DNA from: Desulfovibrio sp. JY
GTDB lineage: Bacteria; Desulfobacterota; Desulfovibrionia; Desulfovibrionales; Desulfovibrionaceae
Direction: 5' to 3'
NCBI GenBank assembly: GCA_021730285.1
Contig: CP082962.1
Location: forward strand, 1,054,001-1,118,000
DNA length: 64,000 nt
Shown here: piece after piece, positions 1 through 64,000 of the stretch
Position numbering within the stretch: position 1 is the first letter of the stretch
Layout of the letters: each line of letters begins with the position of its first letter
Translations under genes and position numbers: made by a program
The notes under the pieces: generated by a model
Told to the model about the DNA's origin: nothing
Seen by the model: only the letters and a program-made list of their open reading frames with translations
The model's database searches: none

Positions 1-117
1 CGCCGCGCCCGACCCGACCGAGGCGGCCACCTGATGGCCCAGCCGCTTGAGCATGGCGCCGGTGGCCATGGCGGTTATGGCTTCATCTTCCACGATCATC
101 ACTCGCGCGGGCGTCAT
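1..117 (-). CDS. Response regulator receiver domain, N-terminal fragment
   Basis: Only the first 39 residues are in the window; the gene runs off the left edge. They read as the start of a CheY-like receiver domain: a hydrophobic first strand followed by the acidic patch (VMIVEDEAITA), then the amphipathic helix AMLKRLGHQV. In this family the paired acidic residues bind Mg2+ next to the phospho-acceptor Asp, which would lie outside the window. The ATG at 117 is preceded by a good Shine-Dalgarno (GGGAGG). The output domain and partner kinase cannot be seen. Confidence 0.8.
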   Translation of the reverse strand, partial: MTPARVMIVEDEAITAMATGAMLKRLGHQVAASVGSGAA

Positions 118-203
118 ACGGCCTCCCAGCGCCTTGTTCAGAAGGCGATTGTGTCCCCTAACTTCATGTGGCCGACGCCGCCTTTTGTCAATGCGGGAAG
201 GAC

Positions 204-236
204 GAAAAGAAGGCCCGCCGCTTTTGCGACGGGCCT
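204..236 (-). terminator. Rho-independent terminator of the Gly/His-rich gene
   Basis: Read on the minus strand, AGGCCCGTCGC and GCGGCGGGCCT form an 11-bp stem (one mismatch) around an AAAA loop, followed by a short T-containing tail. It lies 43 bases after the stop codon of the minus-strand gene ending at 279. Confidence 0.75.
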
Positions 237-278
237 TGCAGAGCTGTCTTGCCGACCACCAGGGCCGTCGGCACCGGC

Positions 279-584
279 TTAATACATGCCGCGACCGTTA
301 CCCATGCCCCAGCCGCCATGGCCGTTGGCGCCGTAGCGGTGGCCGTGCCCATTGGCGTCCCAGGCCCGGCCGTAGCCGTGGCCATAGCCGGCCATATGAC
401 GGCCGGACATGCCGTAGCCATGCCCCGGACCCATCGGGCCGTAGCCGTAGCCGCAGCCGACGGTGGTGGCGGCGGCCGGATTGGCATTGGCCGTGTTGGC
501 CGTAAAAGTCGTATTGTTGGCGGCAAAAGCGCTGGCGGCGGTAACGGCCAGGGCCAGGGTCAGCAATAAAATGATGCGCTTCAT
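279..584 (-). CDS. Small exported Gly/His/Tyr-rich protein
   Basis: The 101-residue product starts MKRIILLLTLALAVTAASAFA, a typical Sec signal peptide with probable cleavage after AFA. The mature part (about 80 residues) is a low-complexity chain of Gly, His, Tyr, Met and Asn in GYGYGPMGPGHGYGM-like units, with many His and Met residues. The ATG at 584 was chosen over upstream in-frame codons because it has an AAGGAGT site and begins the signal peptide. His/Met-rich exported proteins often bind metals such as Cu or Ni, but no family was recognised and that role is inference. It is a single-gene unit with its own terminator. Confidence 0.7.
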   Translation of the reverse strand: MKRIILLLTLALAVTAASAFAANNTTFTANTANANPAAATTVGCGYGYGPMGPGHGYGMSGRHMAGYGHGYGRAWDANGHGHRYGANGHGGWGMGNGRGMY

Positions 585-763
585 GATGATACTCCTTTGG
601 CCCCGGACAGATGTCCCGAAGACCGATTGTTGCTTCACCCGGCATAAAGCATCAGGCGTGCCAAAGAGAAAAGCGCATGAATACCGGCTTTCTACAGACC
701 GCGCAGCAACAGGGATGCACATTTTAAATACACCTGCGTATGCAATGCATACACCACACCGAA

Positions 764-794
764 CAAAAAAAGCCCGCCGCTTGCGCGACGGGCC
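764..794 (-). terminator. Rho-independent terminator of transaldolase
   Basis: On the minus strand a 9-bp stem (GCCCGTCGC / GCGGCGGGC, one mismatch, loop GCAA) is followed by an uninterrupted run of T. It sits about 30 bases beyond the transaldolase stop. The stem is nearly the same sequence as the terminator at 204-236. Confidence 0.85.
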
Positions 795-823
795 GTGTGT
801 CTGCGTACCGGGAAAAAGGGCGC

Positions 824-1696
824 TCAGGCGTCCATGTCGATCAGGGAATTCCAGTCCGCCGAAAACTTGGCCATACCCGAGTCCGTGAGGGGATGGGCGA
901 TGCTGTAGTCCTGCCAGTGGGCGTCCAGGTTCAGGGGCTCAAAGGGGATGGGGGCAAGCCCGGCCGGTTCGTAGACATAGGCCGGACCGGGAATGGGCAG
1001 GCCGGCCTCGGCCCAGTCCATGAGGATCTTGTAGGGCGCGGTGATGATGTCGCTGCCGACGGCCAGGGCGCACAGAAAATGCTCCATGGAACGGACGCTG
1101 GCCGTGAGCACTTCCACGTGGGCGTCGCCGGCCTCGTACATGCGCAGGATGTTCTTGATGAGGTCCATACCGTTTTCGCCGCGGTCGTCGAGACGGCCGA
1201 TAAAGGGCGAGAGGAAAACGGCCCCGCGCGCCGCCCCCTTTGTGGCGGCATACACCGCCGCGGCCTGGGCCTGGCTGAAGACCAGGGTCATGTTGACGCG
1301 CCGGCCCTCGCCGGTGAGCACGTTCGCCGCCTCCAGGCCGGCCGTGGTCGTCGGCAGCTTGATGTGGGCGTTGGGAATCCAGGTGTCGAACTCCCTCGCC
1401 TGCTCCAGCATGGCGGCAACCGGCGTCGTCTCGTCGGCGTAAACCTCGATGGACACCGATCCCTCGGGCAACAGTCCCGAAAGTTCCTGGCACAGTTCCT
1501 TGTAGAACTGATAAATGGCCGTGGCGCTGAACTTGTTGCCCTGGGTCTTGTGGGCCTGGGCTTCGGGGTTTTTGGCCAAAAGGCTCGGATTGGTGGTCTG
1601 GCCGTCGAGAAATCCCAGGGCTTTTACGACCTGCCGGGTTTCCTCGGGGTCGGCTCCGTCCAGAAAAATACGCGTTTTCAGGCTTTCAGGTCGCAT
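824..1696 (-). CDS. tal: Transaldolase
   Basis: The protein (290 residues from the ATG at 1696) is a transaldolase-family TIM barrel of the pentose phosphate pathway, which moves a dihydroxyacetone unit between sugar phosphates through a Schiff base. Visible family signatures are the N-terminal TTNPSLLAK motif (about residues 34-42), the active-site lysine motif IPNAHIKLPTT with K113, and the later AAAVYAATKGA and VGSDIITAPYKIL segments. An in-frame upstream extension to 1807 is Pro/Ser-rich and unlike the family, so the inner ATG is preferred although its ribosome site is weak. It is divergent from rpiA, another non-oxidative pentose phosphate gene. Confidence 0.9.
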   Translation of the reverse strand: MRPESLKTRIFLDGADPEETRQVVKALGFLDGQTTNPSLLAKNPEAQAHKTQGNKFSATAIYQFYKELCQELSGLLPEGSVSIEVYADETTPVAAMLEQAREFDTWIPNAHIKLPTTTAGLEAANVLTGEGRRVNMTLVFSQAQAAAVYAATKGAARGAVFLSPFIGRLDDRGENGMDLIKNILRMYEAGDAHVEVLTASVRSMEHFLCALAVGSDIITAPYKILMDWAEAGLPIPGPAYVYEPAGLAPIPFEPLNLDAHWQDYSIAHPLTDSGMAKFSADWNSLIDMDA

Positions 1697-1890
1697 GGTC
1701 GCCTCACAGCAGGGTTTTGACGGTTTACGCGATGCCGTCTCGGGAACGGCCGGCTCCGTTACGGGCTTCTCGGCTGAACTTAAACACCGTTTGCCGGAAA
1801 AAGGCAAACCGGGACGGGCCGATCAGCGCTTTTTCACCGCGGACACCACGCCGGGGTTTCGCCCGCGCAAAAAGATGGTATGCGTCGCGC

Positions 1891-2604
1891 ATGAATACGC
1901 CAAGCACCTTCAGTCCCGAGGATACGGCCGGCTTCAAGCGGGCCGCCGCGGCCCATGCCGCCGCCATGGTCGAACCGGGCATGGCCGTGGGTATGGGACA
2001 CGGCTCCACGGCCGTGGCCGCCGTCCCCTTTCTGGCCGAGCGTGCCGAGCGGGGCGAGTTGCCCGGCACGTTCTTCGTGCCGGCGGCCCATTTCATGGCC
2101 GAGGCCCTGCGCCGCGCCGGCCTGCCCGTGGCCGGCCTCGACGACGCCCCCATCCTCGATATCACCATCGACGGGGCCGACGAGATCGACCCGGTCGGCA
2201 ACTGCATCAAGGGCGGCGGCGGCGCGCTGCTCTACGAAAAAATCCTGGGGCAGGCGGCCCAGCGCCTCGTCATCGTGGCCGACGCGGGCAAGCTCTCGCC
2301 GCGCCTGTGCGCGCGCCACGCCCTGCCGGTGGAGATCACGCCCTTCGCCCTGGCCAGCGAACTGCGCTTCCTGCGCCGGATCGGCGGCAACCCGTCCCTG
2401 CGCCTGCGCCCGGACGGCGACCCCATGCGCACCGAACGCGGCAACGTCATCGCGGATTGCGCCTTCGATCCGCTGCAAGACCCGGCCGCCCTGGCGACAA
2501 GCCTCGACACCCGGGCCGGCGTGGCCGGACACGGCCTCTTCATCGACATGGTGTCGCTCATCGTGGTGGCCGGCCCCGACGGCGTCCAGGAACTCGCTGT
2601 GTGA
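1891..2604 (+). CDS. rpiA: Ribose-5-phosphate isomerase A
   Basis: The 237-residue protein interconverts ribose 5-phosphate and ribulose 5-phosphate in the cytoplasm. Family motifs are clear: GMGHGSTAVAAV (phosphate-binding loop, about residues 30-41), the catalytic DGADEIDP segment (about 91-98) and KGGGGALLYEKI (about 105-116). Length is normal for RpiA. The ATG at 1891 starts just before the conserved region; earlier in-frame codons would add an atypical basic tail. It forms a divergent pair with transaldolase. The hairpin that would end its transcript, starting near 2630, is split by an insertion sequence. Confidence 0.93.
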   Translation: MNTPSTFSPEDTAGFKRAAAAHAAAMVEPGMAVGMGHGSTAVAAVPFLAERAERGELPGTFFVPAAHFMAEALRRAGLPVAGLDDAPILDITIDGADEIDPVGNCIKGGGGALLYEKILGQAAQRLVIVADAGKLSPRLCARHALPVEITPFALASELRFLRRIGGNPSLRLRPDGDPMRTERGNVIADCAFDPLQDPAALATSLDTRAGVAGHGLFIDMVSLIVVAGPDGVQELAV

Positions 2605-2647
2605 GGATGGAGGAGAAGAGGAGAATGGAACCGGGGGGAAACTTTTT

Positions 2648-3680
2648 CCTGCTTACACACAATCATCAGCTAATTGTCAGCGGTCATTGTTTTGTGTATT
2701 TTCTGGGGGTTGGAGGCGCTGGATATGGCAAGAAACATTGTGCAATTCCAGAAGGGTATGAGCGAAGATGCGTTTGAGGCGCAATTCGGCACCGAGGAGA
2801 AATGCTGGGCACACCTCGTGCAATGGCGTTGGCCCGAAGGATTCGTTTGTCCAATTTGCGGCAGGGATAAGTACTCGCTGCTTATTGTTGGCAGGCGACG
2901 GCTCTTTCAGTGCTCACATTGCCGTACGCAGACTTCGGTGACCGCTGGCACAATCTTCGCTTCCACCAAAGTTCCCCTCAAGAAGTGGTTCCGCGCCATT
3001 TATCACCTCACTCAAAGCAAGGGCGGCATCTCCAGTGTCGAATTAGCCCGCAGACTTGGTGTCACGCAAACGACGGCCTGGAAAATGTCTCACAAGCTGA
3101 TGCAGGTCATGCTCGAACGTGAACACCAGCAACGTCTCACCGGCCGCGTAGAGATGGACGATGCTTACCTTGGCGGTAAACGACGTGGTGGGAAACGTGG
3201 ACGTGGTGCCCCAGGAAAAATTCCGTTTATTGCGGCAGTTGAAACGACAAAAAGTGGACAACCACACAAGATGAAGCTGTGCCGAGTCAAAGGTTTTCGG
3301 CGTAATGAGGTGCAGCGGGCATCTCAGAAAATCTTGCGTTCCGGGACATTGGTGGTGACGGACCGGTTGCCATGTTTTTCCGAGGTCCAGGCTGCGGGCT
3401 GTCGGCACGAACCCGTTCAAGACAGTGGCCGCAAGGCTGTGCAGGACTCAGTATTTAAGTGGGTCAACACCATGCTTGGCAATGTGAAGTCAGCATTATT
3501 GGGAACATATCGTGCCGTGAGAGGCAAACATGTGTCGCGCTATCTGGCCTCGTTCGGATATCGATTCAATCGCCGTTATGACTTGGCGACAATGCTCACG
3601 CGGTTGGCCTGGGTCTCCTTGCGGACGCCGCCCATGCCTTACAGACTGCTCAAACTGGCTGAGGATTGTGCGTAACCAGG
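2648..3680 (+). mobile_element. IS1595-like insertion sequence with terminal repeats and 8-bp duplication
   Basis: The element is 1,033 bp. Its ends are 28-bp imperfect inverted repeats (23 of 28 match): left 2648-2675 starting CCTGCTTACACACAATC, right 3653-3680 whose reverse complement starts CCTGGTTACGCACAATC. The flanks carry an identical 8-bp direct repeat, AACTTTTT, at 2640-2647 and 3681-3688; 8 bp is the usual target duplication of the IS1595 family. The single transposase gene runs into the right repeat. Removing the element and one copy of the duplication restores a host hairpin of the type seen at 14341 and 26815. Confidence 0.9.
2725..3675 (+). CDS. IS1595-family (ISXO2-like) transposase
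   Basis: The 316-residue protein has the two domains expected of this family. An N-terminal zinc ribbon (CPICGRDKYS and CSHCRTQTS, about residues 45-75) is followed by the conserved TVTAGTIF-like segment, here SVTAGTIFASTKVPL. A DDE-type catalytic core shows EMDDAYLGGKRRGG, LVVTDRLPCF and a third region around KWVNTMLGNVKS, consistent with the DD-N/E arrangement of the family. The ATG at 2725 has GGAGG upstream. Base composition is visibly less GC-rich than the neighbours, a sign of transfer. The stop codon lies inside the right inverted repeat, and the frame is intact, so the copy may be active. Confidence 0.92.
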   Translation: MARNIVQFQKGMSEDAFEAQFGTEEKCWAHLVQWRWPEGFVCPICGRDKYSLLIVGRRRLFQCSHCRTQTSVTAGTIFASTKVPLKKWFRAIYHLTQSKGGISSVELARRLGVTQTTAWKMSHKLMQVMLEREHQQRLTGRVEMDDAYLGGKRRGGKRGRGAPGKIPFIAAVETTKSGQPHKMKLCRVKGFRRNEVQRASQKILRSGTLVVTDRLPCFSEVQAAGCRHEPVQDSGRKAVQDSVFKWVNTMLGNVKSALLGTYRAVRGKHVSRYLASFGYRFNRRYDLATMLTRLAWVSLRTPPMPYRLLKLAEDCA

Positions 3681-3838
3681 AACTTTTTTGAAAAAAAGTT
3701 CCCCCCCGGACCCCCTTTCAAAAAACTTTTAACGGTTACGGCATGTTGCCATTGCTCCACCCATAACCGTTAAAAGTTTTGGGGAGGGGAGAGCGCGAGA
3801 GGGGAACCCTTTTTTCCAAAAAGGGTTCCCCTCTCGCA
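3681..3838. repeat. Composite intergenic hairpin block between convergent rpiA/IS and arsC
   Basis: Three stacked structures are visible. First is the right half of the IS-split hairpin (runs of A, then GTTCCCCCCCGGACCCCC). Second is a perfect 17-bp inverted repeat, AAAACTTTTAACGGTTA at 3722-3738 and its complement at 3764-3780. Third is a perfect 20-bp stem at 3795-3814 and 3818-3837 (GCGAGAGGGGAACCCTTTTT). The last is oriented to stop the minus-strand arsC transcript. Similar blocks recur at 34622, 39058, 43746 and 46357. Confidence 0.85.
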
Positions 3839-3863
3839 TCATCCCTTCTTCCCCTCTCCTCTC

Positions 3864-4286
3864 CTAAAATTCCTTCACCACAAACTCTCGAATAGCGTCG
3901 CGGACGCGGCGGTAGTGGTCGAGGGCCTCTTCTTCGGAGGCCGCGCCGGCGGCCAGGGCGGGCGGGTCATCGAAGCCGACGTGGCGCTTTTCCACGGTCC
4001 CGGGAAAGAAGGGGCAGGTGTCGTGGGCCGCGCCGCAGAGGGTGATCACGGCGTCGAAGGTCACGTCCGGCGCCAGGTCGGCGACCAGCTTGGACGTCTG
4101 GCCCGAGATGTCCACCCCGGCTTCGGCCATGACGGCCACAGCCCTGGGGTCGAGGCCGTGGCGCTCCACGCCGGCCGAGTACGGCGTGAGCACGTCGGCC
4201 TTGAGCGCCCGGGCGAAGCCCTCGGCCATCTGGCTGCGACAGGCGTTGCCGGTACACAGGAAAAGGATGTTTTTTTTCGTGCTCAC
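3864..4286 (-). CDS. arsC: Low-molecular-weight phosphatase-type arsenate reductase (second of two)
   Basis: The 140-residue protein has the LMW protein tyrosine phosphatase P-loop near its N-terminus, CTGNACRSQMAEG (Cys-X5-Arg), and the downstream Cys pair of thioredoxin-coupled ArsC enzymes in TLCGAAHDTCPFFPG. These Cys residues reduce arsenate to arsenite in the cytoplasm. The start is a GTG at 4286 that overlaps the TGA of the upstream arsC-like gene by 4 bases (GTGA) with GGAAGG before it, implying translational coupling. No arsR or arsenite pump gene is adjacent, so a general phosphatase role is not excluded. Confidence 0.85.
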   Translation of the reverse strand: MSTKKNILFLCTGNACRSQMAEGFARALKADVLTPYSAGVERHGLDPRAVAVMAEAGVDISGQTSKLVADLAPDVTFDAVITLCGAAHDTCPFFPGTVEKRHVGFDDPPALAAGAASEEEALDHYRRVRDAIREFVVKEF

Positions 4287-4753
4287 GCGCCCTTCCCCCC
4301 TTCCCAGGTATCCCCGGGGCGTCTGTTCCCCTCGGCCATTATCTGCCCGGCCAGGGAACGCATGCGCTCCCGAATGCTGTCGCGGATGGCGCGCACCGCG
4401 GCCAGCTTTTCCGTCTCCGAGCCCTCCACCGTGGCCGGGTCGGGAAACGGCAGGTGCAGCCGGTGGGTGACGCCCGGAAACACCGGGCACTGGCCTTCGA
4501 GGGATTCCTCGCACACCGTGACCACATAATCGAAGAGCAGGCCGTCGCGGTACAGGTCGAAGACCTTGCGCGTGCCTTTCCCGGACAGGTCGATCCCCTC
4601 CTCGGCCATGACCGTGACCACAAGGGGGTTGACGCTGGTGGGATCAAGGCCGGCGCTTGTCACCTCGGCCGCCTCGCCGCAAAATTTTTCAAGATACGCC
4701 TCGGCCATCTGGCTCCTGGCGCTGTTGTGCACGCAGATGAAAAGGACCCGCAT
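4283..4753 (-). CDS. arsC: Low-molecular-weight phosphatase-type arsenate reductase (first of two)
   Basis: The 156-residue protein opens MRVLFICVHNSARSQMAEAY, with the P-loop CVHNSARS typical of ArsC of the LMW-PTP fold, and carries the second Cys region TVCEESLEGQCPVFPG. It is about 15 residues longer than its downstream paralogue because of a charged C-terminal tail. A GGGAGG site precedes the ATG at 4753. The two paralogues overlap and form a small operon that ends in the hairpin block at 3795-3837. The pair differs enough in sequence to suggest an old duplication or separate origins rather than a recent copy. Confidence 0.87.
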   Translation of the reverse strand: MRVLFICVHNSARSQMAEAYLEKFCGEAAEVTSAGLDPTSVNPLVVTVMAEEGIDLSGKGTRKVFDLYRDGLLFDYVVTVCEESLEGQCPVFPGVTHRLHLPFPDPATVEGSETEKLAAVRAIRDSIRERMRSLAGQIMAEGNRRPGDTWEGGKGA

Positions 4754-4875
4754 GGTGATCGCCCTCCCGGGAAATAGCGTTGTCTCCTTCCCTAAAGAAG
4801 GCTGGTGACGATCCGGTGACGCGGGGCAATCCGGGCCGAACGGACGGACGCCGGCCGGCCCGGGTAGGGCGCGTA

Positions 4876-5337
4876 CTACTGCTGCAACGCCTTCTTGGCC
4901 GCGTCGTAGTCCTTGGTCAGCTTGTCCATGGCCGCGTCGAAGCTCGTCTTGACGTCCTTGGCGGCATCCTGTCCGGCCGCCTTGAGGGCGTCGAGCTTGG
5001 CCCCGGCGTCCGCCCGTTCGGCCTTGATCGCTTCCAGCTTCTTCTGGGCGTCGGCCTTGGCCTGGTCGGTCAGGGTCGCCGTCTTGGCCGAAAGCGCGTC
5101 GATCTCCTTGTCCATGGCCGCCAGCCGCGCCGCGGCGTCGGTGCGCAGCTTGTCCAGCTGATCCTTGGTGAAGGCGGCCGTGGTCGCGGCGGCCTTGGAC
5201 ACGTCGGTCTTGACGTCCTGGGCGGTTGGCGTGGCGGTTTTCTGTTCGGCCTTTTTCTCGTCGGACTTGCCGCATCCGGCCGCCAGCATCAGGACCAGGG
5301 CCAGGGGCAAAGCCAGGGTCGCCAGTATTCGCTGCAT
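4876..5337 (-). CDS. Lipoprotein with Ala/Lys/Asp-rich coiled coil
   Basis: The 153-residue product begins with a lipoprotein signal peptide ending in the lipobox LAAGC (Cys about residue 22), so it should be lipid-anchored in the cell envelope. The rest is almost free of aromatic residues and rich in Ala, Lys, Asp and Thr in heptad-like spacing (about residues 55-150), predicting long helices or a coiled coil, as in Lpp-like or apolipoprotein-like spacer proteins. AAGGAGG precedes the ATG. No enzyme motif is present. Function is unknown; structural or peptidoglycan-associated roles are guesses. Confidence 0.8.
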   Translation of the reverse strand: MQRILATLALPLALVLMLAAGCGKSDEKKAEQKTATPTAQDVKTDVSKAAATTAAFTKDQLDKLRTDAAARLAAMDKEIDALSAKTATLTDQAKADAQKKLEAIKAERADAGAKLDALKAAGQDAAKDVKTSFDAAMDKLTKDYDAAKKALQQ

Positions 5338-5484
5338 AGCATCCTCCTTGGGTTGCGTCCGTGCTCACGCACAGTTTGTCGCGAACGGTAGCATATCGTG
5401 GCCAGGGCGCAACCCGGGCGGGCACCTTGGGCGGCATCATTATATAAGGCGGCGTCGGCGGGTCGCTCTGGCCGTCCTGTGTCG

Positions 5485-5702
5485 TTTTATCCCCGCCTCA
5501 CCGTGTTGGGACATTTTTTATTATTCTATTAAAATAATTGTACTTTTCTAAAAAAACGCTTGTGCCTTTTGGGACAAGTCGCCCCATTGCTCGCCGCTGT
5601 GACCTTTTTACCCAATCGCCGTCGCGGGGTGGGACAACTTGTCCATAATGCGCCAACCCCCGGAAATGGTCGTTTTTTACCCATCGATTCCCCTCTGGGA
5701 CG
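5485..5702 (+). promoter_or_regulatory. Repeated TGGGAC motifs upstream of adh
   Basis: Four TGGGAC(A/G) motifs start at 5507, 5570, 5630 and 5696, spaced 63, 60 and 66 bases apart. Three are preceded by TTTTA(T/C)CC(C/A) at 5485, 5605 and 5674, giving units of about 22-25 bases. The third motif lies in an inverted repeat GGACAA-C-TTGTCC (5632-5644). The block sits in a 571-bp gene-free region about 100-300 bases before the sigma54-like promoter, where enhancer-binding proteins normally bind. The binding protein is not known. Confidence 0.5.
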
Positions 5703-5706
5703 CAAT

Positions 5707-5717
5707 GACACAGTGTC
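5707..5717. promoter_or_regulatory. Perfect palindrome GACACAGTGTC upstream of adh
   Basis: GACAC-A-GTGTC is an exact palindrome centred about 95 bases before the sigma54-like promoter at 5800. The aldehyde oxidoreductase operon also has TGTCA/TGACA half-sites at a similar distance before its sigma54-like promoter (20089-20126). It is a candidate activator site; the link to a regulator is inference. Confidence 0.4.
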
Positions 5718-5799
5718 GCGTGAGCCCCAGCCGGACAGGGCAGTCCCGTCCAATCCGCGGTCTATTTTTTATTATACTGAATTTATTCAATATTTAAAA

Positions 5800-5815
5800 T
5801 GGCCCAGGATTTGCT
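5800..5815 (+). promoter_or_regulatory. Sigma54-type -24/-12 promoter of adh
   Basis: TGGCCCAGGATTTGCT matches the TGGCACG-N4-TTGCW consensus with the invariant GG and GC exactly 12 bases apart. Transcription would start near 5827, leaving a leader of about 80 bases before the adh ATG. The surrounding sequence is strikingly AT-rich for this chromosome. Confidence 0.7.
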
Positions 5816-5908
5816 TATTAGGGGCAGCGTTTACCCAAAAGCCGCAAGGAAATCAGGTTTGGGGTCCGTTCGCAAAACCATAACCTTAACCCAAGTGAGG
5901 TTGGCACC

Positions 5909-7090
5909 ATGGCAGTTCGCGAGCAAGTTTACGGTTTCTTCATTCCCAGCGTGACCCTCATCGGCATCGGCGCCGCCAAACAGATCCCTGAGAAGATCAA
6001 GGCTCTGGGCGGTTCCAAGCCGCTTATCGTCACGGACAAGGGCGTGGTGAAAGTCGGCATCTGCAAGCAGATCACCGACCTGCTCGACGCCGCCGGCATG
6101 AAGTATCATGTCTACGACGAGACCATCCCCAACCCCACGGACAAGAACGTCCACGACGGCGTCGAAGTCTACAAGAAAGAGGGTTGCGACAGCCTCATCA
6201 CCCTGGGCGGCGGTTCCTCCCACGACTGCGGCAAGGGCATCGGCCTCGTCATCTCCAACGGCGGCAAGATCCACGACTACGAAGGCGTGGACAAGTCCTC
6301 CAAGCCCTTCATGCCGTATCTGGCCGTCAACACCACGGCCGGCACCGCCTCTGAAATGACCCGTTTCTGCATCATCACCGACCTGTCCCGCCACGTGAAG
6401 ATGGCCATCGTGGACTGGCGCGTGACCCCGCACATCGCCATCGACGACCCGGTCCTCATGGTCGGCATGCCCCCGGCGCTGACCGCCGCCACCGGCATGG
6501 ACGCCCTGACCCACGCCGTCGAGGCCTTCGTGTCCACCATCGCCAACCCGATGACCGACGCCTGCGCCATCGAAGCCATCAAGCTGATCTTCAAGTACCT
6601 GCGCAAGGCCGTGGCCAACGGTCAGGACATGGAAGCCCGCGAAGGCATGTGCTTCGCCGAGTACCTGGCCGGTATGGCGTTCAACAACGCCTCCCTCGGT
6701 CACGTCCACGCCATGGCCCACCAACTGGGCGGCTTCTACGACCTGCCGCACGGCGAATGCAACGCCATCCTCCTGCCCCATGTCGAGAGCTTCAACCTGA
6801 TCGCCAAGGTCGAGAAGTTCGCCGAAATGGCCAAGATCATGGGCGAGAACATCGAAGGCATGGCCCCGCGCGATGCCGCCGAACTGGCGCTCAAGGCCAT
6901 CCGTCAGCTGTCCGCCGACGTCGGCATCCCGACCGGCCTGATCGAGCTCGGCAAGCGTTATGGCAAGGAAGTCAAGGCCTCCGACATCCCGACCATGACC
7001 GGCAACGCCCAGAAGGACGCCTGCGGTCTGACCAACCCGCGCTGCCCGACCGACAAGGACGTGACCGCCATCTACACGGCCGCCCTGTAA
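5909..7090 (+). CDS. adh: Iron-containing (group III) alcohol dehydrogenase
   Basis: The 393-residue cytoplasmic enzyme oxidises primary alcohols such as ethanol with NAD(P). It shows the NAD-binding ITLGGGSSHDCGKG motif (about residues 95-108), the NTTAGTASEMTRF segment, and the metal-binding region with His residues in HVHAMAHQLGGFYDLPHGECNA (given in part: His at about 267, 271 and 281) plus the Asp of the IAIDDP segment. Length is normal for the family. Codon use is highly biased toward C-ending codons, suggesting strong expression. It is a single gene between a sigma54-like promoter and a strong hairpin, next to the hdr-flx operon, the arrangement reported in D. vulgaris for ethanol metabolism. 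Confidence 0.93.
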   Translation: MAVREQVYGFFIPSVTLIGIGAAKQIPEKIKALGGSKPLIVTDKGVVKVGICKQITDLLDAAGMKYHVYDETIPNPTDKNVHDGVEVYKKEGCDSLITLGGGSSHDCGKGIGLVISNGGKIHDYEGVDKSSKPFMPYLAVNTTAGTASEMTRFCIITDLSRHVKMAIVDWRVTPHIAIDDPVLMVGMPPALTAATGMDALTHAVEAFVSTIANPMTDACAIEAIKLIFKYLRKAVANGQDMEAREGMCFAEYLAGMAFNNASLGHVHAMAHQLGGFYDLPHGECNAILLPHVESFNLIAKVEKFAEMAKIMGENIEGMAPRDAAELALKAIRQLSADVGIPTGLIELGKRYGKEVKASDIPTMTGNAQKDACGLTNPRCPTDKDVTAIYTAAL

Positions 7091-7108
7091 TCACGGGACC
7101 AACGTGTC

Positions 7109-7134
7109 AAAGGGGGCCTTCGGGCCCCCTTTGA
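7109..7134 (+). terminator. Hairpin terminator after adh
   Basis: A perfect 11-bp stem (CAAAGGGGGCC / GGCCCCCTTTG) with a TTCG tetraloop starts 18 bases after the adh stop. There is no T run, so it may act as a 3-prime stabilising stem or a weak terminator. Confidence 0.7.
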
Positions 7135-7513
7135 GCATCAGGACCATTGGGGGGCTGTGCCCTCCGACCGCCAGCCGCCATCGGGGGCGTTGGCAGACGC
7201 CTCCGATAGCGGTCTTTCACCTGCCTCCGTCCTTGACGCCGCGATGCCAAGCGGGTGGAAACGGACGTGTTTTTCGACCGATGCAAATCGGATGCAGACC
7301 CGAAACGCGTCCTGAATGAGTCTTTTTTTTACACATTTGTTCCTCTGTGATACAACGAAACGCCGAAACGAATTGGATATCAACTAAGTATCTATTTGAA
7401 ATTATTAATTCTTAATCCTCCAGGCGCGACACCCGGTCCGGGGTGGCAAAGCAGAGACCGCCATGCTATCCACACCGGACTGCGGTCGTCGTGTCCGCCG
7501 CTACCAGGGCCTT
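7135..7513. other. Gene-free leader region before hdrC
   Basis: No credible gene is seen. The first half is GC-rich; the middle (about 7320-7425) is AT-rich with a run of T at 7322-7330, which is where a promoter would be expected. The only promoter match supported is the weak sigma54-like site directly downstream. Confidence 0.5.
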
Positions 7514-7529
7514 GGGCGAACCGCTTGCG
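7514..7529 (+). promoter_or_regulatory. Candidate sigma54-type promoter of the hdr-flx operon
   Basis: GGGCGAACCGCTTGCG has the GG and GC elements 12 bases apart and a full TTGC box, but only a partial match in the -24 box. Transcription would start near 7540, about 30 bases before hdrC. It is weaker than the adh and moeA-like promoters. Confidence 0.35.
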
Positions 7530-7572
7530 ATAGATCCGTTTCTTTCACGTCAACCGGATAGGATTGGATTGT

Positions 7573-8133
7573 ATGCAGACCATCAATCTCACCTGCGACT
7601 ACGACGGCGATTTCGTTGCCAGGGTGGAGGAAGAGTCCGGTCAGAACGTCAGCTTGTGCTACCAATGCGGCAATTGCACAGCTGGCTGTCCGTACACCTT
7701 CGCCTACGACATCCCCGTCAGCCAGATCATGCGCCTGGTTCAGGCCGGTCAGAAAATGACCGTCCTGTCGAGCAAGTCCATCTGGCTTTGCGCCACATGT
7801 GAATCATGCACCACGCGCTGCCCCAACAACATCGACGTGGCCTGCGTCATGGACGTCCTGCGCCACATGGCCCGCCGGGAAGGCCTGGCCGCCGTACCCC
7901 AGGTCAAGACCTTCTGGGATTCCTTCCTGGATTCGGTCAAGGCCCATGGCCGCGTCTTCGAGCTGGGGCTGACCATCAACTACGTGATGCGTACGGGACG
8001 CTTCTGGACGGATCTTGACCTCGGGCCCAAAATCTTCCCCAAGGGCAAGCTCGCCATGAAGCCCCACGATATCGCGGGCAAGGAACATGTGGCCCGGATT
8101 TTCGAGCGCTTCGAGAGGGAGTCGAATTCATGA
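7573..8133 (+). CDS. hdrC: Heterodisulfide reductase-like subunit HdrC
   Basis: The 186-residue iron-sulfur protein has two [4Fe-4S] motifs, CYQCGNCTAGCPY (about residues 31-43) and CATCESCTTRCPN (about 76-88). It passes electrons between the flavin subunit HdrA and the catalytic HdrB in the soluble FlxABCD-HdrABC complex. The ATG at 7573 was chosen; an in-frame TTG nine bases earlier is possible and has a slightly better ribosome site. The last four bases overlap hdrB (ATGA). Order and size match the D. vulgaris Hildenborough locus. A neighbouring adh supports a role in ethanol/NADH metabolism. Confidence 0.93.
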   Translation: MQTINLTCDYDGDFVARVEEESGQNVSLCYQCGNCTAGCPYTFAYDIPVSQIMRLVQAGQKMTVLSSKSIWLCATCESCTTRCPNNIDVACVMDVLRHMARREGLAAVPQVKTFWDSFLDSVKAHGRVFELGLTINYVMRTGRFWTDLDLGPKIFPKGKLAMKPHDIAGKEHVARIFERFERESNS

Positions 8134-9011
8134 GCGAAGCCATTGCCTACTACCCCGGCTGTTCGGGCCTGGGCACGTCCAAGGAATACGACGCCTCGAC
8201 CAGGGCCGTGTGCGAGGCCGTGGGGCTTTCCCTGGTCGACATCCCCGATTGGAGCTGCTGCGGTTCGACCCCGGCCCACACCAAGGACCACACCCTTTCC
8301 GCCGCCCTGTCGGCCCGAAACCTCCAACTCGTGTCCGGCATGGGGCTCAAAGCCGCCACCACGCCCTGCCCGAGCTGCCTCACCAACCTGCGCACCGCCG
8401 CCCACCGCATGGAAAAGGCGGAGTTCGCCAAAAAGGTCAACAATCTCCTCGACGATCCCTATGACGGCGGGGTGGAGACCATTTCGGTGCTGCAGGCCCT
8501 TGTCGAGAACATCGGCCTGGAATCCCTGGCCACCTACGTTCGCACGCCCTTAAAAGGCCTGAAGGTCGCCTGCTACTACGGCTGCATCATGAACCGTCCG
8601 CCCGAGCTCATGGCCTTCGACGACAGCGAGAACCCCATGGCCATGGACAACATCCTGGCCACCATGGGGGCCGACATCGTCCCCTTTCCGCTCAAGGTCG
8701 AGTGTTGCGGCGCCTCCTACGGCATCCCCCGCCAGGACATCGTGGCCAAGCTCACCGGCAAGCTCCTGGACGCGGCCGTGTCCATCGGCGCGGACATCAT
8801 CGCCGTGGCCTGCCCGCTTTGCCAGATGAACCTGGATCTGCGGCAGGGGCAGGTCAACCGCGCCGGCGGCACCCACTTTCACATTCCGGTGGCCTATTAC
8901 ACCCAGCTTATGGGCGTGGCGCTCAATATCCCGGACGCGCAACTCGGCTTCGACAAGCTGACCATCGACCCCCGGCCCATCCTCAATAAGGCGCTGGCGG
9001 GCGCGAGCTAA
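8130..9011 (+). CDS. hdrB: Heterodisulfide reductase-like subunit HdrB
   Basis: The 293-residue protein carries two cysteine-rich CCG domains, which in methanogen HdrB hold two non-cubane [4Fe-4S] clusters where the disulfide is reduced. Seen here are YYPGCSGLG, SCCGSTPAHT and CPSCLTNL in the first half and CYYGCIMNRPPE, ECCGASYG and CPLCQMNLD in the second. Sulfate reducers lack the methanogen disulfide CoM-S-S-CoB; the physiological partner in Desulfovibrio is thought to be DsrC, which is knowledge of the family and not visible here. GGGAG precedes the ATG, which overlaps the hdrC stop. Confidence 0.94.
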   Translation: MSEAIAYYPGCSGLGTSKEYDASTRAVCEAVGLSLVDIPDWSCCGSTPAHTKDHTLSAALSARNLQLVSGMGLKAATTPCPSCLTNLRTAAHRMEKAEFAKKVNNLLDDPYDGGVETISVLQALVENIGLESLATYVRTPLKGLKVACYYGCIMNRPPELMAFDDSENPMAMDNILATMGADIVPFPLKVECCGASYGIPRQDIVAKLTGKLLDAAVSIGADIIAVACPLCQMNLDLRQGQVNRAGGTHFHIPVAYYTQLMGVALNIPDAQLGFDKLTIDPRPILNKALAGAS

Positions 9012-9031
9012 CAGGCGAGGGAGCACAGCCA

Positions 9032-10990
9032 ATGCGAATCGGCGTTTTTATCTGCCACTGCGGCAGCAACATCGAAGGCACGGTGGACACGGCCTCCGTG
9101 GCCCAGACCTCCCTGGAATTTCCCGAGGTCGTCTATGCCACGGACACCATGTACGCCTGTTCGGAGCCTGGGCAGGGCGGCATCATCCAGGCCATAAAAG
9201 AAAAAAACCTCACCGGCGTGGTGGTGGCCTCCTGCACCCCCCGCATGCACGAGCCCACCTTCCGCCGGGCCGTGGAGCGCGCCGGCTTAAACCGCTACAT
9301 GTTCGAGATGGCCAACATCCGGGAGCACGTCTCCTGGATCGGCAAGGACCGCGAGGCCAACACCAACAAGGCCATCGACCTGGTGCGCATCGCGGTGGAG
9401 AAGCTGCGGCGCGACGCCCCGCTCTCCCCGAGCAAATTCTCCATCAACAAGCGGGTGATGGTCATCGGCGGCGGCGTGGCCGGCATCCAGGCGGCCCTCG
9501 ACTGCGCCGACGGCGGCCTGGACGTCGTTTTGGTGGAGCGCGAATCCACCATCGGCGGCAAGATGGCCAAGCTCGACAAGACCTTCCCCACGGTCGACTG
9601 TTCGAGCTGCATCCTCGGCCCCAAGATGGTGGACGTGTCCCAGCACCCCAACATCACCCTGCACGCCTATTCGGAAGTGGATTCCATCGGTGGCTACGTG
9701 GGCAACTTCCAGGTCCAGGTGAAGAAAAAAGCCACCTATGTGGACTGGGAGCTGTGCACGGGCTGCGGCGCCTGCACCGAGAAGTGTCCGAGCAAGAAAA
9801 ACCCGGACCACTTCAACGAAAATATCGGGCCCACCACCTCGATCAACATCGCCTTCCCCCAGGCCATCCCCAAAAAGGCCGTGATCGACCCCACCACCTG
9901 TCGCCAGTTCGTCAAGGGCAAGTGCGGCGTGTGCGCCAAGGTCTGTCCGACCGGGGCCATCAAGTACGATATGACCGATGAGATCGTGACCGAGGACGTC
10001 GGCGCCATCGTGGCCGCCACCGGCTACGACCTCTTCGACATCTCCAAGGTCACGGAATACGGCGGCGGGCGCTACCCCGACGTCATCACCGGCCTGCAGT
10101 ACGAGCGCCTGCTTTCCGCCTCCGGCCCGACCGGCGGCCACGTCAAGCGCCCCTCGGACGGCAAGGAGCCGAAGACCGTGGTCTTCATCCAGTGCGTGGG
10201 CTCGCGCGACAAGTCGCTGGACCGCCCCTACTGCTCCGGCTTTTGCTGCATGTACACGGCCAAGCAGGCCATCCTGACCAAGGACCACATCCCGGACTCC
10301 CAGTCCTATGTCTTCTACATGGACATCCGCGCCCCCGGCAAAATGTACGACGAGTTCACCCGCCGGGCCATGGAAGAATATGGGGCACGCTACATCCGGG
10401 GCCGCGTGGCCATGGTCTACCCCAAAAACGGCAAGATGATCGTGCGCGGGGCGGATACCCTGGCCGGCACCCAGGTCGAGGTCGAAGCCGACCTGGTGGT
10501 CCTGGCCGCCGGGGCCGAGGCCGCCAAGGGCGCGCCGCAGCTGGCCGAGAAACTGCGCATCTCCTACGACAAATACGGCTTCTTCATGGAAAGCCACGTG
10601 AAGCTCAAGCCCGTCGAGACCAATACCGCCGGCGTGTATCTGGCCGGCTCCTGCCAGGGTCCCAAGGACATTCCCCAGTCCGTGAGCCAGGGCAGCGCCG
10701 CCGCGGCCAAGGTGCTGGCGCTTTTCTCCAAGGACATGCTGGAAAGCGACCCGCAGATCTCCCACGTGGACATCAAGCGTTGCGTGGGCTGCGGCAAGTG
10801 CATCATGACCTGCCCCTTCAAGGCCATCAAGGAAGTGGAGTTCCGCGGCCAGAAGAAGGCCGAGGTCATCGAGACGGTGTGCCAGGGCTGCGGCCTTTGC
10901 ACCTCGACCTGTCCCCAGGGCGCCATCCAGCTCTCCCACTTCACGGACAACGAAATCCTCGCGGAGGTCAACGCCTTATGCCAGTCCTGA
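9032..10990 (+). CDS. hdrA: Heterodisulfide reductase-like flavin subunit HdrA
   Basis: The 652-residue protein is the FAD subunit where electron bifurcation is believed to occur. It opens with the HdrA-specific GVFICHCGSNIEG motif, has the Rossmann FAD motif VIGGGVAGIQAAL (about residue 145), an FAD/Cys segment VDCSSCILGPKM (about 188-199), and four ferredoxin-like Cys groups: CTGCGACTEKCPS (about 242), CRQFVKGKCGVCAKVCP (about 290), CVGCGKCIMTCP (about 583) and CQGCGLCTSTCP (about 617). Full length for the family. It begins 20 bases after hdrB with GGGAG, and its end overlaps flxD by 13 bases. Confidence 0.95.
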   Translation: MRIGVFICHCGSNIEGTVDTASVAQTSLEFPEVVYATDTMYACSEPGQGGIIQAIKEKNLTGVVVASCTPRMHEPTFRRAVERAGLNRYMFEMANIREHVSWIGKDREANTNKAIDLVRIAVEKLRRDAPLSPSKFSINKRVMVIGGGVAGIQAALDCADGGLDVVLVERESTIGGKMAKLDKTFPTVDCSSCILGPKMVDVSQHPNITLHAYSEVDSIGGYVGNFQVQVKKKATYVDWELCTGCGACTEKCPSKKNPDHFNENIGPTTSINIAFPQAIPKKAVIDPTTCRQFVKGKCGVCAKVCPTGAIKYDMTDEIVTEDVGAIVAATGYDLFDISKVTEYGGGRYPDVITGLQYERLLSASGPTGGHVKRPSDGKEPKTVVFIQCVGSRDKSLDRPYCSGFCCMYTAKQAILTKDHIPDSQSYVFYMDIRAPGKMYDEFTRRAMEEYGARYIRGRVAMVYPKNGKMIVRGADTLAGTQVEVEADLVVLAAGAEAAKGAPQLAEKLRISYDKYGFFMESHVKLKPVETNTAGVYLAGSCQGPKDIPQSVSQGSAAAAKVLALFSKDMLESDPQISHVDIKRCVGCGKCIMTCPFKAIKEVEFRGQKKAEVIETVCQGCGLCTSTCPQGAIQLSHFTDNEILAEVNALCQS

Positions 10991-11466
10991 CCGGCAAGGA
11001 ACTGCGAATCGTCGGATTCCTGTGCAACTGGTGCTCCTATGGGGGCGCGGACACGGCGGGCGTCGGTCGGTTTACCCAGCCCACGGACCTGCGCATCATC
11101 CGCGTGCCCTGCTCCGGACGCATCGATCCGCTCTTTATCGCCAAAACGCTTCTTAACGGCGCCGACGGCGTGCTTGTCTCCGGCTGCCACCCGCGCGACT
11201 GCCACTACGCCGAGGGCAACTTCTACGCCCGCCGGCGTCTGGAGGTCCTCAAGCGCTTCCTGCCCATCCTCGGCATCGACCCGGGCCGGTTCGACTACAC
11301 CTGGGTTTCGGCCTCGGAGGGCCAGCGCTGGCAGAAGGTGGTGACGGTTTTCACCGAACAGATTCACGCCCTGGGACCCGCGCCGCGCTACGAGGCCGTG
11401 TCCGCGGACATGCTCGCCAAGGCGGCCGGGGCGCTTGGCCAAGGAGGCAACCGTGTCGCGGCTTGA
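10978..11466 (+). CDS. flxD: MvhD-like [2Fe-2S] protein FlxD
   Basis: The 162-residue protein belongs to the MvhD/HdrA-linked family that feeds electrons to HdrA. The signature FLCNWCSYGGADTAG lies near the N-terminus, followed by VPCSGRIDP and SGCHPRDCHYAEGN, whose Cys residues bind a [2Fe-2S] cluster in the family. The ATG at 10978 lies 13 bases inside hdrA in another frame; the coding sequence then continues well past a longer in-frame open stretch that covers part of hdrA and is a shadow. Its end overlaps flxC by 14 bases. It is the link between the Flx NADH module and Hdr. Confidence 0.92.
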   Translation: MPVLTGKELRIVGFLCNWCSYGGADTAGVGRFTQPTDLRIIRVPCSGRIDPLFIAKTLLNGADGVLVSGCHPRDCHYAEGNFYARRRLEVLKRFLPILGIDPGRFDYTWVSASEGQRWQKVVTVFTEQIHALGPAPRYEAVSADMLAKAAGALGQGGNRVAA

Positions 11467-12424
11467 GGAACTCAAAGCACGCATCAAGGAGGCACTGCCC
11501 GGCCTTGAGTGCGTCATCGGTTGGCAGAAAGGCTACGACCCCCTGCACAACACGCCGCTTTTCATCAGAAACGAAGCGGATGTGGACAAGCTCGAATGGG
11601 GGGCGTTCAACGTCCACAACCCGGCCGTCTACCTGCCCAGCTTCAAGGGCAAGAAGGTCGGCATCGTGGTCAAGGGCTGCGATTCCCGCTCCGTCGTGGA
11701 ACTGCTCCAGGAAAACCTCATCGACCGCGCCGAGGTGGTCATCTTCGGCCTGCCCTGCGAAGGCGTGATCGACCTGACCAAAGTCAAGGCCCGGATCGCC
11801 GACGCGGGCGCGGCCGCCGGCACGGTTACCAACGTGACCACCGACGGCAAGACCGTGTCCGTCACCGCCGGCGACAAGACCGTCTCCATGCCGCTGACCG
11901 AGGTCCGGGCCGACAAGTGCGGCCGCTGCCAGTTCCCCAACGCGGTGCTGGCCGACACGTTCCTCGGCGATCCCATCTCCCCGACCGTGCCGGCCACCCC
12001 GGTGGACGCCGACCTGGCCGCCCTGGACACCATGAGCGTGCCCGAGCGCATGGCCTTCTGGCGTTTCCAGATGGACCGCTGCATCCGGTGCTACGCCTGT
12101 CGCAACGCCTGCCCCATGTGCGTGTGCCGCGACCACTGCATCGCCCAGAGCCGCGAACCCCACTGGCTGACCCAGGAGGACACGGCCACCGAGAAGCTCA
12201 CGTTCCAGGTGGTCCATGCCATGCACCTGGCCGGTCGCTGCACCGAGTGCGGCGAGTGCCAGCGGGCCTGCCCCATGGACATCCCCATTCTGGCGCTCAA
12301 GAAGCATCTCAACCGGACCATCCACGACCTGTTCGGCTACCAGGCCGGCACCGATCCCCAGGCGATTCCGCCGCTTCTGCAGTTCAAGGTCGAGGAAGAC
12401 AACATCAAGGAGCGAGACTGGTAA
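11453..12424 (+). CDS. flxC: Flavin oxidoreductase iron-sulfur subunit FlxC
   Basis: The 323-residue protein has an N-terminal domain resembling the F420-hydrogenase beta/FrhB family, including VVKGCDSRSVVELLQENL and a Cys pair in DKCGRCQFPN, and a C-terminal ferredoxin-like part: CIRCYACRNACPMCVCRDHC (about residues 209-228) and CTECGECQRACPMD (about 262-275). It relays electrons within the NADH-oxidising Flx module. GTG at 11453 was preferred over the TTG at 11435 because AAGGAGG lies five bases before it; that site sits inside the flxD end. The stop TAA overlaps the flxB ATG by one base. Confidence 0.9.
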   Translation: MSRLEELKARIKEALPGLECVIGWQKGYDPLHNTPLFIRNEADVDKLEWGAFNVHNPAVYLPSFKGKKVGIVVKGCDSRSVVELLQENLIDRAEVVIFGLPCEGVIDLTKVKARIADAGAAAGTVTNVTTDGKTVSVTAGDKTVSMPLTEVRADKCGRCQFPNAVLADTFLGDPISPTVPATPVDADLAALDTMSVPERMAFWRFQMDRCIRCYACRNACPMCVCRDHCIAQSREPHWLTQEDTATEKLTFQVVHAMHLAGRCTECGECQRACPMDIPILALKKHLNRTIHDLFGYQAGTDPQAIPPLLQFKVEEDNIKERDW

Positions 12425-13473
12425 TGGCCGCTTTAAAATATATCACGAGCGACAAGCTCCCTGAGTGGCTCGGCGCCCTGGCCGCCAAAAGCCGGGTGCT
12501 GGTTCCGGTCGCGGAAGGCGGCAGCGTGGTGTTCCGGCCCTATGACGGGACCAAGACGCCGGTCTTCGATTCCGACGCCACGGCTCCGCCCAAGTCCTCC
12601 ATCTTCCCGGCCTGCCAGGAACTGTTCCATTACGAACAGGGCAAGGACGCGGAAGATCCGGGCAAGCCCACCCTGAAACTCATCGCGGACACCAAGGCCG
12701 AACCCACGGTGGTCTTCGGCTGCAAGCCCTGCGGCGCGCGCGGATTCCTCATCTTCGACCGCGTCTACATGGGCAAGAAGTTCCCCGATCCCTATTACAT
12801 CGCCGCGCGCGAGGCCACGACCTTCGTCACCATGGCCTGCGCCAAGACGGAAAATACCTGCTTTTGCCACTGGGTGGGCTCGGGCCCGGCCGACACCAAC
12901 GGTTCGGACGTGCTCCTGACCCCGGTGGCCGGCGGCTACACCGTCGAGGCGGTGACCCCCAAGGGCGAGGCGCTGCTGGCAAGCCCGGCGCTTGCCGACG
13001 GCGCGGCCAAGGCCGACGAGGCCGAAGCCGTCAAGGCCGGCACGCGTGCGGCCCTTGGCGAGGCTCCGGACATCGCGAATGCTCCCCAGGCCCTGCTCGA
13101 CGCCTTCGACGACCTGCCCTTCTGGCAGGCCCAGTCCGACAAGTGCATCAGCTGCGGCGCCTGCACCTACCTGTGCCCGACCTGCTACTGCTTCACCATC
13201 ACCGACGAGCCCGCCGGCATGAAGGGACGCCGCATGCGTTCCTGGGACGCCTGCATGCACTTCCAGTTCACCATGGAAGCCTCGGGGCACAACCCGCGCC
13301 CGACCAAGGCCCATCGCTTGAAAAACCGGGTCGGCCACAAGTTCAGCTACTATCCGACCCTGCATGAAGGGCTCATCGCCTGCTGCGGTTGCGGCCGTTG
13401 CATCAAGAGCTGCCCGGTCTCCGTGGACATCCGCGAGATCGTGCAAAACGCCGTGGCCAGGGCCAAGGGCTAG
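12424..13473 (+). CDS. flxB: Flavin oxidoreductase iron-sulfur subunit FlxB
   Basis: The 349-residue protein resembles hydrogenase/sulfite reductase subunit A-type Fe-S proteins (4Fe-4S dicluster). Motifs are FGCKPCGARGF (about residue 98), ENTCFCHWVG (about 143), CISCGACTYLCPTCYCF (about 240) and CCGCGRCIKSCPVSVD (about 319). It would pass electrons from FlxA to FlxC. The ATG overlaps the last base of the flxC stop, so translation is probably coupled. A Lys/Ala/Glu-rich linker at about residues 185-215 separates the two halves. Confidence 0.9.
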   Translation: MAALKYITSDKLPEWLGALAAKSRVLVPVAEGGSVVFRPYDGTKTPVFDSDATAPPKSSIFPACQELFHYEQGKDAEDPGKPTLKLIADTKAEPTVVFGCKPCGARGFLIFDRVYMGKKFPDPYYIAAREATTFVTMACAKTENTCFCHWVGSGPADTNGSDVLLTPVAGGYTVEAVTPKGEALLASPALADGAAKADEAEAVKAGTRAALGEAPDIANAPQALLDAFDDLPFWQAQSDKCISCGACTYLCPTCYCFTITDEPAGMKGRRMRSWDACMHFQFTMEASGHNPRPTKAHRLKNRVGHKFSYYPTLHEGLIACCGCGRCIKSCPVSVDIREIVQNAVARAKG

Positions 13474-13484
13474 AGGGCAAGACT

Positions 13485-14321
13485 ATGACCGATCCGTTCA
13501 ATCCCTATCTGCCGGAAGTGGCCACCATCCTGGAGACCATCCAGGAGACGCACAACATCAAGACCTTCCGGGTGCGTTTCGACGACGAGGCCAAAATGGC
13601 CGCGTTCAAATTCGAGCCCGGCCAGGTGGGCCAGTTGTCCGCCCCGGGCATCGGCGAATCCACCTTCGTCATCAACTCGCCCCCAACCCGCATGGACTAC
13701 CTGCAATTCTCGGTCATGCGGGCCGGCGAAGTGACCACCCGCCTGCACGGCCTGGCCGCCGGCGACAAGGTGGGCGTGCGCGCCCCGCTCGGCAAGCCCT
13801 TTCCCTACGAGGACATGAAGGGCAAGGACATCGTGTTCGTCGGCGGCGGCATCGGCATGGCCCCGCTGCGCACCCTGTTCCTCTACATGCTCGACAACCG
13901 GGCCGATTACGGCAACATCACGCTGCTTTACGGCGCGCGTTCCCCGGCGGACATGGCCTTTTCGTCCGAGCTGCCGGAATGGACCAGCCGCAAGGACGTC
14001 AACACCACCTTGACCATCGACCGCGAGGCCGACGGCTGGGAACACAAGGTGGGGCTCATCCCCAACGTGCTGCTGGAGATCGCGCCCAAACCCGAAAACT
14101 GCGTGGCCGTCACCTGCGGCCCGCCGATCATGATCAAGTTCACCCTGGAAGCGCTCAAAAAGCTCGAGTTCGCCGACGAGCAGATCTTCACCACGCTGGA
14201 AAAGCGGATGAAGTGCGGCATCGGCATCTGCGGCCGTTGCAACATCGGCACGAGCTACGTGTGCGTGGACGGTCCGGTGTACTCGTACGCCCAACTCAAG
14301 GCCCTGCCCAACGAGTTGTAG
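13485..14321 (+). CDS. flxA: NADH-oxidising FAD/NAD(P)-binding subunit FlxA
   Basis: The 278-residue protein is of the ferredoxin-NADP reductase/anaerobic sulfite reductase B type. It has the FAD-binding STFVINSPPTR region (about residues 60-70), the NAD-binding FVGGGIGMAPLRTL motif (about 117-130), the CGPPIMI segment, and a C-terminal [2Fe-2S] site in KCGIGICGRCNIG with a further Cys in SYVCVDGP. It takes electrons from NADH, for example NADH made by the neighbouring alcohol dehydrogenase. It starts 11 bases after flxB with GAGGG. It is the last gene of the seven-gene hdr-flx set; a repeat element follows. Confidence 0.93.
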   Translation: MTDPFNPYLPEVATILETIQETHNIKTFRVRFDDEAKMAAFKFEPGQVGQLSAPGIGESTFVINSPPTRMDYLQFSVMRAGEVTTRLHGLAAGDKVGVRAPLGKPFPYEDMKGKDIVFVGGGIGMAPLRTLFLYMLDNRADYGNITLLYGARSPADMAFSSELPEWTSRKDVNTTLTIDREADGWEHKVGLIPNVLLEIAPKPENCVAVTCGPPIMIKFTLEALKKLEFADEQIFTTLEKRMKCGIGICGRCNIGTSYVCVDGPVYSYAQLKALPNEL

Positions 14322-14340
14322 CGTTACGGAGAAGGGGGGA

Positions 14341-14574
14341 GCCTCCGGCGGCCGGGGGGAAACTTTTTGGAAAAAGTTTCCCCCCGGACCCCCTTCAAAA
14401 ACTTTCAACGGGCTTCGCGTGATGCATATGGAACCTCTCGGCAACCCCTTTTTCCGGCTGGAGCCGCTCGCGGCGGCATGTCGCCGCGAGCGGCTCCAGC
14501 CGGCGGAAGGGGGGTCCGGGGGGCCCATGGCCTCCCGGCGGGGTCCAGGGGCAGCGCCCCTGGCCGCCGGAGGC
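14341..14574. repeat. 234-bp composite repeat with 13-bp terminal inverted repeats
   Basis: The element begins GCCTCCGGCGGCC (14341-14353) and ends with its exact complement GGCCGCCGGAGGC (14562-14574). Inside are three parts: a GGGGGGAAACTTTTT hairpin followed by GGACCCCCTTCAAAAACTTT, a very long perfect hairpin (22-bp arms 14454-14475 and 14482-14503, 6-base loop), and a GC-rich module GGTCCGGGGGGCCC... ending in AGGGGCAGCGCCCCT. A second copy with the same boundaries is at 26815-26992. It fills the gap between flxA and the ferritin-like gene, ending 22 bases before the next ATG. Confidence 0.8.
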
Positions 14575-14596
14575 CTCCACCGCAAGGGAGAATGAA

Positions 14597-15088
14597 ATGG
14601 CTAACTTTTTTAGCGGCAGCGACATCGTCGGCACGGCCATCGAGATCGAGCGCCGGGGCCGCAACGTCTATTCCAAGGCGGCGGCGGCCGCCACCAACCC
14701 GGACGTCAAGAACTTCCTGCAGTTCTTTGCCGGCGAGGAAGCCCGCCACCAGGCCATTTTCGAGGCCATGGCCGGCCGCATCAGCAAGATCGAGATCCCG
14801 GCCGGCAGCGACGAAGCGGAATACATGGACTATGTCCAGGCCCTGCTCGATTCCCACGCCCTTTTTTGCGGCGGGGCTCCGGAACAGGACCTGGCCAATG
14901 CCTCGGACGCCATCGCGGCCATCGAACTGGCCAGCCGGTTCGAGAAGGACACCATCCTCTACTTTCGCGAGATGATGGACCTTCTGCCGCAAAACGAGTC
15001 CGATATCGTCAAGCAGTGCCTGAACGAGGAGCGTGGGCACCTGCGCCAGCTGCGCGCCATGCTGGTCAAATTACGCAAGAAGTCCTAA
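14597..15088 (+). CDS. Ferritin-like/rubrerythrin-type di-iron protein
   Basis: The 163-residue protein is a four-helix bundle of the ferritin-like family. The spacing of acidic and His ligands, IEIERRGRNVY (about residues 14-24) with GEEARHQAIFE (about 49-59), then AAIELASRFEKD and NEERGHLRQLRAML near the end, is the duplicated E...ExxH pattern of rubrerythrins. There is no C-terminal rubredoxin domain. Members usually detoxify peroxide or store iron. It may be read through from the hdr-flx operon although the repeat element intervenes, or have its own promoter. AAGGGAG precedes the ATG. Confidence 0.85.
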   Translation: MANFFSGSDIVGTAIEIERRGRNVYSKAAAAATNPDVKNFLQFFAGEEARHQAIFEAMAGRISKIEIPAGSDEAEYMDYVQALLDSHALFCGGAPEQDLANASDAIAAIELASRFEKDTILYFREMMDLLPQNESDIVKQCLNEERGHLRQLRAMLVKLRKKS

Positions 15089-15206
15089 ACGCAAGAGAAA
15101 CCCGGCGGGCCGTCGCATTCCGGCTGCGGCCCGCCGTCATGCCTTTCCGCCCGCCCGTCCGCCAAGGACGCGGATCGGGAAAGGACGCGGGGCAAGGGGG
15201 ACGGCC

Positions 15207-16055
15207 ATGTACCATGATGATTTCGGCTTCGACGCCATGACCCTGGAAAGCCCCTTGGTTCCCGAGGCCAAGGCCGGTCCCGCCGACGCCTTGGAGCAGG
15301 GGTTCGCCGGCCGCATGGCCGGGCTCATTCTCGCCTCCGACCTTTTTTCCGCCCGCAATTCCGGTCCCAGGCCCTGGCTCGACAACCTGGAGCTGTCCAC
15401 CTGCTGGCCGGGCGCGGTCATCCGCTACTGCGGCGAGCGGCTGGACCAGGACGACCTGGACGCTTTTCTCGGCTGCGTGCTCTTGGCCTTTCGCGACACC
15501 GGCCGGGCCGGCGCGGCCCGGTTTCACCTGCGCGATCTCACGCGCCTCATCCGCCCCCGGGGTCGCCGGTTCGCCACGCGGCGACTGGAACGGTCGCTGT
15601 GGCGGCTGGCCAGCGCCCGTATCGAGATCGAGGAGGAAGCCGGCCATGTGCTCATGCAGGCCAAGCTGCTCAACACCCTGCTGTGCGACCGCGCCGCCGG
15701 CATTTGCGCCGTGGACGTCAGCCCCCGCGTGATGGAGGCCTTTTGCGCCGCGCCGGTCGTGGAGCGGCTGCTGGCCTGTCGCGCCCCGTTCGAGGCCGGG
15801 CGGTTCCACCGCTGGCTGGCCGGGCTGCTTTCCCAGGGACCGGCCGCCTCGCGCCTGGACCTGTCCGCCCTGCGCCGGCTGTCGGGACTGACGCGCCAGC
15901 CCATGCCGGCCTTCCGCGTGCGGGCCATCACCGCCCTGCAGGATTTTCTGGACATGGGGCTTATCGCCGCCATCGAACCGGCCGGGCCCGACAGACTCGT
16001 GGCCATGCGCCCCATCGCCCGCGGGGAGGAAGCGGCCTGCCTGCTCCTCTCTTGA
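15207..16055 (+). CDS. TrfA-like plasmid replication initiator homologue
   Basis: The 282-residue protein resembles replication initiator TrfA of broad-host-range IncP plasmids. Segments in the same order as TrfA are LASDLFSARN, AVIRYCGERLDQDDLDAF, a winged-helix stretch DLTRLIRPRGRRFATRRLER, SARIEI, and a second winged helix around FHRWLAGLLSQ and LDLSALRRLSGL. The resemblance is from memory of the family, not an alignment. The surrounding genes are chromosomal metabolism genes; no partitioning, mobilisation or iteron array is seen. It may be a domesticated DNA-binding protein. ATG at 15207 has AAGGGGG before it. The 118-bp gap to the ferritin-like gene holds nothing notable. Confidence 0.65.
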   Translation: MYHDDFGFDAMTLESPLVPEAKAGPADALEQGFAGRMAGLILASDLFSARNSGPRPWLDNLELSTCWPGAVIRYCGERLDQDDLDAFLGCVLLAFRDTGRAGAARFHLRDLTRLIRPRGRRFATRRLERSLWRLASARIEIEEEAGHVLMQAKLLNTLLCDRAAGICAVDVSPRVMEAFCAAPVVERLLACRAPFEAGRFHRWLAGLLSQGPAASRLDLSALRRLSGLTRQPMPAFRVRAITALQDFLDMGLIAAIEPAGPDRLVAMRPIARGEEAACLLLS

Positions 16056-16136
16056 CGGGATCATCCCATGGACGGCATCATGTCCTCACAGGCCAAGACG
16101 TCCTCCGGTTCTGACGCCCCCGAGGCGAAAAAAATG

Positions 16137-16164
16137 CCGGGGCATGTCTTGTGTCTTGCCCCGG
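16137..16164. other. Hairpin before the histidine kinase start
   Basis: CCGGGGCA (16137-16144) and TGCCCCGG (16157-16164) form a perfect 8-bp stem with a 12-base loop, preceded by a run of A. It lies in the stretch that an alternative, longer kinase frame (from 16068) would translate, which argues that this stretch is untranslated leader. Confidence 0.5.
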
Positions 16165-16232
16165 GGCCGCTGCGCACCCTGCCTTTTCGTCGACTGACCC
16201 TCGATGTGGCCAGGGATGGGCGGGAATCTTTC

Positions 16233-17502
16233 ATGACGCCCTCGAGGCTGCGGTCCTGTCAGGCGTCGGCGTCCGACGCGGACCGCCCGGGTGACGGTAT
16301 GCCCCAGCCGCCGACGCTGGAAGACCTCATAGGCATCGAGCACAGCAAGCTCGGGTTTTACCAGGAGCTGCGCCAGAAGGTGCAGGAGCTCCAGGAGGCC
16401 CACGAGGAATCGGAAGTGCGGCGCCAGGAGATCGCGGCCATCCTCGACGGTATCACCGACATCATGATGGTGCTGTCCAAGGATCTGCGCATCATCTCCG
16501 TCAACCACGTCTTCCACGAGCTCTTTAACATCCCCCGACCCGAAGGGCAGCACTGCTACCGCATCTTCCGCGAGGGCGACCGGCCCTGCCCGGAGTGCCC
16601 GGCCCACCGGTCGTTTCAGTCCAATGCCGTGTGCCGCTGCATGGGGACCTTCAAGATCGGGGGCGTGGCCCGCCGCTTCGAAATGGTGGCCTCGCCCATC
16701 CACAACCCCGACAGCCCGGAGTCCCGCATCCTTATTTTCAAGCGCGACGTCACCCTGGAAACCGAATACCAGGCCAAGTATTACCAGGCCGAGAAGATGG
16801 CCACCATCGGCATGCTGGCCGCGGGCGTGGCCCACGAGATCAACAATCCGCTGACCGCCGTCTACGGCCTGGCCGAGGGCATCCGCCGTCGGCTGCCGGT
16901 CATCCGGGAGGGCGTGGACGATGCCCTGTACGGGGACGTGGCCGAATACACCGAAACGATTCTCATGGAATGCCGGCGCTGCCGCGACATCGTGCGCTCC
17001 ATGCTGTCCTTCTCCCGGCCCCACACCCTGGCCTTCTCGCCGGTGTGCCTAAACGAGGTCGTGACGGACACCCTGAACATCCTGCGCGGCCACCTCGAGG
17101 AGCGCGGCAAGCAGGGCCTGCGCCTGACCGTCAACCTGTTCGATCCCCTGCCCACCGTGCCCGGCGACGAGGCCCAGCTCAAGCAGGTGCTTTTGAACAT
17201 CCTCGTCAACTCCATGGACGCCATTGCCGGCGAAGGCGAAATCACCATCACCACGCACCCGGAAAACGACAACACCGTCAACCTGTCCGTCGAGGACACC
17301 GGCTGCGGCATTCCGCCGGAAAACATGGACAAGCTCTTCAATCCCTTTTTCACCACCAAGCCCGTGGGCAAGGGCATCGGCATCGGCCTTGCTGCCTGCT
17401 ACGGCATCGTGCGCGAACACCACGGCCTTATCGAAGTGGCCAGCGAAGTGGGACTCGGCACCCACGTCACGGTGAAACTCCCCTTGGACAGCGGCCAATC
17501 CA

Positions 17503-17510
<8 letters not shown>
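16233..17510 (+). CDS. PAS-domain sensor histidine kinase
   Basis: The protein (425 residues from ATG 16233) has a short coiled segment, a PAS domain (about residues 75-190, EIAAILDGITDIMMVLSKDL to the RDVTLETEY end) with Cys-containing CPECPAH that might bind a ligand or metal, a HisKA domain with phospho-acceptor His in GVAHEINNPLTAVYG, and a HATPase domain with N box LVNSMDAI, G1 DTGCGIP and G2 GKGIGIGLA. No membrane segment is visible, so it should sense a cytoplasmic signal. The frame is open from 16068, but GGCGGGAA precedes 16233 and a hairpin lies upstream. It overlaps the regulator gene by 8 bases and is its likely partner. Confidence 0.88.
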
Positions 17511-18834
<1,324 letters not shown>

Positions 18835-18836
18835 GG

Positions 18837-18867
18837 GCGCGCCGCCGGCACCGGGCGGCGCGCGTTT
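18837..18867 (+). terminator. Hairpin terminator after the response regulator
   Basis: A 10-bp GC stem (GCGCGCCGCC at 18837-18846 with GGCGGCGCGC at 18854-18863) is followed by GTTT. It begins 2 bases after the stop codon and marks the end of the kinase-regulator unit. Confidence 0.75.
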
Positions 18868-18958
18868 CCTGCCGGTTTCCTCCCGTCCCCATTGGTGATA
18901 ACGCTCGGCGCGGGCAGCGCTTTTCGCGCTGCTTACTGGACTGCCGCCAACCGCCGGG

Positions 18959-19774
18959 ATGCCCATGCAAAGTGCCGAAGTCGCCGCCTACTGGGAAGCC
19001 AACGCCGGACAGTGGACCCGCCAGAGCCGGGCCGGCCTCGACGTGTACCGGGACGTGCTCAACACGCCGCTTTTTCTGGCCATGCTCCCGGCCATCGACG
19101 GCCGCGACGGGCTGGACATCGGCTGCGGCGAGGGGACCAACACCCGCCGGCTCGCCCGGCTCGGGGCGAGGATGCGCGCCCTCGACATCGCGCCGACCTT
19201 CCTGCGCCATGCCCGCGAGGCCGAGGCCGCCACTCCCCTTGGCATCGACTTTCTGCTCGGCGACGCCCTGTCCCTGCCGTTTGCCGATGCCGCCTTTGAT
19301 TTCGCCACCGCGTTCATGTCGCTGATGGACATGCCGAACCACGAGCGCGCCCTGGGCGAAGCCTGGCGGGTGCTGCGCCCGGGCGGCTTCCTCCAGTTCT
19401 CCATCCTGCACCCCTGCTTCGCGCCGCCGTATCGCAAGGTGCTGCGCGAGCCCGACCAGTCGGTGCGGGCCATCGAGGTCGGGCGCTATTTCGAGACCGA
19501 GGGCGCGCATCTCGACACCTGGTGGTTCTCCAGCCTGCCGCGGGAGCGGCGAAGCGAAGTCCCCCCCTTCCAGGTGCCCTACTTCCACCGCACCCTAAGC
19601 GACTGGCTCAACGCCATCTGCCAAACAGGCTTCGTGATCGAGCGCCTCGGCGAACCGACGGCCACGCCCCAACAGGCCCAGGCCGTCCCCCTGGTGGCCG
19701 ACACCCGGGTCACCCCGCTTTTCCTGCACATCCGCGCCGGCAAACCGGCCGCCACCGTCAGCCGGCCCGCCTAG
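18959..19774 (+). CDS. Class I SAM-dependent methyltransferase
   Basis: The 271-residue protein has the class I methyltransferase core: motif I LDIGCGEGTNTRRLA (about residues 52-66), ALDIAP after strand 2, LLGDALSLPFAD (about 99-110), and motif III LRPGGFLQFSILHP. It belongs to the Methyltransf_11/UbiE-like group. C-terminal FHRTLSDWLNAICQTGFVIE is typical of small-molecule methylases of this group. The substrate is unknown. An ATG six bases later (18965) is equally possible. It appears to be a single gene followed by a long AT-rich control region. Confidence 0.85.
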   Translation: MPMQSAEVAAYWEANAGQWTRQSRAGLDVYRDVLNTPLFLAMLPAIDGRDGLDIGCGEGTNTRRLARLGARMRALDIAPTFLRHAREAEAATPLGIDFLLGDALSLPFADAAFDFATAFMSLMDMPNHERALGEAWRVLRPGGFLQFSILHPCFAPPYRKVLREPDQSVRAIEVGRYFETEGAHLDTWWFSSLPRERRSEVPPFQVPYFHRTLSDWLNAICQTGFVIERLGEPTATPQQAQAVPLVADTRVTPLFLHIRAGKPAATVSRPA

Positions 19775-20088
19775 TCGCGCGCCCCGGCGCGGCTCCTTCC
19801 GACACGCCCCCCCGCGTCCGTCCGTCCCCCCCCGGGGCGGACGGGACTTGCGCCTGGCCCGCTTTTCGCTCCAGTACATCGATACTGCTTAAAATAACAT
19901 ATCGAAATCGGCGTGCATCTTTTATGTTATCAATAATACAATACGGTTGATACATAGAGAATTCGGCGTTATGGTGCCTTTTGACCCATTGATGCACTCA
20001 AACTGGATCAAAATTACTTTTTCTCAATCAAACAAATAAAATCAGGATGTTATATGCAAATTAAGGGAGTTGGCCGTACCGGCGGTAG
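19775..20088. other. AT-rich gene-free region before the moeA-like/mop operon
   Basis: No gene is supported. After a GC-rich 90 bases the sequence becomes strongly AT-rich (about 19880-20065), unusual for this chromosome. Such regions often hold promoters, bending sites or binding sites for nucleoid proteins. No clear sigma70 promoter could be assigned. The control sites proper begin at about 20089. Confidence 0.5.
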
Positions 20089-20126
20089 TGTCAGCGTGTC
20101 ACACTGGCAGACGATATCGCGTGACA
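20089..20126 (+). promoter_or_regulatory. Candidate activator binding sites (TGTCA repeats)
   Basis: Two direct TGTCA copies (20089-20093 and 20097-20101) and an inverted pair TGTCAC (20097-20102) / GTGACA (20121-20126) lie 50-85 bases before the sigma54-like promoter, the usual place for an enhancer-binding protein. They resemble the GACACAGTGTC palindrome upstream of adh. Confidence 0.45.
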
Positions 20127-20173
20127 GTCCCGGCCAATCCTCCCAATTCCTGGTTTTCCGCGCCTAAATTTGT

Positions 20174-20189
20174 TGGCCTGCTTCTTGCT
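20174..20189 (+). promoter_or_regulatory. Sigma54-type -24/-12 promoter of the moeA-like/mop operon
   Basis: TGGCCTGCTTCTTGCT fits the consensus TGGCACG-N4-TTGCW, with GG and GC 12 bases apart and a full TTGCT. Transcription would begin near 20201, giving a leader of about 300 bases before the first gene. Confidence 0.75.
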
Positions 20190-20401
20190 GCCTTATTGAG
20201 ACCTATGTCGCGTCAATCCGCTTATGCAAGCAACGCCGGGGAAAAACATCCCCTTTCCAAACAGCGTTCGCCGGCTGGAAGATTGCATGCGCGCGACGTC
20301 GATGTGGCTGGAGCGTGTTTTTCCGCACAACAAGTCGCCCCAGCCCATTCCCGGACCGCAGCAACAACGGGCGCGAATTCCGCCGCGTCATGGCGACAGG
20401 A

Positions 20402-20426
20402 ATCACGCTTCATAAAAAAGCGTGAT
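20402..20426 (+). other. Hairpin in the operon leader
   Basis: ATCACGCTT and AAGCGTGAT form a perfect 9-bp stem around a 7-base A-rich loop, within the long untranslated leader about 80 bases before the first ATG. No T run follows. It could be a regulator site or an RNA control element. It does not match a molybdenum-cofactor riboswitch as far as can be judged by eye. Confidence 0.4.
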
Positions 20427-20508
20427 ACAATAATCCGAAGCGCCATCCGCCGCAACACAACAGGACCGGCCGACACGATAGGCCGCGTCTGACCCGGGAG
20501 AGAGATTC

Positions 20509-21531
20509 ATGCGCAGCATTCCCGTCGAAACGGCCCAGGGCATGGTCCTTTGCCACGACATCACCCGCATCGTGCCGGGCGAGGGCAAGGGACCCGCTTT
20601 CCGCAAGGGACATATCATCGCCCCCGAGGACATCCCGGTCCTTTTGCGCCTGGGCAAGGAACACATCTACGTCTGGGATCTGGCCGAGGGGCTGGTCCAT
20701 GAGGACGACGCGGCCGGGCGCATCGCCCGGGCCATCGCCGGCGAAGGCATCACCTTCACCCAGCCCTGCGAGGGCCGCATCAACCTGCTGGCCGACCGGC
20801 GGGGGCTGCTCAAGATCAATGTCGACGCCCTGCGGCGCTGCAATTCCATCGACGAGGTGACCATCGCCACCATGCATGGCGACACCGTGGTTTCCGAGGG
20901 GCAGATGCTGGCCGGCACCCGGGTGGTGCCGCTGGTCGTGGCCGCCGAGAAGCTCGACGCGGTGGAGAAGGTCACGGCCGAGACCGGCCCGCTGGTCATG
21001 GTGCGCCCGTTTAAGCCGCTGCGCGTGGGCGTGGTCACCACCGGGGGCGAGGTCTACCACGGCCGCATCAAGGACAAGTTCGGACCGGTCCTGCGCCGCA
21101 AGTTCGACGACCTCGGCTGCTCGGTCATACGGCAGGTCATCGTGCCGGACGACAAGGACATGACCGTGCGCGCCATCCGCCAGCTTCTGGCCGACGGCGC
21201 GGAGATGATCGCGGTCACGGGCGGCATGTCGGTCGACCCCGACGACCTGTCCCCGTCGTCGATCCGGGCCGCCGGCGGCGAAGTCGTCACCTACGGCTCC
21301 CCCACCTTCCCCGGGGCAATGTTCATGCTGGCCTACCTCGGCGACGTGCCCGTGGTGGGGTTGCCCGGGTGCGTCATGTACCACAAGGCCAGCATATTCG
21401 ATTTGACGGTGCCGCGGCTGGTGGCCGGCGAAAAGCTGACCCGGGCCGACATCGTGGAACTCGGGCATGGGGGCCTGTGCGCCATGTGCCCGGAATGCCG
21501 CTACCCGCTTTGCGGGTTTGGCAAGAGCTGA
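20509..21531 (+). CDS. MoeA-like molybdopterin-binding protein
   Basis: The 340-residue protein has the MoCF-biosynthesis fold of MoeA/MogA: LRVGVVTTGGEVYHGRIKD (about residues 172-190), the VTGGMSVDPDDLSP motif (about 237-250) and VPVVGLPGCVMY. MoeA inserts molybdate into molybdopterin. Unlike MoeA, it has a shorter N-terminal part and ends in a Cys-rich tail, CAMCPECRYPLCGFGKS, which might bind a metal. It is the first gene after the sigma54-like promoter and sits next to the molybdenum enzyme gene, so a dedicated role in loading that enzyme is likely. GGGAGAGA precedes the ATG. Confidence 0.85.
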   Translation: MRSIPVETAQGMVLCHDITRIVPGEGKGPAFRKGHIIAPEDIPVLLRLGKEHIYVWDLAEGLVHEDDAAGRIARAIAGEGITFTQPCEGRINLLADRRGLLKINVDALRRCNSIDEVTIATMHGDTVVSEGQMLAGTRVVPLVVAAEKLDAVEKVTAETGPLVMVRPFKPLRVGVVTTGGEVYHGRIKDKFGPVLRRKFDDLGCSVIRQVIVPDDKDMTVRAIRQLLADGAEMIAVTGGMSVDPDDLSPSSIRAAGGEVVTYGSPTFPGAMFMLAYLGDVPVVGLPGCVMYHKASIFDLTVPRLVAGEKLTRADIVELGHGGLCAMCPECRYPLCGFGKS

Positions 21532-21665
21532 GGAGGAAACGGCCTCGGCCGTCTTTTCCGGAAAAGCTCGCGCGAAGCGGCAGCGGACAGCGTGCCTGCG
21601 CCCCTGGCAAGCGGCGTGCGTATCGGCGGAAACGGAAATCCTCTAACCAGAGCACGGAGAAACGC

Positions 21666-24416
21666 ATGGAAATTGCAAAAAAACTGGAAAAAATCTGGGT
21701 CGTGAACGGCATTGAGCGCAAGCTCATTGTCGATCCCGACGCCTTCCTGTCCGAAGTGCTGCGCGAGCAGATGCATCTGGTCGGCACCAAGGTCGGTTGC
21801 GGCAAGGGCCAGTGCGGCGCCTGCTCCGTCATCCTCGACGGCAAGGTCGTGCGCGCCTGCATCACCAAGGTCCGCCGCATCGACAACTTCGCCAACATCA
21901 CCACCATCGAAGGTCTGGGCACGCCCCAGAACCTGCATCCGCTGCAGGTGGCCTGGGTGGTCAACGGCGCCGCCCAGTGCGGCTTCTGCACCCCGGGCTT
22001 CATCATGTCCGCCAAGGGCCTGCTGGACGAAAATCCCAAGCCCACCCGCGAGCAGGTCCGCGACTGGTTCCAGAAGCACAAGAACGTGTGCCGTTGCACC
22101 GGCTTTATTCCCCTGGTCGACTCGGTCATGGACGCCGCCAAGGTGCTGCGCGGTGAGATGACCCTCGACATCAACCACAACTTCCCGGCCGACGGCAATA
22201 TCTTCAACTCCCGTGCGCCGCGTCCCTCCGGCGTGGCCAAGGTCACCGGCCAGTGGGCTTTCGGCGACGACCAGAAGCTCCAGCTGCCCGCCGACACCCT
22301 GCACCTGGCCATCGTCGAGGCGCGGGTCTCCCACGCCAACATCAAGGGCATCGACGTCTCCGAGGCCCTGAAGGTGGAAGGCGTCCACAGCGTCATCACC
22401 GCCAAGGACGTCAAGGGCAAGAACCGCATCACCGGCCTGATCACCTTCCCCACCAACAAGGGTGACGGCTGGGATCGTCCGATCCTGTGCGACGAGAAGG
22501 TGTTCCAGTACGGCGACGCCATCGCCCTGGTCGCCGCCACCTCCGAAAAGATCGCCCGCGCCGCCGCCGAGCTGGTCAAGGTCGACCTGGAAGTCCTGCC
22601 GGCCTACATGAACGCGCCCGCGGCCATGGCCGAAGACGCCATCGAGATCCACCCCGGCACCCCGAACACCTACTACAAGCAGGGCCTGGTCAAGGGCGAC
22701 GATCCCGCGCCGTTCTTCAGCAGCCCCGACTGCGTGGTGGCCGAAGGCAGCTACTACACCCAGCGCCAGCCCCACCTGCCCATCGAGCCTGACGTCGGCT
22801 ACGCCATGTACGACGAGGACGGCATCCTGCGCATCTACTCCAAGTCCATCGGCCTGTACCTGCACCTGTACATGATCGCCCCGGGCCTCGGCGTCGAACC
22901 GGACAAGATCGCGCTGATCCAGCTGCCCACAGGCGGCACCTTCGGCTACAAGTTCAGCCCGACCATGGAAGCCCTCGTCGGCGCGGCCACCATGGCCACC
23001 GGCCGTCCCTGCCACCTGCACTACAACTACGCCCAGCAGCAGTACTACACCGGCAAGCGCTCCCCGTTCTGGACCACCGGCAAGGTGGCCGCGGACAAGA
23101 AGACCGGCAAGATCAAGGGCACCCAGCACGAGTGGATCTGCGACCACGGCCCCTACTCCGAATTCGGCGACCTGCTGACCCTGCGCGGCGCCCAGTACTT
23201 CATGGCCGGCTACGGCATCCCGAACATGCGCGCCGTGGGCTACTGCGTGTGCACCAACCATGGTTGGGGTTCGGCCTTCCGCGGCTACGGTTCGCCGGAG
23301 ATCATGTTCCCCTCCGAAGTGCTGATGGACGAGCTGGCCCTCAAGGGCGGCTGGGATCCGCTGGAACTGCGCTACGCCAACTGCTACCGTCCGGGCGACA
23401 CCACCCCGACCGGACAGGTGCCTGATTCCTTCATGTATCCGGAGATGATCGACATCCTCCGGCCCAAGTACAAGGAAGCCCTGGCCAACGCCAAGCGCCA
23501 CTCCACCGACACCCTGAAGAAGGGCGTGGGCGTGGCCTTCGGCATTTACGGTTCCGGCCTTGACGGCGCCGACTCCGCCGGCTCCGATGTCGAGCTCAAC
23601 GCCGACGGCACCATCACCATCTTCAACACTTGGCAGGACCACGGCCAGGGTTCCGACCTGTCCACCCTGTGCGTCGCCCACGAGGCCTTAAAGCCCCTGG
23701 GCATCCCGGCCTCCAAGCTGAAGATCTTCCTGAACGACACCAGCAAGTGCCCGAACTCCGGCCCGGCCGGCGGTTCCCGCTCCAACGTCCTGGTCGGCAA
23801 CGCCATCATCAACGGCTGCCAGCAGCTGCTTGACGGCATGCGCAAGCCCGACGGCACGTTCCGCACCTACGACGAAATGGTCAAGGAAGGCATCAAGACC
23901 AAGTACAACGGCACCTGGACCCAGCCGGCCACGGACTGCGATCCGGATACCGGCCAGGGCAACCCGTTTGCCTGCTACATGTACGGCCTGTTCATGGCCG
24001 AAGTGACCGTGGACACCACCACCGGCAAGACCCAGGTCGACAAGATGACCCTCGTCGAGGACGTGGGAACCCTGACCAACCGGCAGACCGTCGACGGCCA
24101 GAACTGGGGCGGTCTCGCCCAGGGCATCGGCCTGGCCCTCACCGAGGACTTCGAGGACATCAAGAAGCACTCCTCCCTGGCCGGCGCCGGCGTCCCCTAC
24201 ATCAAGGACGTCCCCGACGTCATGGAGCTGATCTACGTCGACTCGCCGCGTGAACACGGCCCGTTCGGCGCGTCCGGCGTGGGCGAAGTGCCGCTGTGCG
24301 GTCCGCACCCGGCCATCATCAACGCCATCGCCAATGCCACGGGCGGCGCGTTTGTCCGTCACCTCCCGGCCTACCCCGAGAAGGTGCTCGCCGCCATCAA
24401 GGAGCTTGGCAAGTAA
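21666..24416 (+). CDS. mop: Molybdenum aldehyde oxidoreductase (xanthine oxidase family)
   Basis: The 916-residue enzyme oxidises aldehydes to acids and closely matches Desulfovibrio gigas Mop (907 residues). Both [2Fe-2S] sites are complete: C45, C50, C53, C65 and C105, C108, C142, C144, each 5 positions later than in D. gigas. The active-site Glu lies in GASGVGEVPLCGP (E874). The large Mo domain has GGTFGYKF, FRGYGSPE and GGSRSN. There is no FAD domain, as in Mop. The cofactor in this family is molybdopterin cytosine dinucleotide. Codon use is strongly biased like adh, suggesting high expression. ATG 21666 follows a GGAGA site. Confidence 0.95.
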   Translation: MEIAKKLEKIWVVNGIERKLIVDPDAFLSEVLREQMHLVGTKVGCGKGQCGACSVILDGKVVRACITKVRRIDNFANITTIEGLGTPQNLHPLQVAWVVNGAAQCGFCTPGFIMSAKGLLDENPKPTREQVRDWFQKHKNVCRCTGFIPLVDSVMDAAKVLRGEMTLDINHNFPADGNIFNSRAPRPSGVAKVTGQWAFGDDQKLQLPADTLHLAIVEARVSHANIKGIDVSEALKVEGVHSVITAKDVKGKNRITGLITFPTNKGDGWDRPILCDEKVFQYGDAIALVAATSEKIARAAAELVKVDLEVLPAYMNAPAAMAEDAIEIHPGTPNTYYKQGLVKGDDPAPFFSSPDCVVAEGSYYTQRQPHLPIEPDVGYAMYDEDGILRIYSKSIGLYLHLYMIAPGLGVEPDKIALIQLPTGGTFGYKFSPTMEALVGAATMATGRPCHLHYNYAQQQYYTGKRSPFWTTGKVAADKKTGKIKGTQHEWICDHGPYSEFGDLLTLRGAQYFMAGYGIPNMRAVGYCVCTNHGWGSAFRGYGSPEIMFPSEVLMDELALKGGWDPLELRYANCYRPGDTTPTGQVPDSFMYPEMIDILRPKYKEALANAKRHSTDTLKKGVGVAFGIYGSGLDGADSAGSDVELNADGTITIFNTWQDHGQGSDLSTLCVAHEALKPLGIPASKLKIFLNDTSKCPNSGPAGGSRSNVLVGNAIINGCQQLLDGMRKPDGTFRTYDEMVKEGIKTKYNGTWTQPATDCDPDTGQGNPFACYMYGLFMAEVTVDTTTGKTQVDKMTLVEDVGTLTNRQTVDGQNWGGLAQGIGLALTEDFEDIKKHSSLAGAGVPYIKDVPDVMELIYVDSPREHGPFGASGVGEVPLCGPHPAIINAIANATGGAFVRHLPAYPEKVLAAIKELGK

Positions 24417-24450
24417 CTGCAAGGGTCCTATCATTGCCTTAAAAATGGGC

Positions 24451-24482
24451 GACGGGACGGGCGCGCAAGCGTCCGTCCCGTC
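24451..24482 (+). other. Intercistronic hairpin between mop and the next gene
   Basis: GACGGGACGG (24451-24460) and CCGTCCCGTC (24473-24482) form a perfect 10-bp stem with a 12-base loop. No T run follows, and the next gene starts 21 bases later. It may partly stop transcription or protect the mop mRNA end, so that the enzyme is made in excess over its accessory proteins. Confidence 0.6.
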
Positions 24483-24503
24483 GTATCCCACCGGAAGGTC
24501 TTC

Positions 24504-26804
24504 ATGAATCAGCAGGAGCTGCGGGACATCGAACACCGGTGCATCGAGGAGGAACAGCCTCGCTGCCAGGCAGCCTGTCCCATCCATGTGGATGTGCGGG
24601 CATTCATGGCCAAGATGGCGTCCGGAGACCTCTCCGGCGCGCGCAAGGTCCTCGACCGCACCATGCCCCTGCCGGGCGTGCTGGCCAGGATCTGCGACCA
24701 TCCTTGCGAAGAGGTCTGCCTGCGCGAGAGCATCGGCGGCCCCCTGGCCATGGGCCATCTGGAACGGACCTGCGCCCTTGGGACCCCCACCGGCGGCAAA
24801 CCCATGTGCATGCCGGCCAAGGGCAAATCCGTGGCCGGACTCGGCGGGGACTTAAGCGCCCTGACCCTGGCCTGGGACCTGGCCAAGAAAGGCTACGCTG
24901 TCACGCTGTTAGTCCCCGGGGATGCGCCCGGAGGCGCTCTGCGCGACCTGCCCTCCGACATCCTGCCGCCCGAAGTCCTGACCGAGAGCCTGGACATCCT
25001 CGGCCGCATGGGCGTGACCGTAAAGACCGGACAGACCCTTTCCGACGATCTCCTCACCGAGGTCCGACAACATTTCGACGCCGTCTACGTGGAGTGCGCC
25101 GGGGACAATCCGCTTGGCCGCAGCCGCGCGGACGTCGATCCCGTGACCCTGGCCTACGGCCCCGAAGGCGTCTTCTGCGGCGGCTGGCCCGCCCCGGACG
25201 GCAACCGCTCCGTCATCACCCTGGTGGCCGACGGCCGCCGGGCCGGCGCTTCCGTGGACCGCTTCATTTCCGGCGCGACGCTGACCACAAGCCGGGAAAA
25301 GGAAGGCGTGGTCGCCACGCGCAGCTTCACCAGCCTCAAAGGCATTGCGACCGCGGCGCGCAGCGACCCCGACGACCCCGTCGCCGGCTACGCGCCAGAG
25401 GCCGCCAAAGCCGAGGCCGCCCGCTGCCTCCACTGCGACTGCATGGAATGCGTCAAGGTCTGCGAATACCTGAAGCACTACAAGGGCTATCCCAAACTCT
25501 ACACCCGGCAGATCTACAACAACCTTTCCATCGTCCTCGGCAACCACTACCTGAACCGCATGATCGACTCGTGCACGCTGTGCGGGCTGTGCACCGAGAT
25601 ATGCCCCGAGGACTTCTCCATGGCCGAACTGTGCCTGGACTCGCGCCGGGATATGGTCAAGCGCGGCAAGATGCCGCCCTCGGCCCACGAGTTCGCCCTG
25701 GAGGATATGGCCTTTTCCAACGGCCCGGACTGCGCGCTTGTCCGCAAGGAGCCCGGCCGGGACGCCTGCGCCCACCTCTTTTTCCCGGGCTGCCAGCTGG
25801 CCGGCGAACCCGATGGCCGCATTCCCCAGGCCTACGCCTTTCTGCGGGAAAAGCTCGACGGCGGCGTGGGCCTGGCCCTTGGCTGCTGCGGCGCGCCCGC
25901 GCTCTGGGCCGGACGCCAGCCCCTCTTCGAAGAGGTCGTGGCCGCGTTCAAGGCCCAGTGGGAGGCCCTCGGCAAGCCGCGCCTCATCACGGCCTGCTCC
26001 TCCTGCCTGTCCGTCTTCCGGCAGGCCGCCCCGGAGATTCCGGCCGTCTCGCTGTGGGAGGTCATGGAGGCCGAGACCGGGCTGCCCGAAACGACCGGCT
26101 TTTCCCCGGCCGCGCCGGTGGCCGTCCACGATTCCTGCACCTCGCGCCATAACGAGCCGCTCCAGACCGCCGTTCGCGCGATTCTGGCCAAACGCGGCGT
26201 CGCCTTCGAGGAACTGCCGCTCTCCGGCCGCTACACCGAATGCTGCGGCTACGGCGGACTGGCCGGCAACGCCCATCCGGAGCTGGCCAAGGCCATCACC
26301 GAACGCCGCGCCGCCGCCTCGGACAAGGACTTCCTCGCCACCTGCGCCATGTGCCGCGACCGGCTCTCCCACGTGGGCAAGCGGGCCTACCACCTGCTCG
26401 ACATCCTCTTCCCCGGCGACGCGACGGATGATCCGGCCACGCGGCCCGATCCCGGCTTCTCCATGCGCCACGAGACCCGAGCCCGTCTGCGCCGCCAGCT
26501 TCTGGCCGCGGTCTGGAACGAACAGGTCGACGCCAAGGCCCCTGCGGGACCGGATTTCGTGGTCAGCCCGGAAGTGCGCGCCCGCATGGAAGCGCGCCAC
26601 ATCCTCGACGACGACGTGAAACGCACCCTGGCCCATGCCGAAACCACCGGCCGCAAGTTCCTCGACCGGGAAACCGGCCATTTTCTGGCCAGCTTCACGC
26701 CGCACCGCGTCACCTACTGGGTGGAATACGTGATGGAAGGCGATGTCGCCCGGGTCTTCACCACATACAGCCACCGCATGTCCGTGAACAATGTCGGGAA
26801 GTAG
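24504..26804 (+). CDS. Pyridine nucleotide-disulfide oxidoreductase-like / dicluster / CCG-domain fusion protein
   Basis: The 766-residue protein combines three blocks. Residues 1-110 resemble the GltD-type Fe-S N-terminus (CQAACPIHVDV, CDHPCEEVC). Residues about 110-290 are a Rossmann region with a modified glycine motif (GLGGDLSALTLAWDL), so flavin or NAD binding may be altered. Residues about 305-640 hold two ferredoxin groups (CLHCDCMECVKVC, CTLCGLCTEICPED) and CCG-type Cys blocks (FFPGCQLAGE, GCCGAPALW, ACSSCLSVF, ECCGYGG, CAMCRDRL) as in HdrB/HdrD. It may be the electron acceptor partner of Mop. NCBI-style annotation uses a similar composite name for the family, as far as recalled. Confidence 0.85.
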   Translation: MNQQELRDIEHRCIEEEQPRCQAACPIHVDVRAFMAKMASGDLSGARKVLDRTMPLPGVLARICDHPCEEVCLRESIGGPLAMGHLERTCALGTPTGGKPMCMPAKGKSVAGLGGDLSALTLAWDLAKKGYAVTLLVPGDAPGGALRDLPSDILPPEVLTESLDILGRMGVTVKTGQTLSDDLLTEVRQHFDAVYVECAGDNPLGRSRADVDPVTLAYGPEGVFCGGWPAPDGNRSVITLVADGRRAGASVDRFISGATLTTSREKEGVVATRSFTSLKGIATAARSDPDDPVAGYAPEAAKAEAARCLHCDCMECVKVCEYLKHYKGYPKLYTRQIYNNLSIVLGNHYLNRMIDSCTLCGLCTEICPEDFSMAELCLDSRRDMVKRGKMPPSAHEFALEDMAFSNGPDCALVRKEPGRDACAHLFFPGCQLAGEPDGRIPQAYAFLREKLDGGVGLALGCCGAPALWAGRQPLFEEVVAAFKAQWEALGKPRLITACSSCLSVFRQAAPEIPAVSLWEVMEAETGLPETTGFSPAAPVAVHDSCTSRHNEPLQTAVRAILAKRGVAFEELPLSGRYTECCGYGGLAGNAHPELAKAITERRAAASDKDFLATCAMCRDRLSHVGKRAYHLLDILFPGDATDDPATRPDPGFSMRHETRARLRRQLLAAVWNEQVDAKAPAGPDFVVSPEVRARMEARHILDDDVKRTLAHAETTGRKFLDRETGHFLASFTPHRVTYWVEYVMEGDVARVFTTYSHRMSVNNVGK

Positions 26805-26814
26805 AAGCGGGGAC

Positions 26815-26992
26815 GCCTCCGGCGGCCAGGGGGAAACTTTTTGAAAAAAGTTTCCCCCTGGACCCCCTTCAAAAACTTTAAAGAGAATTTGTAGCTCCAA
26901 CCTATTTAACACCGTATGGGGGGTCCGGGGGGCCCTCGGCCCCCCGGTGGGGTGGTCCAGGAGGGGCAAAGCCCCTCCTGGCCGCCGGAGGC
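26815..26992. repeat. 178-bp composite repeat with 13-bp terminal inverted repeats
   Basis: Same architecture as 14341-14574: GCCTCCGGCGGCC at 26815-26827 and its complement at 26980-26992; a GGGGGAAACTTTTTgAAAAAAGTTTCCCCC-type hairpin (arms quoted in part) followed by GGACCCCCTTCAAAAACTTT; an unrelated 45-bp spacer; and a GGTCCGGGGGGCCC module ending in a GAGGGGCAAAGCCCCTC hairpin. It lacks the long central hairpin of the other copy. It lies inside the operon, 12 bases before the next ATG. Confidence 0.8.
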
Positions 26993-27004
26993 GCCACACA
27001 CGCC

Positions 27005-27220
27005 ATGGCAGAATCGCTTGTTTACTTGCCGCAGTCCGGCGACTGGACGTGCGCCGGATGCGGCGGTCCCTTGGAGCCCAAGGAGACCGACGTCACCTAT
27101 CTTGAAGGCGGCTTCAACATCACGCTTTTGACCTGTCCCAAGTGCAACATGGCCTTGCTCCCGGAGTATGTGGCCATGGGCAAGATGCTGGAAGTGGAGC
27201 AGTTGCTGGAGGACAAGTAG
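27005..27220 (+). CDS. Small zinc-ribbon redox-type protein
   Basis: This 71-residue protein has two CxxC pairs, WTCAGCGGPLE (about residues 17-27) and LTCPKCNMALLP (about 44-55), which would hold a zinc or iron atom, followed by a short helix. It corresponds to the small redox protein that accompanies the aldehyde oxidoreductase cluster in D. vulgaris (recalled as the DVU_1557 family). Its stop codon TAG overlaps the GTG start of the next gene. A role as adapter or metal carrier in enzyme maturation is inference. Confidence 0.8.
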   Translation: MAESLVYLPQSGDWTCAGCGGPLEPKETDVTYLEGGFNITLLTCPKCNMALLPEYVAMGKMLEVEQLLEDK

Positions 27221-27918
27221 TGCCGGGCTGCGTTGCGCCCTATGAGCGAGAAGATTTCCGGGAAGTCGTCGGCGAGGCCTTGCGCCCCGGCGGGCTGGCC
27301 CTGACCGGACGGGCGCTTGCGGCCTGCCGGTTTGCTCCGGGGGCCAGGGTGCTGGACCTTGGCTGCGGCCCCGGCGCGAGTCTGGCCTTTCTCACCGAGG
27401 CGAAACTGACCGCTTTCGGCCTCGATGCCTCCTCTTTCTTCACGCGCCAGGCCGGCCGCATCGTTCCCGTGGTGCAGGGACTGGGACAAGCCCTGCCTTT
27501 CCGGGAGGAAAGCCTGGACGGCGTGCTGTGCGAATGTGTGCTTTCGGCCTCGGGCGACGGGCCGGGGTGTCTGGCCGAGATCGCCCGGGTGCTGCGGCCG
27601 GGCGGACTGCTCCTCGCCACCGACCTGTACCTGCGCCAGGGCGCGCCCCTTGGCGAGGCCGGCGCGGGCTGCGCCGCCGGGGCGGTTACGCGCGAAGCCC
27701 TGGCCGTCATGTTCGGCGCGGCCGGATTCGCCCTGCGCCTGTTCGAGGACCACACCAAATTGCTTACGGAGCTGGCCTGCCGCCTGACCTTCGCCCTGGG
27801 TTCGGCGGCAAGCGTCGTGTCCCTGCTGACCGGCCGCGATCCGGCCTGCGCCGGCCAGGGGACGCCGCGCCCGAAACTCGGCTACTGCCTGTGCATCGCC
27901 GCCAAGGAGTCCTTATGA
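27220..27918 (+). CDS. SAM-dependent methyltransferase of the aldehyde oxidoreductase cluster
   Basis: The 232-residue protein has a class I methyltransferase core: motif I VLDLGCGPGASLAFL (about residues 44-58), GLDAS after strand 2, QALPFREESLDGVLCECVLS and VLRPGGLLLATDLYLR. The C-terminus has several Cys (GAGCAAGA, DPACAGQ, GYCLC). Start is GTG at 27220, overlapping the previous stop, with GGAGG before it. It lies beside a radical SAM gene; in this cluster family a methyltransferase and radical SAM protein are conserved together (recalled as the TrsM/TrsS or DVU_1556 family). The substrate is unknown; a molybdopterin or metal-ligand modification is a guess. Confidence 0.85.
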   Translation: MPGCVAPYEREDFREVVGEALRPGGLALTGRALAACRFAPGARVLDLGCGPGASLAFLTEAKLTAFGLDASSFFTRQAGRIVPVVQGLGQALPFREESLDGVLCECVLSASGDGPGCLAEIARVLRPGGLLLATDLYLRQGAPLGEAGAGCAAGAVTREALAVMFGAAGFALRLFEDHTKLLTELACRLTFALGSAASVVSLLTGRDPACAGQGTPRPKLGYCLCIAAKESL

Positions 27919-28355
27919 ACCCCGCGCTTATGGAGATCATGCCCCTTGCCGCCAAGAATTACTGTTGCAGCCAGATTCTCGTGCTTCTGGCCCTGCGCGC
28001 CCAGGGGGTGGAAAACTGGCCCCTGGTGCGGGCCGCCGCCGGCATCTGCCACGGCATGGAAGCGGGGCTGACCTGCGGCATCCTGACGGGAGGCTGCCTG
28101 GTTCTCGGCCTCTACGCCGGCCGGGGACGCGAGGAAGAGCTGGCCCATGAGAAGTCGGACCTCCTCATCACCGAATTCGTGGACTGGTTTCGCGAGAAGG
28201 CCACCGACATGTACGGCGACATCACCTGCCAGGCCATCCTGAGCGAGGGCAAGCCCGACGCCAGCCGTTGCGGCGGGCTCATGTCCGAGGCCTGGGACCA
28301 GATCCTCACCATCCTGTCAGAAGCCGGCATCGACCCGTCCGAGCCCAGGGAGTGA
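27915..28355 (+). CDS. C-GCAxxG-C-C-like Cys-rich protein
   Basis: The 146-residue helical protein has conserved Cys residues in NYCCSQIL (about 16-23), GICHGME (about 43-49), LTCGILTGGCLVLG (about 53-66), ITCQA and SRCGG. This resembles the C_GCAxxG_C_C family, whose members are linked to redox and metal sites, although the exact GCA motif is altered. It starts by ATGA overlap with the methyltransferase and ends by overlap with the radical SAM gene region, so the three are probably translated together. The corresponding D. vulgaris family is recalled as DVU_1555. Function unknown. Confidence 0.82.
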   Translation: MNPALMEIMPLAAKNYCCSQILVLLALRAQGVENWPLVRAAAGICHGMEAGLTCGILTGGCLVLGLYAGRGREEELAHEKSDLLITEFVDWFREKATDMYGDITCQAILSEGKPDASRCGGLMSEAWDQILTILSEAGIDPSEPRE

Positions 28356-28357
28356 TC

Positions 28358-29719
28358 GTGTCCGAATCTTCCGGCGCCTATCCCACCATGAGCCTGTGCC
28401 CGATCTGTCTGCGTCGGGTGCCCGCCCGTCGCGAGGTCGACGGCGCGGACGGTTACGTGGTCAAGACCTGCCCCGAGCACGGCGAATTCCGCACCCGGTT
28501 CTGGCACGGGCCGCCGGCCATGGTCGGCTGGAACCGGCCCAAGGTCCCGGGCAATCCGCCGCCGATACTCACCGAATCGCGCCTGGGCTGCCCCCATGAC
28601 TGCGGTCTGTGCCCGGAGCACGCCCAGCACACCTGCACCGCGCTTTTCGAGATCACCGGCCGCTGCAACCTGGCCTGTCCGGTCTGCTTCGCCACGGCCG
28701 GGCAGACGCCCCCGCCCAATCCCGGGCTTGACGTCCTGGCCGAACGCTTCGCCCGCATCTTCGAGGCCACCGGGCCGGTCAATGTCCAGCTCTCCGGCGG
28801 CGAACCCACAGTGCGCGATGATCTGCCGGAGGTGGTTGCCGCCTGCCGCAAGGCCGGATTTTCCTTTGTGCAGCTCAACACCAACGGCCTGGCCCTGGCC
28901 GCCGACCCGGGATTGGCCGGACGTCTGGCCGATGCCGGCCTCGTCTCGGTCTTTCTCCAGTTCGACGGCGACGACGACGCCTGCCGGGTGCTGCGCGGGA
29001 GGTCGCTTTACCAAACCAAGCTCGCGGCCATCGACGCCTGCGTGGAAGCGAACATCGGCGTGGTTCTGGTCCCGACCGTGGCCCCGGGCATAAACGACGG
29101 CCAGCTCGGCGACATCGTGCGTCTGGCCCGGTCCAAGGCCCCGGGCGTGCGCGGCGTCCATTTCCAGCCCGTAAGCTCCTTTGGCCGTTATCCCTGGGCC
29201 GCCGGCCCCACCGAACGCGTCACCCTGCCGGACCTGATGCGCGGCCTGGAAGAACAAACGGACGGCATGATCCGGGCCGAGCACTTCCACCCGCCGGGCT
29301 GCGAACATTCGCTGTGCTCCTTTTCCCAGCCCTACTTCCTCGAGGGAGATGCCGGGCTACGGCCGGCCCCGACGTCGGGCCAAACCTGCTGCTCCCCGTC
29401 GCCCCCCATCGCCGCCGACGAAGGGGCACGCCGCTCCAGAAACTTCGTGGCCCGCCAATGGGCCGCGCCGACAGACGCCCCGAAGCAAAGCGGCCCCCTG
29501 GACGATTTCGACCGCTTTCTGGCCGACGCCGCCACGGCCCGGCGCTTCACCGTCTCGGCCATGGCCTTTCAGGACGCCTGGACTCTCGACCTCGAACGCA
29601 CGCGCGGCTGCTGCATCCACGTGGCCACGGCCGACAACCGGCTCATTCCCTTTTGCCTCTACAACCTGACGGCGGCCGACGGCCGCACGCTCTACCGGGG
29701 GCACGACGGATGCGTCTAA
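28358..29719 (+). CDS. Radical SAM protein of the aldehyde oxidoreductase cluster (TrsS-like)
   Basis: The 453-residue protein has a radical SAM core with CNLACPVCF (Cys-X3-Cys-X2-Cys, about residues 102-110) and VQLSGGEPTVRDD. Before it is a Cys cluster LCPICLRRVPA ... KTCPEHGEF ... GCPHDCGLCPEH, like the N-terminus of radical SAM enzymes related to MJ0619 (pterin methylation) and the tetraether-forming Tes. After the core is a Cys-rich stretch GQTCCSPS and CCIHVA near the end. GTG 28358 has GGGAG five bases upstream; GTG 28352, overlapping the previous stop, is possible. The family is recalled as radical SAM (seleno)protein TrsS; here the frame has no in-frame TGA. Confidence 0.87.
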   Translation: MSESSGAYPTMSLCPICLRRVPARREVDGADGYVVKTCPEHGEFRTRFWHGPPAMVGWNRPKVPGNPPPILTESRLGCPHDCGLCPEHAQHTCTALFEITGRCNLACPVCFATAGQTPPPNPGLDVLAERFARIFEATGPVNVQLSGGEPTVRDDLPEVVAACRKAGFSFVQLNTNGLALAADPGLAGRLADAGLVSVFLQFDGDDDACRVLRGRSLYQTKLAAIDACVEANIGVVLVPTVAPGINDGQLGDIVRLARSKAPGVRGVHFQPVSSFGRYPWAAGPTERVTLPDLMRGLEEQTDGMIRAEHFHPPGCEHSLCSFSQPYFLEGDAGLRPAPTSGQTCCSPSPPIAADEGARRSRNFVARQWAAPTDAPKQSGPLDDFDRFLADAATARRFTVSAMAFQDAWTLDLERTRGCCIHVATADNRLIPFCLYNLTAADGRTLYRGHDGCV

Positions 29720-30771
29720 GTCCCGTCGACGCTCTCGTTGCCGCCGGGCTGGGCCGGCCGGACGTTCCCCCGACGCCCCAGGCCTTGCTGGCCTGGCGGC
29801 TGGCCGCCCTTTCCCGGGCCGTGCGCCATGCCGCCGCCGCCCCCTTCTACCGGGAACGCCTGGGCAACCTGCCGCCGGGTTTCCCCCATTTCATCGAGGA
29901 ATTCGAAACCCTGCCTTTCACCCTGGCTTCCGACCTGACCGAGGCCCATGCCCGGTTTCTGGCCGTTTCCCAGGACGACGTGGCCCGCATGGTCACGCTT
30001 TCCACCTCCGGCACCACCGGCGCACCCAAGCGCGTGGCCTTCACGTCGGAGGATATAGAAGACATCCGCCACTTCTTCCACATCGGCATAAGGACCCTGG
30101 TCGAGCCCGGGGACACCGTGCTCATCCTCATGCCCGGGCTGCGCCCGGACAGCATCGGCGACCTGCTCTGCCAGATTCTGCCGCGCCTGGGGGCGAAGGG
30201 GGTCCTTGGCGATCCCACGGGCGATCCGGCCGTCCTGGCCGCCGACCTGCGCCGGCTGCGCCCGCAAACCCTCGTGGCCGCGCCGTCCCAGATCCGCCGG
30301 GCCATCGACGACCCGGAGGTCTGCGCCGCGGCCCGGGACTGCCTGCGCACCATCCTGCTCTCGGCCGAGGCCCTGCCGGACGGCTGGAAGACGCTTTTGG
30401 CCGGGCGCTTCGGGGCCACGGTCTTCGACCACTACGGCGCAACCGAGATGGGCTACGGCGGCGGCGTCGAATGCGAGGCGTTTCACGGCTACCACCTGCG
30501 GGAAACCGAAATCTATTTCGAAGTGGTCCACATGCTCACCGGCGATCCCCTGCCCGATGGGGAGGTGGGCGAGGTGGTCTTCACCACGCTGACACGGCGC
30601 GGCATGCCCTTTGTGCGCTATCGCACCGGCGACGCCGCCGCCATGCTTCCCGGCCCCTGCCCCTGCGGCAGCAAACTGCGACGCCTGGGGCCCATCCTCG
30701 GGCGCATCGTCCACGGGCCAGACGGCCCGCAACTGACCCATCCGGCCAAGGGAGCGGCCAACCGCCCATGA
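29710..30771 (+). CDS. PaaK-like adenylate-forming enzyme
   Basis: The 353-residue protein belongs to the AMP-dependent synthetase/CoA ligase superfamily. It has the ATP loop LSTSGTTGAPKRV (about residues 97-109), the FDHYGATEMGYGGG adenylate motif and the later YRTGDAAAM (A8-like Asp). It is shorter than phenylacetate-CoA ligase (about 430), lacking much of the mobile C-terminal domain; that part ends in a Cys pair GPCPCGS. It starts inside the end of the radical SAM gene and its stop overlaps xdhC (ATGA). It could activate a carboxylate as adenylate or thioester. Its place in Mo-enzyme maturation is unknown; the recalled family is DVU_1553. Confidence 0.85.
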   Translation: MRLSPVDALVAAGLGRPDVPPTPQALLAWRLAALSRAVRHAAAAPFYRERLGNLPPGFPHFIEEFETLPFTLASDLTEAHARFLAVSQDDVARMVTLSTSGTTGAPKRVAFTSEDIEDIRHFFHIGIRTLVEPGDTVLILMPGLRPDSIGDLLCQILPRLGAKGVLGDPTGDPAVLAADLRRLRPQTLVAAPSQIRRAIDDPEVCAAARDCLRTILLSAEALPDGWKTLLAGRFGATVFDHYGATEMGYGGGVECEAFHGYHLRETEIYFEVVHMLTGDPLPDGEVGEVVFTTLTRRGMPFVRYRTGDAAAMLPGPCPCGSKLRRLGPILGRIVHGPDGPQLTHPAKGAANRP

Positions 30772-31808
30772 TCGAACTTATCGACATCATCAATACCACT
30801 CTGGCCGAAGGCCGCCCTGTGGTCGCGGCCACCATCGTCACAAGCGTTGGCTCCACCCCGCGCACCGCCGGCTCCAAGATGCTCATCTTTCCCGACGACA
30901 AGATCGCCGGCACCGTGGGCGGCGGGCTGGCCGAGGGCCAGGTCATGGCCGCCGGGGCCGAGGTGCTGGCCTCGGGCGTCTCCCGGCTCATGGATTTCGA
31001 CATGACCGGCCAGGCCTCCAAGGGCGCGGACCTGATCTGCGGCGGCCGGATGCGCGTGTTCCTCGAACGCCTGGACCCGGACGCGGCCACGAAACGCCTT
31101 TTCGCCGCCCTGGCCGAGACGTTGGCCAAGAGCGAACCCTGCCTCGTGGTCACGCCCCTGGAACCCGCCCCCGGGGACGATGCGGGCCGCTGCCTGCTGC
31201 TCCCGCAGGGCGACATCGTGGGCAGCGATCCCGGCCCGATGGTTTTGCAGGCCGCCCGGGAAAGGGCTCGCGCCATCCTGGCCCCGGTGGTCATGGAAAC
31301 AGGCGGCCGGCGTTTCTTCCTGGAACCGGCCCTGGCCCAAAGTCCGCTTGTCATCTGCGGCGGCGGGCACGTCAGCCGGCCCACCGGCCAGATCGCGGCC
31401 ATGGTGGGCTTTCGGGTGACGGTGCTCGACGACCGGCCGGAATTCGCCGCGCCGGAGCGCTTTCCCTTTGCCGCCGAGACCGCCGTCATCGACCCGGCCA
31501 AGGGCTGGCTGACAGGCCGGCGCATCGGCGAAAACGATTCCATCGTCATCGTCACGCGCGGCCACGCCCACGACTACGACGCGCTGGCCGAAGCGCTCCG
31601 CACCCCGGCCGGCTACATCGGCATGATCGGCTCGAGCTCCAAGCGCGACGCCATCTACGACCGGCTCCTTGCCGCCGGATTCACCCGCGACGACATCGCC
31701 CGGGTCAAAAGCCCCATCGGCCTCCCCATCGAGGCCGAAACCCCCGAGGAGATCGCGGTGAGCATCGTGGCCGAACTGATCGCCTGCCGCGCCGCCAGAA
31801 GACCATGA
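30768..31808 (+). CDS. XdhC-family aldehyde oxidoreductase maturation factor
   Basis: The 346-residue protein has the XdhC/CoxI N-terminal domain (TSVGSTPRTAGSKMLIF, then AGTVGGGLAEGQV) and a C-terminal Rossmann domain (VICGGGHVSRPTGQIA, about residues 190-205). XdhC proteins bind molybdenum cofactor, promote its sulfuration (the terminal sulfido ligand needed by xanthine oxidase-family enzymes) and deliver it to the apoenzyme. That matches the mop gene upstream. Its frame overlaps the CoA-ligase-like gene and the nucleotidyltransferase gene by four bases each, so all three are probably made together. Confidence 0.92.
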   Translation: MIELIDIINTTLAEGRPVVAATIVTSVGSTPRTAGSKMLIFPDDKIAGTVGGGLAEGQVMAAGAEVLASGVSRLMDFDMTGQASKGADLICGGRMRVFLERLDPDAATKRLFAALAETLAKSEPCLVVTPLEPAPGDDAGRCLLLPQGDIVGSDPGPMVLQAARERARAILAPVVMETGGRRFFLEPALAQSPLVICGGGHVSRPTGQIAAMVGFRVTVLDDRPEFAAPERFPFAAETAVIDPAKGWLTGRRIGENDSIVIVTRGHAHDYDALAEALRTPAGYIGMIGSSSKRDAIYDRLLAAGFTRDDIARVKSPIGLPIEAETPEEIAVSIVAELIACRAARRP

Positions 31809-33034
31809 CCACCGACACGACCTTTCCCGACACCTGCGCCTGCATCCTGGCCGGGGGGCTTTCCTCGCGCATGGGCGCGGGGTTCAAGCCCCTGCTTACG
31901 CTTGGCGACCGGACCGCGCTGGCCCTTTTGGCCGACACGTTCCGCCGGACGGGGATCACCGACATCATCGTGGCGACCGGGCACCGGGGAATCGAGGTAA
32001 CGGCCGAAGCGACACGCATCGGCATACGAAGCGTATACAATCCGGAGTACGAAACCGGCATGTTTTCCACCGTCAAGACGGCCCTTGCCGCCGTGCCGGA
32101 GCACTGCCGCCGCATCTGCCTGACGCCGGTCGATATCCCCCTGTTCCGGCCGGCCACGATTGCCCGGCTCGTGACGCGCCTTGGCGAGCCGGACGCCCCG
32201 CCGGTCGTCTATCCGGTCTTTTCCGGCGAGCGCGGCCATCCGCCCTGCCTGGACGCCCGCGTCATCCCCACGGTCATGGCCCACGTCGGCAACGGCGGCC
32301 TGCGCCAGGCCCTGGCCTCTTTCCCTTTCGAGGAAGTGCCGGTCGCCGACGCCAACATCCTGGCCGACATGGACACCCCCGAGGACTACGCCGTGCTGCG
32401 CTCCCTGGCCGATCGCCGGGACATCCCCACACCGGCCGAGGCCGAGGCGCTTTTGGCCATCGAAAAGGTCCCGCCCCAGGGACTGGCCCATGCCCGGGGC
32501 GTGGCCGCCGTGGCCGAGGCCCTCGGCCGGGCGCTCAATGCCGCCGGGTCCGACCTCGACATTCCCCTTATAAAGGCCTCGGCGCTCCTGCACGACGTGG
32601 CCAAGGGACAGCCACACCATGAAGCCGCCGGCGGCAGGCTGCTGGCCTCCCTCGGTTTCGACGCCGCCGCCGCCATCGTCGCCGCCCACCGCGACAGCGA
32701 CCTGCCGCCGGACGCGCCCATAACCGAACGCGAAGTCGTCTACATCGCCGACAAGTTCGTCTTCGGCCGCTGGCTGGTGCCGGTCGCCGGACGTTTTCAG
32801 CAAAAGCTCGACCTCTTTGCCGGCAATGCCGACGCCACCGCCGCCATTACCCGCCGCCGGGAAAACGCCTTGCGCGTGCTCGCCCGCATCGAAACCGCCG
32901 TGGGACAGCCCGCCGAAGCGATCATCGATGCGGCCGGCTTCCGTCCCGGCCCGCCCCCGGCCCAGGCCTATGCCGCCGCGGCCGCCCGCCGCGCGCCCGC
33001 GAGCGCTTCGGGTCCCACCTCCCCGAGGCATTGA
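31805..33034 (+). CDS. MobA-like nucleotidyltransferase fused to HD domain
   Basis: The 409-residue protein begins with a MobA/MocA-type domain: LAGGLSSRMGAGFKPLL (about residues 15-31) and the metal-binding LTPVDIPLF. Such enzymes attach CMP or GMP to molybdopterin; CMP fits because Mop-type enzymes use molybdopterin cytosine dinucleotide. Residues about 225-370 form an HD domain: HARGVAAVAEAL, LLHDVAKGQPHHEAAG and AHRDSD supply the His/Asp metal ligands of a phosphohydrolase. The two domains are joined by a short linker. The HD part might cleave a nucleotide or pterin phosphate; that is inference. It follows xdhC with ATGA overlap and is the last of the tightly overlapping genes. Confidence 0.9.
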   Translation: MTTDTTFPDTCACILAGGLSSRMGAGFKPLLTLGDRTALALLADTFRRTGITDIIVATGHRGIEVTAEATRIGIRSVYNPEYETGMFSTVKTALAAVPEHCRRICLTPVDIPLFRPATIARLVTRLGEPDAPPVVYPVFSGERGHPPCLDARVIPTVMAHVGNGGLRQALASFPFEEVPVADANILADMDTPEDYAVLRSLADRRDIPTPAEAEALLAIEKVPPQGLAHARGVAAVAEALGRALNAAGSDLDIPLIKASALLHDVAKGQPHHEAAGGRLLASLGFDAAAAIVAAHRDSDLPPDAPITEREVVYIADKFVFGRWLVPVAGRFQQKLDLFAGNADATAAITRRRENALRVLARIETAVGQPAEAIIDAAGFRPGPPPAQAYAAAAARRAPASASGPTSPRH

Positions 33035-33111
33035 CGCAAGCGGCCAAAAGCTGAGATTATCCGAAAACCGGCTGCATCGAAACGACGCGGCCGGGAAAGG
33101 GGATTATTGCC

Positions 33112-34605
33112 ATGGACGCCGTAGGTTTCGACGTGCTGCGCCGGGCCGTGGCCAGTTGCGGGCTGGCTTCGGATACCGGACGCGGCCTGGACGTGCTGCT
33201 GTCGCGTTTTCTCGACGCGCTGACCGATCTGCCGGCGTTGCATCATGCCGCCGTGGTGCTGGCCGATGCCGAAAGCCGGCCGGCCATCCGGGCCAGACTC
33301 GGCGTGCCCGATGTGGGCATGGTGCTGGCCGCCGCCCTGGAGCGGGGACCGGGGGCCCGCACGGCCCGGGTTCTTCGGGCCGGAGCCACGCCGCTCGTGG
33401 CCGACGCCGACGGCAATGTCGCGGCGACGCGGGAGGAAGCGGCCATGCTGGCCGCGCCCATCCTGGCCGGCGCCTGGCGGGAGGAAGGCGCGCCCCAGGG
33501 CTGGTTTTTCGTCGACGGCCTGCTTGGCCGCGATGCCCCGCTGGCCGACGATCTGCGCCTGCTGACGCTTCTCGCCGACCTCCTCGGCCGCATGGCCGAC
33601 ATGGCCGCCACGGCCGCCGGCCGTACCCTGGACATGGCCCGGGAAGTGGCCTTTTTGCGCTCCAAGGTGTCCTTGCGCCACCAGCATGTGTTTTCAAGCG
33701 GCACGAGCCAGGCCCTGGAAGTGCTGCGCGGCGCGGTGACCCGGGCCGCCGTGTCCAAGGCCCCCATCGCCCTTCGCGGCGAACCCGGCTCGGGACGCGG
33801 GGTTCTGGGCCGCCTCATCCACGAACTTTCTCCCCGGGCCGTGCATCCCTTTGCCGTCTTCAACGCCGCCAGCGCCGACAAGCCCATGGAACGCCTGTTC
33901 GGCAGCGCCCGATCCCTTGGGCCCGCGGTCAAGCCCACTGTCGCCGGCCCCGGCCTGATCGAGGAAGCCGACGGCGGCACGCTGCTGATCCGGGAGGCCC
34001 ACCGCCTGCCGCCGGACGTGTGCGAACGGCTCGCCCGTTTTTGCACGGCCGGACGCATGGCCCGCCTGGGCGGGGCCCGGGAACGCCGCGTGGACACTCG
34101 CCTTTTTTTCGCCGTGCCCGTCGGCGGCCTGAACCAGGAACTGGCAGCCGCCCTGTCGCCGGAGGTCATCGTCGTGCCGAGCCTGCGGGAGCGCCGGGAA
34201 GACATCCCCGCCCTGCTCGATGACCTGATGGCCCGGGAAGTGGCCCGGGGCGGACGCCGCCTGACGCTGACGCCCAAGGCCCTCAAAGCCCTGGAAGGCT
34301 ACGACTGGCCCGGCAACATCCGGGAGATGGAAGGGCTCGTGGCCCGTCTGGCCGTGACCGCGCCCGAAGACCGCATCGACATCGCCGACATCCCGCCCGA
34401 AATGCTGGCCGAGGGCGACCGGCCGCCGGTGCTGCCCGAGGACGCGGCCGAACTGCGCGACATGGAGCGCCAGCAGGTCTTAAACGCCCTGACGCGCCAC
34501 GGCTGGGTGCAGTCCCGGGCCGCCCGCGAACTCGGCCTCACCCTGCGCCAGATCGGCTACCGTATCCGCAAATACGGCCTCACCAAAGAAGAGGCGGATG
34601 TATAA
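33112..34605 (+). CDS. Degenerate sigma54-activator-like protein (NifA-type HTH)
   Basis: The 497-residue protein has a GAF-like N-terminus (1-190), an AAA+-derived middle (about 205-420) and a FIS-type helix-turn-helix QSRAARELGLTLRQIGYRIR as in NifA-like activators. Key AAA+ residues are missing: Walker A reads GEPGSGRG (Lys replaced), the GAFTGA loop is absent (LFGSARSLGPAVK), Walker B reads GGTLLIREAHRLPP (Asp replaced by Arg), and the sensor AATN is AVPV. Structural parts such as PSLRERREDIPALL and YDWPGNIREME remain. It probably binds DNA but cannot hydrolyse ATP or open sigma54 promoters, so it may repress or modulate the operon it ends. Confidence 0.85.
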   Translation: MDAVGFDVLRRAVASCGLASDTGRGLDVLLSRFLDALTDLPALHHAAVVLADAESRPAIRARLGVPDVGMVLAAALERGPGARTARVLRAGATPLVADADGNVAATREEAAMLAAPILAGAWREEGAPQGWFFVDGLLGRDAPLADDLRLLTLLADLLGRMADMAATAAGRTLDMAREVAFLRSKVSLRHQHVFSSGTSQALEVLRGAVTRAAVSKAPIALRGEPGSGRGVLGRLIHELSPRAVHPFAVFNAASADKPMERLFGSARSLGPAVKPTVAGPGLIEEADGGTLLIREAHRLPPDVCERLARFCTAGRMARLGGARERRVDTRLFFAVPVGGLNQELAAALSPEVIVVPSLRERREDIPALLDDLMAREVARGGRRLTLTPKALKALEGYDWPGNIREMEGLVARLAVTAPEDRIDIADIPPEMLAEGDRPPVLPEDAAELRDMERQQVLNALTRHGWVQSRAARELGLTLRQIGYRIRKYGLTKEEADV

Positions 34606-34621
34606 GAGAGGGCAAGAGAAT

Positions 34622-34765
34622 GCGAGAGGGGAAACCCTTTAAAAAGGGTTCTCCCCTCTCGCGCTCTCCCCTTCCTAAAGTTTATAGCGATAACATCCCA
34701 TCACTATTGAAAGTCTTTGGGAGGGGGGTCTGGGGGGAACCCTTTCTACAGAAAGGGTTCCCCCC
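34622..34765. repeat. Paired hairpin module
   Basis: Two hairpins are separated by about 70 bases: GCGAGAGGGGaAACCCTTT / AAAGGGTTcTCCCCTCTCGC (34622-34662, partly imperfect) and a perfect 15-bp stem GGGGGGAACCCTTTC (34732-34746) with GAAAGGGTTCCCCCC (34751-34765) around TACA. The stretch from about 34709 is nearly identical to 43853-43910, including AAAGTCTTTGGGA before the second stem. It separates the regulator gene from a small membrane protein gene. Confidence 0.8.
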
Positions 34766-34792
34766 AGTTCCGTGTTCCCCCGGGAGGACATC

Positions 34793-35053
34793 ATGTCGCA
34801 GGGTGTGAAGGACTTCGTGGACGTGCTGTTCAAGCTCGCCATCGTCGCCGGCATCGCGGCCTTCTTGTACATCTACGCCGGCACGCGTTCCGTGGGCCGC
34901 TACCAGTACATCGCCAACGGCGAACTGGAATACGTCATGGACACCACCACCGGCATCATCTACCAGGGCGGCTCGTCCATGAACCACATCACCGGCCAGG
35001 AGACGCTGGGCGACAAGGCACGGGAGCCCCTGGGCGGCAAGGCGCGTCGGTAA
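34793..35053 (+). CDS. Small membrane protein
   Basis: The 86-residue protein has one transmembrane helix near its N-terminus (LFKLAIVAGIAAFLYIYAG, about residues 13-31) followed by a polar tail of about 55 residues with Tyr- and Gly-rich turns (RYQYIANGELEYVMDTTTG). The segment before the helix is short, and charge distribution does not settle the topology. GGGAGG precedes the ATG at 34793. No family was recognised. It stands alone between hairpins, so it is probably monocistronic. Confidence 0.75.
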   Translation: MSQGVKDFVDVLFKLAIVAGIAAFLYIYAGTRSVGRYQYIANGELEYVMDTTTGIIYQGGSSMNHITGQETLGDKAREPLGGKARR

Positions 35054-35104
35054 CGCCTTCTATGCCATTAATAATATAAGTTATTATTAACAGTTCTGAT
35101 TGTC

Positions 35105-35215
35105 GGGCCAACAGCCCGATGCTAGGTTCCCGCAGCCGGGCCGCAAAGGCCCGGGTCACGGCCGACGGCGTCTCTCCCCTTGCCGGGTGAAGAAAACGGG
35201 CTTGCGGCCGGAAAG
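35105..35215 (+). promoter_or_regulatory. Structured leader, possible riboswitch
   Basis: The sequence before the next gene is dense in complementary blocks: CGGGCC...AGCCCG, CCGGGCCGCAAAGGCCCGGGTC and a late GCCGGGT. The order GCAAAG-N-CGGGTC-N-GCCGGGT recalls the 3-prime half of class I cyclic-di-GMP riboswitches, but the 5-prime half is not convincing. A covariance-model search would decide. It starts at the AT-rich end of the intergenic region, which could hold the promoter. Confidence 0.3.
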
Positions 35216-35224
35216 GAGCCTCAC

Positions 35225-35968
35225 ATGCACCGCGCCGATCCCTCCTGCCTGTTCTATCTCGGATTCGACGATACCGACACCAAGGATTCGCCCAAGGGCA
35301 CGGGCCGCACCATCCGCGATTTCTGCGGCGGCCTCGGGTCCGGCTACAAACTGCTGGCCGTGTTGCGCCACCAACTGCCGCGCCTGCCCGAAATTCCCTT
35401 CACCAGCAACAACAGTTCCGCCTGCGCCGTGCTGGAAGCGGAGACGCCGGACCTCGCCCGGCCACTTTTCGACGCCGCCGCGGACTTCCTGGCCCGGGAA
35501 GCGCCGGAAGGCAGTGATCCCGGGGTGTGCCTGGCCAGCCGGGGGCAGGTCGACCAGGGGCTGGTGGATTTCGCCCTGTCATGCAACGCCGGCAAGGTCG
35601 ATCAGGCCGGGGCCATGGCCGCCGCCGGCGGGGTGCTTCTGGCCGGGGTCGGCGGCACCTGCGACGGCATCATCGGCGCGACCGCGGCCGTCGGCCTGAC
35701 GCGCCACGGCTGGTGCGGCCGGTTCATCGAGCTCGGGTCCATGCGCGACCTGCCGGACCTCGTCGACGTGGCCGCCTTGGAGGCGCTCGGCATCCAGGTC
35801 GTTTCCGTGGACCGTGACCCGCTTGTTCCCCAGCCGGCCGATGTCGTGGCCACGGGCGGCTGGCTGCGCCCGTCGTTGTGGGCCGGGCGGCCCGTGCTCC
35901 AGGTGCTCGCCGACGGTCCCGGCCGCTGGGGCACGGCCCTGACCAAGCGGAGCAAGGCGGCGGCTTAG
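35225..35968 (+). CDS. Conserved protein with TiaS-like FDDTD motif
   Basis: The 247-residue protein opens with LGFDDTDTKDSPKGTG, close to the N-terminal DDTD motif of archaeal TiaS (tRNA-Ile2 agmatinylcytidine synthetase), where the Asp residues bind ATP/Mg. The rest has Gly-rich segments, GGVLLAGVGGTCDGIIGATA and a C-terminal ATGGWLRPSLW. It is much shorter than TiaS and lacks the OB-fold and zinc ribbon that bind tRNA, so it may act on a small molecule. No aromatic-rich or membrane segment. GGAAAGGAG precedes ATG 35225. Function unknown. Confidence 0.7.
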   Translation: MHRADPSCLFYLGFDDTDTKDSPKGTGRTIRDFCGGLGSGYKLLAVLRHQLPRLPEIPFTSNNSSACAVLEAETPDLARPLFDAAADFLAREAPEGSDPGVCLASRGQVDQGLVDFALSCNAGKVDQAGAMAAAGGVLLAGVGGTCDGIIGATAAVGLTRHGWCGRFIELGSMRDLPDLVDVAALEALGIQVVSVDRDPLVPQPADVVATGGWLRPSLWAGRPVLQVLADGPGRWGTALTKRSKAAA

Positions 35969-35990
35969 CGGATATTACCCAAAACGTGCC

Positions 35991-36025
35991 GGGGGAAAAC
36001 CTTTCCTGACGACAGGTTTTCCCCC
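35991..36025. terminator. Hairpin between convergent genes
   Basis: GGGGGAAAACCT (35991-36002) pairs perfectly with AGGTTTTCCCCC (36014-36025) over an 11-base loop, followed by CAGTCCCCCTTTCCC. It lies between the end of the FDDTD gene and the end of the padR gene and can serve both strands. It is a variant of the hairpin modules seen elsewhere. Confidence 0.7.
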
Positions 36026-36137
36026 AGTCCCCCTTTCCCAAGACGCCTTTCCCGGGAAAAGGCGGCGGGAGAACCCGCCTGAAGCGCCACTTGGAAGGAG
36101 CGCGCGCGAAAGTGAAAAGCTTTCCCGCGACCCGCCG

Positions 36138-36491
36138 TCAGGACGCGCTTTTCTCGTTGTAGCGCCCGACAAAGGCCAAAAGAGCTTTGGCCTGCCGCTC
36201 CATGTAGGCCACCCAGGCCTCCAGCACCTCGCGCCCTTCCGGCGTCACGGCATAGACCCGCTTGGCCGGCCCCGTGCCCGTGGCGTCCCATTGCGACGAC
36301 ACCAACCCTTCCTCCTCCATCTGCCGCAAATGCCGGTAGATCATGCCCGGCGCGGCGTCCCCTTTGAGGAAACCGTATTCTCCGATATGCTGCAACAGCT
36401 CGTAACCATAGGATTTTCCATCAAGCAGGGCCATGAGAATCGATGGCTGCACATACCGGTCGGGCTTGTTTGGCCCAATCTTCTCCGACAT
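36138..36491 (-). CDS. PadR-family transcriptional regulator
   Basis: The 117-residue protein has the PadR winged helix: ILMALLDGKSYGYELLQHI (about residues 18-36), the GMIYRHLRQMEEEGLVSSQW recognition helix and wing, and KRVYAVTPEGREVLEAW, ending in a short C-terminal helix for dimerisation. PadR proteins usually repress a divergent or neighbouring gene and respond to small molecules. The divergent gene here encodes a 69-residue protein of unknown role; their 86-bp common promoter region contains ATGC-N7-ACAT, similar to PadR ATGT-N8-ACAT operators. Confidence 0.88.
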   Translation of the reverse strand: MSEKIGPNKPDRYVQPSILMALLDGKSYGYELLQHIGEYGFLKGDAAPGMIYRHLRQMEEEGLVSSQWDATGTGPAKRVYAVTPEGREVLEAWVAYMERQAKALLAFVGRYNEKSAS

Positions 36492-36504
36492 CGGGAATCC
36501 TCTC

Positions 36505-36533
36505 TTGACATAGATGCTTTAAGTACATATATC
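36505..36533 (+). promoter_or_regulatory. Sigma70-type promoter of the 69-residue protein gene
   Basis: TTGACA (36505-36510) and TATATC (36528-36533) are 17 bases apart, a near-consensus sigma70 promoter about 45 bases before the ATG at 36578. The overlapping ATGC...ACAT half-sites could be the PadR operator. Confidence 0.6.
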
Positions 36534-36577
36534 CAAAACAACATCACAGACCATCCAACGAATCGTGGAGGTGACCC

Positions 36578-36787
36578 ATGTCCAAGATCTTCGCACGGCA
36601 GCGCCGCAAGGTTGAACAGGGCGAAAAGAGGCCTCGCTACCGCGTCGTGGCCGCCACAGGCGACCTCAAGTTCTTTGCCGAACACATCCGGCAGCGCGAA
36701 CTCGAAGCCATCGCCCAGTCGGTGGGAGCCGAAATCATCTATCTGCCCACGGATGCGACGGGTGCCGGCGGACACAAGCACGTCTAG
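36578..36787 (+). CDS. Small conserved basic protein
   Basis: The 69-residue protein is basic at its N-terminus (SKIFARQRRKVEQGEKRPRYR) with a predicted beta-alpha-beta core (VVAATGDLKFFAEHIRQREL, AIAQSVGAEIIYLP) and a His-containing tail GGHKHV. There is a strong ribosome site (GGAGGTGA). No family was recognised with certainty. It is divergent from padR and is the probable regulated gene. The next gene downstream is convergent, separated by a strong hairpin. Confidence 0.7.
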   Translation: MSKIFARQRRKVEQGEKRPRYRVVAATGDLKFFAEHIRQRELEAIAQSVGAEIIYLPTDATGAGGHKHV

Positions 36788-36832
36788 GCCGCCCCGCCCA
36801 CAAAGCACGCAACAGCCCAACCGCCTCATACA

Positions 36833-36872
36833 CCGCGGGTTTCGGGACGCTCAGCCGTCCCGGAACCCGCGG
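36833..36872. terminator. Strong hairpin between convergent genes
   Basis: A 17-bp stem (36833-36849 with 36856-36872; one G-U pair) has a 6-base loop and lies between the ends of the 69-residue protein gene and the molybdenum-storage-like gene. It can stop transcription from both sides, although the T runs are poor. Confidence 0.7.
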
Positions 36873-36907
36873 TCGCGTTGTGGGGCCACCGCGAAAAGGC
36901 CGCCGGC

Positions 36908-37762
36908 CTAGTCTTCCTTGTAGATCACCGTACCGACCTGCTCGCCGTCGAGGGCCGCCAGGATATGCTCCGGATGACGCAGGGCGTCGATGATCTGGAA
37001 CTGCTTGATGCACTTGGCGTGCTTGAGGAAACGCAGCACCGGGCGCTCCACGATCAGGTCGTCGAGATCCAGGGCGATCAGTTCGTCCACGGTCAGCCGG
37101 CCGTAGTATTCGAGCTTCTCCCCGTCCTTGGCCTTCTTGGGATCGCCGCTGTAGAGCCCCTTCTCGTCCTTGAGATAGATCAGGGACTTCGCTCCGATGT
37201 TCTCGGCCAAAAGAAACGCCCCGCAGTCCGTGCGGTGGGGCGGGATCATCCCTTCCTCGGCCGGATGCTCGAAGAACCCGTAGGGCGGAATGCCGGGGGT
37301 GATGGGCAGGTACCCGAGCTGGCAGAACATGGTCAGCTGTTCCAGGTGGTCGCCGTGGCCGATGCGCACCCCGCCGTGCTTGGACAGCAGCACGGACAGG
37401 ATCTCGGCGTTCTGGGAGGCCACCTTGTCCCCGAGCTTGGAGAGCACGCCCGTGGGCATGCCGAGCTCCAGCCCGATATTGTAGATGTGCCGCGCCCGGG
37501 TGCCGCCGCCGGTCATGAGGATCATCTTGTGCTTTTCCTTGGCCGTAAGCAGTACGTCCAGGATGGGCAGCAGGGCCTTGGCCCCCCGGTCCATGATGGA
37601 CTGGCCGCCGATTTTCAGCACGTTGACGTCGGGGTGCATGCGAAACACCTCACCCCGGTTCTGGCCGGACAGCAGCTTGCGGCTGACCAGCGACTCCCCC
37701 ATCAGCGGCGAGTCGATGTGCAACCGTCCACCTTCCTGCGTTTCCTTGATCAGCTTGCTCAT
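36908..37762 (-). CDS. Molybdenum/tungsten storage protein homologue (amino-acid kinase fold)
   Basis: The 284-residue protein has the UMP-kinase-like amino-acid kinase fold: VLKIGGQSIMDRG (about residues 53-65), ILMTGGGTRARHIYNIGLELG and IPPHRTDCGAFLLAENIGA. These match the MosA/MosB subunits of the Azotobacter molybdenum storage protein better than uridylate kinase, in particular the RARH and PPHRxDxGAFLLA segments. That protein stores polyoxometalate clusters using ATP. The match is from memory. Nearby molybdenum genes (mop cluster, ModE-type protein) support a role in molybdate or tungstate handling. ATG 37762 has GAGGGAC upstream. Confidence 0.8.
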   Translation of the reverse strand: MSKLIKETQEGGRLHIDSPLMGESLVSRKLLSGQNRGEVFRMHPDVNVLKIGGQSIMDRGAKALLPILDVLLTAKEKHKMILMTGGGTRARHIYNIGLELGMPTGVLSKLGDKVASQNAEILSVLLSKHGGVRIGHGDHLEQLTMFCQLGYLPITPGIPPYGFFEHPAEEGMIPPHRTDCGAFLLAENIGAKSLIYLKDEKGLYSGDPKKAKDGEKLEYYGRLTVDELIALDLDDLIVERPVLRFLKHAKCIKQFQIIDALRHPEHILAALDGEQVGTVIYKED

Positions 37763-37790
37763 GGAGTCCCTCGCTTGGTTGTCGACGAAA

Positions 37791-37809
37791 ATAGGTCTAC
37801 ACAACCTAT
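37791..37809. promoter_or_regulatory. Inverted repeat before the molybdenum-storage-like gene
   Basis: ATAGGT (37791-37796) and ACCTAT (37804-37809) form a perfect inverted repeat with a 7-base spacer, about 30 bases before the ATG and within AT-rich sequence (CCTATATATCC follows). It has the size of a dimeric regulator operator. The regulator is not known; a ModE-type site was considered but the sequence is not the E. coli consensus. Confidence 0.45.
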
Positions 37810-37861
37810 ATATCCTCAAACATCATAGGGCAAGCGAGAGAATACAAACTTCCGCCGCCGC

Positions 37862-38836
37862 TTACCCGCCAAGGGTCATGGCATACAGCCTGGCCAGCAT
37901 GTCGCCGGGCAGCCGTGTCCGCCACGTGCCGGCCATATGGGCCGCGACATAGGCCAGGGCGAACACGCCGCAAGCCCCGGCGGCCGTGAGCCACCACGGC
38001 GCGGGCCGCCCCAGGAAGCCGAAACGCACGGCCGAGGCCTTTTGGGGACAGGCAATGACGCACGAGGCGCAGCCGCTGCACTCCATGGGGCGCGGCCCGG
38101 CCGTTATGGGCAGATCCATGGGGCAGACCTTGCGGCAACGACCGCAGCCCGTGCAACGCTCTGGGTCACGCACCAGGGACGTTGGGCCGATTTTGGCCAA
38201 AAGCCCGAGCAACGCCCCGTAGGGGCACAGCCAGCGGCAAAACGAGCCGCGAAAGACGACGCCCAACACGAACAGGCAGCCCAGCACGATCAGGGCGATC
38301 ATGCCCGGATGCAGGAAGAAGAGCAGCATCCTGGCATCGGCCGTGAGGTTGTAGGACGAGCGCACGAACTGTTCGATGGACGCCGCGTCCATGCCGAAAA
38401 AGCTCGTAAAGAGAAAAAAGGCCAAAAGCAGGTACTTGGGCGCGCGAAGCATGGCCTCGAGCCATCCCGGCAGCGACCGGGCCAACCCCAGTCGCTGGCC
38501 GAGCCGCCCCAGCCGGGTAATGACGAAGCCCACCGGGCAGACGTGGCCGCAAAAGGCCTTGCGAAAGAAAAAGGCCATGGCCAGGGCGGCCAGAAAGATG
38601 GTCAACCCGGCCGGATGCACCGGGTCCCAGGTGCCGGTCGCCAGGGCGTGGCGCGCGCCGAGAAGCGCGCTTATGGGCAAAAAGCCCTCCACCCCGGCCG
38701 GGCGCGCCGCCTCGGGGCCGGCTCCCACGGCGTAGCGACAAAAAAGGATGAAGCGCCAGCCCACGTACAGGCTGGCCAGGAAAAAGAACCACTGGGGAAT
38801 ACGGGACCAAAACGACGGGGAAAAACGCTGTGACAT
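37862..38836 (-). CDS. NapH/CcoG-like membrane polyferredoxin
   Basis: The 324-residue integral membrane protein has about five transmembrane segments (for example WFFFLASLYVGWRFILF, LTIFLAALAMAFFF, LIVLGCLFVLGVVF, LTAAGACGVFALAYVAAH). Two membrane-edge Cys motifs FCGHVCPVGF and FCRWLCPYGALLG are typical of NapH/NosR/RdxA proteins, and two [4Fe-4S] ferredoxin motifs CTGCGRCRKVCPMD and CSGCASCVIACP lie near the C-terminus. It would pass electrons between the quinone pool or membrane and a soluble or periplasmic partner. No nap or nos genes are adjacent. Confidence 0.88.
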   Translation of the reverse strand: MSQRFSPSFWSRIPQWFFFLASLYVGWRFILFCRYAVGAGPEAARPAGVEGFLPISALLGARHALATGTWDPVHPAGLTIFLAALAMAFFFRKAFCGHVCPVGFVITRLGRLGQRLGLARSLPGWLEAMLRAPKYLLLAFFLFTSFFGMDAASIEQFVRSSYNLTADARMLLFFLHPGMIALIVLGCLFVLGVVFRGSFCRWLCPYGALLGLLAKIGPTSLVRDPERCTGCGRCRKVCPMDLPITAGPRPMECSGCASCVIACPQKASAVRFGFLGRPAPWWLTAAGACGVFALAYVAAHMAGTWRTRLPGDMLARLYAMTLGG

Positions 38837-39057
38837 GGAGAAAGCTCTGGGCGAAACGCCCGGGACGAGGTTGCAAAAACGACGGGGACACAGGGCTTAG
38901 CGACAAACATCCTTTCCATCCCCGAACCGCCCGGAGACTACACCATCCCCCGCTCCCCGCTGTCAGCTCCCCGACAGTCGCCTCGCATCGTGCGCTTCCC
39001 TTTCCCCCAAAAAGTATCTTCCCACCCCCCTTATAAAAGTTTTGGGGAGGGGAGAGC

Positions 39058-39099
39058 GCGAGAGGGGAACCCTTTTTTCAAAAAGGGTTCCCCTCTCGC
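39058..39099. terminator. Hairpin of the GCGAGAGGGGAACCC type
   Basis: A near-perfect long stem (GCGAGAGGGGAACCCTTTTT with its complement, 39058-39099) preceded by AAAAGTTTTGGGGAGGGGAGAG. It is almost identical to 3773-3837. It follows the minus-strand cheY-like gene and should stop its transcript. The remaining gene-free bases 38837-39057 show nothing else. Confidence 0.8.
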
Positions 39100-39121
39100 A
39101 CTTTTTCTCTTCCCTCAAATA

Positions 39122-39511
39122 TTACTTCGGCGCGGTATCGGACAGCACGCCGCGTAGCGTGCGCCACAATTCCTCGGCGGTGAACGGCTTGGTGAGGTAG
39201 GAACTGACCCGGGCCTCGCTGGCCTCGGCCATGTTGGCGTCGAGGGACTCGGCCGTGACCATGACGAAAGGGGTATCGGACAGCACGCCGTCGCCCCGCA
39301 CCTGGCGCAGCAGGTCGATGCCCTTCATGCCCGGCATGTTCCAGTCGGAAATGATGCAGTCCACGGGGCTTTTCGCCAGAACGTCCAAGGCCTGCCGGCC
39401 GCCGGCGGCTTCCAGCACCTCGGTCCCGCCGTCGGCGCGAAGCATCTTGCGGATGATGCCCCGCATGACCTTGGAGTCGTCTACGACAAGAACCTTCAGC
39501 CGCCTCTCCAT
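39122..39511 (-). CDS. CheY-like single-domain response regulator
   Basis: The 129-residue protein is a bare receiver domain: VLVVDDSKVMRGIIRKML (acidic pair at about residues 10-11), phospho-acceptor Asp in CIISDWNMPGMKGIDLL (about residue 55), Thr in VMVTAES and Lys in SSYLTKPFTAEEL. With no output domain it should act by protein contact, as CheY does at the flagellar switch, or in a phosphorelay. No chemotaxis gene is adjacent, so its partner is unknown. The terminal Thr/Lys arrangement is complete, so it is probably phosphorylatable. Confidence 0.9.
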   Translation of the reverse strand: MERRLKVLVVDDSKVMRGIIRKMLRADGGTEVLEAAGGRQALDVLAKSPVDCIISDWNMPGMKGIDLLRQVRGDGVLSDTPFVMVTAESLDANMAEASEARVSSYLTKPFTAEELWRTLRGVLSDTAPK

Positions 39512-39707
39512 TTCGCCGCCGTCACATTTTCCTATTTGCCGCCGTTGCGTACGGCAAGACCTATACGTGCTGTCTTTTCATGAAAAAAGCAAGCCGGACC
39601 GCCGTGTGGAACAGCCCGCCGACCGAACAGCGCGGACAAGGACATCGCGATCCGAATCCGGCCGACAACCGACGCGAGGCGTCCTCCCCTGGCGGCCAGG
39701 GCGGGCT

Positions 39708-40592
39708 TCAGGCCTTGGGCCCCACGGATACCGTACACTTTTTCAGAAACAGCGACGGGTTGTACGAGAGCTTGGCCTTGCGCAATCCCTCGTCGCCCAG
39801 GTCCTGTTCCCGGTCGACCAGGGCGTAGCCGGCCCCGGCGTCGGCCAGAAACATCTGGCTGATGGCCTGGTACACGCCCTTGAACCCGGGTTTGCCCTTT
39901 TCGAAGTGGATGACGAGCATGTCCGGGGTAAGGGCCTCGGCCACGGTGTAGGCGATCATCTCGCCGTCCACGCGCACGGCCCCGCCCATGAGCCCGGGGA
40001 TGCGGTCCCAGTGTTGCAGCACCCGCATGATGGCCTGGTTTTCGGCCAGGAGCGCGCCCGATTCCTCGGGGTCGCGCCAGGAAAACCACTGGCGCTGCAT
40101 TTCCAGCGTCTCTTCCACACAATCCGGGGTGAGCGGCTTGTATTCGTAGTCGTAGGTACGCAGAAACTGGTTGAGCAGATTTTTTTTCTTGTGGAACTTG
40201 TTGCCCTTGAGCTCGACAAGATCGGACACGTTGTAGACGTAATCGTAATGGTCGCGCGCCTCCTGGTTGGTCACGCGCTCGGGCATGGCCTCGTGCAAAA
40301 TGGCGCACAACCTCTCGGGCACCCGGATGAAATCGAGCCCCTGGGACAGGCAGGGGCATTCGCTCCAGTCCACGTCCGTCCACGGCCCCACAGGGGCCCA
40401 GAAGACCTCGTACGGTTTGGTCTGCAATATCCACACATGGCTTTCGCCGAAGCGCCAGGAAAGCCCGTATTCCTCGGCCCAGCCCCACAGGTTGCCGAAG
40501 CTGTAGTCCGACACCTTTTCGGGACAACGGGCCAGACGGTCCAGATATTCTTCCCGGCGGGCCAATGATATTTCCTCGAAACCCTCTCGCAT
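39708..40592 (-). CDS. DUF2156 (phosphatidylglycerol lysyltransferase C-terminal-like) protein
   Basis: The 294-residue protein resembles DUF2156/LPG-synthase C-terminal proteins, a duplicated GNAT-like fold that uses aminoacyl-tRNA in lysyl-lipid synthases. Visible are SDYSFGNLWGWAEEYGLSW, LKGNKFHKKKNLLNQFLRTY (basic, family-conserved) and KGVYQAISQMFLADAG near the C-terminus. There is no membrane flippase domain, so it may act on peptides or another acceptor. Its ATG lies one base after the TGA of the MATE transporter gene, so the two are coupled; this suggests a shared job such as modification and export of a compound. Confidence 0.8.
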   Translation of the reverse strand: MREGFEEISLARREEYLDRLARCPEKVSDYSFGNLWGWAEEYGLSWRFGESHVWILQTKPYEVFWAPVGPWTDVDWSECPCLSQGLDFIRVPERLCAILHEAMPERVTNQEARDHYDYVYNVSDLVELKGNKFHKKKNLLNQFLRTYDYEYKPLTPDCVEETLEMQRQWFSWRDPEESGALLAENQAIMRVLQHWDRIPGLMGGAVRVDGEMIAYTVAEALTPDMLVIHFEKGKPGFKGVYQAISQMFLADAGAGYALVDREQDLGDEGLRKAKLSYNPSLFLKKCTVSVGPKA

Positions 40593-40593
40593 C

Positions 40594-41976
40594 TCACTTC
40601 CTTGGTTTGCCGCCACCCATGCCGAAACGCGCCCAGTTCGCGAACTGGTACACGCACAGGCAGGCCACGGCCTGCACAGCCTGGGAGGCAAACATGGATA
40701 TCCACACGCCCTCGGCCCGGCCAAGGAGTCTATGCCCCAAGTACACGGCCAACGGCAACCGCACGAGCCAGATCGAGGAACCGGTCACGAAAAGCGTCAG
40801 CAGCGTCGCGCCGGCCCCGGTCATGGCCCCGATGAGAATAAGACCGCTGACCGTAAAGGGAATGGCCGCCACGTTGTAACGGAGATATGAGACCGCCTGA
40901 ATCCGCACCTGGGGATCGGGTGACAGGATGGCCGCCGCATCGGGCAGGAACGGCCACAAGGCGAGTCCCATGAGCGTCACAGCCAAAACGCCTGTGATGA
41001 CGATGCGATACCCCACCCGCTTGGCCAGGTCCGGCCGTCCGGCCCCGAGCAGGTTGCCGACCAGTATGGAGGCCGTGAAGTTAAAGGCCATGGGCGGCAG
41101 AAAAAGCAGCGACTCCACCCGGGCTCCGGCCGCCATGCCGGCCAGGGCGTCGACGCTGCCCGTGGGCAATGAGCCGGTAATGGCGAAAAGCACCAGATAG
41201 CCCGTCTGCCACACGATCTGCATGAGCCCCGACGGCCAGGCTACTTTGAGCAGGTAGCCGATGCCCTGGCGGACCCAGCGGCAGGTCGGAAACTCGGCGG
41301 CCCGAAGCATCCCCACCCGCAACAACGCCGCGAAATTGAACAGCATCCCGGCCGTGACCGAAATGAATGTCGTCCAGGCCACGCCGGCATAACCGAGATT
41401 CGGCAGGCCCCAATAGCCGAGCCCCAGCCCGAAATCGCCGACGGCATTGAGCACGGCGGCCAATCCCCAGGCGTAAAGCGGCACCATGACCAGCTTTTTG
41501 GCCCGGAACAGGGCATTGGCGATGTTGAAAAAGGACTGGATGGGCAAAAGCCACAAAAAAACCGTCAGAAAATAGCGGGCTGTCGGCAGCAGGGGGGCCG
41601 GGACCTGCAGCAGGGACAGGAAAAGCGACTGGCCGGCCAGACCCAGGATCAAAATGGCCAGGGAGGCGACCACGCCCAGCAGCAGGCACAGCCAGACATA
41701 GCGGTTGGCCCGCTGGCGCTTGCCCGCGCCCTCGGACTGGCTGACCGCGGCCACGGCGCCGTTGGCCACAGCCATGGCCACCACCTGGAAAAAAAACATG
41801 GCCTGGGTCAGCAGGCCGATGGCGGCCTGGGTCTCACGGCCGATGCGGCCGCCGACGTAGACATCGGCAATACCGATCAGGAAATTGAGAAACATCATAA
41901 GGATTTGCGGCCAGGCCAGGGCCCAGATTTCCCGAAATCCGGTGCCCGTGTCCGCAAATCCGCTCTGTCTTGTCAT
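40594..41976 (-). CDS. MATE-family efflux transporter
   Basis: The 460-residue protein has about twelve transmembrane helices in the two-bundle MATE pattern, with signature stretches IWALAWPQILMMFLNFLIG, DVYVGGRIG (cation-site Asp region) and, in the second half, NFTASILVGNLLGAGRPDLA. It exports cationic compounds or metabolites using Na+ or H+. ATG 41976 follows GAGGG; an upstream start would add seven residues. It is divergent from the ModE-type gene and coupled to the DUF2156 gene downstream. Confidence 0.9.
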   Translation of the reverse strand: MTRQSGFADTGTGFREIWALAWPQILMMFLNFLIGIADVYVGGRIGRETQAAIGLLTQAMFFFQVVAMAVANGAVAAVSQSEGAGKRQRANRYVWLCLLLGVVASLAILILGLAGQSLFLSLLQVPAPLLPTARYFLTVFLWLLPIQSFFNIANALFRAKKLVMVPLYAWGLAAVLNAVGDFGLGLGYWGLPNLGYAGVAWTTFISVTAGMLFNFAALLRVGMLRAAEFPTCRWVRQGIGYLLKVAWPSGLMQIVWQTGYLVLFAITGSLPTGSVDALAGMAAGARVESLLFLPPMAFNFTASILVGNLLGAGRPDLAKRVGYRIVITGVLAVTLMGLALWPFLPDAAAILSPDPQVRIQAVSYLRYNVAAIPFTVSGLILIGAMTGAGATLLTLFVTGSSIWLVRLPLAVYLGHRLLGRAEGVWISMFASQAVQAVACLCVYQFANWARFGMGGGKPRK

Positions 41977-42121
41977 GGAACCCTCGCTTGCGCGCACGCA
42001 GGCGTCTGGCGATACGGGACAGCCGGCCCGTGGTCAACTCCCCCTTGGCAGTCACGCCCGGCTAGGGCTAAGGTGAACGGAGCCGGCGCCCTCGGGGGAA
42101 TCGGCGGGCAAGGGAGGCGTG

Positions 42122-42508
42122 ATGCAGAACATCGAGGCCGTGCAGCGACTGCACCTGTGGCTGGAAACCAAGGACGGCATGCTGCTTGGCCTGGGACGTA
42201 TCCAGCTTCTGGAACTGGTGGAGGAACTGGGCTCGCTCAACAAGGCGGCCGCGGCCATGGGCATGTCCTACCGGGCGGCCTGGGGCCGCATGAAACAGAC
42301 CGAAACCGTCATCGGCGACCCGCTGGTCGAGCGCACGGGCCCCAAGAAGGGATTTCGCCTCACCCCGCTCGGCCATGAGATCGTCCGCATGTTCCGCGCC
42401 TGGCACAGCGAGGTGGAAGCCTACGCCGTGGAACGGGCCAGAAGCATTTTCCCCTGGTCCACGGAGCCCTTTTCCGAAGACGCCCCCCCGCCGGGCAAGC
42501 GCTCCTGA
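42122..42508 (+). CDS. ModE-type N-terminal winged-helix regulator without molybdate domain
   Basis: The 128-residue protein is the LysR-like DNA-binding domain of ModE: RIQLLELVEELGSLNKAAAA (about residues 27-46), MGMSYRAAWGRMKQTETVIG (recognition helix) and LVERTGPKKGFRLTPLGHEIV. ModE normally has C-terminal TOBE/MopI domains that bind molybdate; here the protein ends after a short helix and a Pro-rich tail, so it cannot sense oxyanion in the usual way. Such single-domain forms occur in Desulfovibrio. A strong AGGGAGG precedes; ATG 42122 was preferred over GTG 42119. The permease gene follows after 8 bases. Confidence 0.88.
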   Translation: MQNIEAVQRLHLWLETKDGMLLGLGRIQLLELVEELGSLNKAAAAMGMSYRAAWGRMKQTETVIGDPLVERTGPKKGFRLTPLGHEIVRMFRAWHSEVEAYAVERARSIFPWSTEPFSEDAPPPGKRS

Positions 42509-42516
42509 GGCCGGCA

Positions 42517-43740
42517 GTGTTTTTTAGCCTGCGCATCGCGATCAAGTCGCTCACCACCCACAAGATGCGCACCATCCTGGCCATGCTGGGGGTGTTTCTG
42601 GGGGCGCTGGCCTTAACCGGCGTGCTCCATATCTCGCTGGCCATGGAACGCAAGGCCGTGCTGGAAACCGAAAAGCTCGGCCCCAACCTGCTTATGGCCA
42701 TGAGCGGCAACGTCCGCTTCCGACGCGGGGACATCCGGTCAGACGCCGGCAATACCAAACTGAAGCTGCCCGATGCCATGGCGCTTTTGCGCGGCCTGCC
42801 CTCGGTCGTCGGCGGCGTGCCCTACCTGGCCTTCACCTCGCCCATCCGGGCCGGGGACAAAAAAACCATGTGCCAGATCGTGGCCACCTGGCCGGCCTAC
42901 CCGGCCATTCGCGGCAACCATCCGCAATACGGCCACTTCTTCGACCAGGACGACGAGAACGACAAGGCCCTCGTGTGCGCCCTGGGGCCGACCATCGCCA
43001 CGCGACTTTTCGGTTCGCCCGAGGCGGCCGTGGGCCAGACGGTCTATATTTTCCGGGCGCGGCTTCGGGTGGTCGGGGTGATGGAGGAAAAAGGCTCGGA
43101 CGTTTCCGGCACCAACCAGGACGAGCAGATTTTCGTGCCGCTTTCCACCTACATGCGCCGCATGTCCAACAAGAACTACATCCACGGCGTCTATATGCAG
43201 CTGGCCGAGGGCACGGATTTCGAGGCGGCCAAGGCCACGGCGCAATATATCCTGCGCCGCCGCCACGACATCAAGACGGAAAAGGGCCAAGCCGACGATT
43301 TCCGGGTGCTCACCGCCCGCGACACCATGCAGCTCAAACAGCAGGCCCTGGATCTGGTCCAGACGCTCGGCTACATCAGCTCGTCGCTGTCCTTCGCCAT
43401 CGGCGGACTCGGCATCCTGTCCATCATGATCCTGCTCGTGCGGGCCAGACGCCTGGAGATCGGCATCCGGCGGGCCGTGGGGGCGCGACGGCGGGACATC
43501 ATCCGCCAGTTCCTCATCGAATCCGGGGCCATGTCGGCAGTCGGCGGCACGGCGGGCACGGCGGCGGCGCTGCTCCTTCTGGCGGTCATCTACCGGCTCG
43601 GGCAGTTCCCGAGCGTCTACAACGCCTGGCTCATCGGCACGTCGCTTTTCGGCTCGGCCGCCCTGGGACTGGTCGCCGGCGCGTACCCGGCCTGGAGCGC
43701 GGCCAATGTGGAGGTGTTGCAGGTGTTACGGGATGAGTAG
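42517..43740 (+). CDS. MacB/FtsX-type ABC transporter permease
   Basis: The 407-residue protein has an N-terminal transmembrane helix (TILAMLGVFLGALALTGVLH), a periplasmic domain of about 230 residues, and three C-terminal helices (SLSFAIGGLGILSIMILLV, AVGGTAGTAAALLLLAVIY, GSAALGLVAGAYPAWSAANV), the FtsX/MacB layout. The segment RARRLEIGIRRAVGARRRDII is the family coupling region. Such permeases need a separate ATPase, but none is adjacent. It starts with GTG 8 bases after the ModE-type gene, so the two are probably one operon. Function is mechanotransmission for export or lipoprotein handling; substrate unknown. Confidence 0.87.
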   Translation: MFFSLRIAIKSLTTHKMRTILAMLGVFLGALALTGVLHISLAMERKAVLETEKLGPNLLMAMSGNVRFRRGDIRSDAGNTKLKLPDAMALLRGLPSVVGGVPYLAFTSPIRAGDKKTMCQIVATWPAYPAIRGNHPQYGHFFDQDDENDKALVCALGPTIATRLFGSPEAAVGQTVYIFRARLRVVGVMEEKGSDVSGTNQDEQIFVPLSTYMRRMSNKNYIHGVYMQLAEGTDFEAAKATAQYILRRRHDIKTEKGQADDFRVLTARDTMQLKQQALDLVQTLGYISSSLSFAIGGLGILSIMILLVRARRLEIGIRRAVGARRRDIIRQFLIESGAMSAVGGTAGTAAALLLLAVIYRLGQFPSVYNAWLIGTSLFGSAALGLVAGAYPAWSAANVEVLQVLRDE

Positions 43741-43745
43741 AGGAT

Positions 43746-43910
43746 GCGAGAGGGGGACCTTTTTTGGGAAAAAGGGTCCCCCTCTCGCGCTCTCCCCTCC
43801 CAAAAACTTTCAATAATTACCGAGGGATTGGCGGCAACCTTTTGTAACCGCTAAAAGTCTTTGGGAAGGGGGGCCGGGGGGGAACCCTTTCTACAGAAAG
43901 GGTTCCCCCC
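43746..43910. repeat. Paired hairpin module between convergent genes
   Basis: Two hairpins about 90 bases apart: GCGAGAGGGGGACC...GGTCCCCCTCTCGC (43746-43788) and GGGGGGAACCCTTTC (43877-43891) with GAAAGGGTTCCCCCC (43896-43910), loop TACA. Between them CCCTCCCAAAAACTTTCAA and AAAGTCTTTGGGAAGGGG face each other as an inverted pair. The second hairpin and its lead-in repeat 34709-34765 almost exactly. They end the permease (+) and chrA (-) transcripts. Confidence 0.82.
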
Positions 43911-43931
43911 GGTTCATCTTTCAAAGCACCT

Positions 43932-45092
43932 CTACCGCAGCAAATAAAAGTCCCCCACCGCGATGGCCACACCCATGAGGATGAGCCAGATCACCGACGG
44001 CTTTTTCCAGAGCATCAGCAACGCCGAGAGCCCCAGCGTCACCCCGGTCGGCCAGTTCCAGTGCACTTCCTGGCCCAGGAAGATGGCCACGCTGCCCAGC
44101 ATGCCGATAAACCCCGCCAGCACGCCGGTCACCCCCTTTCGCACCCAGGGATTGTTCCCCACGGAGCCGAAGACCGGCCCGATGGCCACGACCAGGATGA
44201 ACGACGGGCCAAGAATGCACAACGTGGCCAGACACGCGCCCAAAAGCCCGTGCATCAGGTAGCCGATAAAGGTCGCGGTAATGACCACCGGCCCGGGCGT
44301 CACCTGCCCGAGCATGATGCCGGCCATGAGCTGGGTTTCGGTCAGCCAGTGGCTGGTGTGCACGATGTCTTCCAGGAAGATCGGGATGGTGGCGAACCCG
44401 CCGCCAAAAGACAGCAGCGACGCTTTGATCATGTACACGGCCAGCTGCCCCATGCGGGGCTCCCACAAAAAGGCCCCCACGGCCGCACCGGCCATGGCCA
44501 GGCACAACACGATGATCTTCACGATCAGATGGGTGGGGAACTTCTCCACATCCTCGCCGGCGTCCTGGGCCTTCGGCCGCGGCAGCACGAAAAGCGCCAG
44601 CACGGCGCAGCCGCCAAGCACGATCAGCGAGGAAATCTTGAACATGAACAGCGCGAACCCGATGGCGGCCAGGGCCGCCGCGCGCCAGTTCTTGATGCTC
44701 ACCGCAAACGACATGCGCGCCGCCTGGAGGATGACCACGATGATCACCGCGTCCATGCAGGCCAGCACCGCCTTGACGATCTCCAGGCTGTGATAGGCCA
44801 CGTACAGCCAGGTAAGGCCGAGCATCATCAGAAAGCTCGGCATGGCCATGCCGGCAAAGGCCACCACGGCCCCGGTGACGCCCTTGTACTCCTGGCCGAT
44901 GTACCCGGAGAGCTGGAGAATGGTGGAGCCGGGCAGGATCTCCGTCAGGGCCACGCCCCGGCCGAAACGCCGCGAGTCGATGATGCCGCGTTTTAGGACC
45001 TCGGCCCGCAGGTAGGGAATAATGGCCGGGCCGCCGAAATTGGTCGATCCCACCCGGAAAAAGAGGCCAAAGAGCTTGAGGAACTCACCCAT
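43932..45092 (-). CDS. chrA: ChrA-type chromate transporter
   Basis: The 386-residue protein is a two-domain CHR transporter (long-chain type). Each half carries the family motif: FFRVGSTNFGGPAIIPYLR with LTEILPGSTILQLSGYIG in the first, and IKASLLSFGGGFATIPIFLE with GIMLGQVTPGPVVITATFIG in the second. About ten membrane segments are visible. It exports chromate or related oxyanions using membrane potential. ATG 45092 was chosen at the start of the conserved region; the upstream extension to 45176 is basic and atypical. The gene is separate from the glycan genes that follow. Confidence 0.92.
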   Translation of the reverse strand: MGEFLKLFGLFFRVGSTNFGGPAIIPYLRAEVLKRGIIDSRRFGRGVALTEILPGSTILQLSGYIGQEYKGVTGAVVAFAGMAMPSFLMMLGLTWLYVAYHSLEIVKAVLACMDAVIIVVILQAARMSFAVSIKNWRAAALAAIGFALFMFKISSLIVLGGCAVLALFVLPRPKAQDAGEDVEKFPTHLIVKIIVLCLAMAGAAVGAFLWEPRMGQLAVYMIKASLLSFGGGFATIPIFLEDIVHTSHWLTETQLMAGIMLGQVTPGPVVITATFIGYLMHGLLGACLATLCILGPSFILVVAIGPVFGSVGNNPWVRKGVTGVLAGFIGMLGSVAIFLGQEVHWNWPTGVTLGLSALLMLWKKPSVIWLILMGVAIAVGDFYLLR

Positions 45093-45138
45093 GGCAGGCC
45101 GGCTCCGTGTTGACGGTTCTGGTCTCGGTCGTACCCCT

Positions 45139-46323
45139 TCAGGCGTTTTTGACAAGTTCCGTTTCCCGGGCGGCAATGGCCGACCACTCGAAGGCGGCGG
45201 CGCGCTCGCGAGCAGCCATTACGGCCGCCTCCCGGCATCCGGGCTCGTTTAACACGCACAGCACCGCATCGGCGAAAGCCCGGGTATCCTCGAGCGGCGT
45301 TTTGACCATGCCGGTAGGGAAAATCTCGCGGTAAATCGGCAGATCGTAGGCCACCACCGGAAGCCCGCTGGCCATGGCCTCCACCGCCACCTGGCCGAAG
45401 CTCTCGTAATGGCTCGGCATGAGGAAACAGCCGGCGGCTTTAAGGAGCCGCACCTTCTCCGCGCCCTGGCGAAATCCGAGCAGGTCCACGTTGCCCGAAA
45501 GCCCCGCGTCCTTGATCTCCTGGGTCAGCTTGGCAAACCACCAGTCGCTGCCGCCGCCGATGACCCCAAGCCTGCTTCCCGGCCGGGCGTCGCACACCAT
45601 CCGCCAGATGCGCACCAGATCGAAAAGCCCTTTTTGCGGATGCAGCCGCCCCAGAAAAATGCCGTCATAGACCGGCGTTTCCTCCACAGGCGAGACACTG
45701 TCGAAAAATTCCCTGTCCACGCCCATGGTCACCACGTGCACCTTCTCCGGCTTGGCGCCCATGGCAAGAAGCGAATCCTTGTCCAGGGAATTGAGCACGA
45801 GCAGGGTCGCCCCGGCCAAGCGCGCCATGGCCACCGACAGCCACTGGGTGACGTAATAGAGCACGCCGCGCACCGTGGGCAGCCGCTTCTTGCCGCCAAA
45901 GACGTTCTCGTAGCCCTTGAAGGGGTTGGGCGCGATGAGAAACACGCAGACCACGAGCTTGGCCCCGGGATTGCGCCAGCGACACAACAAGGCCGGCAAC
46001 AGGTCGAACAGGAAATCCGACGGTGCGTACACCGCGTCCACATTTTTCGGATACCGCGCGAACGGACAGGTCAAAATGCGCCACAGATAGGTGCGCAGGA
46101 CGTTCCACAGCCCGTCCGACTCGTCCGAAAACGGCTCCCAGTGCACCTGCCACGAGGCCCGCACGCCCTGGGACTCCAAAACCCCGATCTCCCGCCTGGG
46201 CAACAGCAGCAGCAACTCCACCCCGGCGGCCAGCCACCGCTTGGCTATCTCGGCAAACCGGACCTCGCTGCCGTCCCGGTTGCTGGTATTGACCCGACCC
46301 ATGGCCGGCACGAATATGCGCAT
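45139..46323 (-). CDS. Glycosyltransferase family 4 protein
   Basis: The 394-residue protein has two Rossmann halves of the GT-B fold. The C-terminal half carries YDGIFLGRLHPQKGLFDLV (about residues 228-246), LGVIGGGSDWW and the nucleotide-sugar motif MPSHYESFGQVAVEAMASG (E-X7-E) of GT4. It would transfer a sugar from a nucleotide donor in the cytoplasm during polysaccharide synthesis. The start at 46323 opens MRIFVPAMGRVN. It is the last gene of the minus-strand glycan block and is separated from the next glycosyltransferase by a hairpin-rich 413-bp gap. Confidence 0.9.
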   Translation of the reverse strand: MRIFVPAMGRVNTSNRDGSEVRFAEIAKRWLAAGVELLLLLPRREIGVLESQGVRASWQVHWEPFSDESDGLWNVLRTYLWRILTCPFARYPKNVDAVYAPSDFLFDLLPALLCRWRNPGAKLVVCVFLIAPNPFKGYENVFGGKKRLPTVRGVLYYVTQWLSVAMARLAGATLLVLNSLDKDSLLAMGAKPEKVHVVTMGVDREFFDSVSPVEETPVYDGIFLGRLHPQKGLFDLVRIWRMVCDARPGSRLGVIGGGSDWWFAKLTQEIKDAGLSGNVDLLGFRQGAEKVRLLKAAGCFLMPSHYESFGQVAVEAMASGLPVVAYDLPIYREIFPTGMVKTPLEDTRAFADAVLCVLNEPGCREAAVMAARERAAAFEWSAIAARETELVKNA

Positions 46324-46736
46324 GATGTGTGTGAGCCTCCGGCAAGGAGGAGGGAACCGGGGGAGGGAACCCCTTTTTTGAAAAAAAGGGGTTCCCTCCC
46401 CCGGACCCCCACCCTCCCCAAAAAACTTTAAAGGGGTTACGATGCACCCTTCTTTCGTTCGTAAAATCCAACACCCTTCGCCCCGAAGGGGCGACGGCGT
46501 GGTGGGGGCGGAATTTGTTTGGGACGAGCTTGCCGCGAAGCGGCATGCACCGTCCCGGCAAATTCCGCCCCCATCTTCCAACACTTCCGCCTGACCGCCA
46601 GCCAACCCAGCCTCCGCCCAGCCAAAGCACACCGGCCGGGGGGGCCGGGGGGCCCGTGGCCCCCCGGCGGGGTGCAGGGGCAGCGCCCCTGTCGGGGCCT
46701 GGGGCAGAGCCCCAGCCGTCTCCGCCCCGCCCCCCG
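46324..46736. repeat. Gene-free 413-bp region made of hairpin modules
   Basis: No gene is supported. It holds: a perfect 23-bp stem CCGGGGGAGGGAACCCC... (46357-46379 with 46382-46404) followed by GGACCCCCACCCTCCCC; a short CGCCCC/GGGGCG hairpin near 46480; a 69-bp inverted repeat at 46504-46572; and a GC-rich module (about 46632-46717) with GGCCGGGGGGCCC, AGGGGCAGCGCCCCT and TGGGGCAGAGCCCCA hairpins. The order matches the composite elements at 14341 and 26815, though the terminal 13-bp repeats are degraded. Confidence 0.75.
46504..46572. repeat. 69-bp interrupted inverted repeat (cruciform)
   Basis: Outer arms GGGGGCGGAATTTG (46504-46517) and CAAATTCCGCCCCC (46559-46572) are perfect; GGGACG/CGTCCC continue the stem, and the centre has TGCCGC-GAA-GCGGCA. 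The whole folds into one long branched hairpin, comparable in position to the 50-base hairpin at 14454-14503. Confidence 0.8.
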
Positions 46737-47909
46737 CTACCCGGCCAACGTCTGTTCGTAGATCGCTTCGAGACGCGCGGCCACGGCGGGCCAGTTGAGC
46801 TCCTCGGCGATAAGCCGGCGCGCGTTTTCGCGTTTGCGATCCCGCTCCGTAGCATCGGTCAGGGCGGTGACGATGGCCCGGCCAAAGGCGGCGGCATCGT
46901 CGACCGGGGCGGTGTAGCCGCAGTCGCGCGATTCCATGATGCGTTTGATTTCCCCGACGGCGTTGGACACGACCGGCACGCCCGAGGCGAGGTAATCCCC
47001 GAAGCGGATCGGAAAGCGGGCTTTCTCGATGGGGTCGTCGTCCATGGGCAAAAGGAGCGCGTCGGAGGCGGCGAGGTAGGCCGGCACTTCCGTTGGCGGC
47101 TTCTCGCCGATGGTGACGATATCCGGGGCGAAGCGCTCCTCGTAGGCGCGCATGCGGGTCTTGAAGTCGTCGGAAATATGGAGCTTGCCGAGGAAAAGGA
47201 GCTTGAGGCCCGGGAGGGTCTTTCTGGCCTCGGCATAGGCGTCGAGGAGCGCGAACAGGGACTCGGTGTAGGTGTGGCCCATGGACAGGACGATCTTGTC
47301 GTCCGGGGCCAGGCCCAGGGAGGCGCGCGCGTCCGCCTTGTCCGGCATGTCGGCGGCCAGGGTCGGGCAGTTGGGGATGTAGTGGATTTTTTCCTCGGGC
47401 AGACCGGCGTCGCGGAATTTCCGCATGAGGATTTCGCTGGCGGCGGTGGCCATGTCGGCCACGGCCGGGAGCCTGTCCTCGGTGAAGTCGTAGAGCGCGC
47501 GCACGGGCGCGGGATGGTGCAGGGTGAAGCCGCCCTTCCACATGTCGTCGTGGTCCAGGACGATTTTCACCTTGGGCCGGGCGATGGACGTCAGGAACGT
47601 GGGAAAGCTTATGGGATGCAGCGGAAAGGCGAAGGCATGGAGGATATCCATGTCGGCCGTGAGGCATTCCTTGGCGTTTAGAAACATGCGCAGGGTATGG
47701 CCGGTGTGGTAGGTGGCGATATTGACGCGCGGCAGGATGCGGATGGTGAGCGAGCCTTCCTTGCGGTCGCGGATGGAGAGCGTGGGCTCGCGCGAGGCGC
47801 ACAGCAACGTCACGTCGTGACCGCGTTCGGCCAGGTGCCGGGCCAGATGGTAGCACCGGAAATAGGTGCCGTAGCGCTCGGGATTGTGGTTGAGATAAAG
47901 AATTTTCAT
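46737..47909 (-). CDS. Glycosyltransferase family 4 protein
   Basis: The 390-residue protein opens MKILYLNHNPERYGTYFRCY, typical of the GT4 N-terminal Rossmann fold, followed by HLARHLAERGHDVTLLCAS. The C-terminal half has KIVLSMGHTYTESLFALLDA, LLFLGKLHISDDF and PIRFGDYLASGVPVVSNAVG at the donor site. It probably adds a sugar in the surface-glycan pathway. It begins directly after the stop of the radical SAM-DprE2 fusion (no spacer), so it belongs to the same operon. Confidence 0.9.
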   Translation of the reverse strand: MKILYLNHNPERYGTYFRCYHLARHLAERGHDVTLLCASREPTLSIRDRKEGSLTIRILPRVNIATYHTGHTLRMFLNAKECLTADMDILHAFAFPLHPISFPTFLTSIARPKVKIVLDHDDMWKGGFTLHHPAPVRALYDFTEDRLPAVADMATAASEILMRKFRDAGLPEEKIHYIPNCPTLAADMPDKADARASLGLAPDDKIVLSMGHTYTESLFALLDAYAEARKTLPGLKLLFLGKLHISDDFKTRMRAYEERFAPDIVTIGEKPPTEVPAYLAASDALLLPMDDDPIEKARFPIRFGDYLASGVPVVSNAVGEIKRIMESRDCGYTAPVDDAAAFGRAIVTALTDATERDRKRENARRLIAEELNWPAVAARLEAIYEQTLAG

Positions 47910-50123
47910 CTAGAGGTTCGTTTTGACGAAGAGTTTTTCGGGAAGCGCCCGCACAAGGGCCATGATGGGCCGCCAGTACCAGGGGGTATAGACCACGGAG
48001 CTGCCGGCGTGGATGGCCCGGCGGATGTCGACCGCGACACGCTGCGGCGTCGCGGTCAGCCACTTGGGCGTCGGTGCGGCGGCGGTCATGCGCGTCCTTG
48101 TCCAGCCGGGCAGGACGGTCACGACGTGCACGCCCGTCTTGGCCAGCCGGTGGCGCAGGCCGGACAGGGCCACGGTGAGCCCGGCCTTGGCCGCGCCGTA
48201 GAGGTAGTTGCTCTTGCGGCCGCGTTCGCCGGCCGGGGAGGACAGGGCGACGATGGTGCCGTGTCCCTGCCGTTCCATGGCCGCGGCCGCGATTTCGAGG
48301 ATGGAGAGCGCGCCGGTCAGGTTGGTGTCGATGACGGTCCGGGCCGATTCGAAATCGCGCTGGCCGGCCTTCTGGTCGCCGAGCAGGCCGAAGGCCACGA
48401 CCACGAGGTCCGGGGCCGGGTCCAGGGACTCGTAAAAGGCCTTGTGACCGGCGGTATCCAGGGCGTCGAACGGGCACACGGTCACCTTGACGTCGCAGTC
48501 GCAGGCGATGGCCTCGGCCGCAGGCTCCAGGCGCGCGGTATCGCGCGAGGCCAGGGTCAGGGTCGCCTTGTCATGCTGGGCCAGCTCCCGGGCCAGGGCC
48601 AGGGCGATGTCGGAATTGGCCCCGAGAATGAGAGCATGGGGCGGGGCATCGTCCGGGGTTAGCACCCTGGGCCGCTTGGGCGGCAGCAGGGTGTTTTTGA
48701 GCAGCCGCAGGCCGAACCGGGCGTAGTTGGCCAGGATTTTCGGGTTGCCGCCGGCCTGGAGGATCTTGCGGCCGATGTAGGACGGGCGCAGGTGGAAATC
48801 GAGCAGGGTCTTCTTGCGGAAGGCCTCGATCTCTTCCATGGACAGGTGTTTCGTGCCCACGGTCGGGGCGTTGAAATAGTCCTTGCCGAGCACGGTGCCC
48901 GGAATGAGCCCTTCCTGGCGGGCGATCTCGTTTAAGTGCGTGCCATAGTACGGAATGGCGATATGGAGTTCCAGGAAGTCGTTGTCGAGGGCGAAGATGT
49001 GCTTGCGCGTGGCTTCCAGGTGCTCCCGGCCCTCCCAGGGCAGACCGATGAGGAAAAAGCCGAAGGTCAAGAGCCCCACTTCCTTGGCCCATTTGGTGGC
49101 CTGGAGGTTGTCGTTGATTGTTGTGTTCTTGTGGATGCGCGTGAGCGTCTCGGGACTGCCGGACTCGTAGCCGAAGGCCACCAGCCAGCAGCCGGCCTTT
49201 TTCATGATGGCCAGGGTGTCGCGCTGAAGCGGTTTGACCTTGGAATTGGCCACCCAGCGAATCTTGCCGGCAAGCGGCGAGTCCAGGATGGCCCGGCAGA
49301 CGGCCTCGGTCCATTTGGCATCGAAGGTGAAGGTGTCGGACTTGAAGAAGAAGTCGCGGATGCCGTGGGTGAAATAGCACTCCGAGAGTTCGGCCAGGAT
49401 GTTTTCCGGGGAGCGCAGGCGCAGCTTCTTGCCCGAAATCTTGGGCGTCATGCAGAAAATACAGGCCGAGGGGCAGCCGCGCGAGGTGGCGATGGTGGCT
49501 TGCGGTTCGCCGGTATCCGGCCGGATATACAGGGCGTTTTTGATGAGGCTGCGATCCGGAAAGGGCAGGCTGTCGAGGTCGGTTTCCCAGGAGGAAAAGT
49601 CCGTCTTGGCCCAGCCGCCATCCTTCCTGTAGAGGATGCCGCGAATACCGGGTACGGCCGCCGGGTCCTCGAAATGGGCCTTGGCCAGTCTCCCCACGGT
49701 GAAATCGGATTCCAGACCGATCAGATAGGTGGCGTCGGCGAGGTCGAGCTGGTCGAGCAGGGCATGGTCGGGATCGAAAAAGATCGCGCCCTTGAGCATG
49801 ACCAGCAGGCCCGGCTTGCGCTTCGCCAGCTCGCCAATGAGGGCCAAGTCGTCGAAAATGGTGGAGTTGGTGATGCTGACGAACACGCCATCCGGGTTTT
49901 CGCGCTCGAAATCGGCGAAAAGGTCGTCCGGGTGCAGACGCTCGGTCTGGTAGTCACGCAAAAAGACGGCGAAGCCTTCCTTTTTCAGCGTGGCGGCGGC
50001 ATAGCCCAGGTCGTTCGGCGCGCGCATGGACGTGGCCGTGGACTGCTCCACATTGCCCTGCGAACGGTCCTCGCCGCGCTGGTAGAACCGGCCCGGCGGA
50101 TAGAAAAGCATGATTTTTTTCAT
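47910..50123 (-). CDS. B12-binding-like radical SAM protein fused to DprE2-like reductase
   Basis: The 737-residue protein joins two enzymes. Residues 1-about 500 are a radical SAM protein with an N-terminal cobalamin-binding-like region (MLFYPPGRFY, VFVSITNSTIFDD) and SRGCPSACIFCMTP supplying the Cys-X3-Cys-X2-Cys cluster, with ESGSPETLTRIHKNTT downstream. Residues about 515-737 are a short-chain dehydrogenase: LILGANSDIALALARELA, FDALDT, VVAFGLLGD, SSPAGERGRKSNYLYGAAKAG (Ser/Tyr/Lys, given in part). This half strongly resembles mycobacterial DprE2, the keto-reductase of decaprenylphosphoryl arabinose synthesis. It overlaps the UbiA-type gene (ATGA), which fits that pathway. Confidence 0.87.
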   Translation of the reverse strand: MKKIMLFYPPGRFYQRGEDRSQGNVEQSTATSMRAPNDLGYAAATLKKEGFAVFLRDYQTERLHPDDLFADFERENPDGVFVSITNSTIFDDLALIGELAKRKPGLLVMLKGAIFFDPDHALLDQLDLADATYLIGLESDFTVGRLAKAHFEDPAAVPGIRGILYRKDGGWAKTDFSSWETDLDSLPFPDRSLIKNALYIRPDTGEPQATIATSRGCPSACIFCMTPKISGKKLRLRSPENILAELSECYFTHGIRDFFFKSDTFTFDAKWTEAVCRAILDSPLAGKIRWVANSKVKPLQRDTLAIMKKAGCWLVAFGYESGSPETLTRIHKNTTINDNLQATKWAKEVGLLTFGFFLIGLPWEGREHLEATRKHIFALDNDFLELHIAIPYYGTHLNEIARQEGLIPGTVLGKDYFNAPTVGTKHLSMEEIEAFRKKTLLDFHLRPSYIGRKILQAGGNPKILANYARFGLRLLKNTLLPPKRPRVLTPDDAPPHALILGANSDIALALARELAQHDKATLTLASRDTARLEPAAEAIACDCDVKVTVCPFDALDTAGHKAFYESLDPAPDLVVVAFGLLGDQKAGQRDFESARTVIDTNLTGALSILEIAAAAMERQGHGTIVALSSPAGERGRKSNYLYGAAKAGLTVALSGLRHRLAKTGVHVVTVLPGWTRTRMTAAAPTPKWLTATPQRVAVDIRRAIHAGSSVVYTPWYWRPIMALVRALPEKLFVKTNL

Positions 50124-51028
50124 GGAAGAACGGAGTGCTCCACATAAAGGATGACGTAGCAGCTGGCGATCCACAACACGAGGGACGCCTGGATGAAGCC
50201 GTCGCGCAAAAGGACCAGCGTGGGCGAGCCGCTTTTGCACTCCACCAGGGTTATCTGGAGATAGCGCAGCACGCCCATGATGACGAAAATCGCGGTCAGA
50301 TACAACTTGTCCGAACCGTGCTTGGCGATGACTTCCGGCGAAACGGTGTAGAGGATGTAGCTGACGATGACCACGGCCGCCATGATCATCATGGCGGCGG
50401 AGACGAATTCCAGGTTGTAGCCGTCAAGTGACCGGCGCGTTTTTTCGCAGCCGGCGGCGGATAAAAGCAGATCGTCGCGGCGTTTGGCGAAGCCGAGAAA
50501 AAGCGCCAGCAGGAACGTCATGAGCACGATCCAGTGGCTGGGGGTGATGCCCGTGACCACGCCGCCGGCAAACACCCGCAGCACGAAGCCCACGGCGATG
50601 CAGGCCAGATCGACCAGGGCCTTGTGCTTGAGCCCGAAGCTGTAAAGCAGGTTGATGCCGAGATAGCCGGCCAGGATGATCGTAAACCCGGCCGAGCCGA
50701 GCCAGGCCGTCACGAAAGCGCCGGCAACGAGCAGACCGCAGGCAAAGGCGATGCCCTCGGCAGGCGACAACGCGCCCGAAGCCAGCGGCCGGTTGCGCTT
50801 GGCCGGATGGGCCCGGTCCTCCTCCACGTCCTTCAGGTCGTTTATGACGTAAACGGCGCTGGCCACGAGACAAAAGGCCACAAACGCCAGCACCGCCCGC
50901 GCCACGGCGGCCGGACCGGCCAGCTTCCAGCCGAAAAAAAGCGGCAGAAAGACAAAGGCGTTTTTGATGTATTGATGCGGTCGGGCCAGCTTCAGGCAGG
51001 ACGCGAACCGTGACGGACGTTTTCCCAT
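50120..51028 (-). CDS. UbiA-family polyprenyl-phosphate phosphoribosyltransferase (DPPR synthase-like)
   Basis: The 302-residue membrane protein has eight or nine transmembrane helices. The motif KLARPHQYIKNAFVFLPLFF and the Mg/diphosphate motif YVINDLKDVEEDRAHPAKRN match mycobacterial Rv3806c, which transfers 5-phosphoribose from PRPP to decaprenyl phosphate, rather than quinone-biosynthetic UbiA. ATG 51028 has GGAG five bases before; a TTG at 51088 is in frame but less likely. Its stop overlaps the radical SAM-DprE2 fusion gene. Together they would make a lipid-linked ribose and convert it to arabinose. Confidence 0.88.
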   Translation of the reverse strand: MGKRPSRFASCLKLARPHQYIKNAFVFLPLFFGWKLAGPAAVARAVLAFVAFCLVASAVYVINDLKDVEEDRAHPAKRNRPLASGALSPAEGIAFACGLLVAGAFVTAWLGSAGFTIILAGYLGINLLYSFGLKHKALVDLACIAVGFVLRVFAGGVVTGITPSHWIVLMTFLLALFLGFAKRRDDLLLSAAGCEKTRRSLDGYNLEFVSAAMMIMAAVVIVSYILYTVSPEVIAKHGSDKLYLTAIFVIMGVLRYLQITLVECKSGSPTLVLLRDGFIQASLVLWIASCYVILYVEHSVLP

Positions 51029-51084
51029 AGCACTCCATCCGGCAACAGCCGGCCGGGGAACCATAGCCGGGATCGAACCCGGCT

Positions 51085-54000
51085 TCAATCGTGGCCGCGC
51101 CCCGTATCCGGGGACCGGCGCGGCCAGGGCGCGAGCAGCATGGCGGCAAGCAGCGCCAGGACCACCCAGGCGACCTCGGCCACGGGCACGAGCCTGGCCA
51201 TGATCGCCTCGTCCCGGAAAACCAGTTCGGCCGGCCCGGACGCGCCCGGCGGCAGCGGGTAGGCATTGGCGAAGCCCAGGCCCCGGATGGGCGCGATGTC
51301 ATGGCCGCCCAGCTTGAGCCGCCAGCCCGGGTGAAAGGACTCCGCGAAAACGAGATAGCCGCCCTGCCCGGCTGGGATATCCACGGCGTAGCGGCCGGCA
51401 TTGAGGCGCCGGTACGGCGGGTCGCTTCCTGGCGGCGGCGCACTATTGCCTTTGACCAGTTCGATGCGGTCGCAGGCGGCCTCGGCCGGGCCGCCGATGG
51501 CCAGACGCGCCTTGCCGGCGGCGTCGGTGGTCACGGGAATATCCGCCACATCCAGCACGCCGTCGGCGGCAAAGGTCCGGCTGGAGCCGTCCGGCAGGGT
51601 GACGGCGTCCCCGGCCCGACCGACGAGGCGCAGATGGGCCGCATACGTTCCCGGGACCGGCGCGGTCAAATCGAAGACCGCCGGCAGCCGGGCCGCCGCG
51701 CCAAAAGACAACGTCGCCCCGCCCGGGACAGGCGTATCGGCCACCAGCCGCATGGGATGGTTGGGCGAATTGGCCTGGGAGGAAAGCTGGGCCTGACGCA
51801 TGGCGAAACGCGCGGTCACGGTCCTGGCCGGGCCCTTGATGACCCGGACCTCACGGCGACCGTAGACATCCTCCCAGCGACCGTCGGGTTTGCCCTCGAT
51901 GGCGAAAAGCGGAGTAAACGGCCCGCCGTCCACGGACACGGAAGCCCGCACGTAGGACGGCGCGGCCTTGTCGCCGAAAAGGCGCGGATAGGCTTCGAGG
52001 GTCAGGTCGGCCACGGGCGCGGGAAAGGCGGCGGTAAAGGTGACCGCGCCCGGCCTGTCGCCTTCCACGGCCACGGTGCCGCCGCCCTGGGGATCGCGCT
52101 TGTCCAGCCGGGCGTTTTCGGCCGTCATGGAAACGCCGGCCTGTGGGGCCAGCAGCGGCAGGGAAAGGCGCGGCTGCATGGGGGCGACAGGCCCCCGCAT
52201 CGCCTCCTCGGCCTCCACGGCCAGCCGCGTTTCCCCGGCCGCGGCCACCTGGCCCATGCGCGCTTTTGCCGCATCAAAGGCGTCCTCGGGCACGGCCAGC
52301 AGGCCGGAAACGACCACGCCCCGGCCGGGGACGTCGATGGTCAGGCCATGGGGCGGGCCGGGCTCGAAATCGGCCGTGCCGCAGTCGATCCAGTCGAGGC
52401 CCTTGCCGAGTATGCCGGCGTCGAGGTTGGCCACCGGCGCGCCGTCCAGACGGATGTCAGCCCGACCGGCAAAGGGTGCGGCCCCGGCCCGCACAAAGAG
52501 GCGCCAGGGGCCGTGGCCGACAAGAGAAAATTCCAGCCGGCCGGGGCCGTCGCTCACCTTGCCGCCGCCGTCGAGTTCCGCCCCGCCCAGGCGCGGGTCG
52601 TCGAGCACTTTGCCGGAAAGATTCCCGAACGTTCCCTCCAGCCGCGCGGCCGAGGCCGGCGCAAAGGCGTCGGCCGGCAGATACGGCAGGAGCAGTTCCG
52701 GCCAGGACCGGCCCAGCGCCGCTACTCCGGCAAGCTTGTCGTCAAGGCGCGCGACGTCCGCCTGGGTCAGGTCCGAACCGAAAAAGGCCAGTCGGCCGGA
52801 AAAATCCGGTTTGGCCGCCACGGATTCGGATAAAAGCAGCGGAAAGCCGCCGGCGGCCAACACGCCCTGCCCGGCCAGCCGCAGCCGGGGCAGAAAATCC
52901 GTATTGCGCAGGATGTCGAGCGGCGGTGCGGCAAACCCAGCGTCCGGGGCTAGGTCTGTCTGGGCGGCCACGAACGGAGCCAGGATGTTGCCGGGATCGA
53001 ACAGCGTCTCCGGGCCGCGCTTGGTGGTCGGCATCCAGCCGAAGGAGCCGTAGGACAGATAGGGCACGCCCGGGTCGAAAATCACGCGCCTGACCGCCGC
53101 CAGCCCCAGCAGCCGGCCGAAACGGTCGGTATAGGGCCAGGGCCGCATGAGCACGGTCAGCAGGAAGCGGCTGTAGGGCTCGCCGATAAAGGTCGGGCCC
53201 ATGACGGCGTCCTTGCCGAGCATGCCGAAATTGCGGGTGACGGCATCGGACGGCGGGGCGGGCACGTCGCCCGTGGGGCCGGCGATGGTCGGCCAGACCG
53301 TGATGCGGTAATCGGCCGGATCGTCGGTGAGCGCCCGGGAAAGCGTGCCTTCGGCCGGGGAAACCGGCTGGGGCATGAGCGCCATGGTCTGGGTGGTGGC
53401 GTTTTTGGGAATGGCCAGGGAGCCGTTCCAATAGGGCGCGAGGTAGACGGCCAGACAGGCGGCGGCGAAAAGCGCGGCCGCGCCGTCGACCACCCGGTTG
53501 CCGCGCCAGATGCTCCGGCGGCCGATGGCGGCCAGTCCCATGCCGACCAGAAGCGACAGCCCGGCGTAATAGAGCGGCAGCCAGCGGACCGGCCGGGCCA
53601 TGAGAAAAAACACCATGGGCACCCGGTGCAGGATGCGCTCGTAAAAGACCGCTCCGGCCAGGGTCTTGTGGCCGGTCATGAGAATAAAGCCCGAAAGCAG
53701 GCCCAGGGCGGCGAAATATTGGAGCCCCTTGTTCCGGTGCCGGTAGGCAAGGCCGGCCAGGGCCAGGAAAAGCAGACCAAAGGCCGCCGCCACCCAGACC
53801 GGGGAGTCCTTGAAATTGACCGGATAGGCGTATTCCGTGCCCATGCCGTAATTGTCGGTATGCCCGATCATGGCCTGGCGCGGCGGGGTGGAGAAATGGC
53901 GGTAGATGCCTTCGTAATTGGCGCGCAGATCGCTGTCGCCCTGGTGATACTTGATGCTCCCCCCCTGGGACATGGACAGGGCGGCGGGCACGAGCCAGTG

Positions 54001-54705
54001 GATATGCAGGGCCAGGATCGCCAGCCCGGCCACGACGAATACGAGCAACGGCCTGGCGGATCGCCTGGCGACGACCTGGGCCAGGGTGAAAAGCCCGGTG
54101 AAGGCGCCGTAAAAGACGATGCCGAAGGCCGAGGCCGAGCACACCAGCGCGCCGAGCAGGCCGGAGGCCAGGGAATAGCCGAACAACCGCCGGCGAGAGA
54201 GGCTGTCCACAGCCCGCTGCAAAAGCAACAGCACCCAGGGCAAAAGGGCCAGGGCGAACCCGGTCTCCTCGATATGGCCGCTGACCGCCAGGGAATACTG
54301 GCGGGGATTGAAGGCATAGAGCAGCGCCGCCGCAAGACCGGGCCAAAAGCCGAGCCCCAGCGCCCGGGCCAGGGCAAGAATGCCGCCACCGCCGATGACG
54401 GCGTAGACCGGCCCTTGCCATTTGGCGATCAGCGGTCCGCCAAGGGGCGCAATGCCGTCGCGCATGAGGCAGTCGAACCAGCGGGTAATGCCGCTCATCG
54501 CCCCGGCGCTGCCGAGGTCGTAATGGGGATTCCAGGCGTGCTTGGAGATGGCGCCATAGCGCTCGATCTCCTGGGGATAGGGAGGGATGGAGTTATCCCA
54601 GTTCTCGTAGACCTGGCCCGGAGCCACGAGGACGCCCCGCCAGGACAGCAGGGCGAAAAGCGCCACCAGGGCCACTGCGGCGAAAAACGCCCCACGCCGC
54701 GTCAC
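51085..54705 (-). CDS. Giant membrane GT-C glycosyltransferase, AftD-like
   Basis: The 1,206-residue protein has an N-terminal membrane part of about ten or more helices (residues 1-about 440, for example AALVAL-type segments, LPWVLLLLQRAV, LLVFVVAGLAILALHIHWLVP) with acidic residues in the first external loop (YENWDNSIPPYP) as in GT-C enzymes. A large periplasmic part of beta-rich, carbohydrate-binding-like segments (about 640-1,160) follows, and one last helix (VAEVAWVVLALLAAMLLAPW). This plan matches arabinofuranosyltransferase AftD. It uses a polyprenyl-phosphate sugar as donor. GTG start with GGAGGAG. Neighbouring UbiA and DprE2-like genes make arabinose the likely sugar; direct sequence match to AftD is not proven. 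Confidence 0.75.
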   Translation of the reverse strand: MTRRGAFFAAVALVALFALLSWRGVLVAPGQVYENWDNSIPPYPQEIERYGAISKHAWNPHYDLGSAGAMSGITRWFDCLMRDGIAPLGGPLIAKWQGPVYAVIGGGGILALARALGLGFWPGLAAALLYAFNPRQYSLAVSGHIEETGFALALLPWVLLLLQRAVDSLSRRRLFGYSLASGLLGALVCSASAFGIVFYGAFTGLFTLAQVVARRSARPLLVFVVAGLAILALHIHWLVPAALSMSQGGSIKYHQGDSDLRANYEGIYRHFSTPPRQAMIGHTDNYGMGTEYAYPVNFKDSPVWVAAAFGLLFLALAGLAYRHRNKGLQYFAALGLLSGFILMTGHKTLAGAVFYERILHRVPMVFFLMARPVRWLPLYYAGLSLLVGMGLAAIGRRSIWRGNRVVDGAAALFAAACLAVYLAPYWNGSLAIPKNATTQTMALMPQPVSPAEGTLSRALTDDPADYRITVWPTIAGPTGDVPAPPSDAVTRNFGMLGKDAVMGPTFIGEPYSRFLLTVLMRPWPYTDRFGRLLGLAAVRRVIFDPGVPYLSYGSFGWMPTTKRGPETLFDPGNILAPFVAAQTDLAPDAGFAAPPLDILRNTDFLPRLRLAGQGVLAAGGFPLLLSESVAAKPDFSGRLAFFGSDLTQADVARLDDKLAGVAALGRSWPELLLPYLPADAFAPASAARLEGTFGNLSGKVLDDPRLGGAELDGGGKVSDGPGRLEFSLVGHGPWRLFVRAGAAPFAGRADIRLDGAPVANLDAGILGKGLDWIDCGTADFEPGPPHGLTIDVPGRGVVVSGLLAVPEDAFDAAKARMGQVAAAGETRLAVEAEEAMRGPVAPMQPRLSLPLLAPQAGVSMTAENARLDKRDPQGGGTVAVEGDRPGAVTFTAAFPAPVADLTLEAYPRLFGDKAAPSYVRASVSVDGGPFTPLFAIEGKPDGRWEDVYGRREVRVIKGPARTVTARFAMRQAQLSSQANSPNHPMRLVADTPVPGGATLSFGAAARLPAVFDLTAPVPGTYAAHLRLVGRAGDAVTLPDGSSRTFAADGVLDVADIPVTTDAAGKARLAIGGPAEAACDRIELVKGNSAPPPGSDPPYRRLNAGRYAVDIPAGQGGYLVFAESFHPGWRLKLGGHDIAPIRGLGFANAYPLPPGASGPAELVFRDEAIMARLVPVAEVAWVVLALLAAMLLAPWPRRSPDTGRGHD

Positions 54706-54769
54706 AGCGCTCCTCCAGGCCGGGCCAGGAGCCGGCGGACGAGGCTGCGCGGCCAGGGACAGGACGGGA

Positions 54770-56071
54770 TCACGAATTGGGCGGACACGGCGGCCCGAGA
54801 AATTCGCTGGTATAGACAGCGGTTTCCTTTTTCATGATCTCCCGCCAGTCGTATTCGCGCACCACCAGCTCTCGACCGGCCCGGCCGAGATGCGCGGCCA
54901 GGGCCTTGTCCTTTATCAGACGCAAAAACGCCCGGGCAAAGCCGTCGACATCGCCGCTTTGGGCAATGAGCGCGTTTTCGCCGTCGCGGGCGATCTCGCC
55001 GATGGCCTTGAGCTTCGTCACCACCACGGGCTTGCCGCAGCCCCAATACTCGAAGAGCTTGAACGACAGATAATGGTCGTGGTTGAGGGTGGCGCGAAGG
55101 GTCATAGCCCCGATGTCACAGGCACAAAGCACCGCCGGCACGTCGTTGTGGGGAATCCAGCCGGGCAGGACCACGTTGTCCGCAAGTCCCAGCTTCTCGA
55201 TCAGCGGCCGGCACACCGTATCGAAATACGGGCTGCCGCCGCCGAGAATAAGCAGGCGCGCCTCCGGGTACTCGGCCACAACCTTGGCCAGGGCTTCGAG
55301 CAGGATGTCCACGCCGTCGTCATTTTTGATGTCGCCGTGAAAGACCAGTACCGGGGCGTCCTCGGGAATGCCGAGGCGGGCGCGCACGCCGGTGGTGTCG
55401 CAGTCGGGGCGAAAGGTCTCGGAATCGGTGCCGTCGGGCACGACATGAATCTTCGCCGCCGGCAGGCCCTGGACGCGCACCAGATGTTCCTTGAGCTGGT
55501 TGCTGACCACGAAGACGTGATGGGCCTTGCGCAGCACGAAATTTTCCAGCCAGACAAGGGGCTTGCTGAGTAGCGGCATGTCCGTGCGGGCGATATCGGA
55601 ATAAAAGTCGGTGAAATCGACGAACACCGGCCGGCGAATCAGCCCGCCCGCGATGATGGCGGCCAGTCCGGCCAGGGGATTCCAGGCGTGCAGGGCGGCG
55701 AAGCCCCGGTGGAAGGAACGCCGATACCAAAGTTCGAGAATAACGATGGAGAGAATAGAAGCGACGAAATGCCAGATGCGCACCGGCAGCCGCCACGTGG
55801 AATAGAGATGCCTGGCCCAGCCCGGAAACTGGTTCATCCAGATCCATTCCACGAAATAGGAATGGCGCGAGGCAAGATCCTTGCTTGGCGAAACCATATT
55901 GACCATGACCCGCTTCTCGGTGATCAGGGCCTTGGCCAGCCAGTACATACGGAGATTGGCCCGGGACACGGGCGGGATGGTGGTTTCGACCAGGATGCCC
56001 ACCTTGGGGCGGCTGTCCAGATCGAACCCGGGTGGCACCTGTGTGAGGTGTTTTTTCTTGGAGAAAAGCAT
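54770..56071 (-). CDS. Glycosyltransferase family 4 protein
   Basis: The 433-residue GT-B protein has PKVGILVETTIPPVSRANLR at the start of its N-terminal fold, VFVVSNQLKEHLVRVQGLP, VLVFHGDIKNDDGVDILLEA (donor domain start, about residue 255) and LSFKLFEYWGCGKPVVVTKL with the conserved acidic/Gly region of GT4. A hydrophobic stretch around FVASILSIVILELWY (about residue 107) may associate with the membrane. The ATG at 56071 with GGAG was chosen; the open frame continues upstream to 56833 but runs antisense-like through the next gene and is a shadow. Confidence 0.9.
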   Translation of the reverse strand: MLFSKKKHLTQVPPGFDLDSRPKVGILVETTIPPVSRANLRMYWLAKALITEKRVMVNMVSPSKDLASRHSYFVEWIWMNQFPGWARHLYSTWRLPVRIWHFVASILSIVILELWYRRSFHRGFAALHAWNPLAGLAAIIAGGLIRRPVFVDFTDFYSDIARTDMPLLSKPLVWLENFVLRKAHHVFVVSNQLKEHLVRVQGLPAAKIHVVPDGTDSETFRPDCDTTGVRARLGIPEDAPVLVFHGDIKNDDGVDILLEALAKVVAEYPEARLLILGGGSPYFDTVCRPLIEKLGLADNVVLPGWIPHNDVPAVLCACDIGAMTLRATLNHDHYLSFKLFEYWGCGKPVVVTKLKAIGEIARDGENALIAQSGDVDGFARAFLRLIKDKALAAHLGRAGRELVVREYDWREIMKKETAVYTSEFLGPPCPPNS

Positions 56072-56106
56072 GCGCTCCGCCAAAACCGGCGTTGTTTCGC
56101 GGTTTA

Positions 56107-57006
56107 TTATGTGTTTTTGCGCCCGATGGCAAAGCGCTCCATGCACTGTTCCCCGCCCTTTCGCGCCACCACCAGCAGATTCCCACCGCCAAGCAGCCGC
56201 TCCAGCCGCAGCCCCCCGGCCGCGCCCTTGATCAGATGCGCCAAAGGCGAGGCGTAATGCACCCCGCGCACGAAGCGGTGCGGCGCGGCCATGCCCTCGA
56301 TGGTGCACACCAGGGGTGACAGCCCCGCCCGTGTGACGAGCAGCGCCAGGGACCTGGTGGAGAAAAGGTATAGGTGGCCAGGAAAATAGGAGAAGCCGAA
56401 TTCGCCGCCGGCAACCATGCCGGAGAGCAGGTTGAGCAGGTTGGACTGCCGGGGGACTTCGACATAAAGCAGCCCCCCCGGCCGCAGCAGGCGCGCGGCC
56501 TGGACAAGTGCCCCGCCGGGATCGGGCATGTGCTCCAGGACGTGGTTCATGTGCACGCAGCCAAACCCCGACCCGGGCGCCGAAAGCTCCACCATCTCCC
56601 CCACGTGCACCGGCACGCCCAGGCGCGCGGACACCATGTCCGCGGCAACCGGCGCGATGTCGAGCCCCTGGCAGAGGAGTCCCCGCTGCCGGGCCGCCTC
56701 CAGGAACATGCCGCGCCCCACGCCCACTTCCAGCACCGGGGCAAGGCCCTCCCCGCCGGCCAGCCGCTCCAGGCGCTCCAGGCGGGCGGCAAAAAGCCGC
56801 TCCTGGCAGGCCAGCACCCGCGTCGGATAGCACGTCTCGTAATAGTCCCGGGCATACAGGGCCGCAAGCGCCTCAGGCGTCGGCAGGGGAGCCTGGAATT
56901 TCAGGCCGCAGGCACGGCAGCGGCGCAGGCGCACCTGTGCGTCGGCATAATAAGCTGTCGTGTCGTGCGCGCCGCAGACAGGACAGGAAATGGACGCATC
57001 AGACAT
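56107..57006 (-). CDS. Zinc-ribbon class I methyltransferase
   Basis: The 299-residue protein starts with a zinc-binding pair (CPVCGAHDT, CRACGLKFQ) followed by a methyltransferase core: VLEVGVGRGMFLEAARQRG, GLDIAP, CVHMNHVLEHMPDP and LLRPGGLLYVEVPR. This is the layout of sugar-modifying methyltransferases found in polysaccharide clusters (type with C-methyltransferase-like N-terminus). It lies 39 bases after a related methyltransferase gene. ATG 57006 is preferred over a TTG at 57018. Likely target: a sugar or nucleotide sugar of the glycan. Confidence 0.87.
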   Translation of the reverse strand: MSDASISCPVCGAHDTTAYYADAQVRLRRCRACGLKFQAPLPTPEALAALYARDYYETCYPTRVLACQERLFAARLERLERLAGGEGLAPVLEVGVGRGMFLEAARQRGLLCQGLDIAPVAADMVSARLGVPVHVGEMVELSAPGSGFGCVHMNHVLEHMPDPGGALVQAARLLRPGGLLYVEVPRQSNLLNLLSGMVAGGEFGFSYFPGHLYLFSTRSLALLVTRAGLSPLVCTIEGMAAPHRFVRGVHYASPLAHLIKGAAGGLRLERLLGGGNLLVVARKGGEQCMERFAIGRKNT

Positions 57007-57045
57007 GGACGTCTCCAAACCGGCTTGCAGGCATGGCGATCTCCC

Positions 57046-58041
57046 TCATGCGGTTTTGCGCCCCACGGCGCAAAGCAAAAGCCCCTTGCCGGCGGCGTCG
57101 CCTGCGGCGACAAGGGGCCAGCTGGCCAACGTGGCCGCGCGCGTGGCGAAATCCACCATGGGAAACGCCCGGGCCAAGAGCCCACCGCGCTCCAGGTGCA
57201 TGGAAGCGGTCAGGGAAGCGGCGGTATCCTGATTGCGACGGCGGCGCAGCCAACCCAGCGCGCCGCTTTTGCGCGCCAGGGACATCAAGGTGAAAAGCCA
57301 GGGATTGGGCTGGGACCACGGTCGGGTAAACGTCTCTAGTCGCAGGGCCTCCAGGCCGCAACGCGAAAAAAGCGCGCGGGCGGAGCGACGCGTGAAAAAA
57401 CTGATATGTTCCGGGGGGCGGATCATATTGTAGGCGGTGCCGAAAAGATCGAAGAGCATGGTGTCGAGCCCCGGGGTCTCGATGCAGACCACCCCGCCCG
57501 GGGCGAGATAGCGTTTCACGGCGTCGAGGAACGCCACCGGATCGACGATGTGCTCGATGATGTGGGAGAGGATGACCGCGTCGAAGGCGCCTTCCTCGGC
57601 GGCCGGGGGAAAAGCGCCCGGATGGACGGTTAGACCGTAGTGCCGGGCGGCGAACTCCCGGGCCGTGTCGCAGACGTCGGCGCCGACCACAGCATAGCCG
57701 TGCTGCTTGAGCCCGTACAACAGATCGCCCCGCTGACATCCGATTTCCAGGATGCGGCGCGGCGCGGGATGGGCGCTTTCGATGCGACGCTTCCACTCCC
57801 CGGCCAGGCGGGCGGCGCGGCCGGGCGGCGTGGGCTCGGGCGTCAGATTGTAGTCTTCCTGCTCGTTGTAAAACGCAGCCAGCTCTTCTGGCGTCGGGCG
57901 CGGCACGGCAAAGGCAAAGCCGCAGGCCGGACAGGAAAAAAGGCCGAACCGGGCATCCACCCGGCCGTACGGGCGCGTGTCGACGCCGCCGCACAGCGGA
58001 CAGGCGCGGTCCGCGGCGGAAAGCGCGTCGAACTCAGGCAT
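57046..58041 (-). CDS. Zinc-ribbon class I methyltransferase (paralogue)
   Basis: The 331-residue protein again has an N-terminal zinc ribbon (CPLCGGVDT, CPACGFAFA) and a methyltransferase core: ILEIGCQRGDLLYGLKQHG, VVGADVCDTA, AVILSHIIEHIVDP and YLAPGGVVCIETPG. Its order and motifs parallel the gene downstream, pointing to a tandem pair with different substrates. It overlaps the glycosyltransferase gene upstream by 8 bases. A C-terminal hydrophobic segment (TLASWPLVAAGDAAGKGLLL) may be structural. Confidence 0.87.
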   Translation of the reverse strand: MPEFDALSAADRACPLCGGVDTRPYGRVDARFGLFSCPACGFAFAVPRPTPEELAAFYNEQEDYNLTPEPTPPGRAARLAGEWKRRIESAHPAPRRILEIGCQRGDLLYGLKQHGYAVVGADVCDTAREFAARHYGLTVHPGAFPPAAEEGAFDAVILSHIIEHIVDPVAFLDAVKRYLAPGGVVCIETPGLDTMLFDLFGTAYNMIRPPEHISFFTRRSARALFSRCGLEALRLETFTRPWSQPNPWLFTLMSLARKSGALGWLRRRRNQDTAASLTASMHLERGGLLARAFPMVDFATRAATLASWPLVAAGDAAGKGLLLCAVGRKTA

Positions 58042-59290
58042 CAGCCCCTCCGAACCGAATTGTCGTATCGAAATCCATGGCGGCCAGCGTCCGGCCGTAG
58101 ATGTTCTCCCACAGGTTCTCCCTGGATGCCGCCACCACGCGCCGTCGCATGGTGAAATAGGCCGCGTCATCGCTCAGAAGCCGCACACAGGCCCTTGCCA
58201 GCTCCCCGGCATCGTAAGGGATGACCGCGCCAAGATCTCCCTCGCGCACTTCCCGGTGCGAGGGCGGCACCTCGGTGGTGATCACGGGCAGGCCATAACC
58301 GATGGCCTCGCGGATCTTCATGACGTCCCCGAACCGCTTCACGCTCTGGGGCATGGGCTTGTAGGGCGCAAGGCTTATGGACGCGGTGCGGGCGGCCGCG
58401 ATGATGGCAGCCCGGTCCGTGACATAGCCGCGCCAGACGATGGCCCGGGAAACGCCCAACGCGTCGGCCCGGGCCTTGAGCGCCTCCAGGTCCGGGCCGA
58501 AACCGAAAATATCCACCACCACGTCGGGCAACGCCGCCAGAATCGCGGGCAGGGCCTCCACAATAAGCTCCACACCGTTTTCCTGACAGATGCCGCCACA
58601 ATAGAACATCCGCCGCCGGTCCACCTGCTCGTCCGGAACGATGGTCACGCCATCAGGAATGAACCCGTAGGGCACCCACAGCTCCCGGCCCAGGCGCGAC
58701 ATGTCATAGCCAAGGATATCGCGGCGGGCATCGCTGATGGCATAGGTGAAATTCCAAATCCAGTCCGACTGGCGGCAGGCGGTCCGGTCGAGCCAGATAT
58801 AGAAATCGTTGAGGAACTTGTTTTCAAACTTCCAGGGAGACCAGTCCGAGATGTAATAGGCACTCTCCCGGACCCGCCCCTGACGCTTGAGCAGGCCGCC
58901 GCACAGGGCGAGCAGGGATTCCACGCCGATAAAGAGGTCATACGGCCCGAGCCCCTTGGAGGCGGCCCAAAAACAGGCCAGCATATCGCGGACCTTGAGC
59001 CGGAAATAGGTCTTCGGCTTGGCCGTTTTCGGCGGCACGGCCAAAGGCGCGGTCAACCAGTCCGACCAGCAGCGCATGCCCCGCGATTTTCCCGCTTCGA
59101 AAAGCGTCATCTGGGGCCTATTGAGCATGCCGGGACGCGGCAGGGACAATTCCAGAAACGTCAGCCTGTCCGTTCGCTGGCGGAAAAACTCCAGCAGGGG
59201 CCACGCCGGCGAGTTATGGCGCACCCGCTCGCCCGAGGCGTCGGTAATGTCGGAAATGGTGGCGATAAGAACCGACTCAAGCCGCTTCAT
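58034..59290 (-). CDS. Glycosyltransferase family 4 protein
   Basis: The 418-residue protein has a GT-B fold with MFYCGGICQENGVELIVEAL at the start of the donor domain (about residue 225), VVDIFGFGPDLEALKA, ISLAPYKPMPQSVKRFGDVM and KIREAIGYGLPVITTEVPPS. The last takes the place of the E-X7-E loop of GT4. It starts at ATG 59290 inside the end of the membrane protein gene upstream (14-base overlap). It should transfer a sugar in the cytoplasm during glycan assembly. Substrate unknown. Confidence 0.88.
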   Translation of the reverse strand: MKRLESVLIATISDITDASGERVRHNSPAWPLLEFFRQRTDRLTFLELSLPRPGMLNRPQMTLFEAGKSRGMRCWSDWLTAPLAVPPKTAKPKTYFRLKVRDMLACFWAASKGLGPYDLFIGVESLLALCGGLLKRQGRVRESAYYISDWSPWKFENKFLNDFYIWLDRTACRQSDWIWNFTYAISDARRDILGYDMSRLGRELWVPYGFIPDGVTIVPDEQVDRRRMFYCGGICQENGVELIVEALPAILAALPDVVVDIFGFGPDLEALKARADALGVSRAIVWRGYVTDRAAIIAAARTASISLAPYKPMPQSVKRFGDVMKIREAIGYGLPVITTEVPPSHREVREGDLGAVIPYDAGELARACVRLLSDDAAYFTMRRRVVAASRENLWENIYGRTLAAMDFDTTIRFGGADA

Positions 59291-60803
59291 GACCGTCCAT
59301 CCCCTCCCGGACCAGCACCACGTAGTGCTCGCGGCGGAAGGCCTCCACAAAGCCCGGGATGTCCAGTTCCTCCAGGGTCACGAACTTGGTGCTGACCAGA
59401 AAGTGGGTCAGGCCGTACTTGTCCGCGATCTCGCGCAGGGGCTTTTTGAGAAGCGGCCAGTAGTCCACCAGCTCGTAGACGCCGACGGAATTGTCCGAGA
59501 GCAGCGCCTTGCCGTTCGTGAGGAAATACGTCACCGCGTCGGCCAGCCCGTGGGGCAGGCAGGCGATGCGCACCTCGCCGGAAAAGGCGTTTAAGTGGTC
59601 GAGCACGGCCCACAAGGCCGGGGTGACGGACTTGTCCGGGTTATCGACCACGAGCTTGATCTGGAAAAAGAGGATCACGGCCAGGCAGCCCGCGCCAACG
59701 ATCCAGGGAGCCGCCTTGACGATGCCCCAGACGGCCGGATCGGCGGCGAACTTGAGCACCACGGCGGCGGCGGCAGCGGCGGCCGCGCCTGTCGCGTACT
59801 CGAGGTAGCGCTGGCCCTCGCCCAGAAAGCGCATATACTTGGTATTAAAGAGGATGCCGAGCACGAACAGGATGACCGACCATTTGACGGCCACGGAAAA
59901 CCAGGGTGAGACCCCGGCCATGGCCCCGTAGTCGGACAGGAAAAGAGCGGCGAAGGCGTAGATGGCCCAGGGATTGACGGCCAGAAACGGCAGGACCGGG
60001 ATCTTCCAGATCATGTATTCGATGCGGCGCACGAAGTCGGTGTGCTTTTTCTCCCTGGTCGGGTTGCCGCGAATCTGGTGGGCCAGCCGGTTGTGGATGT
60101 TGTACATCCAGAAGGCGATCATGAGCAGCTGGCCGCGCAGGTACTTGAGATAGGCCCCCCGGAAGGCGAAGATGGAAAAGAGCACGCCGACGAGGAACAC
60201 CAGCAGGTAGCGGGCGGTGTTGTCGATGATGGTGAAGCCGATGAGCCCGAAAAAGAGCACCTGCACGGCCATGCGGTGGGTGAAGGTGAGCAGCGTCACC
60301 CCGGCCACGCCGAGGATGAAAGTCCAGACGTTCGGGTGCAGGGCGTAGGCCTGGACACTGAGCATGGCCCACAGGAAAATGAGGCTGCCCGGGGTGCGAA
60401 GGCTCAGGTTGCTGGCCTCAAGCGGCACAACCGGGGTCAGCATGTAGAAAATCTGGGCCATATGGCCGCCGATGGGCGCGCCGGTGACGGCATAGCCCAG
60501 GCCGTAGACGGTGAGGCTTTGCAGCACGTCGAAGGCCGGGGAGATGAGCCCCTGGTTGCGGTCGAGCCACTTTTTCGTAAAGCGCGAGCAGACGAAGGGC
60601 AGAAACGGCGGGTTGTCGACCGAGCCCGGCACGATGTATTTTTCCGGCACGCTGTCCGGATAGCGGCCGTGGCGGCGGATGGCGTCGGCCAGAAGCGCGA
60701 AGCGCCAAGTGTCGATGCCGAAGTAGCGGTTTATGAGACGCGGCCAGACTTCGAGGGCGAATCCGGCCAGGGCGATGGCGACGGCCAGCAGCATATCGGT
60801 CAT
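59277..60803 (-). CDS. Multi-spanning membrane protein, probable GT-C-type
   Basis: The 508-residue protein has about ten transmembrane helices (for example MLLAVAIALAGFALEVWP, FILGVAGVTLLTFTHR, YLLVFLVGVLFSIFAF, WSVILFVLGILFNT, IVGAGCLAVILFFQIKLV) and a first loop NRYFGIDTWRFALLADAIRR with an Asp, as in lipid-linked sugar transferases and Wzy-like polymerases. The C-terminal 100 residues form a soluble domain (VRIACLPHGLADAVTYFL). No exact family was recognised. ATG 60803 has CAGGAAT upstream. Position in the operon supports a role in glycan polymerisation or transfer. Confidence 0.75.
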   Translation of the reverse strand: MTDMLLAVAIALAGFALEVWPRLINRYFGIDTWRFALLADAIRRHGRYPDSVPEKYIVPGSVDNPPFLPFVCSRFTKKWLDRNQGLISPAFDVLQSLTVYGLGYAVTGAPIGGHMAQIFYMLTPVVPLEASNLSLRTPGSLIFLWAMLSVQAYALHPNVWTFILGVAGVTLLTFTHRMAVQVLFFGLIGFTIIDNTARYLLVFLVGVLFSIFAFRGAYLKYLRGQLLMIAFWMYNIHNRLAHQIRGNPTREKKHTDFVRRIEYMIWKIPVLPFLAVNPWAIYAFAALFLSDYGAMAGVSPWFSVAVKWSVILFVLGILFNTKYMRFLGEGQRYLEYATGAAAAAAAAVVLKFAADPAVWGIVKAAPWIVGAGCLAVILFFQIKLVVDNPDKSVTPALWAVLDHLNAFSGEVRIACLPHGLADAVTYFLTNGKALLSDNSVGVYELVDYWPLLKKPLREIADKYGLTHFLVSTKFVTLEELDIPGFVEAFRREHYVVLVREGMDGHEAA

Positions 60804-60945
60804 GTGGCGTATTCCTGGGTTTGTAACGCCCCGCCGACCGCGGGACAAAGCACGGCCCTCCGGGACGTCATGCCCCGGCGGACGCTTGGCAACGCTCCTT
60901 ACCGTCGGAGACGAATTTCCTCAAGCACAAGCCTCTCCCCCATAA

Positions 60946-60999
60946 GGGAGGTCCGGGGGGCCCTCGGCCTCCCGGCGGGGCCTGGGGCAGAGCCCCAGC
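60946..60999. repeat. GC-rich module of the composite repeat family
   Basis: GGGAGGTCCGGGGGGCCC, CGGCCTCCCGGCGGGG and TGGGGCAGAGCCCCA follow each other as in the right-hand modules at 14510, 26920 and 46632. Here it stands alone without the A-type hairpin. It separates the membrane protein gene from the kinase-isomerase fusion, 13 bases from the stop of the latter. Confidence 0.7.
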
Positions 61000-61011
61000 T
61001 TCTCTCTATTA

Positions 61012-62595
61012 TTATTCCCGCGCCATGCGTTCGCGCAGGACCGAGGCGATGAGGTGCACGAGGATCATGTGAACGTCCTCGATGAACTGGTAATTGTCGC
61101 TCGGCACGACGAAGCACTCTTCCACCGCGTCCTTGAGCTTGCCGCCGGAGAAGCCGGACATGCCGACGGTGCGCGCGCCGCGCTCCCGGGCCAGATCCAG
61201 GGCCTTCAGGATATTGGGCGACATGCCGCCGCCGGAGATGCCCACCACCACGTCGCCGGGGTTGAGCAGATTGAGCAACTGGCCGTAGAAGATGTTCTCG
61301 AACCCGGCGTCGTTGCCCCAGGCGGTCATGAGCGGGATGTTGTCGGTCAAGGGCACCACGCGAAAGCCCTTCTTGCCGGGAACGAGGGTGGTCTTGGACA
61401 GGTCGGAACAGAAATGGCTGGCGGTCGAGGCGCTGCCGCCATTGCCCATGATGAAAATCTGGCGGTCTTCTTCCCGGGCCTGCCAGATGGTGTCCGCGAT
61501 GCGGCCGATCTGGTCCTTGTCGAGGCGGCTGACCACGGCCCGCATGCCGAGCAGGTAGCCTTCCGGGGTGATGGTGGCGCTGAACTGCCCGGTGTGGTCC
61601 AGGGTCAGCTGGGCCCCGGTGGTCTCGAAGCAGAACGGCAGCCGCTCCAGGCCCATGCCGGTCATGGCGTCGATGACGTCGGCCTGGGCCTCGGGGGGAC
61701 AGTAGAGCAGCAGAAAGCCGCCGCCGCCGGCCCCGGTGATCTTGCCGCCAAGCGCCCCGGCCTCGCGCGCGGCCGCGTAGTAGCTGTCGATATCGGGATT
61801 GCTGATGTTCTTGGCCAGGCTTTTCTTGAAATTCCAGGCCGTGTCGAGCATGCGGCCGAAGCCGTCCAGGTCGCCGGCGGAAAGAAGGTCGCGCATCTGC
61901 GCCGCCTGTCCCTTGAGCACGTCGAGGGTGGCGATGACCGAAGCGTCGCTGACTTCCATGGACTTCTTCTGGCCCTTGAGGATGCTGGCCGAATCGCGCT
62001 GGGCCCCGGTGTGAAAGAGCAGCAGCCGGTGTTCCAGGGCACTCAGGACCCCGTCCGGCAGCGTCACCGGCGTAACGGTCACGCCGTCCTTGGTAAACGT
62101 CATGTAATTGAGCCCGCCATGGGCCGCCGCGTACTGGTCCTGCATGCCGATGGGCCGGCCGAGCATGCCGATCTCCACGTCCGAGGCGATCTCCGCCAGT
62201 TCGGCCTTGGAGTGGCTCTCTCCGGTGAAGGTGGCCACGGCCTGGACGATGCTGACGGTCACCGCGCCGGAAAGCCCGAGCCCGGAGCCCGTGGGCACGT
62301 CGCCCTTGAGCGCCATGTACACACCGCTTGCCACGCCATAGCGCTTGAGCACGGCCTTGGGGATCTTGAGCGCACCGGAAAGATTGGCCTTGGCCATGTC
62401 CGGGAAGCGCTGATGCAGCTGGTAATCCGAGGAAACGATCTCCACCGGAGCGTCCTTTACGGGCTCGACGATGGTGTAGAAATACTTGTCGATGGTGACG
62501 GACAGCACCGCGCCGCCGTGGCGTTCGTAGTAGGCGGGCAGATCCGTGCCGCCGCCGCCGAAGCTCAAGCGAACCGGAGCCTTGGAAATGATCAT
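61012..62595 (-). CDS. HddA-type heptose 7-phosphate kinase fused to GmhA-type isomerase
   Basis: The 527-residue protein joins two heptose enzymes. Residues 1-about 340 are a GHMP kinase: APVRLSFGGGGTDLPAYYE, PTGSGLGLSGAVTVSIVQA and KITGAGGGGFLLLYCPPE. This matches D-glycero-alpha-D-manno-heptose 7-phosphate kinase. Residues about 345-527 are a SIS domain: IFIMGNGGSASTASHFCSDL, NDAGFENIFYGQL and GDVVVGISGGGMSPNILKAL, matching phosphoheptose isomerase. In most bacteria these are separate genes. The fusion would convert sedoheptulose 7-phosphate and phosphorylate the product. It overlaps the acetyltransferase gene upstream by four bases. Confidence 0.92.
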   Translation of the reverse strand: MIISKAPVRLSFGGGGTDLPAYYERHGGAVLSVTIDKYFYTIVEPVKDAPVEIVSSDYQLHQRFPDMAKANLSGALKIPKAVLKRYGVASGVYMALKGDVPTGSGLGLSGAVTVSIVQAVATFTGESHSKAELAEIASDVEIGMLGRPIGMQDQYAAAHGGLNYMTFTKDGVTVTPVTLPDGVLSALEHRLLLFHTGAQRDSASILKGQKKSMEVSDASVIATLDVLKGQAAQMRDLLSAGDLDGFGRMLDTAWNFKKSLAKNISNPDIDSYYAAAREAGALGGKITGAGGGGFLLLYCPPEAQADVIDAMTGMGLERLPFCFETTGAQLTLDHTGQFSATITPEGYLLGMRAVVSRLDKDQIGRIADTIWQAREEDRQIFIMGNGGSASTASHFCSDLSKTTLVPGKKGFRVVPLTDNIPLMTAWGNDAGFENIFYGQLLNLLNPGDVVVGISGGGMSPNILKALDLARERGARTVGMSGFSGGKLKDAVEECFVVPSDNYQFIEDVHMILVHLIASVLRERMARE

Positions 62596-63323
62596 GCGAA
62601 CCTCGTTTCAGGGGCGTCCGCCCCGGTGGATACGTAGTGGAACCTGGAGAAATGCGCCTCGGGCATGAACCCGTTTTTTTCGTACATGCGGCAGGCCGGC
62701 TCGTTTTCCGCCTCGGTGGTGACCACAAGGCGCGCGCAGCCGGCCCTGGCCGCCGCCGCCAGCACCCGGCCCATGAGCCTCGATCCGACGCCGCGCCTAT
62801 GGACGAGCACGGACACGATGTCCACCGCCGCCTCGTCCCCATTGAGCTTGAAACTCACGAAGCTCTCGCCGTCGTAGACCTTGCGGATGACGGGGGAAGC
62901 CAGGGAATTGGCGATCCAGGCCGCCTGGAACCGGTCCCGGCCGGCCTTTTGCACGGCGGCGTCCAGATTGAAGCGGTCGTAGACCAGATTGTCCACGTGC
63001 CGGGAAACGGCCCCGGCCGGCAGGCGGTTCTCCGTGGTGTCCCCCGGCTCGACGGCATCGGCGGGATCGGGGGCCACGTCCGGGGGCACATCCCGGCCGT
63101 AGCGGATCTGGATGCAGACCTTGCGGAAGCCGTTTCGCTGCAAAAAAAGATCGGCCTCCCGGTCGGAGGCGGCAATGCGCGCATCGGCCATGACGCGCGG
63201 CATGGCGCGAAGCGCTTTTAGCTCCGGCCCGAGCAGGGCATAATCCAGGCGCGTCACCCGGAAAAAATCCAGGCCGAAGGCCTCGGCATCAAAGGCCTGC
63301 CGCTCAAGGCACGCAAAATTCAT
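62592..63323 (-). CDS. GNAT-family acetyltransferase
   Basis: The 243-residue protein ends with a GNAT acyl-CoA domain: DIVSVLVHRRGVGSRLMGRV (motif A, about residues 178-197) and RMYEKNGFMPEAHFSRFHY. The N-terminal 130 residues resemble a second, degenerate GNAT-like fold (DREADLFLQRNGFRKVCIQI), as in WecD/FemX-like proteins that acetylate dTDP-sugars. It overlaps genes on both sides (HddA fusion and NTP transferase), so it is an integral operon member. Probable role: N-acetylation of an amino sugar or amino acid during glycan synthesis. Confidence 0.82.
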   Translation of the reverse strand: MNFACLERQAFDAEAFGLDFFRVTRLDYALLGPELKALRAMPRVMADARIAASDREADLFLQRNGFRKVCIQIRYGRDVPPDVAPDPADAVEPGDTTENRLPAGAVSRHVDNLVYDRFNLDAAVQKAGRDRFQAAWIANSLASPVIRKVYDGESFVSFKLNGDEAAVDIVSVLVHRRGVGSRLMGRVLAAAARAGCARLVVTTEAENEPACRMYEKNGFMPEAHFSRFHYVSTGADAPETRFA

Positions 63324-64000
63324 GACCGCGTCTCCGCTCCACTCCCTTCGCCCGGGCCGGCATCGGCCACATGGCGCTTGGCCCGCTCGTACTTTTGCGG
63401 CGAACCGATGTCCATGACGTAGCCGTCCAGGACATGGCCGTAAAGCGGCTCCCCGGCGGCCAGCATGGCCGGAAAGACGTCGTGGCCGAAGTCGCAGAAG
63501 CCGGATTCGGGAATGTAGTCGAGGACCTGCGGCGACATGACGTACAGGCCGGCATTGGCCAGATCGGTAAAGGCGACCGGCGGTTTTTCCACGAAGCGCC
63601 GGATGCGGCCCGTTTCGTCGCGGTCGACCAGCCCGCATTCGGTTGGGTTGTCCACCCGGTAGAGCCCGACGGTCGCCGTCGCGCCGCTTTGGGCATGGGC
63701 CGCGGCCACGGCCGCCAAATCGACCTCGAAGAGCACGTCGCCGTAGATGACGAAAAAAGGTTCGCTGAAAAATTCCCGGAAGCTGTTGACCGCCCCGGCC
63801 GTGCCGAGGAGTTCGGCCTCCAGGCCATAGAGCAGCCGCACGCCAAGGGCCGCGCCGTCGCCGAAATGATCCATCACCACATGGGGCAGGTAGTGGAGGT
63901 TGACGGCGATGTCGCGCACGCCAAAGCGGGCGCATAGCCGCACCAGATGCTCGAGCAGCGGTTTCCCGGCCAGCGGCACCATGGGCTTGGGCATGACGTC
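63320..64000 (-). CDS. Sugar-phosphate nucleotidyltransferase, HddC-like (partial)
   Basis: The gene runs off the right edge; 226 residues are visible. They match the nucleotidyltransferase family: DVMPKPMVPLAGKPLLEHLV (the PKPM Lys of the active site), VIYGDVLFEVDL (Mg-binding Asp), and RFVEKPPVAFTDLANAGLY. The missing part is the GG-X-GTR start, about 20 residues. The neighbouring HddA-GmhA fusion points to D-glycero-D-manno-heptose 1-phosphate guanylyltransferase (HddC), giving GDP-heptose; mannose-1-phosphate specificity is possible. Confidence 0.85.
   Translation of the reverse strand, partial: DVMPKPMVPLAGKPLLEHLVRLCARFGVRDIAVNLHYLPHVVMDHFGDGAALGVRLLYGLEAELLGTAGAVNSFREFFSEPFFVIYGDVLFEVDLAAVAAAHAQSGATATVGLYRVDNPTECGLVDRDETGRIRRFVEKPPVAFTDLANAGLYVMSPQVLDYIPESGFCDFGHDVFPAMLAAGEPLYGHVLDGYVMDIGSPQKYERAKRHVADAGPGEGSGAETRS

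Follow-up and report, generated by a model that had tools for sequence, protein, structure and literature searches.

A conserved gene module with a Tes-related radical SAM protein accompanies the molybdenum aldehyde oxidoreductase Mop

Background

Among the described systems closest to the locus reported here are the tetraether lipid synthase Tes, the iron domain of split-Soret cytochrome c (1h21), the XdhC/MocA maturation of xanthine-oxidase-family enzymes, and the PaaK-type ligases, which activate acids. One assignment given to Tes (MJ0619) is HMPTM, which we take to be a pterin methyltransferase. The available portions of the Tes paper show tetraether synthesis and do not corroborate that assignment.

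The aldehyde oxidoreductase Mop of Desulfovibrio gigas was, according to the available excerpts of its published descriptions, the first member of the xanthine oxidase family with a crystal structure. These excerpts describe the enzyme with MCD at 1.28 A; its molybdenum site, with oxygen ligands only, is a recognised exception, and the enzyme is active without a sulfido ligand, its activity being switched by the oxidation state of the dithiolene.

In open-licence literature we found no mention of DVU1551 or DVU1553-DVU1557, nothing relevant on Tes together with an aldehyde oxidoreductase, and nothing on the combination of radical SAM, XdhC and Desulfovibrio. In the accessible parts of that literature, DVU1552, DVU1558 and four model numbers appear only as listings, in a selenoprotein review and a D. 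vulgaris proteome paper, and DVU1559 appears in table rows. A review table, likewise available in part, lists the family of the radical SAM protein, TrsS, as predicted selenoproteins, credited to Haft and Tolstoy 2025.

Results

We analysed a 64,000-nt stretch of Desulfovibrio sp. JY (CP082962.1; the window), in which the feature under study spans 24504..33034; the genes and the spacer described below lie on the + strand. A MoeA-like protein of 340 aa with a MoCF_biosynth domain only (20509..21531; PF00994, 1.6e-24; TIGR00177, 60.7 bits, under the cut-off of 85.35) precedes Mop itself (21666..24416), a single-chain molybdopterin aldehyde oxidoreductase of 916 aa that scores 1566.3 bits against NF045668 (cut-off 1100) and matches the D. 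gigas structures 1dgj and 1sij over almost its whole length. The next gene, Dicl (24504..26804; NF045663, 1020 bits, cut-off 530), encodes a GltD-like N-terminal part, a 4Fe-4S dicluster, CCG domains and a small C-terminal domain, with Pfam domains PF14691, PF13534 and PF02754. Between Dicl and the zinc ribbon gene is a 200-base spacer (26805..27004) with strong hairpins (z -7.65 for 26810-27010), which is a dispersed repeat rather than a module gene, with a second near copy within the window at 14332-14574.

From 27005 onward the genes are tightly packed: ZnR57, a CxxC...CxxC zinc ribbon with a terminal LEDK (27005..27220; NF045645, 92.5 bits, cut-off 60); the SAM methyltransferase MT56, whose GTG start gives a 1-base overlap with the ZnR57 frame (27220..27918; NF045667, 214.6 bits, cut-off 155); the C-GCAxxG-C-C protein CGA55, overlapping MT56 by 4 bases (27915..28355; PF09719, 82.4 bits, gathering cut-off 27); after a gap of 2 bases, the radical SAM protein TrsS, related to Tes (28358..29719; NF045646, 630.7 bits, cut-off 490); AMP53, a PaaK-like AMP ligase lacking the C-terminal domain, overlapping TrsS by 10 bases (29710..30771; NF045666, 395 bits, cut-off 300); and an XdhC-type maturation factor (30768..31808; NF045664, 388 bits, cut-off 350) and NTP51, a MocA-like NTP transferase with an HD domain (31805..33034; NF045665, 418 bits, cut-off 315), each overlapping its predecessor by 4 bases. 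Reading frames and NCBIfam and Pfam scores thus bear out the initial annotation, which described overlaps or near-zero gaps from 27005 in the genes after mop; the genes that it named are all present, and Dicl, within the same interval, had gone unnamed.

All nine proteins from Mop through NTP51 score above curated NCBIfam cut-offs, so the cluster is already catalogued, without chemistry. Much the same gene arrangement, apart from local insertions and swaps, is seen in named records of Thermodesulfobacteriota, Bacillota, Chloroflexota, Pseudomonadota, Acidobacteriota, Spirochaetota and Synergistota, and the cluster is therefore no accident of the Desulfovibrio sp. JY genome. We conclude that the window carries a standard Mop operon, in which cofactor genes (MoeA-like, XdhC and NTP51) stand beside a separate module of Dicl, ZnR57, MT56, CGA55, TrsS and AMP53.

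LEDK is the exact C-terminus in 102 of 120 ZnR57 relatives; a role as a modified peptide substrate was rejected, because ZnR57 forms a portion of longer electron-transfer proteins at three loci (L090, L164 and L197), which makes a part in electron transfer likelier. In MT56, C106 is invariant (frequency 1.00 over 107 aligned rows). Arsenic chemistry was dropped for this protein, given its weak match to the arsenite methyltransferase model NF008823 (53.1 bits, cut-off 263) and the fact that solved structures matching it at E <= 1e-6 are other methyltransferases. CGA55 probably binds iron; it scores 32.5 bits against TIGR01909 (cut-off 47.4), and Foldseek returned no match at E <= 0.001. AMP53 reaches 107.4 bits against the PaaK model TIGR02155 (cut-off 646), and a truncated ligase proved wrong as a family trait, as 83 of 107 different sequences among its relatives keep the C-terminal part. 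NTP51, at 97.7 bits against the MocA model TIGR03310 (cut-off 186.45), has no strong MocA-type rival among the proteins of the genome (100 bits for NTP51, 33 for the next).

For TrsS, the Pfam label of the zinc ribbon refers to HMPTM. Since the Tes paper, in its available part, found no backing for such a role of MJ0619 and demonstrates the synthesis of tetraethers instead, the Pfam name is no evidence, and pterin methylation was rejected for TrsS. A cysteine-desulfurase-like gene and a small gene lie immediately upstream of TrsS at five loci. No stop codon was found inside TrsS among the listed phylum-sample and family matches over the NF045646 cut-off.

We then compared the distribution of TrsS with that of Mop and of its sister enzymes. 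Profile scores place TrsS in 91 of the 95 family genomes that have a Mop-like enzyme (best ten candidates scored per genome), and at cut-off in 36 of 38 Mop genomes of a 394-genome phylum sample (scans of the best four and best two candidates per genome, with Mop rescored in 13 genomes and TrsS in 15); one further phylum-sample Mop genome has TrsS split across contigs. Sixteen genomes have a sister-enzyme match of 740-832 bits and no Mop at cut-off; 13 of them are without TrsS, the exceptions being G271 and G318, with TrsS at cut-off, and G362, with TrsS in pieces. This comparison supports a tie of the extra genes to Mop more than to its close sister enzymes, as the initial annotation had anticipated. 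In G209, Mop, Dicl, ZnR57, MT56, CGA55 and AMP53 are present and TrsS is not detectable. A relative of the MoeA-like gene shares the locus with Mop and TrsS in 19/41 and 17/30 loci. The seven solitary Mop loci examined, a non-exhaustive set, all belong to genomes with the module at another locus.

Frequent occurrence of the radical SAM, methyltransferase, CGA55 and ligase genes apart from Mop would tell against a pathway dedicated to this enzyme, and it was seen to a small extent: TrsS stands without Mop in 1 of 92 TrsS genomes of the family and in 10 of 46 of the phylum sample, one of the ten (G092) having a Mop cut by contig ends. Flank was sufficient for the gene-neighbour table at 49 of 80 named loci and 37 of 49 phylum loci, two sets that share some genomes. 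One derived TrsS clade carries TrsS with most of Dicl, ZnR57, MT56 and AMP53 and has no adjoining Mop, XdhC or MocA-like gene; XdhC, NTP51 and MoeA occur at 0/15 of these Mop-less loci, and the C-terminal domain of Dicl is here a separate small gene. The link to Mop proposed in the initial annotation holds, and its word "dedicated" is too strong. Six of the 15 loci (L088, L114, L158, L191, L204 and L209) are in genomes with Mop elsewhere, that of the L209 genome scoring 1099.7 bits, barely under the 1100 cut-off. The Mop model, which also responds to other xanthine-oxidase-family enzymes, gave no match in G115, G070, G096 and G036, nor in the possibly incomplete genomes G531, G533, G537 and G539, among which G537 is also without any PF00384 enzyme.

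A serious rival explanation, somewhat unlikely in our judgement, places Mop as a single step within a carbon route, biosynthetic or catabolic: TrsS, MT56 and AMP53 would build or activate a skeleton, Mop would oxidise an aldehyde intermediate, Dicl would accept the electrons, and XdhC and NTP51 would merely mature Mop, another oxidoreductase serving in the Mop-less form. A core that exists without Mop and its maturation genes is consistent with this, as are the TRAP transporter, corrinoid protein and activator, and SdhA/B-like or acetylene-hydratase-like genes near several Mop-less loci, a FAS1/MaoC-like dehydratase at L177, and the established activation of acids by PaaK-type ligases. Against it stand the module-bearing genomes of all seven solitary Mop loci, the fusion of TrsS to the MocA-like transferase described below, and the Mop-less loci themselves, for which no common oxidoreductase family was found. 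DMSO-reductase-family genes lie near L086, L095/L097/L211 and L111. A general tie of the Mop-less form to such enzymes was not concluded, none having been found near L092, L177, L185 and L203; at least two are present in each of ten genomes tested.

Gene fusions occur at several loci. NTP51 is fused to TrsS at L170 and L181, which fall in one larger clade, MT56 to AMP53 at L192, Dicl to ZnR57 at L090, L164 and L197, and the Dicl C-terminal domain to ZnR57 at L086 and L186. These fusions link adjoining genes and may be incidental. Together with the co-occurrence of TrsS and Mop, they agree with the earlier suggestion that the module makes a lasting change to the Mop cofactor, a molybdenum ligand or an enzyme residue, as does the presence of XdhC when the isolated D. 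gigas enzyme is described, in the excerpts available, without a sulfido ligand. The cluster is present, however, in the genome that we assign to D. gigas, and the enzyme of this organism is described in those excerpts with MCD and oxygen ligands only, which disfavours a lasting cofactor modification; the Mop-less clade also speaks against this reading, which we regard as very unlikely. We give hardly any credence to reactivation, in which Dicl, ZnR57 and CGA55 would keep or restore a reduced Mop dithiolene while TrsS, MT56 and AMP53 would make a small redox carrier. The wealth of redox domains in the module and the dithiolene switch reported in the accessible D. gigas excerpts would suit it, but 13 of 16 sister-enzyme-only genomes do without TrsS and the Mop-less clade would be left unexplained.

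Discussion

We tentatively favour, with somewhat less than even confidence, a reading in which the module encodes a short radical-SAM pathway and Mop needs the product of this pathway, in trans, to become or stay active, the product being transient or readily lost on purification. The seven solitary Mop loci, all in module-bearing genomes, and the NTP51-TrsS fusions support a product that Mop needs and does not visibly keep. In the scheme that we infer, from the substrate to Mop's use of the product, electrons would reach TrsS from Dicl and ZnR57 together with CGA55, a presumed iron protein. TrsS would abstract a hydrogen from an unactivated carbon and, as Tes does, hold the resulting radical at a sulfur atom within its C-terminal 4Fe-4S cluster; it would then couple the radical to a second carbon or free a thiol. 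MT56 might methylate the product and AMP53 adenylate or ligate it, with NTP51 as a possible link between this route and the cytidylylated cofactor. Points against this proposal are the MCD of D. gigas Mop and its activity without a sulfido ligand, the Mop-less clade, the TrsS of G271 and G318, the lack of TrsS in G209, the possibly incidental nature of the fusions, and the missing C-terminal domain of the window's AMP53.

A bolder version, which we consider unlikely, is that a Tes-type radical SAM enzyme with its own sulfur and electron proteins supplies the molybdenum centre of Mop with a labile ligand or activator of organic or organosulfur nature, the core having later been re-used by one clade for another enzyme. 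Such a ligand could have been overlooked because it would be lost during purification in air. If true, this would be, to our knowledge, the first C-C or C-S coupling in molybdenum-enzyme maturation beyond cofactor synthesis itself. Mop, studied for decades, is nearly always accompanied by the same undescribed enzymes, one of them Tes-like in build; if it depends on a radical-SAM pathway, its active form or physiological role is so far incompletely known. The module also brings tetraether-synthase-like enzymes into common anaerobic bacteria.

Compared with known systems, the operon shares XdhC and MocA-like genes with the maturation of xanthine-oxidase-family enzymes and differs in carrying six more proteins without a place there, and in that D. 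gigas Mop, by the available excerpts, works without a sulfido ligand. It contains the whole catalogued NCBIfam set (NF045663, NF045645, NF045667, NF045669, NF045646 for TrsS, NF045666, NF045664, NF045665 and NF045668), whose model names are mostly just locus families. The review table gives the TrsS family as predicted selenoproteins, but no stop codon interrupts the TrsS reading frame of the window. AMP53 matches PaaK (4r1l) over residues 21-329 of 436, the N-terminal part with what we take to be adenylation motifs, whereas the C-terminal part is absent from the window protein. TrsS resembles Tes (GDGT-MAS, MJ0619; 7tol): the TrsS alignment profile matches it with E 3.6e-130 across both chain parts, and at the rubredoxin-type, N-terminal, SAM-binding and C-terminal sites the ligand residues are retained in 128-131 of 131 rows, with gaps in the remaining rows. 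Judged from sequence rather than bound metal, these are the residues for a rubredoxin site and three 4Fe-4S sites, and TrsS has M402 at the aligned position of Met439, the labile ligand in Tes. TrsS nevertheless differs from Tes in scoring 313.7 bits in the window, below the Tes cut-off of 450 (NF045702), in an extra invariant Cys93 (131/131) where 7tol has Ile, and in its gene partners, which are not those of Tes.

Operon organization and regulatory surroundings

The gene set that the initial annotation had described after mop is present as stated, all on the + strand and with products over the NCBIfam cut-offs. A MoeA-like gene (20509-21531, + strand) precedes the genes for Mop, a single-chain molybdopterin aldehyde oxidoreductase (21666-24416, + strand), and Dicl, a dicluster/GltD-like protein (24504-26804, + strand). 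A repeat-like spacer then separates Dicl from seven closely packed + strand genes, in the order ZnR57 (zinc ribbon), MT56 (methyltransferase), CGA55 (C-GCAxxG-C-C protein), TrsS (radical SAM protein), AMP53 (PaaK-like ligase), XdhC (maturation factor), and NTP51 (MobA-like/HD). From Mop to NTP51, nine of nine proteins exceed the cut-offs of curated models, whose names—among them “DVU_1556 family methyltransferase,” “radical SAM (seleno)protein TrsS,” and “XdhC family aldehyde oxidoreductase maturation factor”—indicate that these families are already known to curators. The available text of a 2026 review treats TrsS as a predicted selenoprotein family, with credit to Haft and Tolstoy 2025.

The spacer is a copy of a GC-rich dispersed repeat with very stable hairpins (26805-27004, and again at 14332-14574), which interrupts the operon between Dicl and ZnR57; hairpin stability has a z of -7.65 for 26810-27010. 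Fragments lie near 3679, 46629, and 60940, and locus L006, elsewhere in this genome, matches pieces of the repeat. The operon is followed by a sigma-54-activator-like regulator (33112-34605), relatives of which also come after NTP51 in several Bacillota loci; it appears to lack the GAFTGA loop.

TrsS accompanies Mop across genomes

Within the window's family (149 genomes), 95 genomes encode a Mop-like protein, the criterion being a match to D. gigas Mop residues 2-104 that scores 105 bits or more; TrsS is present in 91 of these (89 over cut-off, two just below it or cut). The four lacking TrsS (G419, G441, G506, and G517) are 84, 54, 93, and 86% complete, respectively, with G506 and G517 each assembled into ~800 contigs. 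Conversely, TrsS occurs without Mop in one of 92 TrsS genomes (G394), where two adjacent TrsS-like matches were seen (C34:21840-24223), as also in locus L205. In a phylum sample of 394 genomes, TrsS exceeded its cut-off in 46, Mop in 38, and both in 36; in G294, which has Mop and no intact TrsS, TrsS is divided between two contig ends. Ten of the 46 TrsS genomes were without Mop, including G092, where Mop lies in pieces over contigs (L089). The operon of G209, the other phylum-sample genome with Mop and no intact TrsS, encodes Mop, Dicl, ZnR57, MT56, CGA55, and AMP53, and TrsS was found neither at its usual place nor elsewhere in this genome (completeness rating 94%), making it a true exception as the assembly stands; its CGA55 and AMP53 genes overlap where TrsS is missing (L241, C51:13086-19167).

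As a control, we considered 16 phylum-sample genomes where a sister single-chain enzyme was present (740-832 bits) but nothing reached the Mop cut-off. TrsS was absent from 13 of these, present in G271 and G318, and in two pieces in G362. Fisher tests of the pairing are extreme, albeit ignoring shared ancestry. The association with Mop that the initial annotation had proposed is thus borne out by both samples versus the sister-only genomes, whereas its exclusivity gives way to a Mop-less clade.

Evidence for possible service in trans

The genome containing the window encodes three Mop-type genes and a single TrsS. The further two Mop-type genes lie at C1:2365117-2367831 (L126), with a sigma-54-activator-like regulator and zero module genes (Dicl, ZnR57, MT56, CGA55, TrsS, AMP53) within its 20 kb, and at C1:2197201 (L001), where little flanking sequence is available. 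Seven solitary Mop loci, chosen among second copies with enough flank (L124, L125, L126, L218, L220, L222, and L225), represent seven genomes. Because all seven carry the module at another place, its action on Mop in trans fits better than mere operon sharing.

Genome G407 probably represents D. gigas, given that its Mop matches the D. gigas protein at every one of the 103 residues compared. Its locus L216 encodes, consecutively, MoeA, Mop, Dicl, ZnR57, MT56, CGA55, TrsS, AMP53, and XdhC, with an NTP51 relative at another place. Chemical modification of cofactor or protein had been suggested initially; as a lasting change made by a module product, it goes unmentioned in the accessible portions of the D. 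gigas Mop literature, although the module is present. We therefore tentatively read the product as transient, labile, or active elsewhere in Mop function, a possibility falling somewhat short of even odds. The main rival, under which the module would form a carbon pathway with Mop as a member, seems less likely to us.

A Mop-less form of the module

Among loci with enough flank, Mop lies beside TrsS in 41/49 from named genomes and 30/37 from the phylum set. Fifteen Mop-less loci contain no XdhC, NTP51, or MoeA, and retain Dicl or its C-terminal piece (12), AMP53 (12), ZnR57 (11), MT56 (9), and CGA55 (3); six belong to genomes with Mop elsewhere (L088, L114, L158, L191, L204, and L209) and nine to genomes with none. 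In the TrsS tree, nine Mop-less rows (L092, L093, L095, L098, L103, L111, L177, L185, and L203) and both L205 rows are separated from all others by a branch with support 99. Rooting on a remote Tes-like outgroup, with eight of these nine Mop-less rows included, places the eight inside Mop-linked forms, so association with Mop seems to have come first and one clade to have given it up, within the limits of that outgroup. The Mop model, which elsewhere also catches other xanthine-oxidase-family enzymes, had zero matches in G115, G070, G096, G036, G531, G533, G537, and G539. From these loci and genomes, the retained core can occur, and presumably work, without Mop.

Neighbours of Mop-less loci are varied, including a TRAP transporter, SdhA/B-like proteins, a corrinoid protein with its activator, an acetylene-hydratase-like enzyme, and a MaoC-like dehydratase. 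At L086:12985-15123, a DMSO-reductase-family enzyme with two electron-transfer subunits occupies Mop's position; this enzyme and the Fer4_22 and FAD/NAD subunits lie upstream of ZnR57-CGA55-TrsS-AMP53.

Partner proteins and gene fusions

ZnR57 (27005-27220) ends in an exact LEDK in 102/120 relatives across phyla, also where it closes a longer Dicl protein; the two form a single frame in L090, L164, and L197, and in L086 and L186 ZnR57 is joined to just the C-terminal domain of Dicl. In MT56, Cys106 is invariant, and AMP53 (29710-30771) keeps PaaK-like adenylation motifs. The C-terminal part of AMP53, present in 83 of 107 different relatives, is missing in the window and in 24 different relatives, all from the window's family or named Desulfovibrionaceae save two of family f12; this part has been lost in the window's lineage. 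The predicted fold of CGA55 has high confidence, and its sole outstanding structural match is the split-Soret cytochrome c iron domain, with a weak sequence match. Other fusions join NTP51 to TrsS (L170, L181), MT56 to AMP53 (L192), and NTP51 to a histidine phosphatase (L157:5624-7390). Directly upstream of TrsS, five loci (L088, L135, L136, L176, and L208) encode a cysteine-desulfurase-like gene and a ~100-codon gene. In L158:9974-12151, TrsS is fused to DUF5714, which also resembles selenoprotein MbdU.

Comparison of TrsS with tetraether lipid synthase

An alignment of 20 TrsS sequences matched tetraether lipid synthase (Tes, 7tol) over most of its length, as two separate stretches, with an E of 3.6e-130. 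The available portions of the Tes paper give C9, C12, C33, H36, C73, C77, C80, and one His as ligands, together with a CX3CX2C motif and a labile Met439 at the C-terminal cluster. All 131 TrsS rows keep C14, C17, C38, H41, C78, C82, C85, and H88, as well as C103, C107, C110, and C320, a candidate ligand of the C-terminal cluster; M402, C418, and C433 are kept in 129, 128, and 129 rows, the remainder being gaps. By manual count on the alignment, M402 stands opposite Met439 after subtraction of the 20-residue chain tag. Unlike 7tol, which has Ile at that place, TrsS has one extra invariant Cys (C93), and its score falls under the Tes model cut-off. We infer that TrsS would abstract H from an unactivated carbon and form a carbon-sulfur(cluster) intermediate, sharing with Tes the kind of chemistry rather than the substrate.
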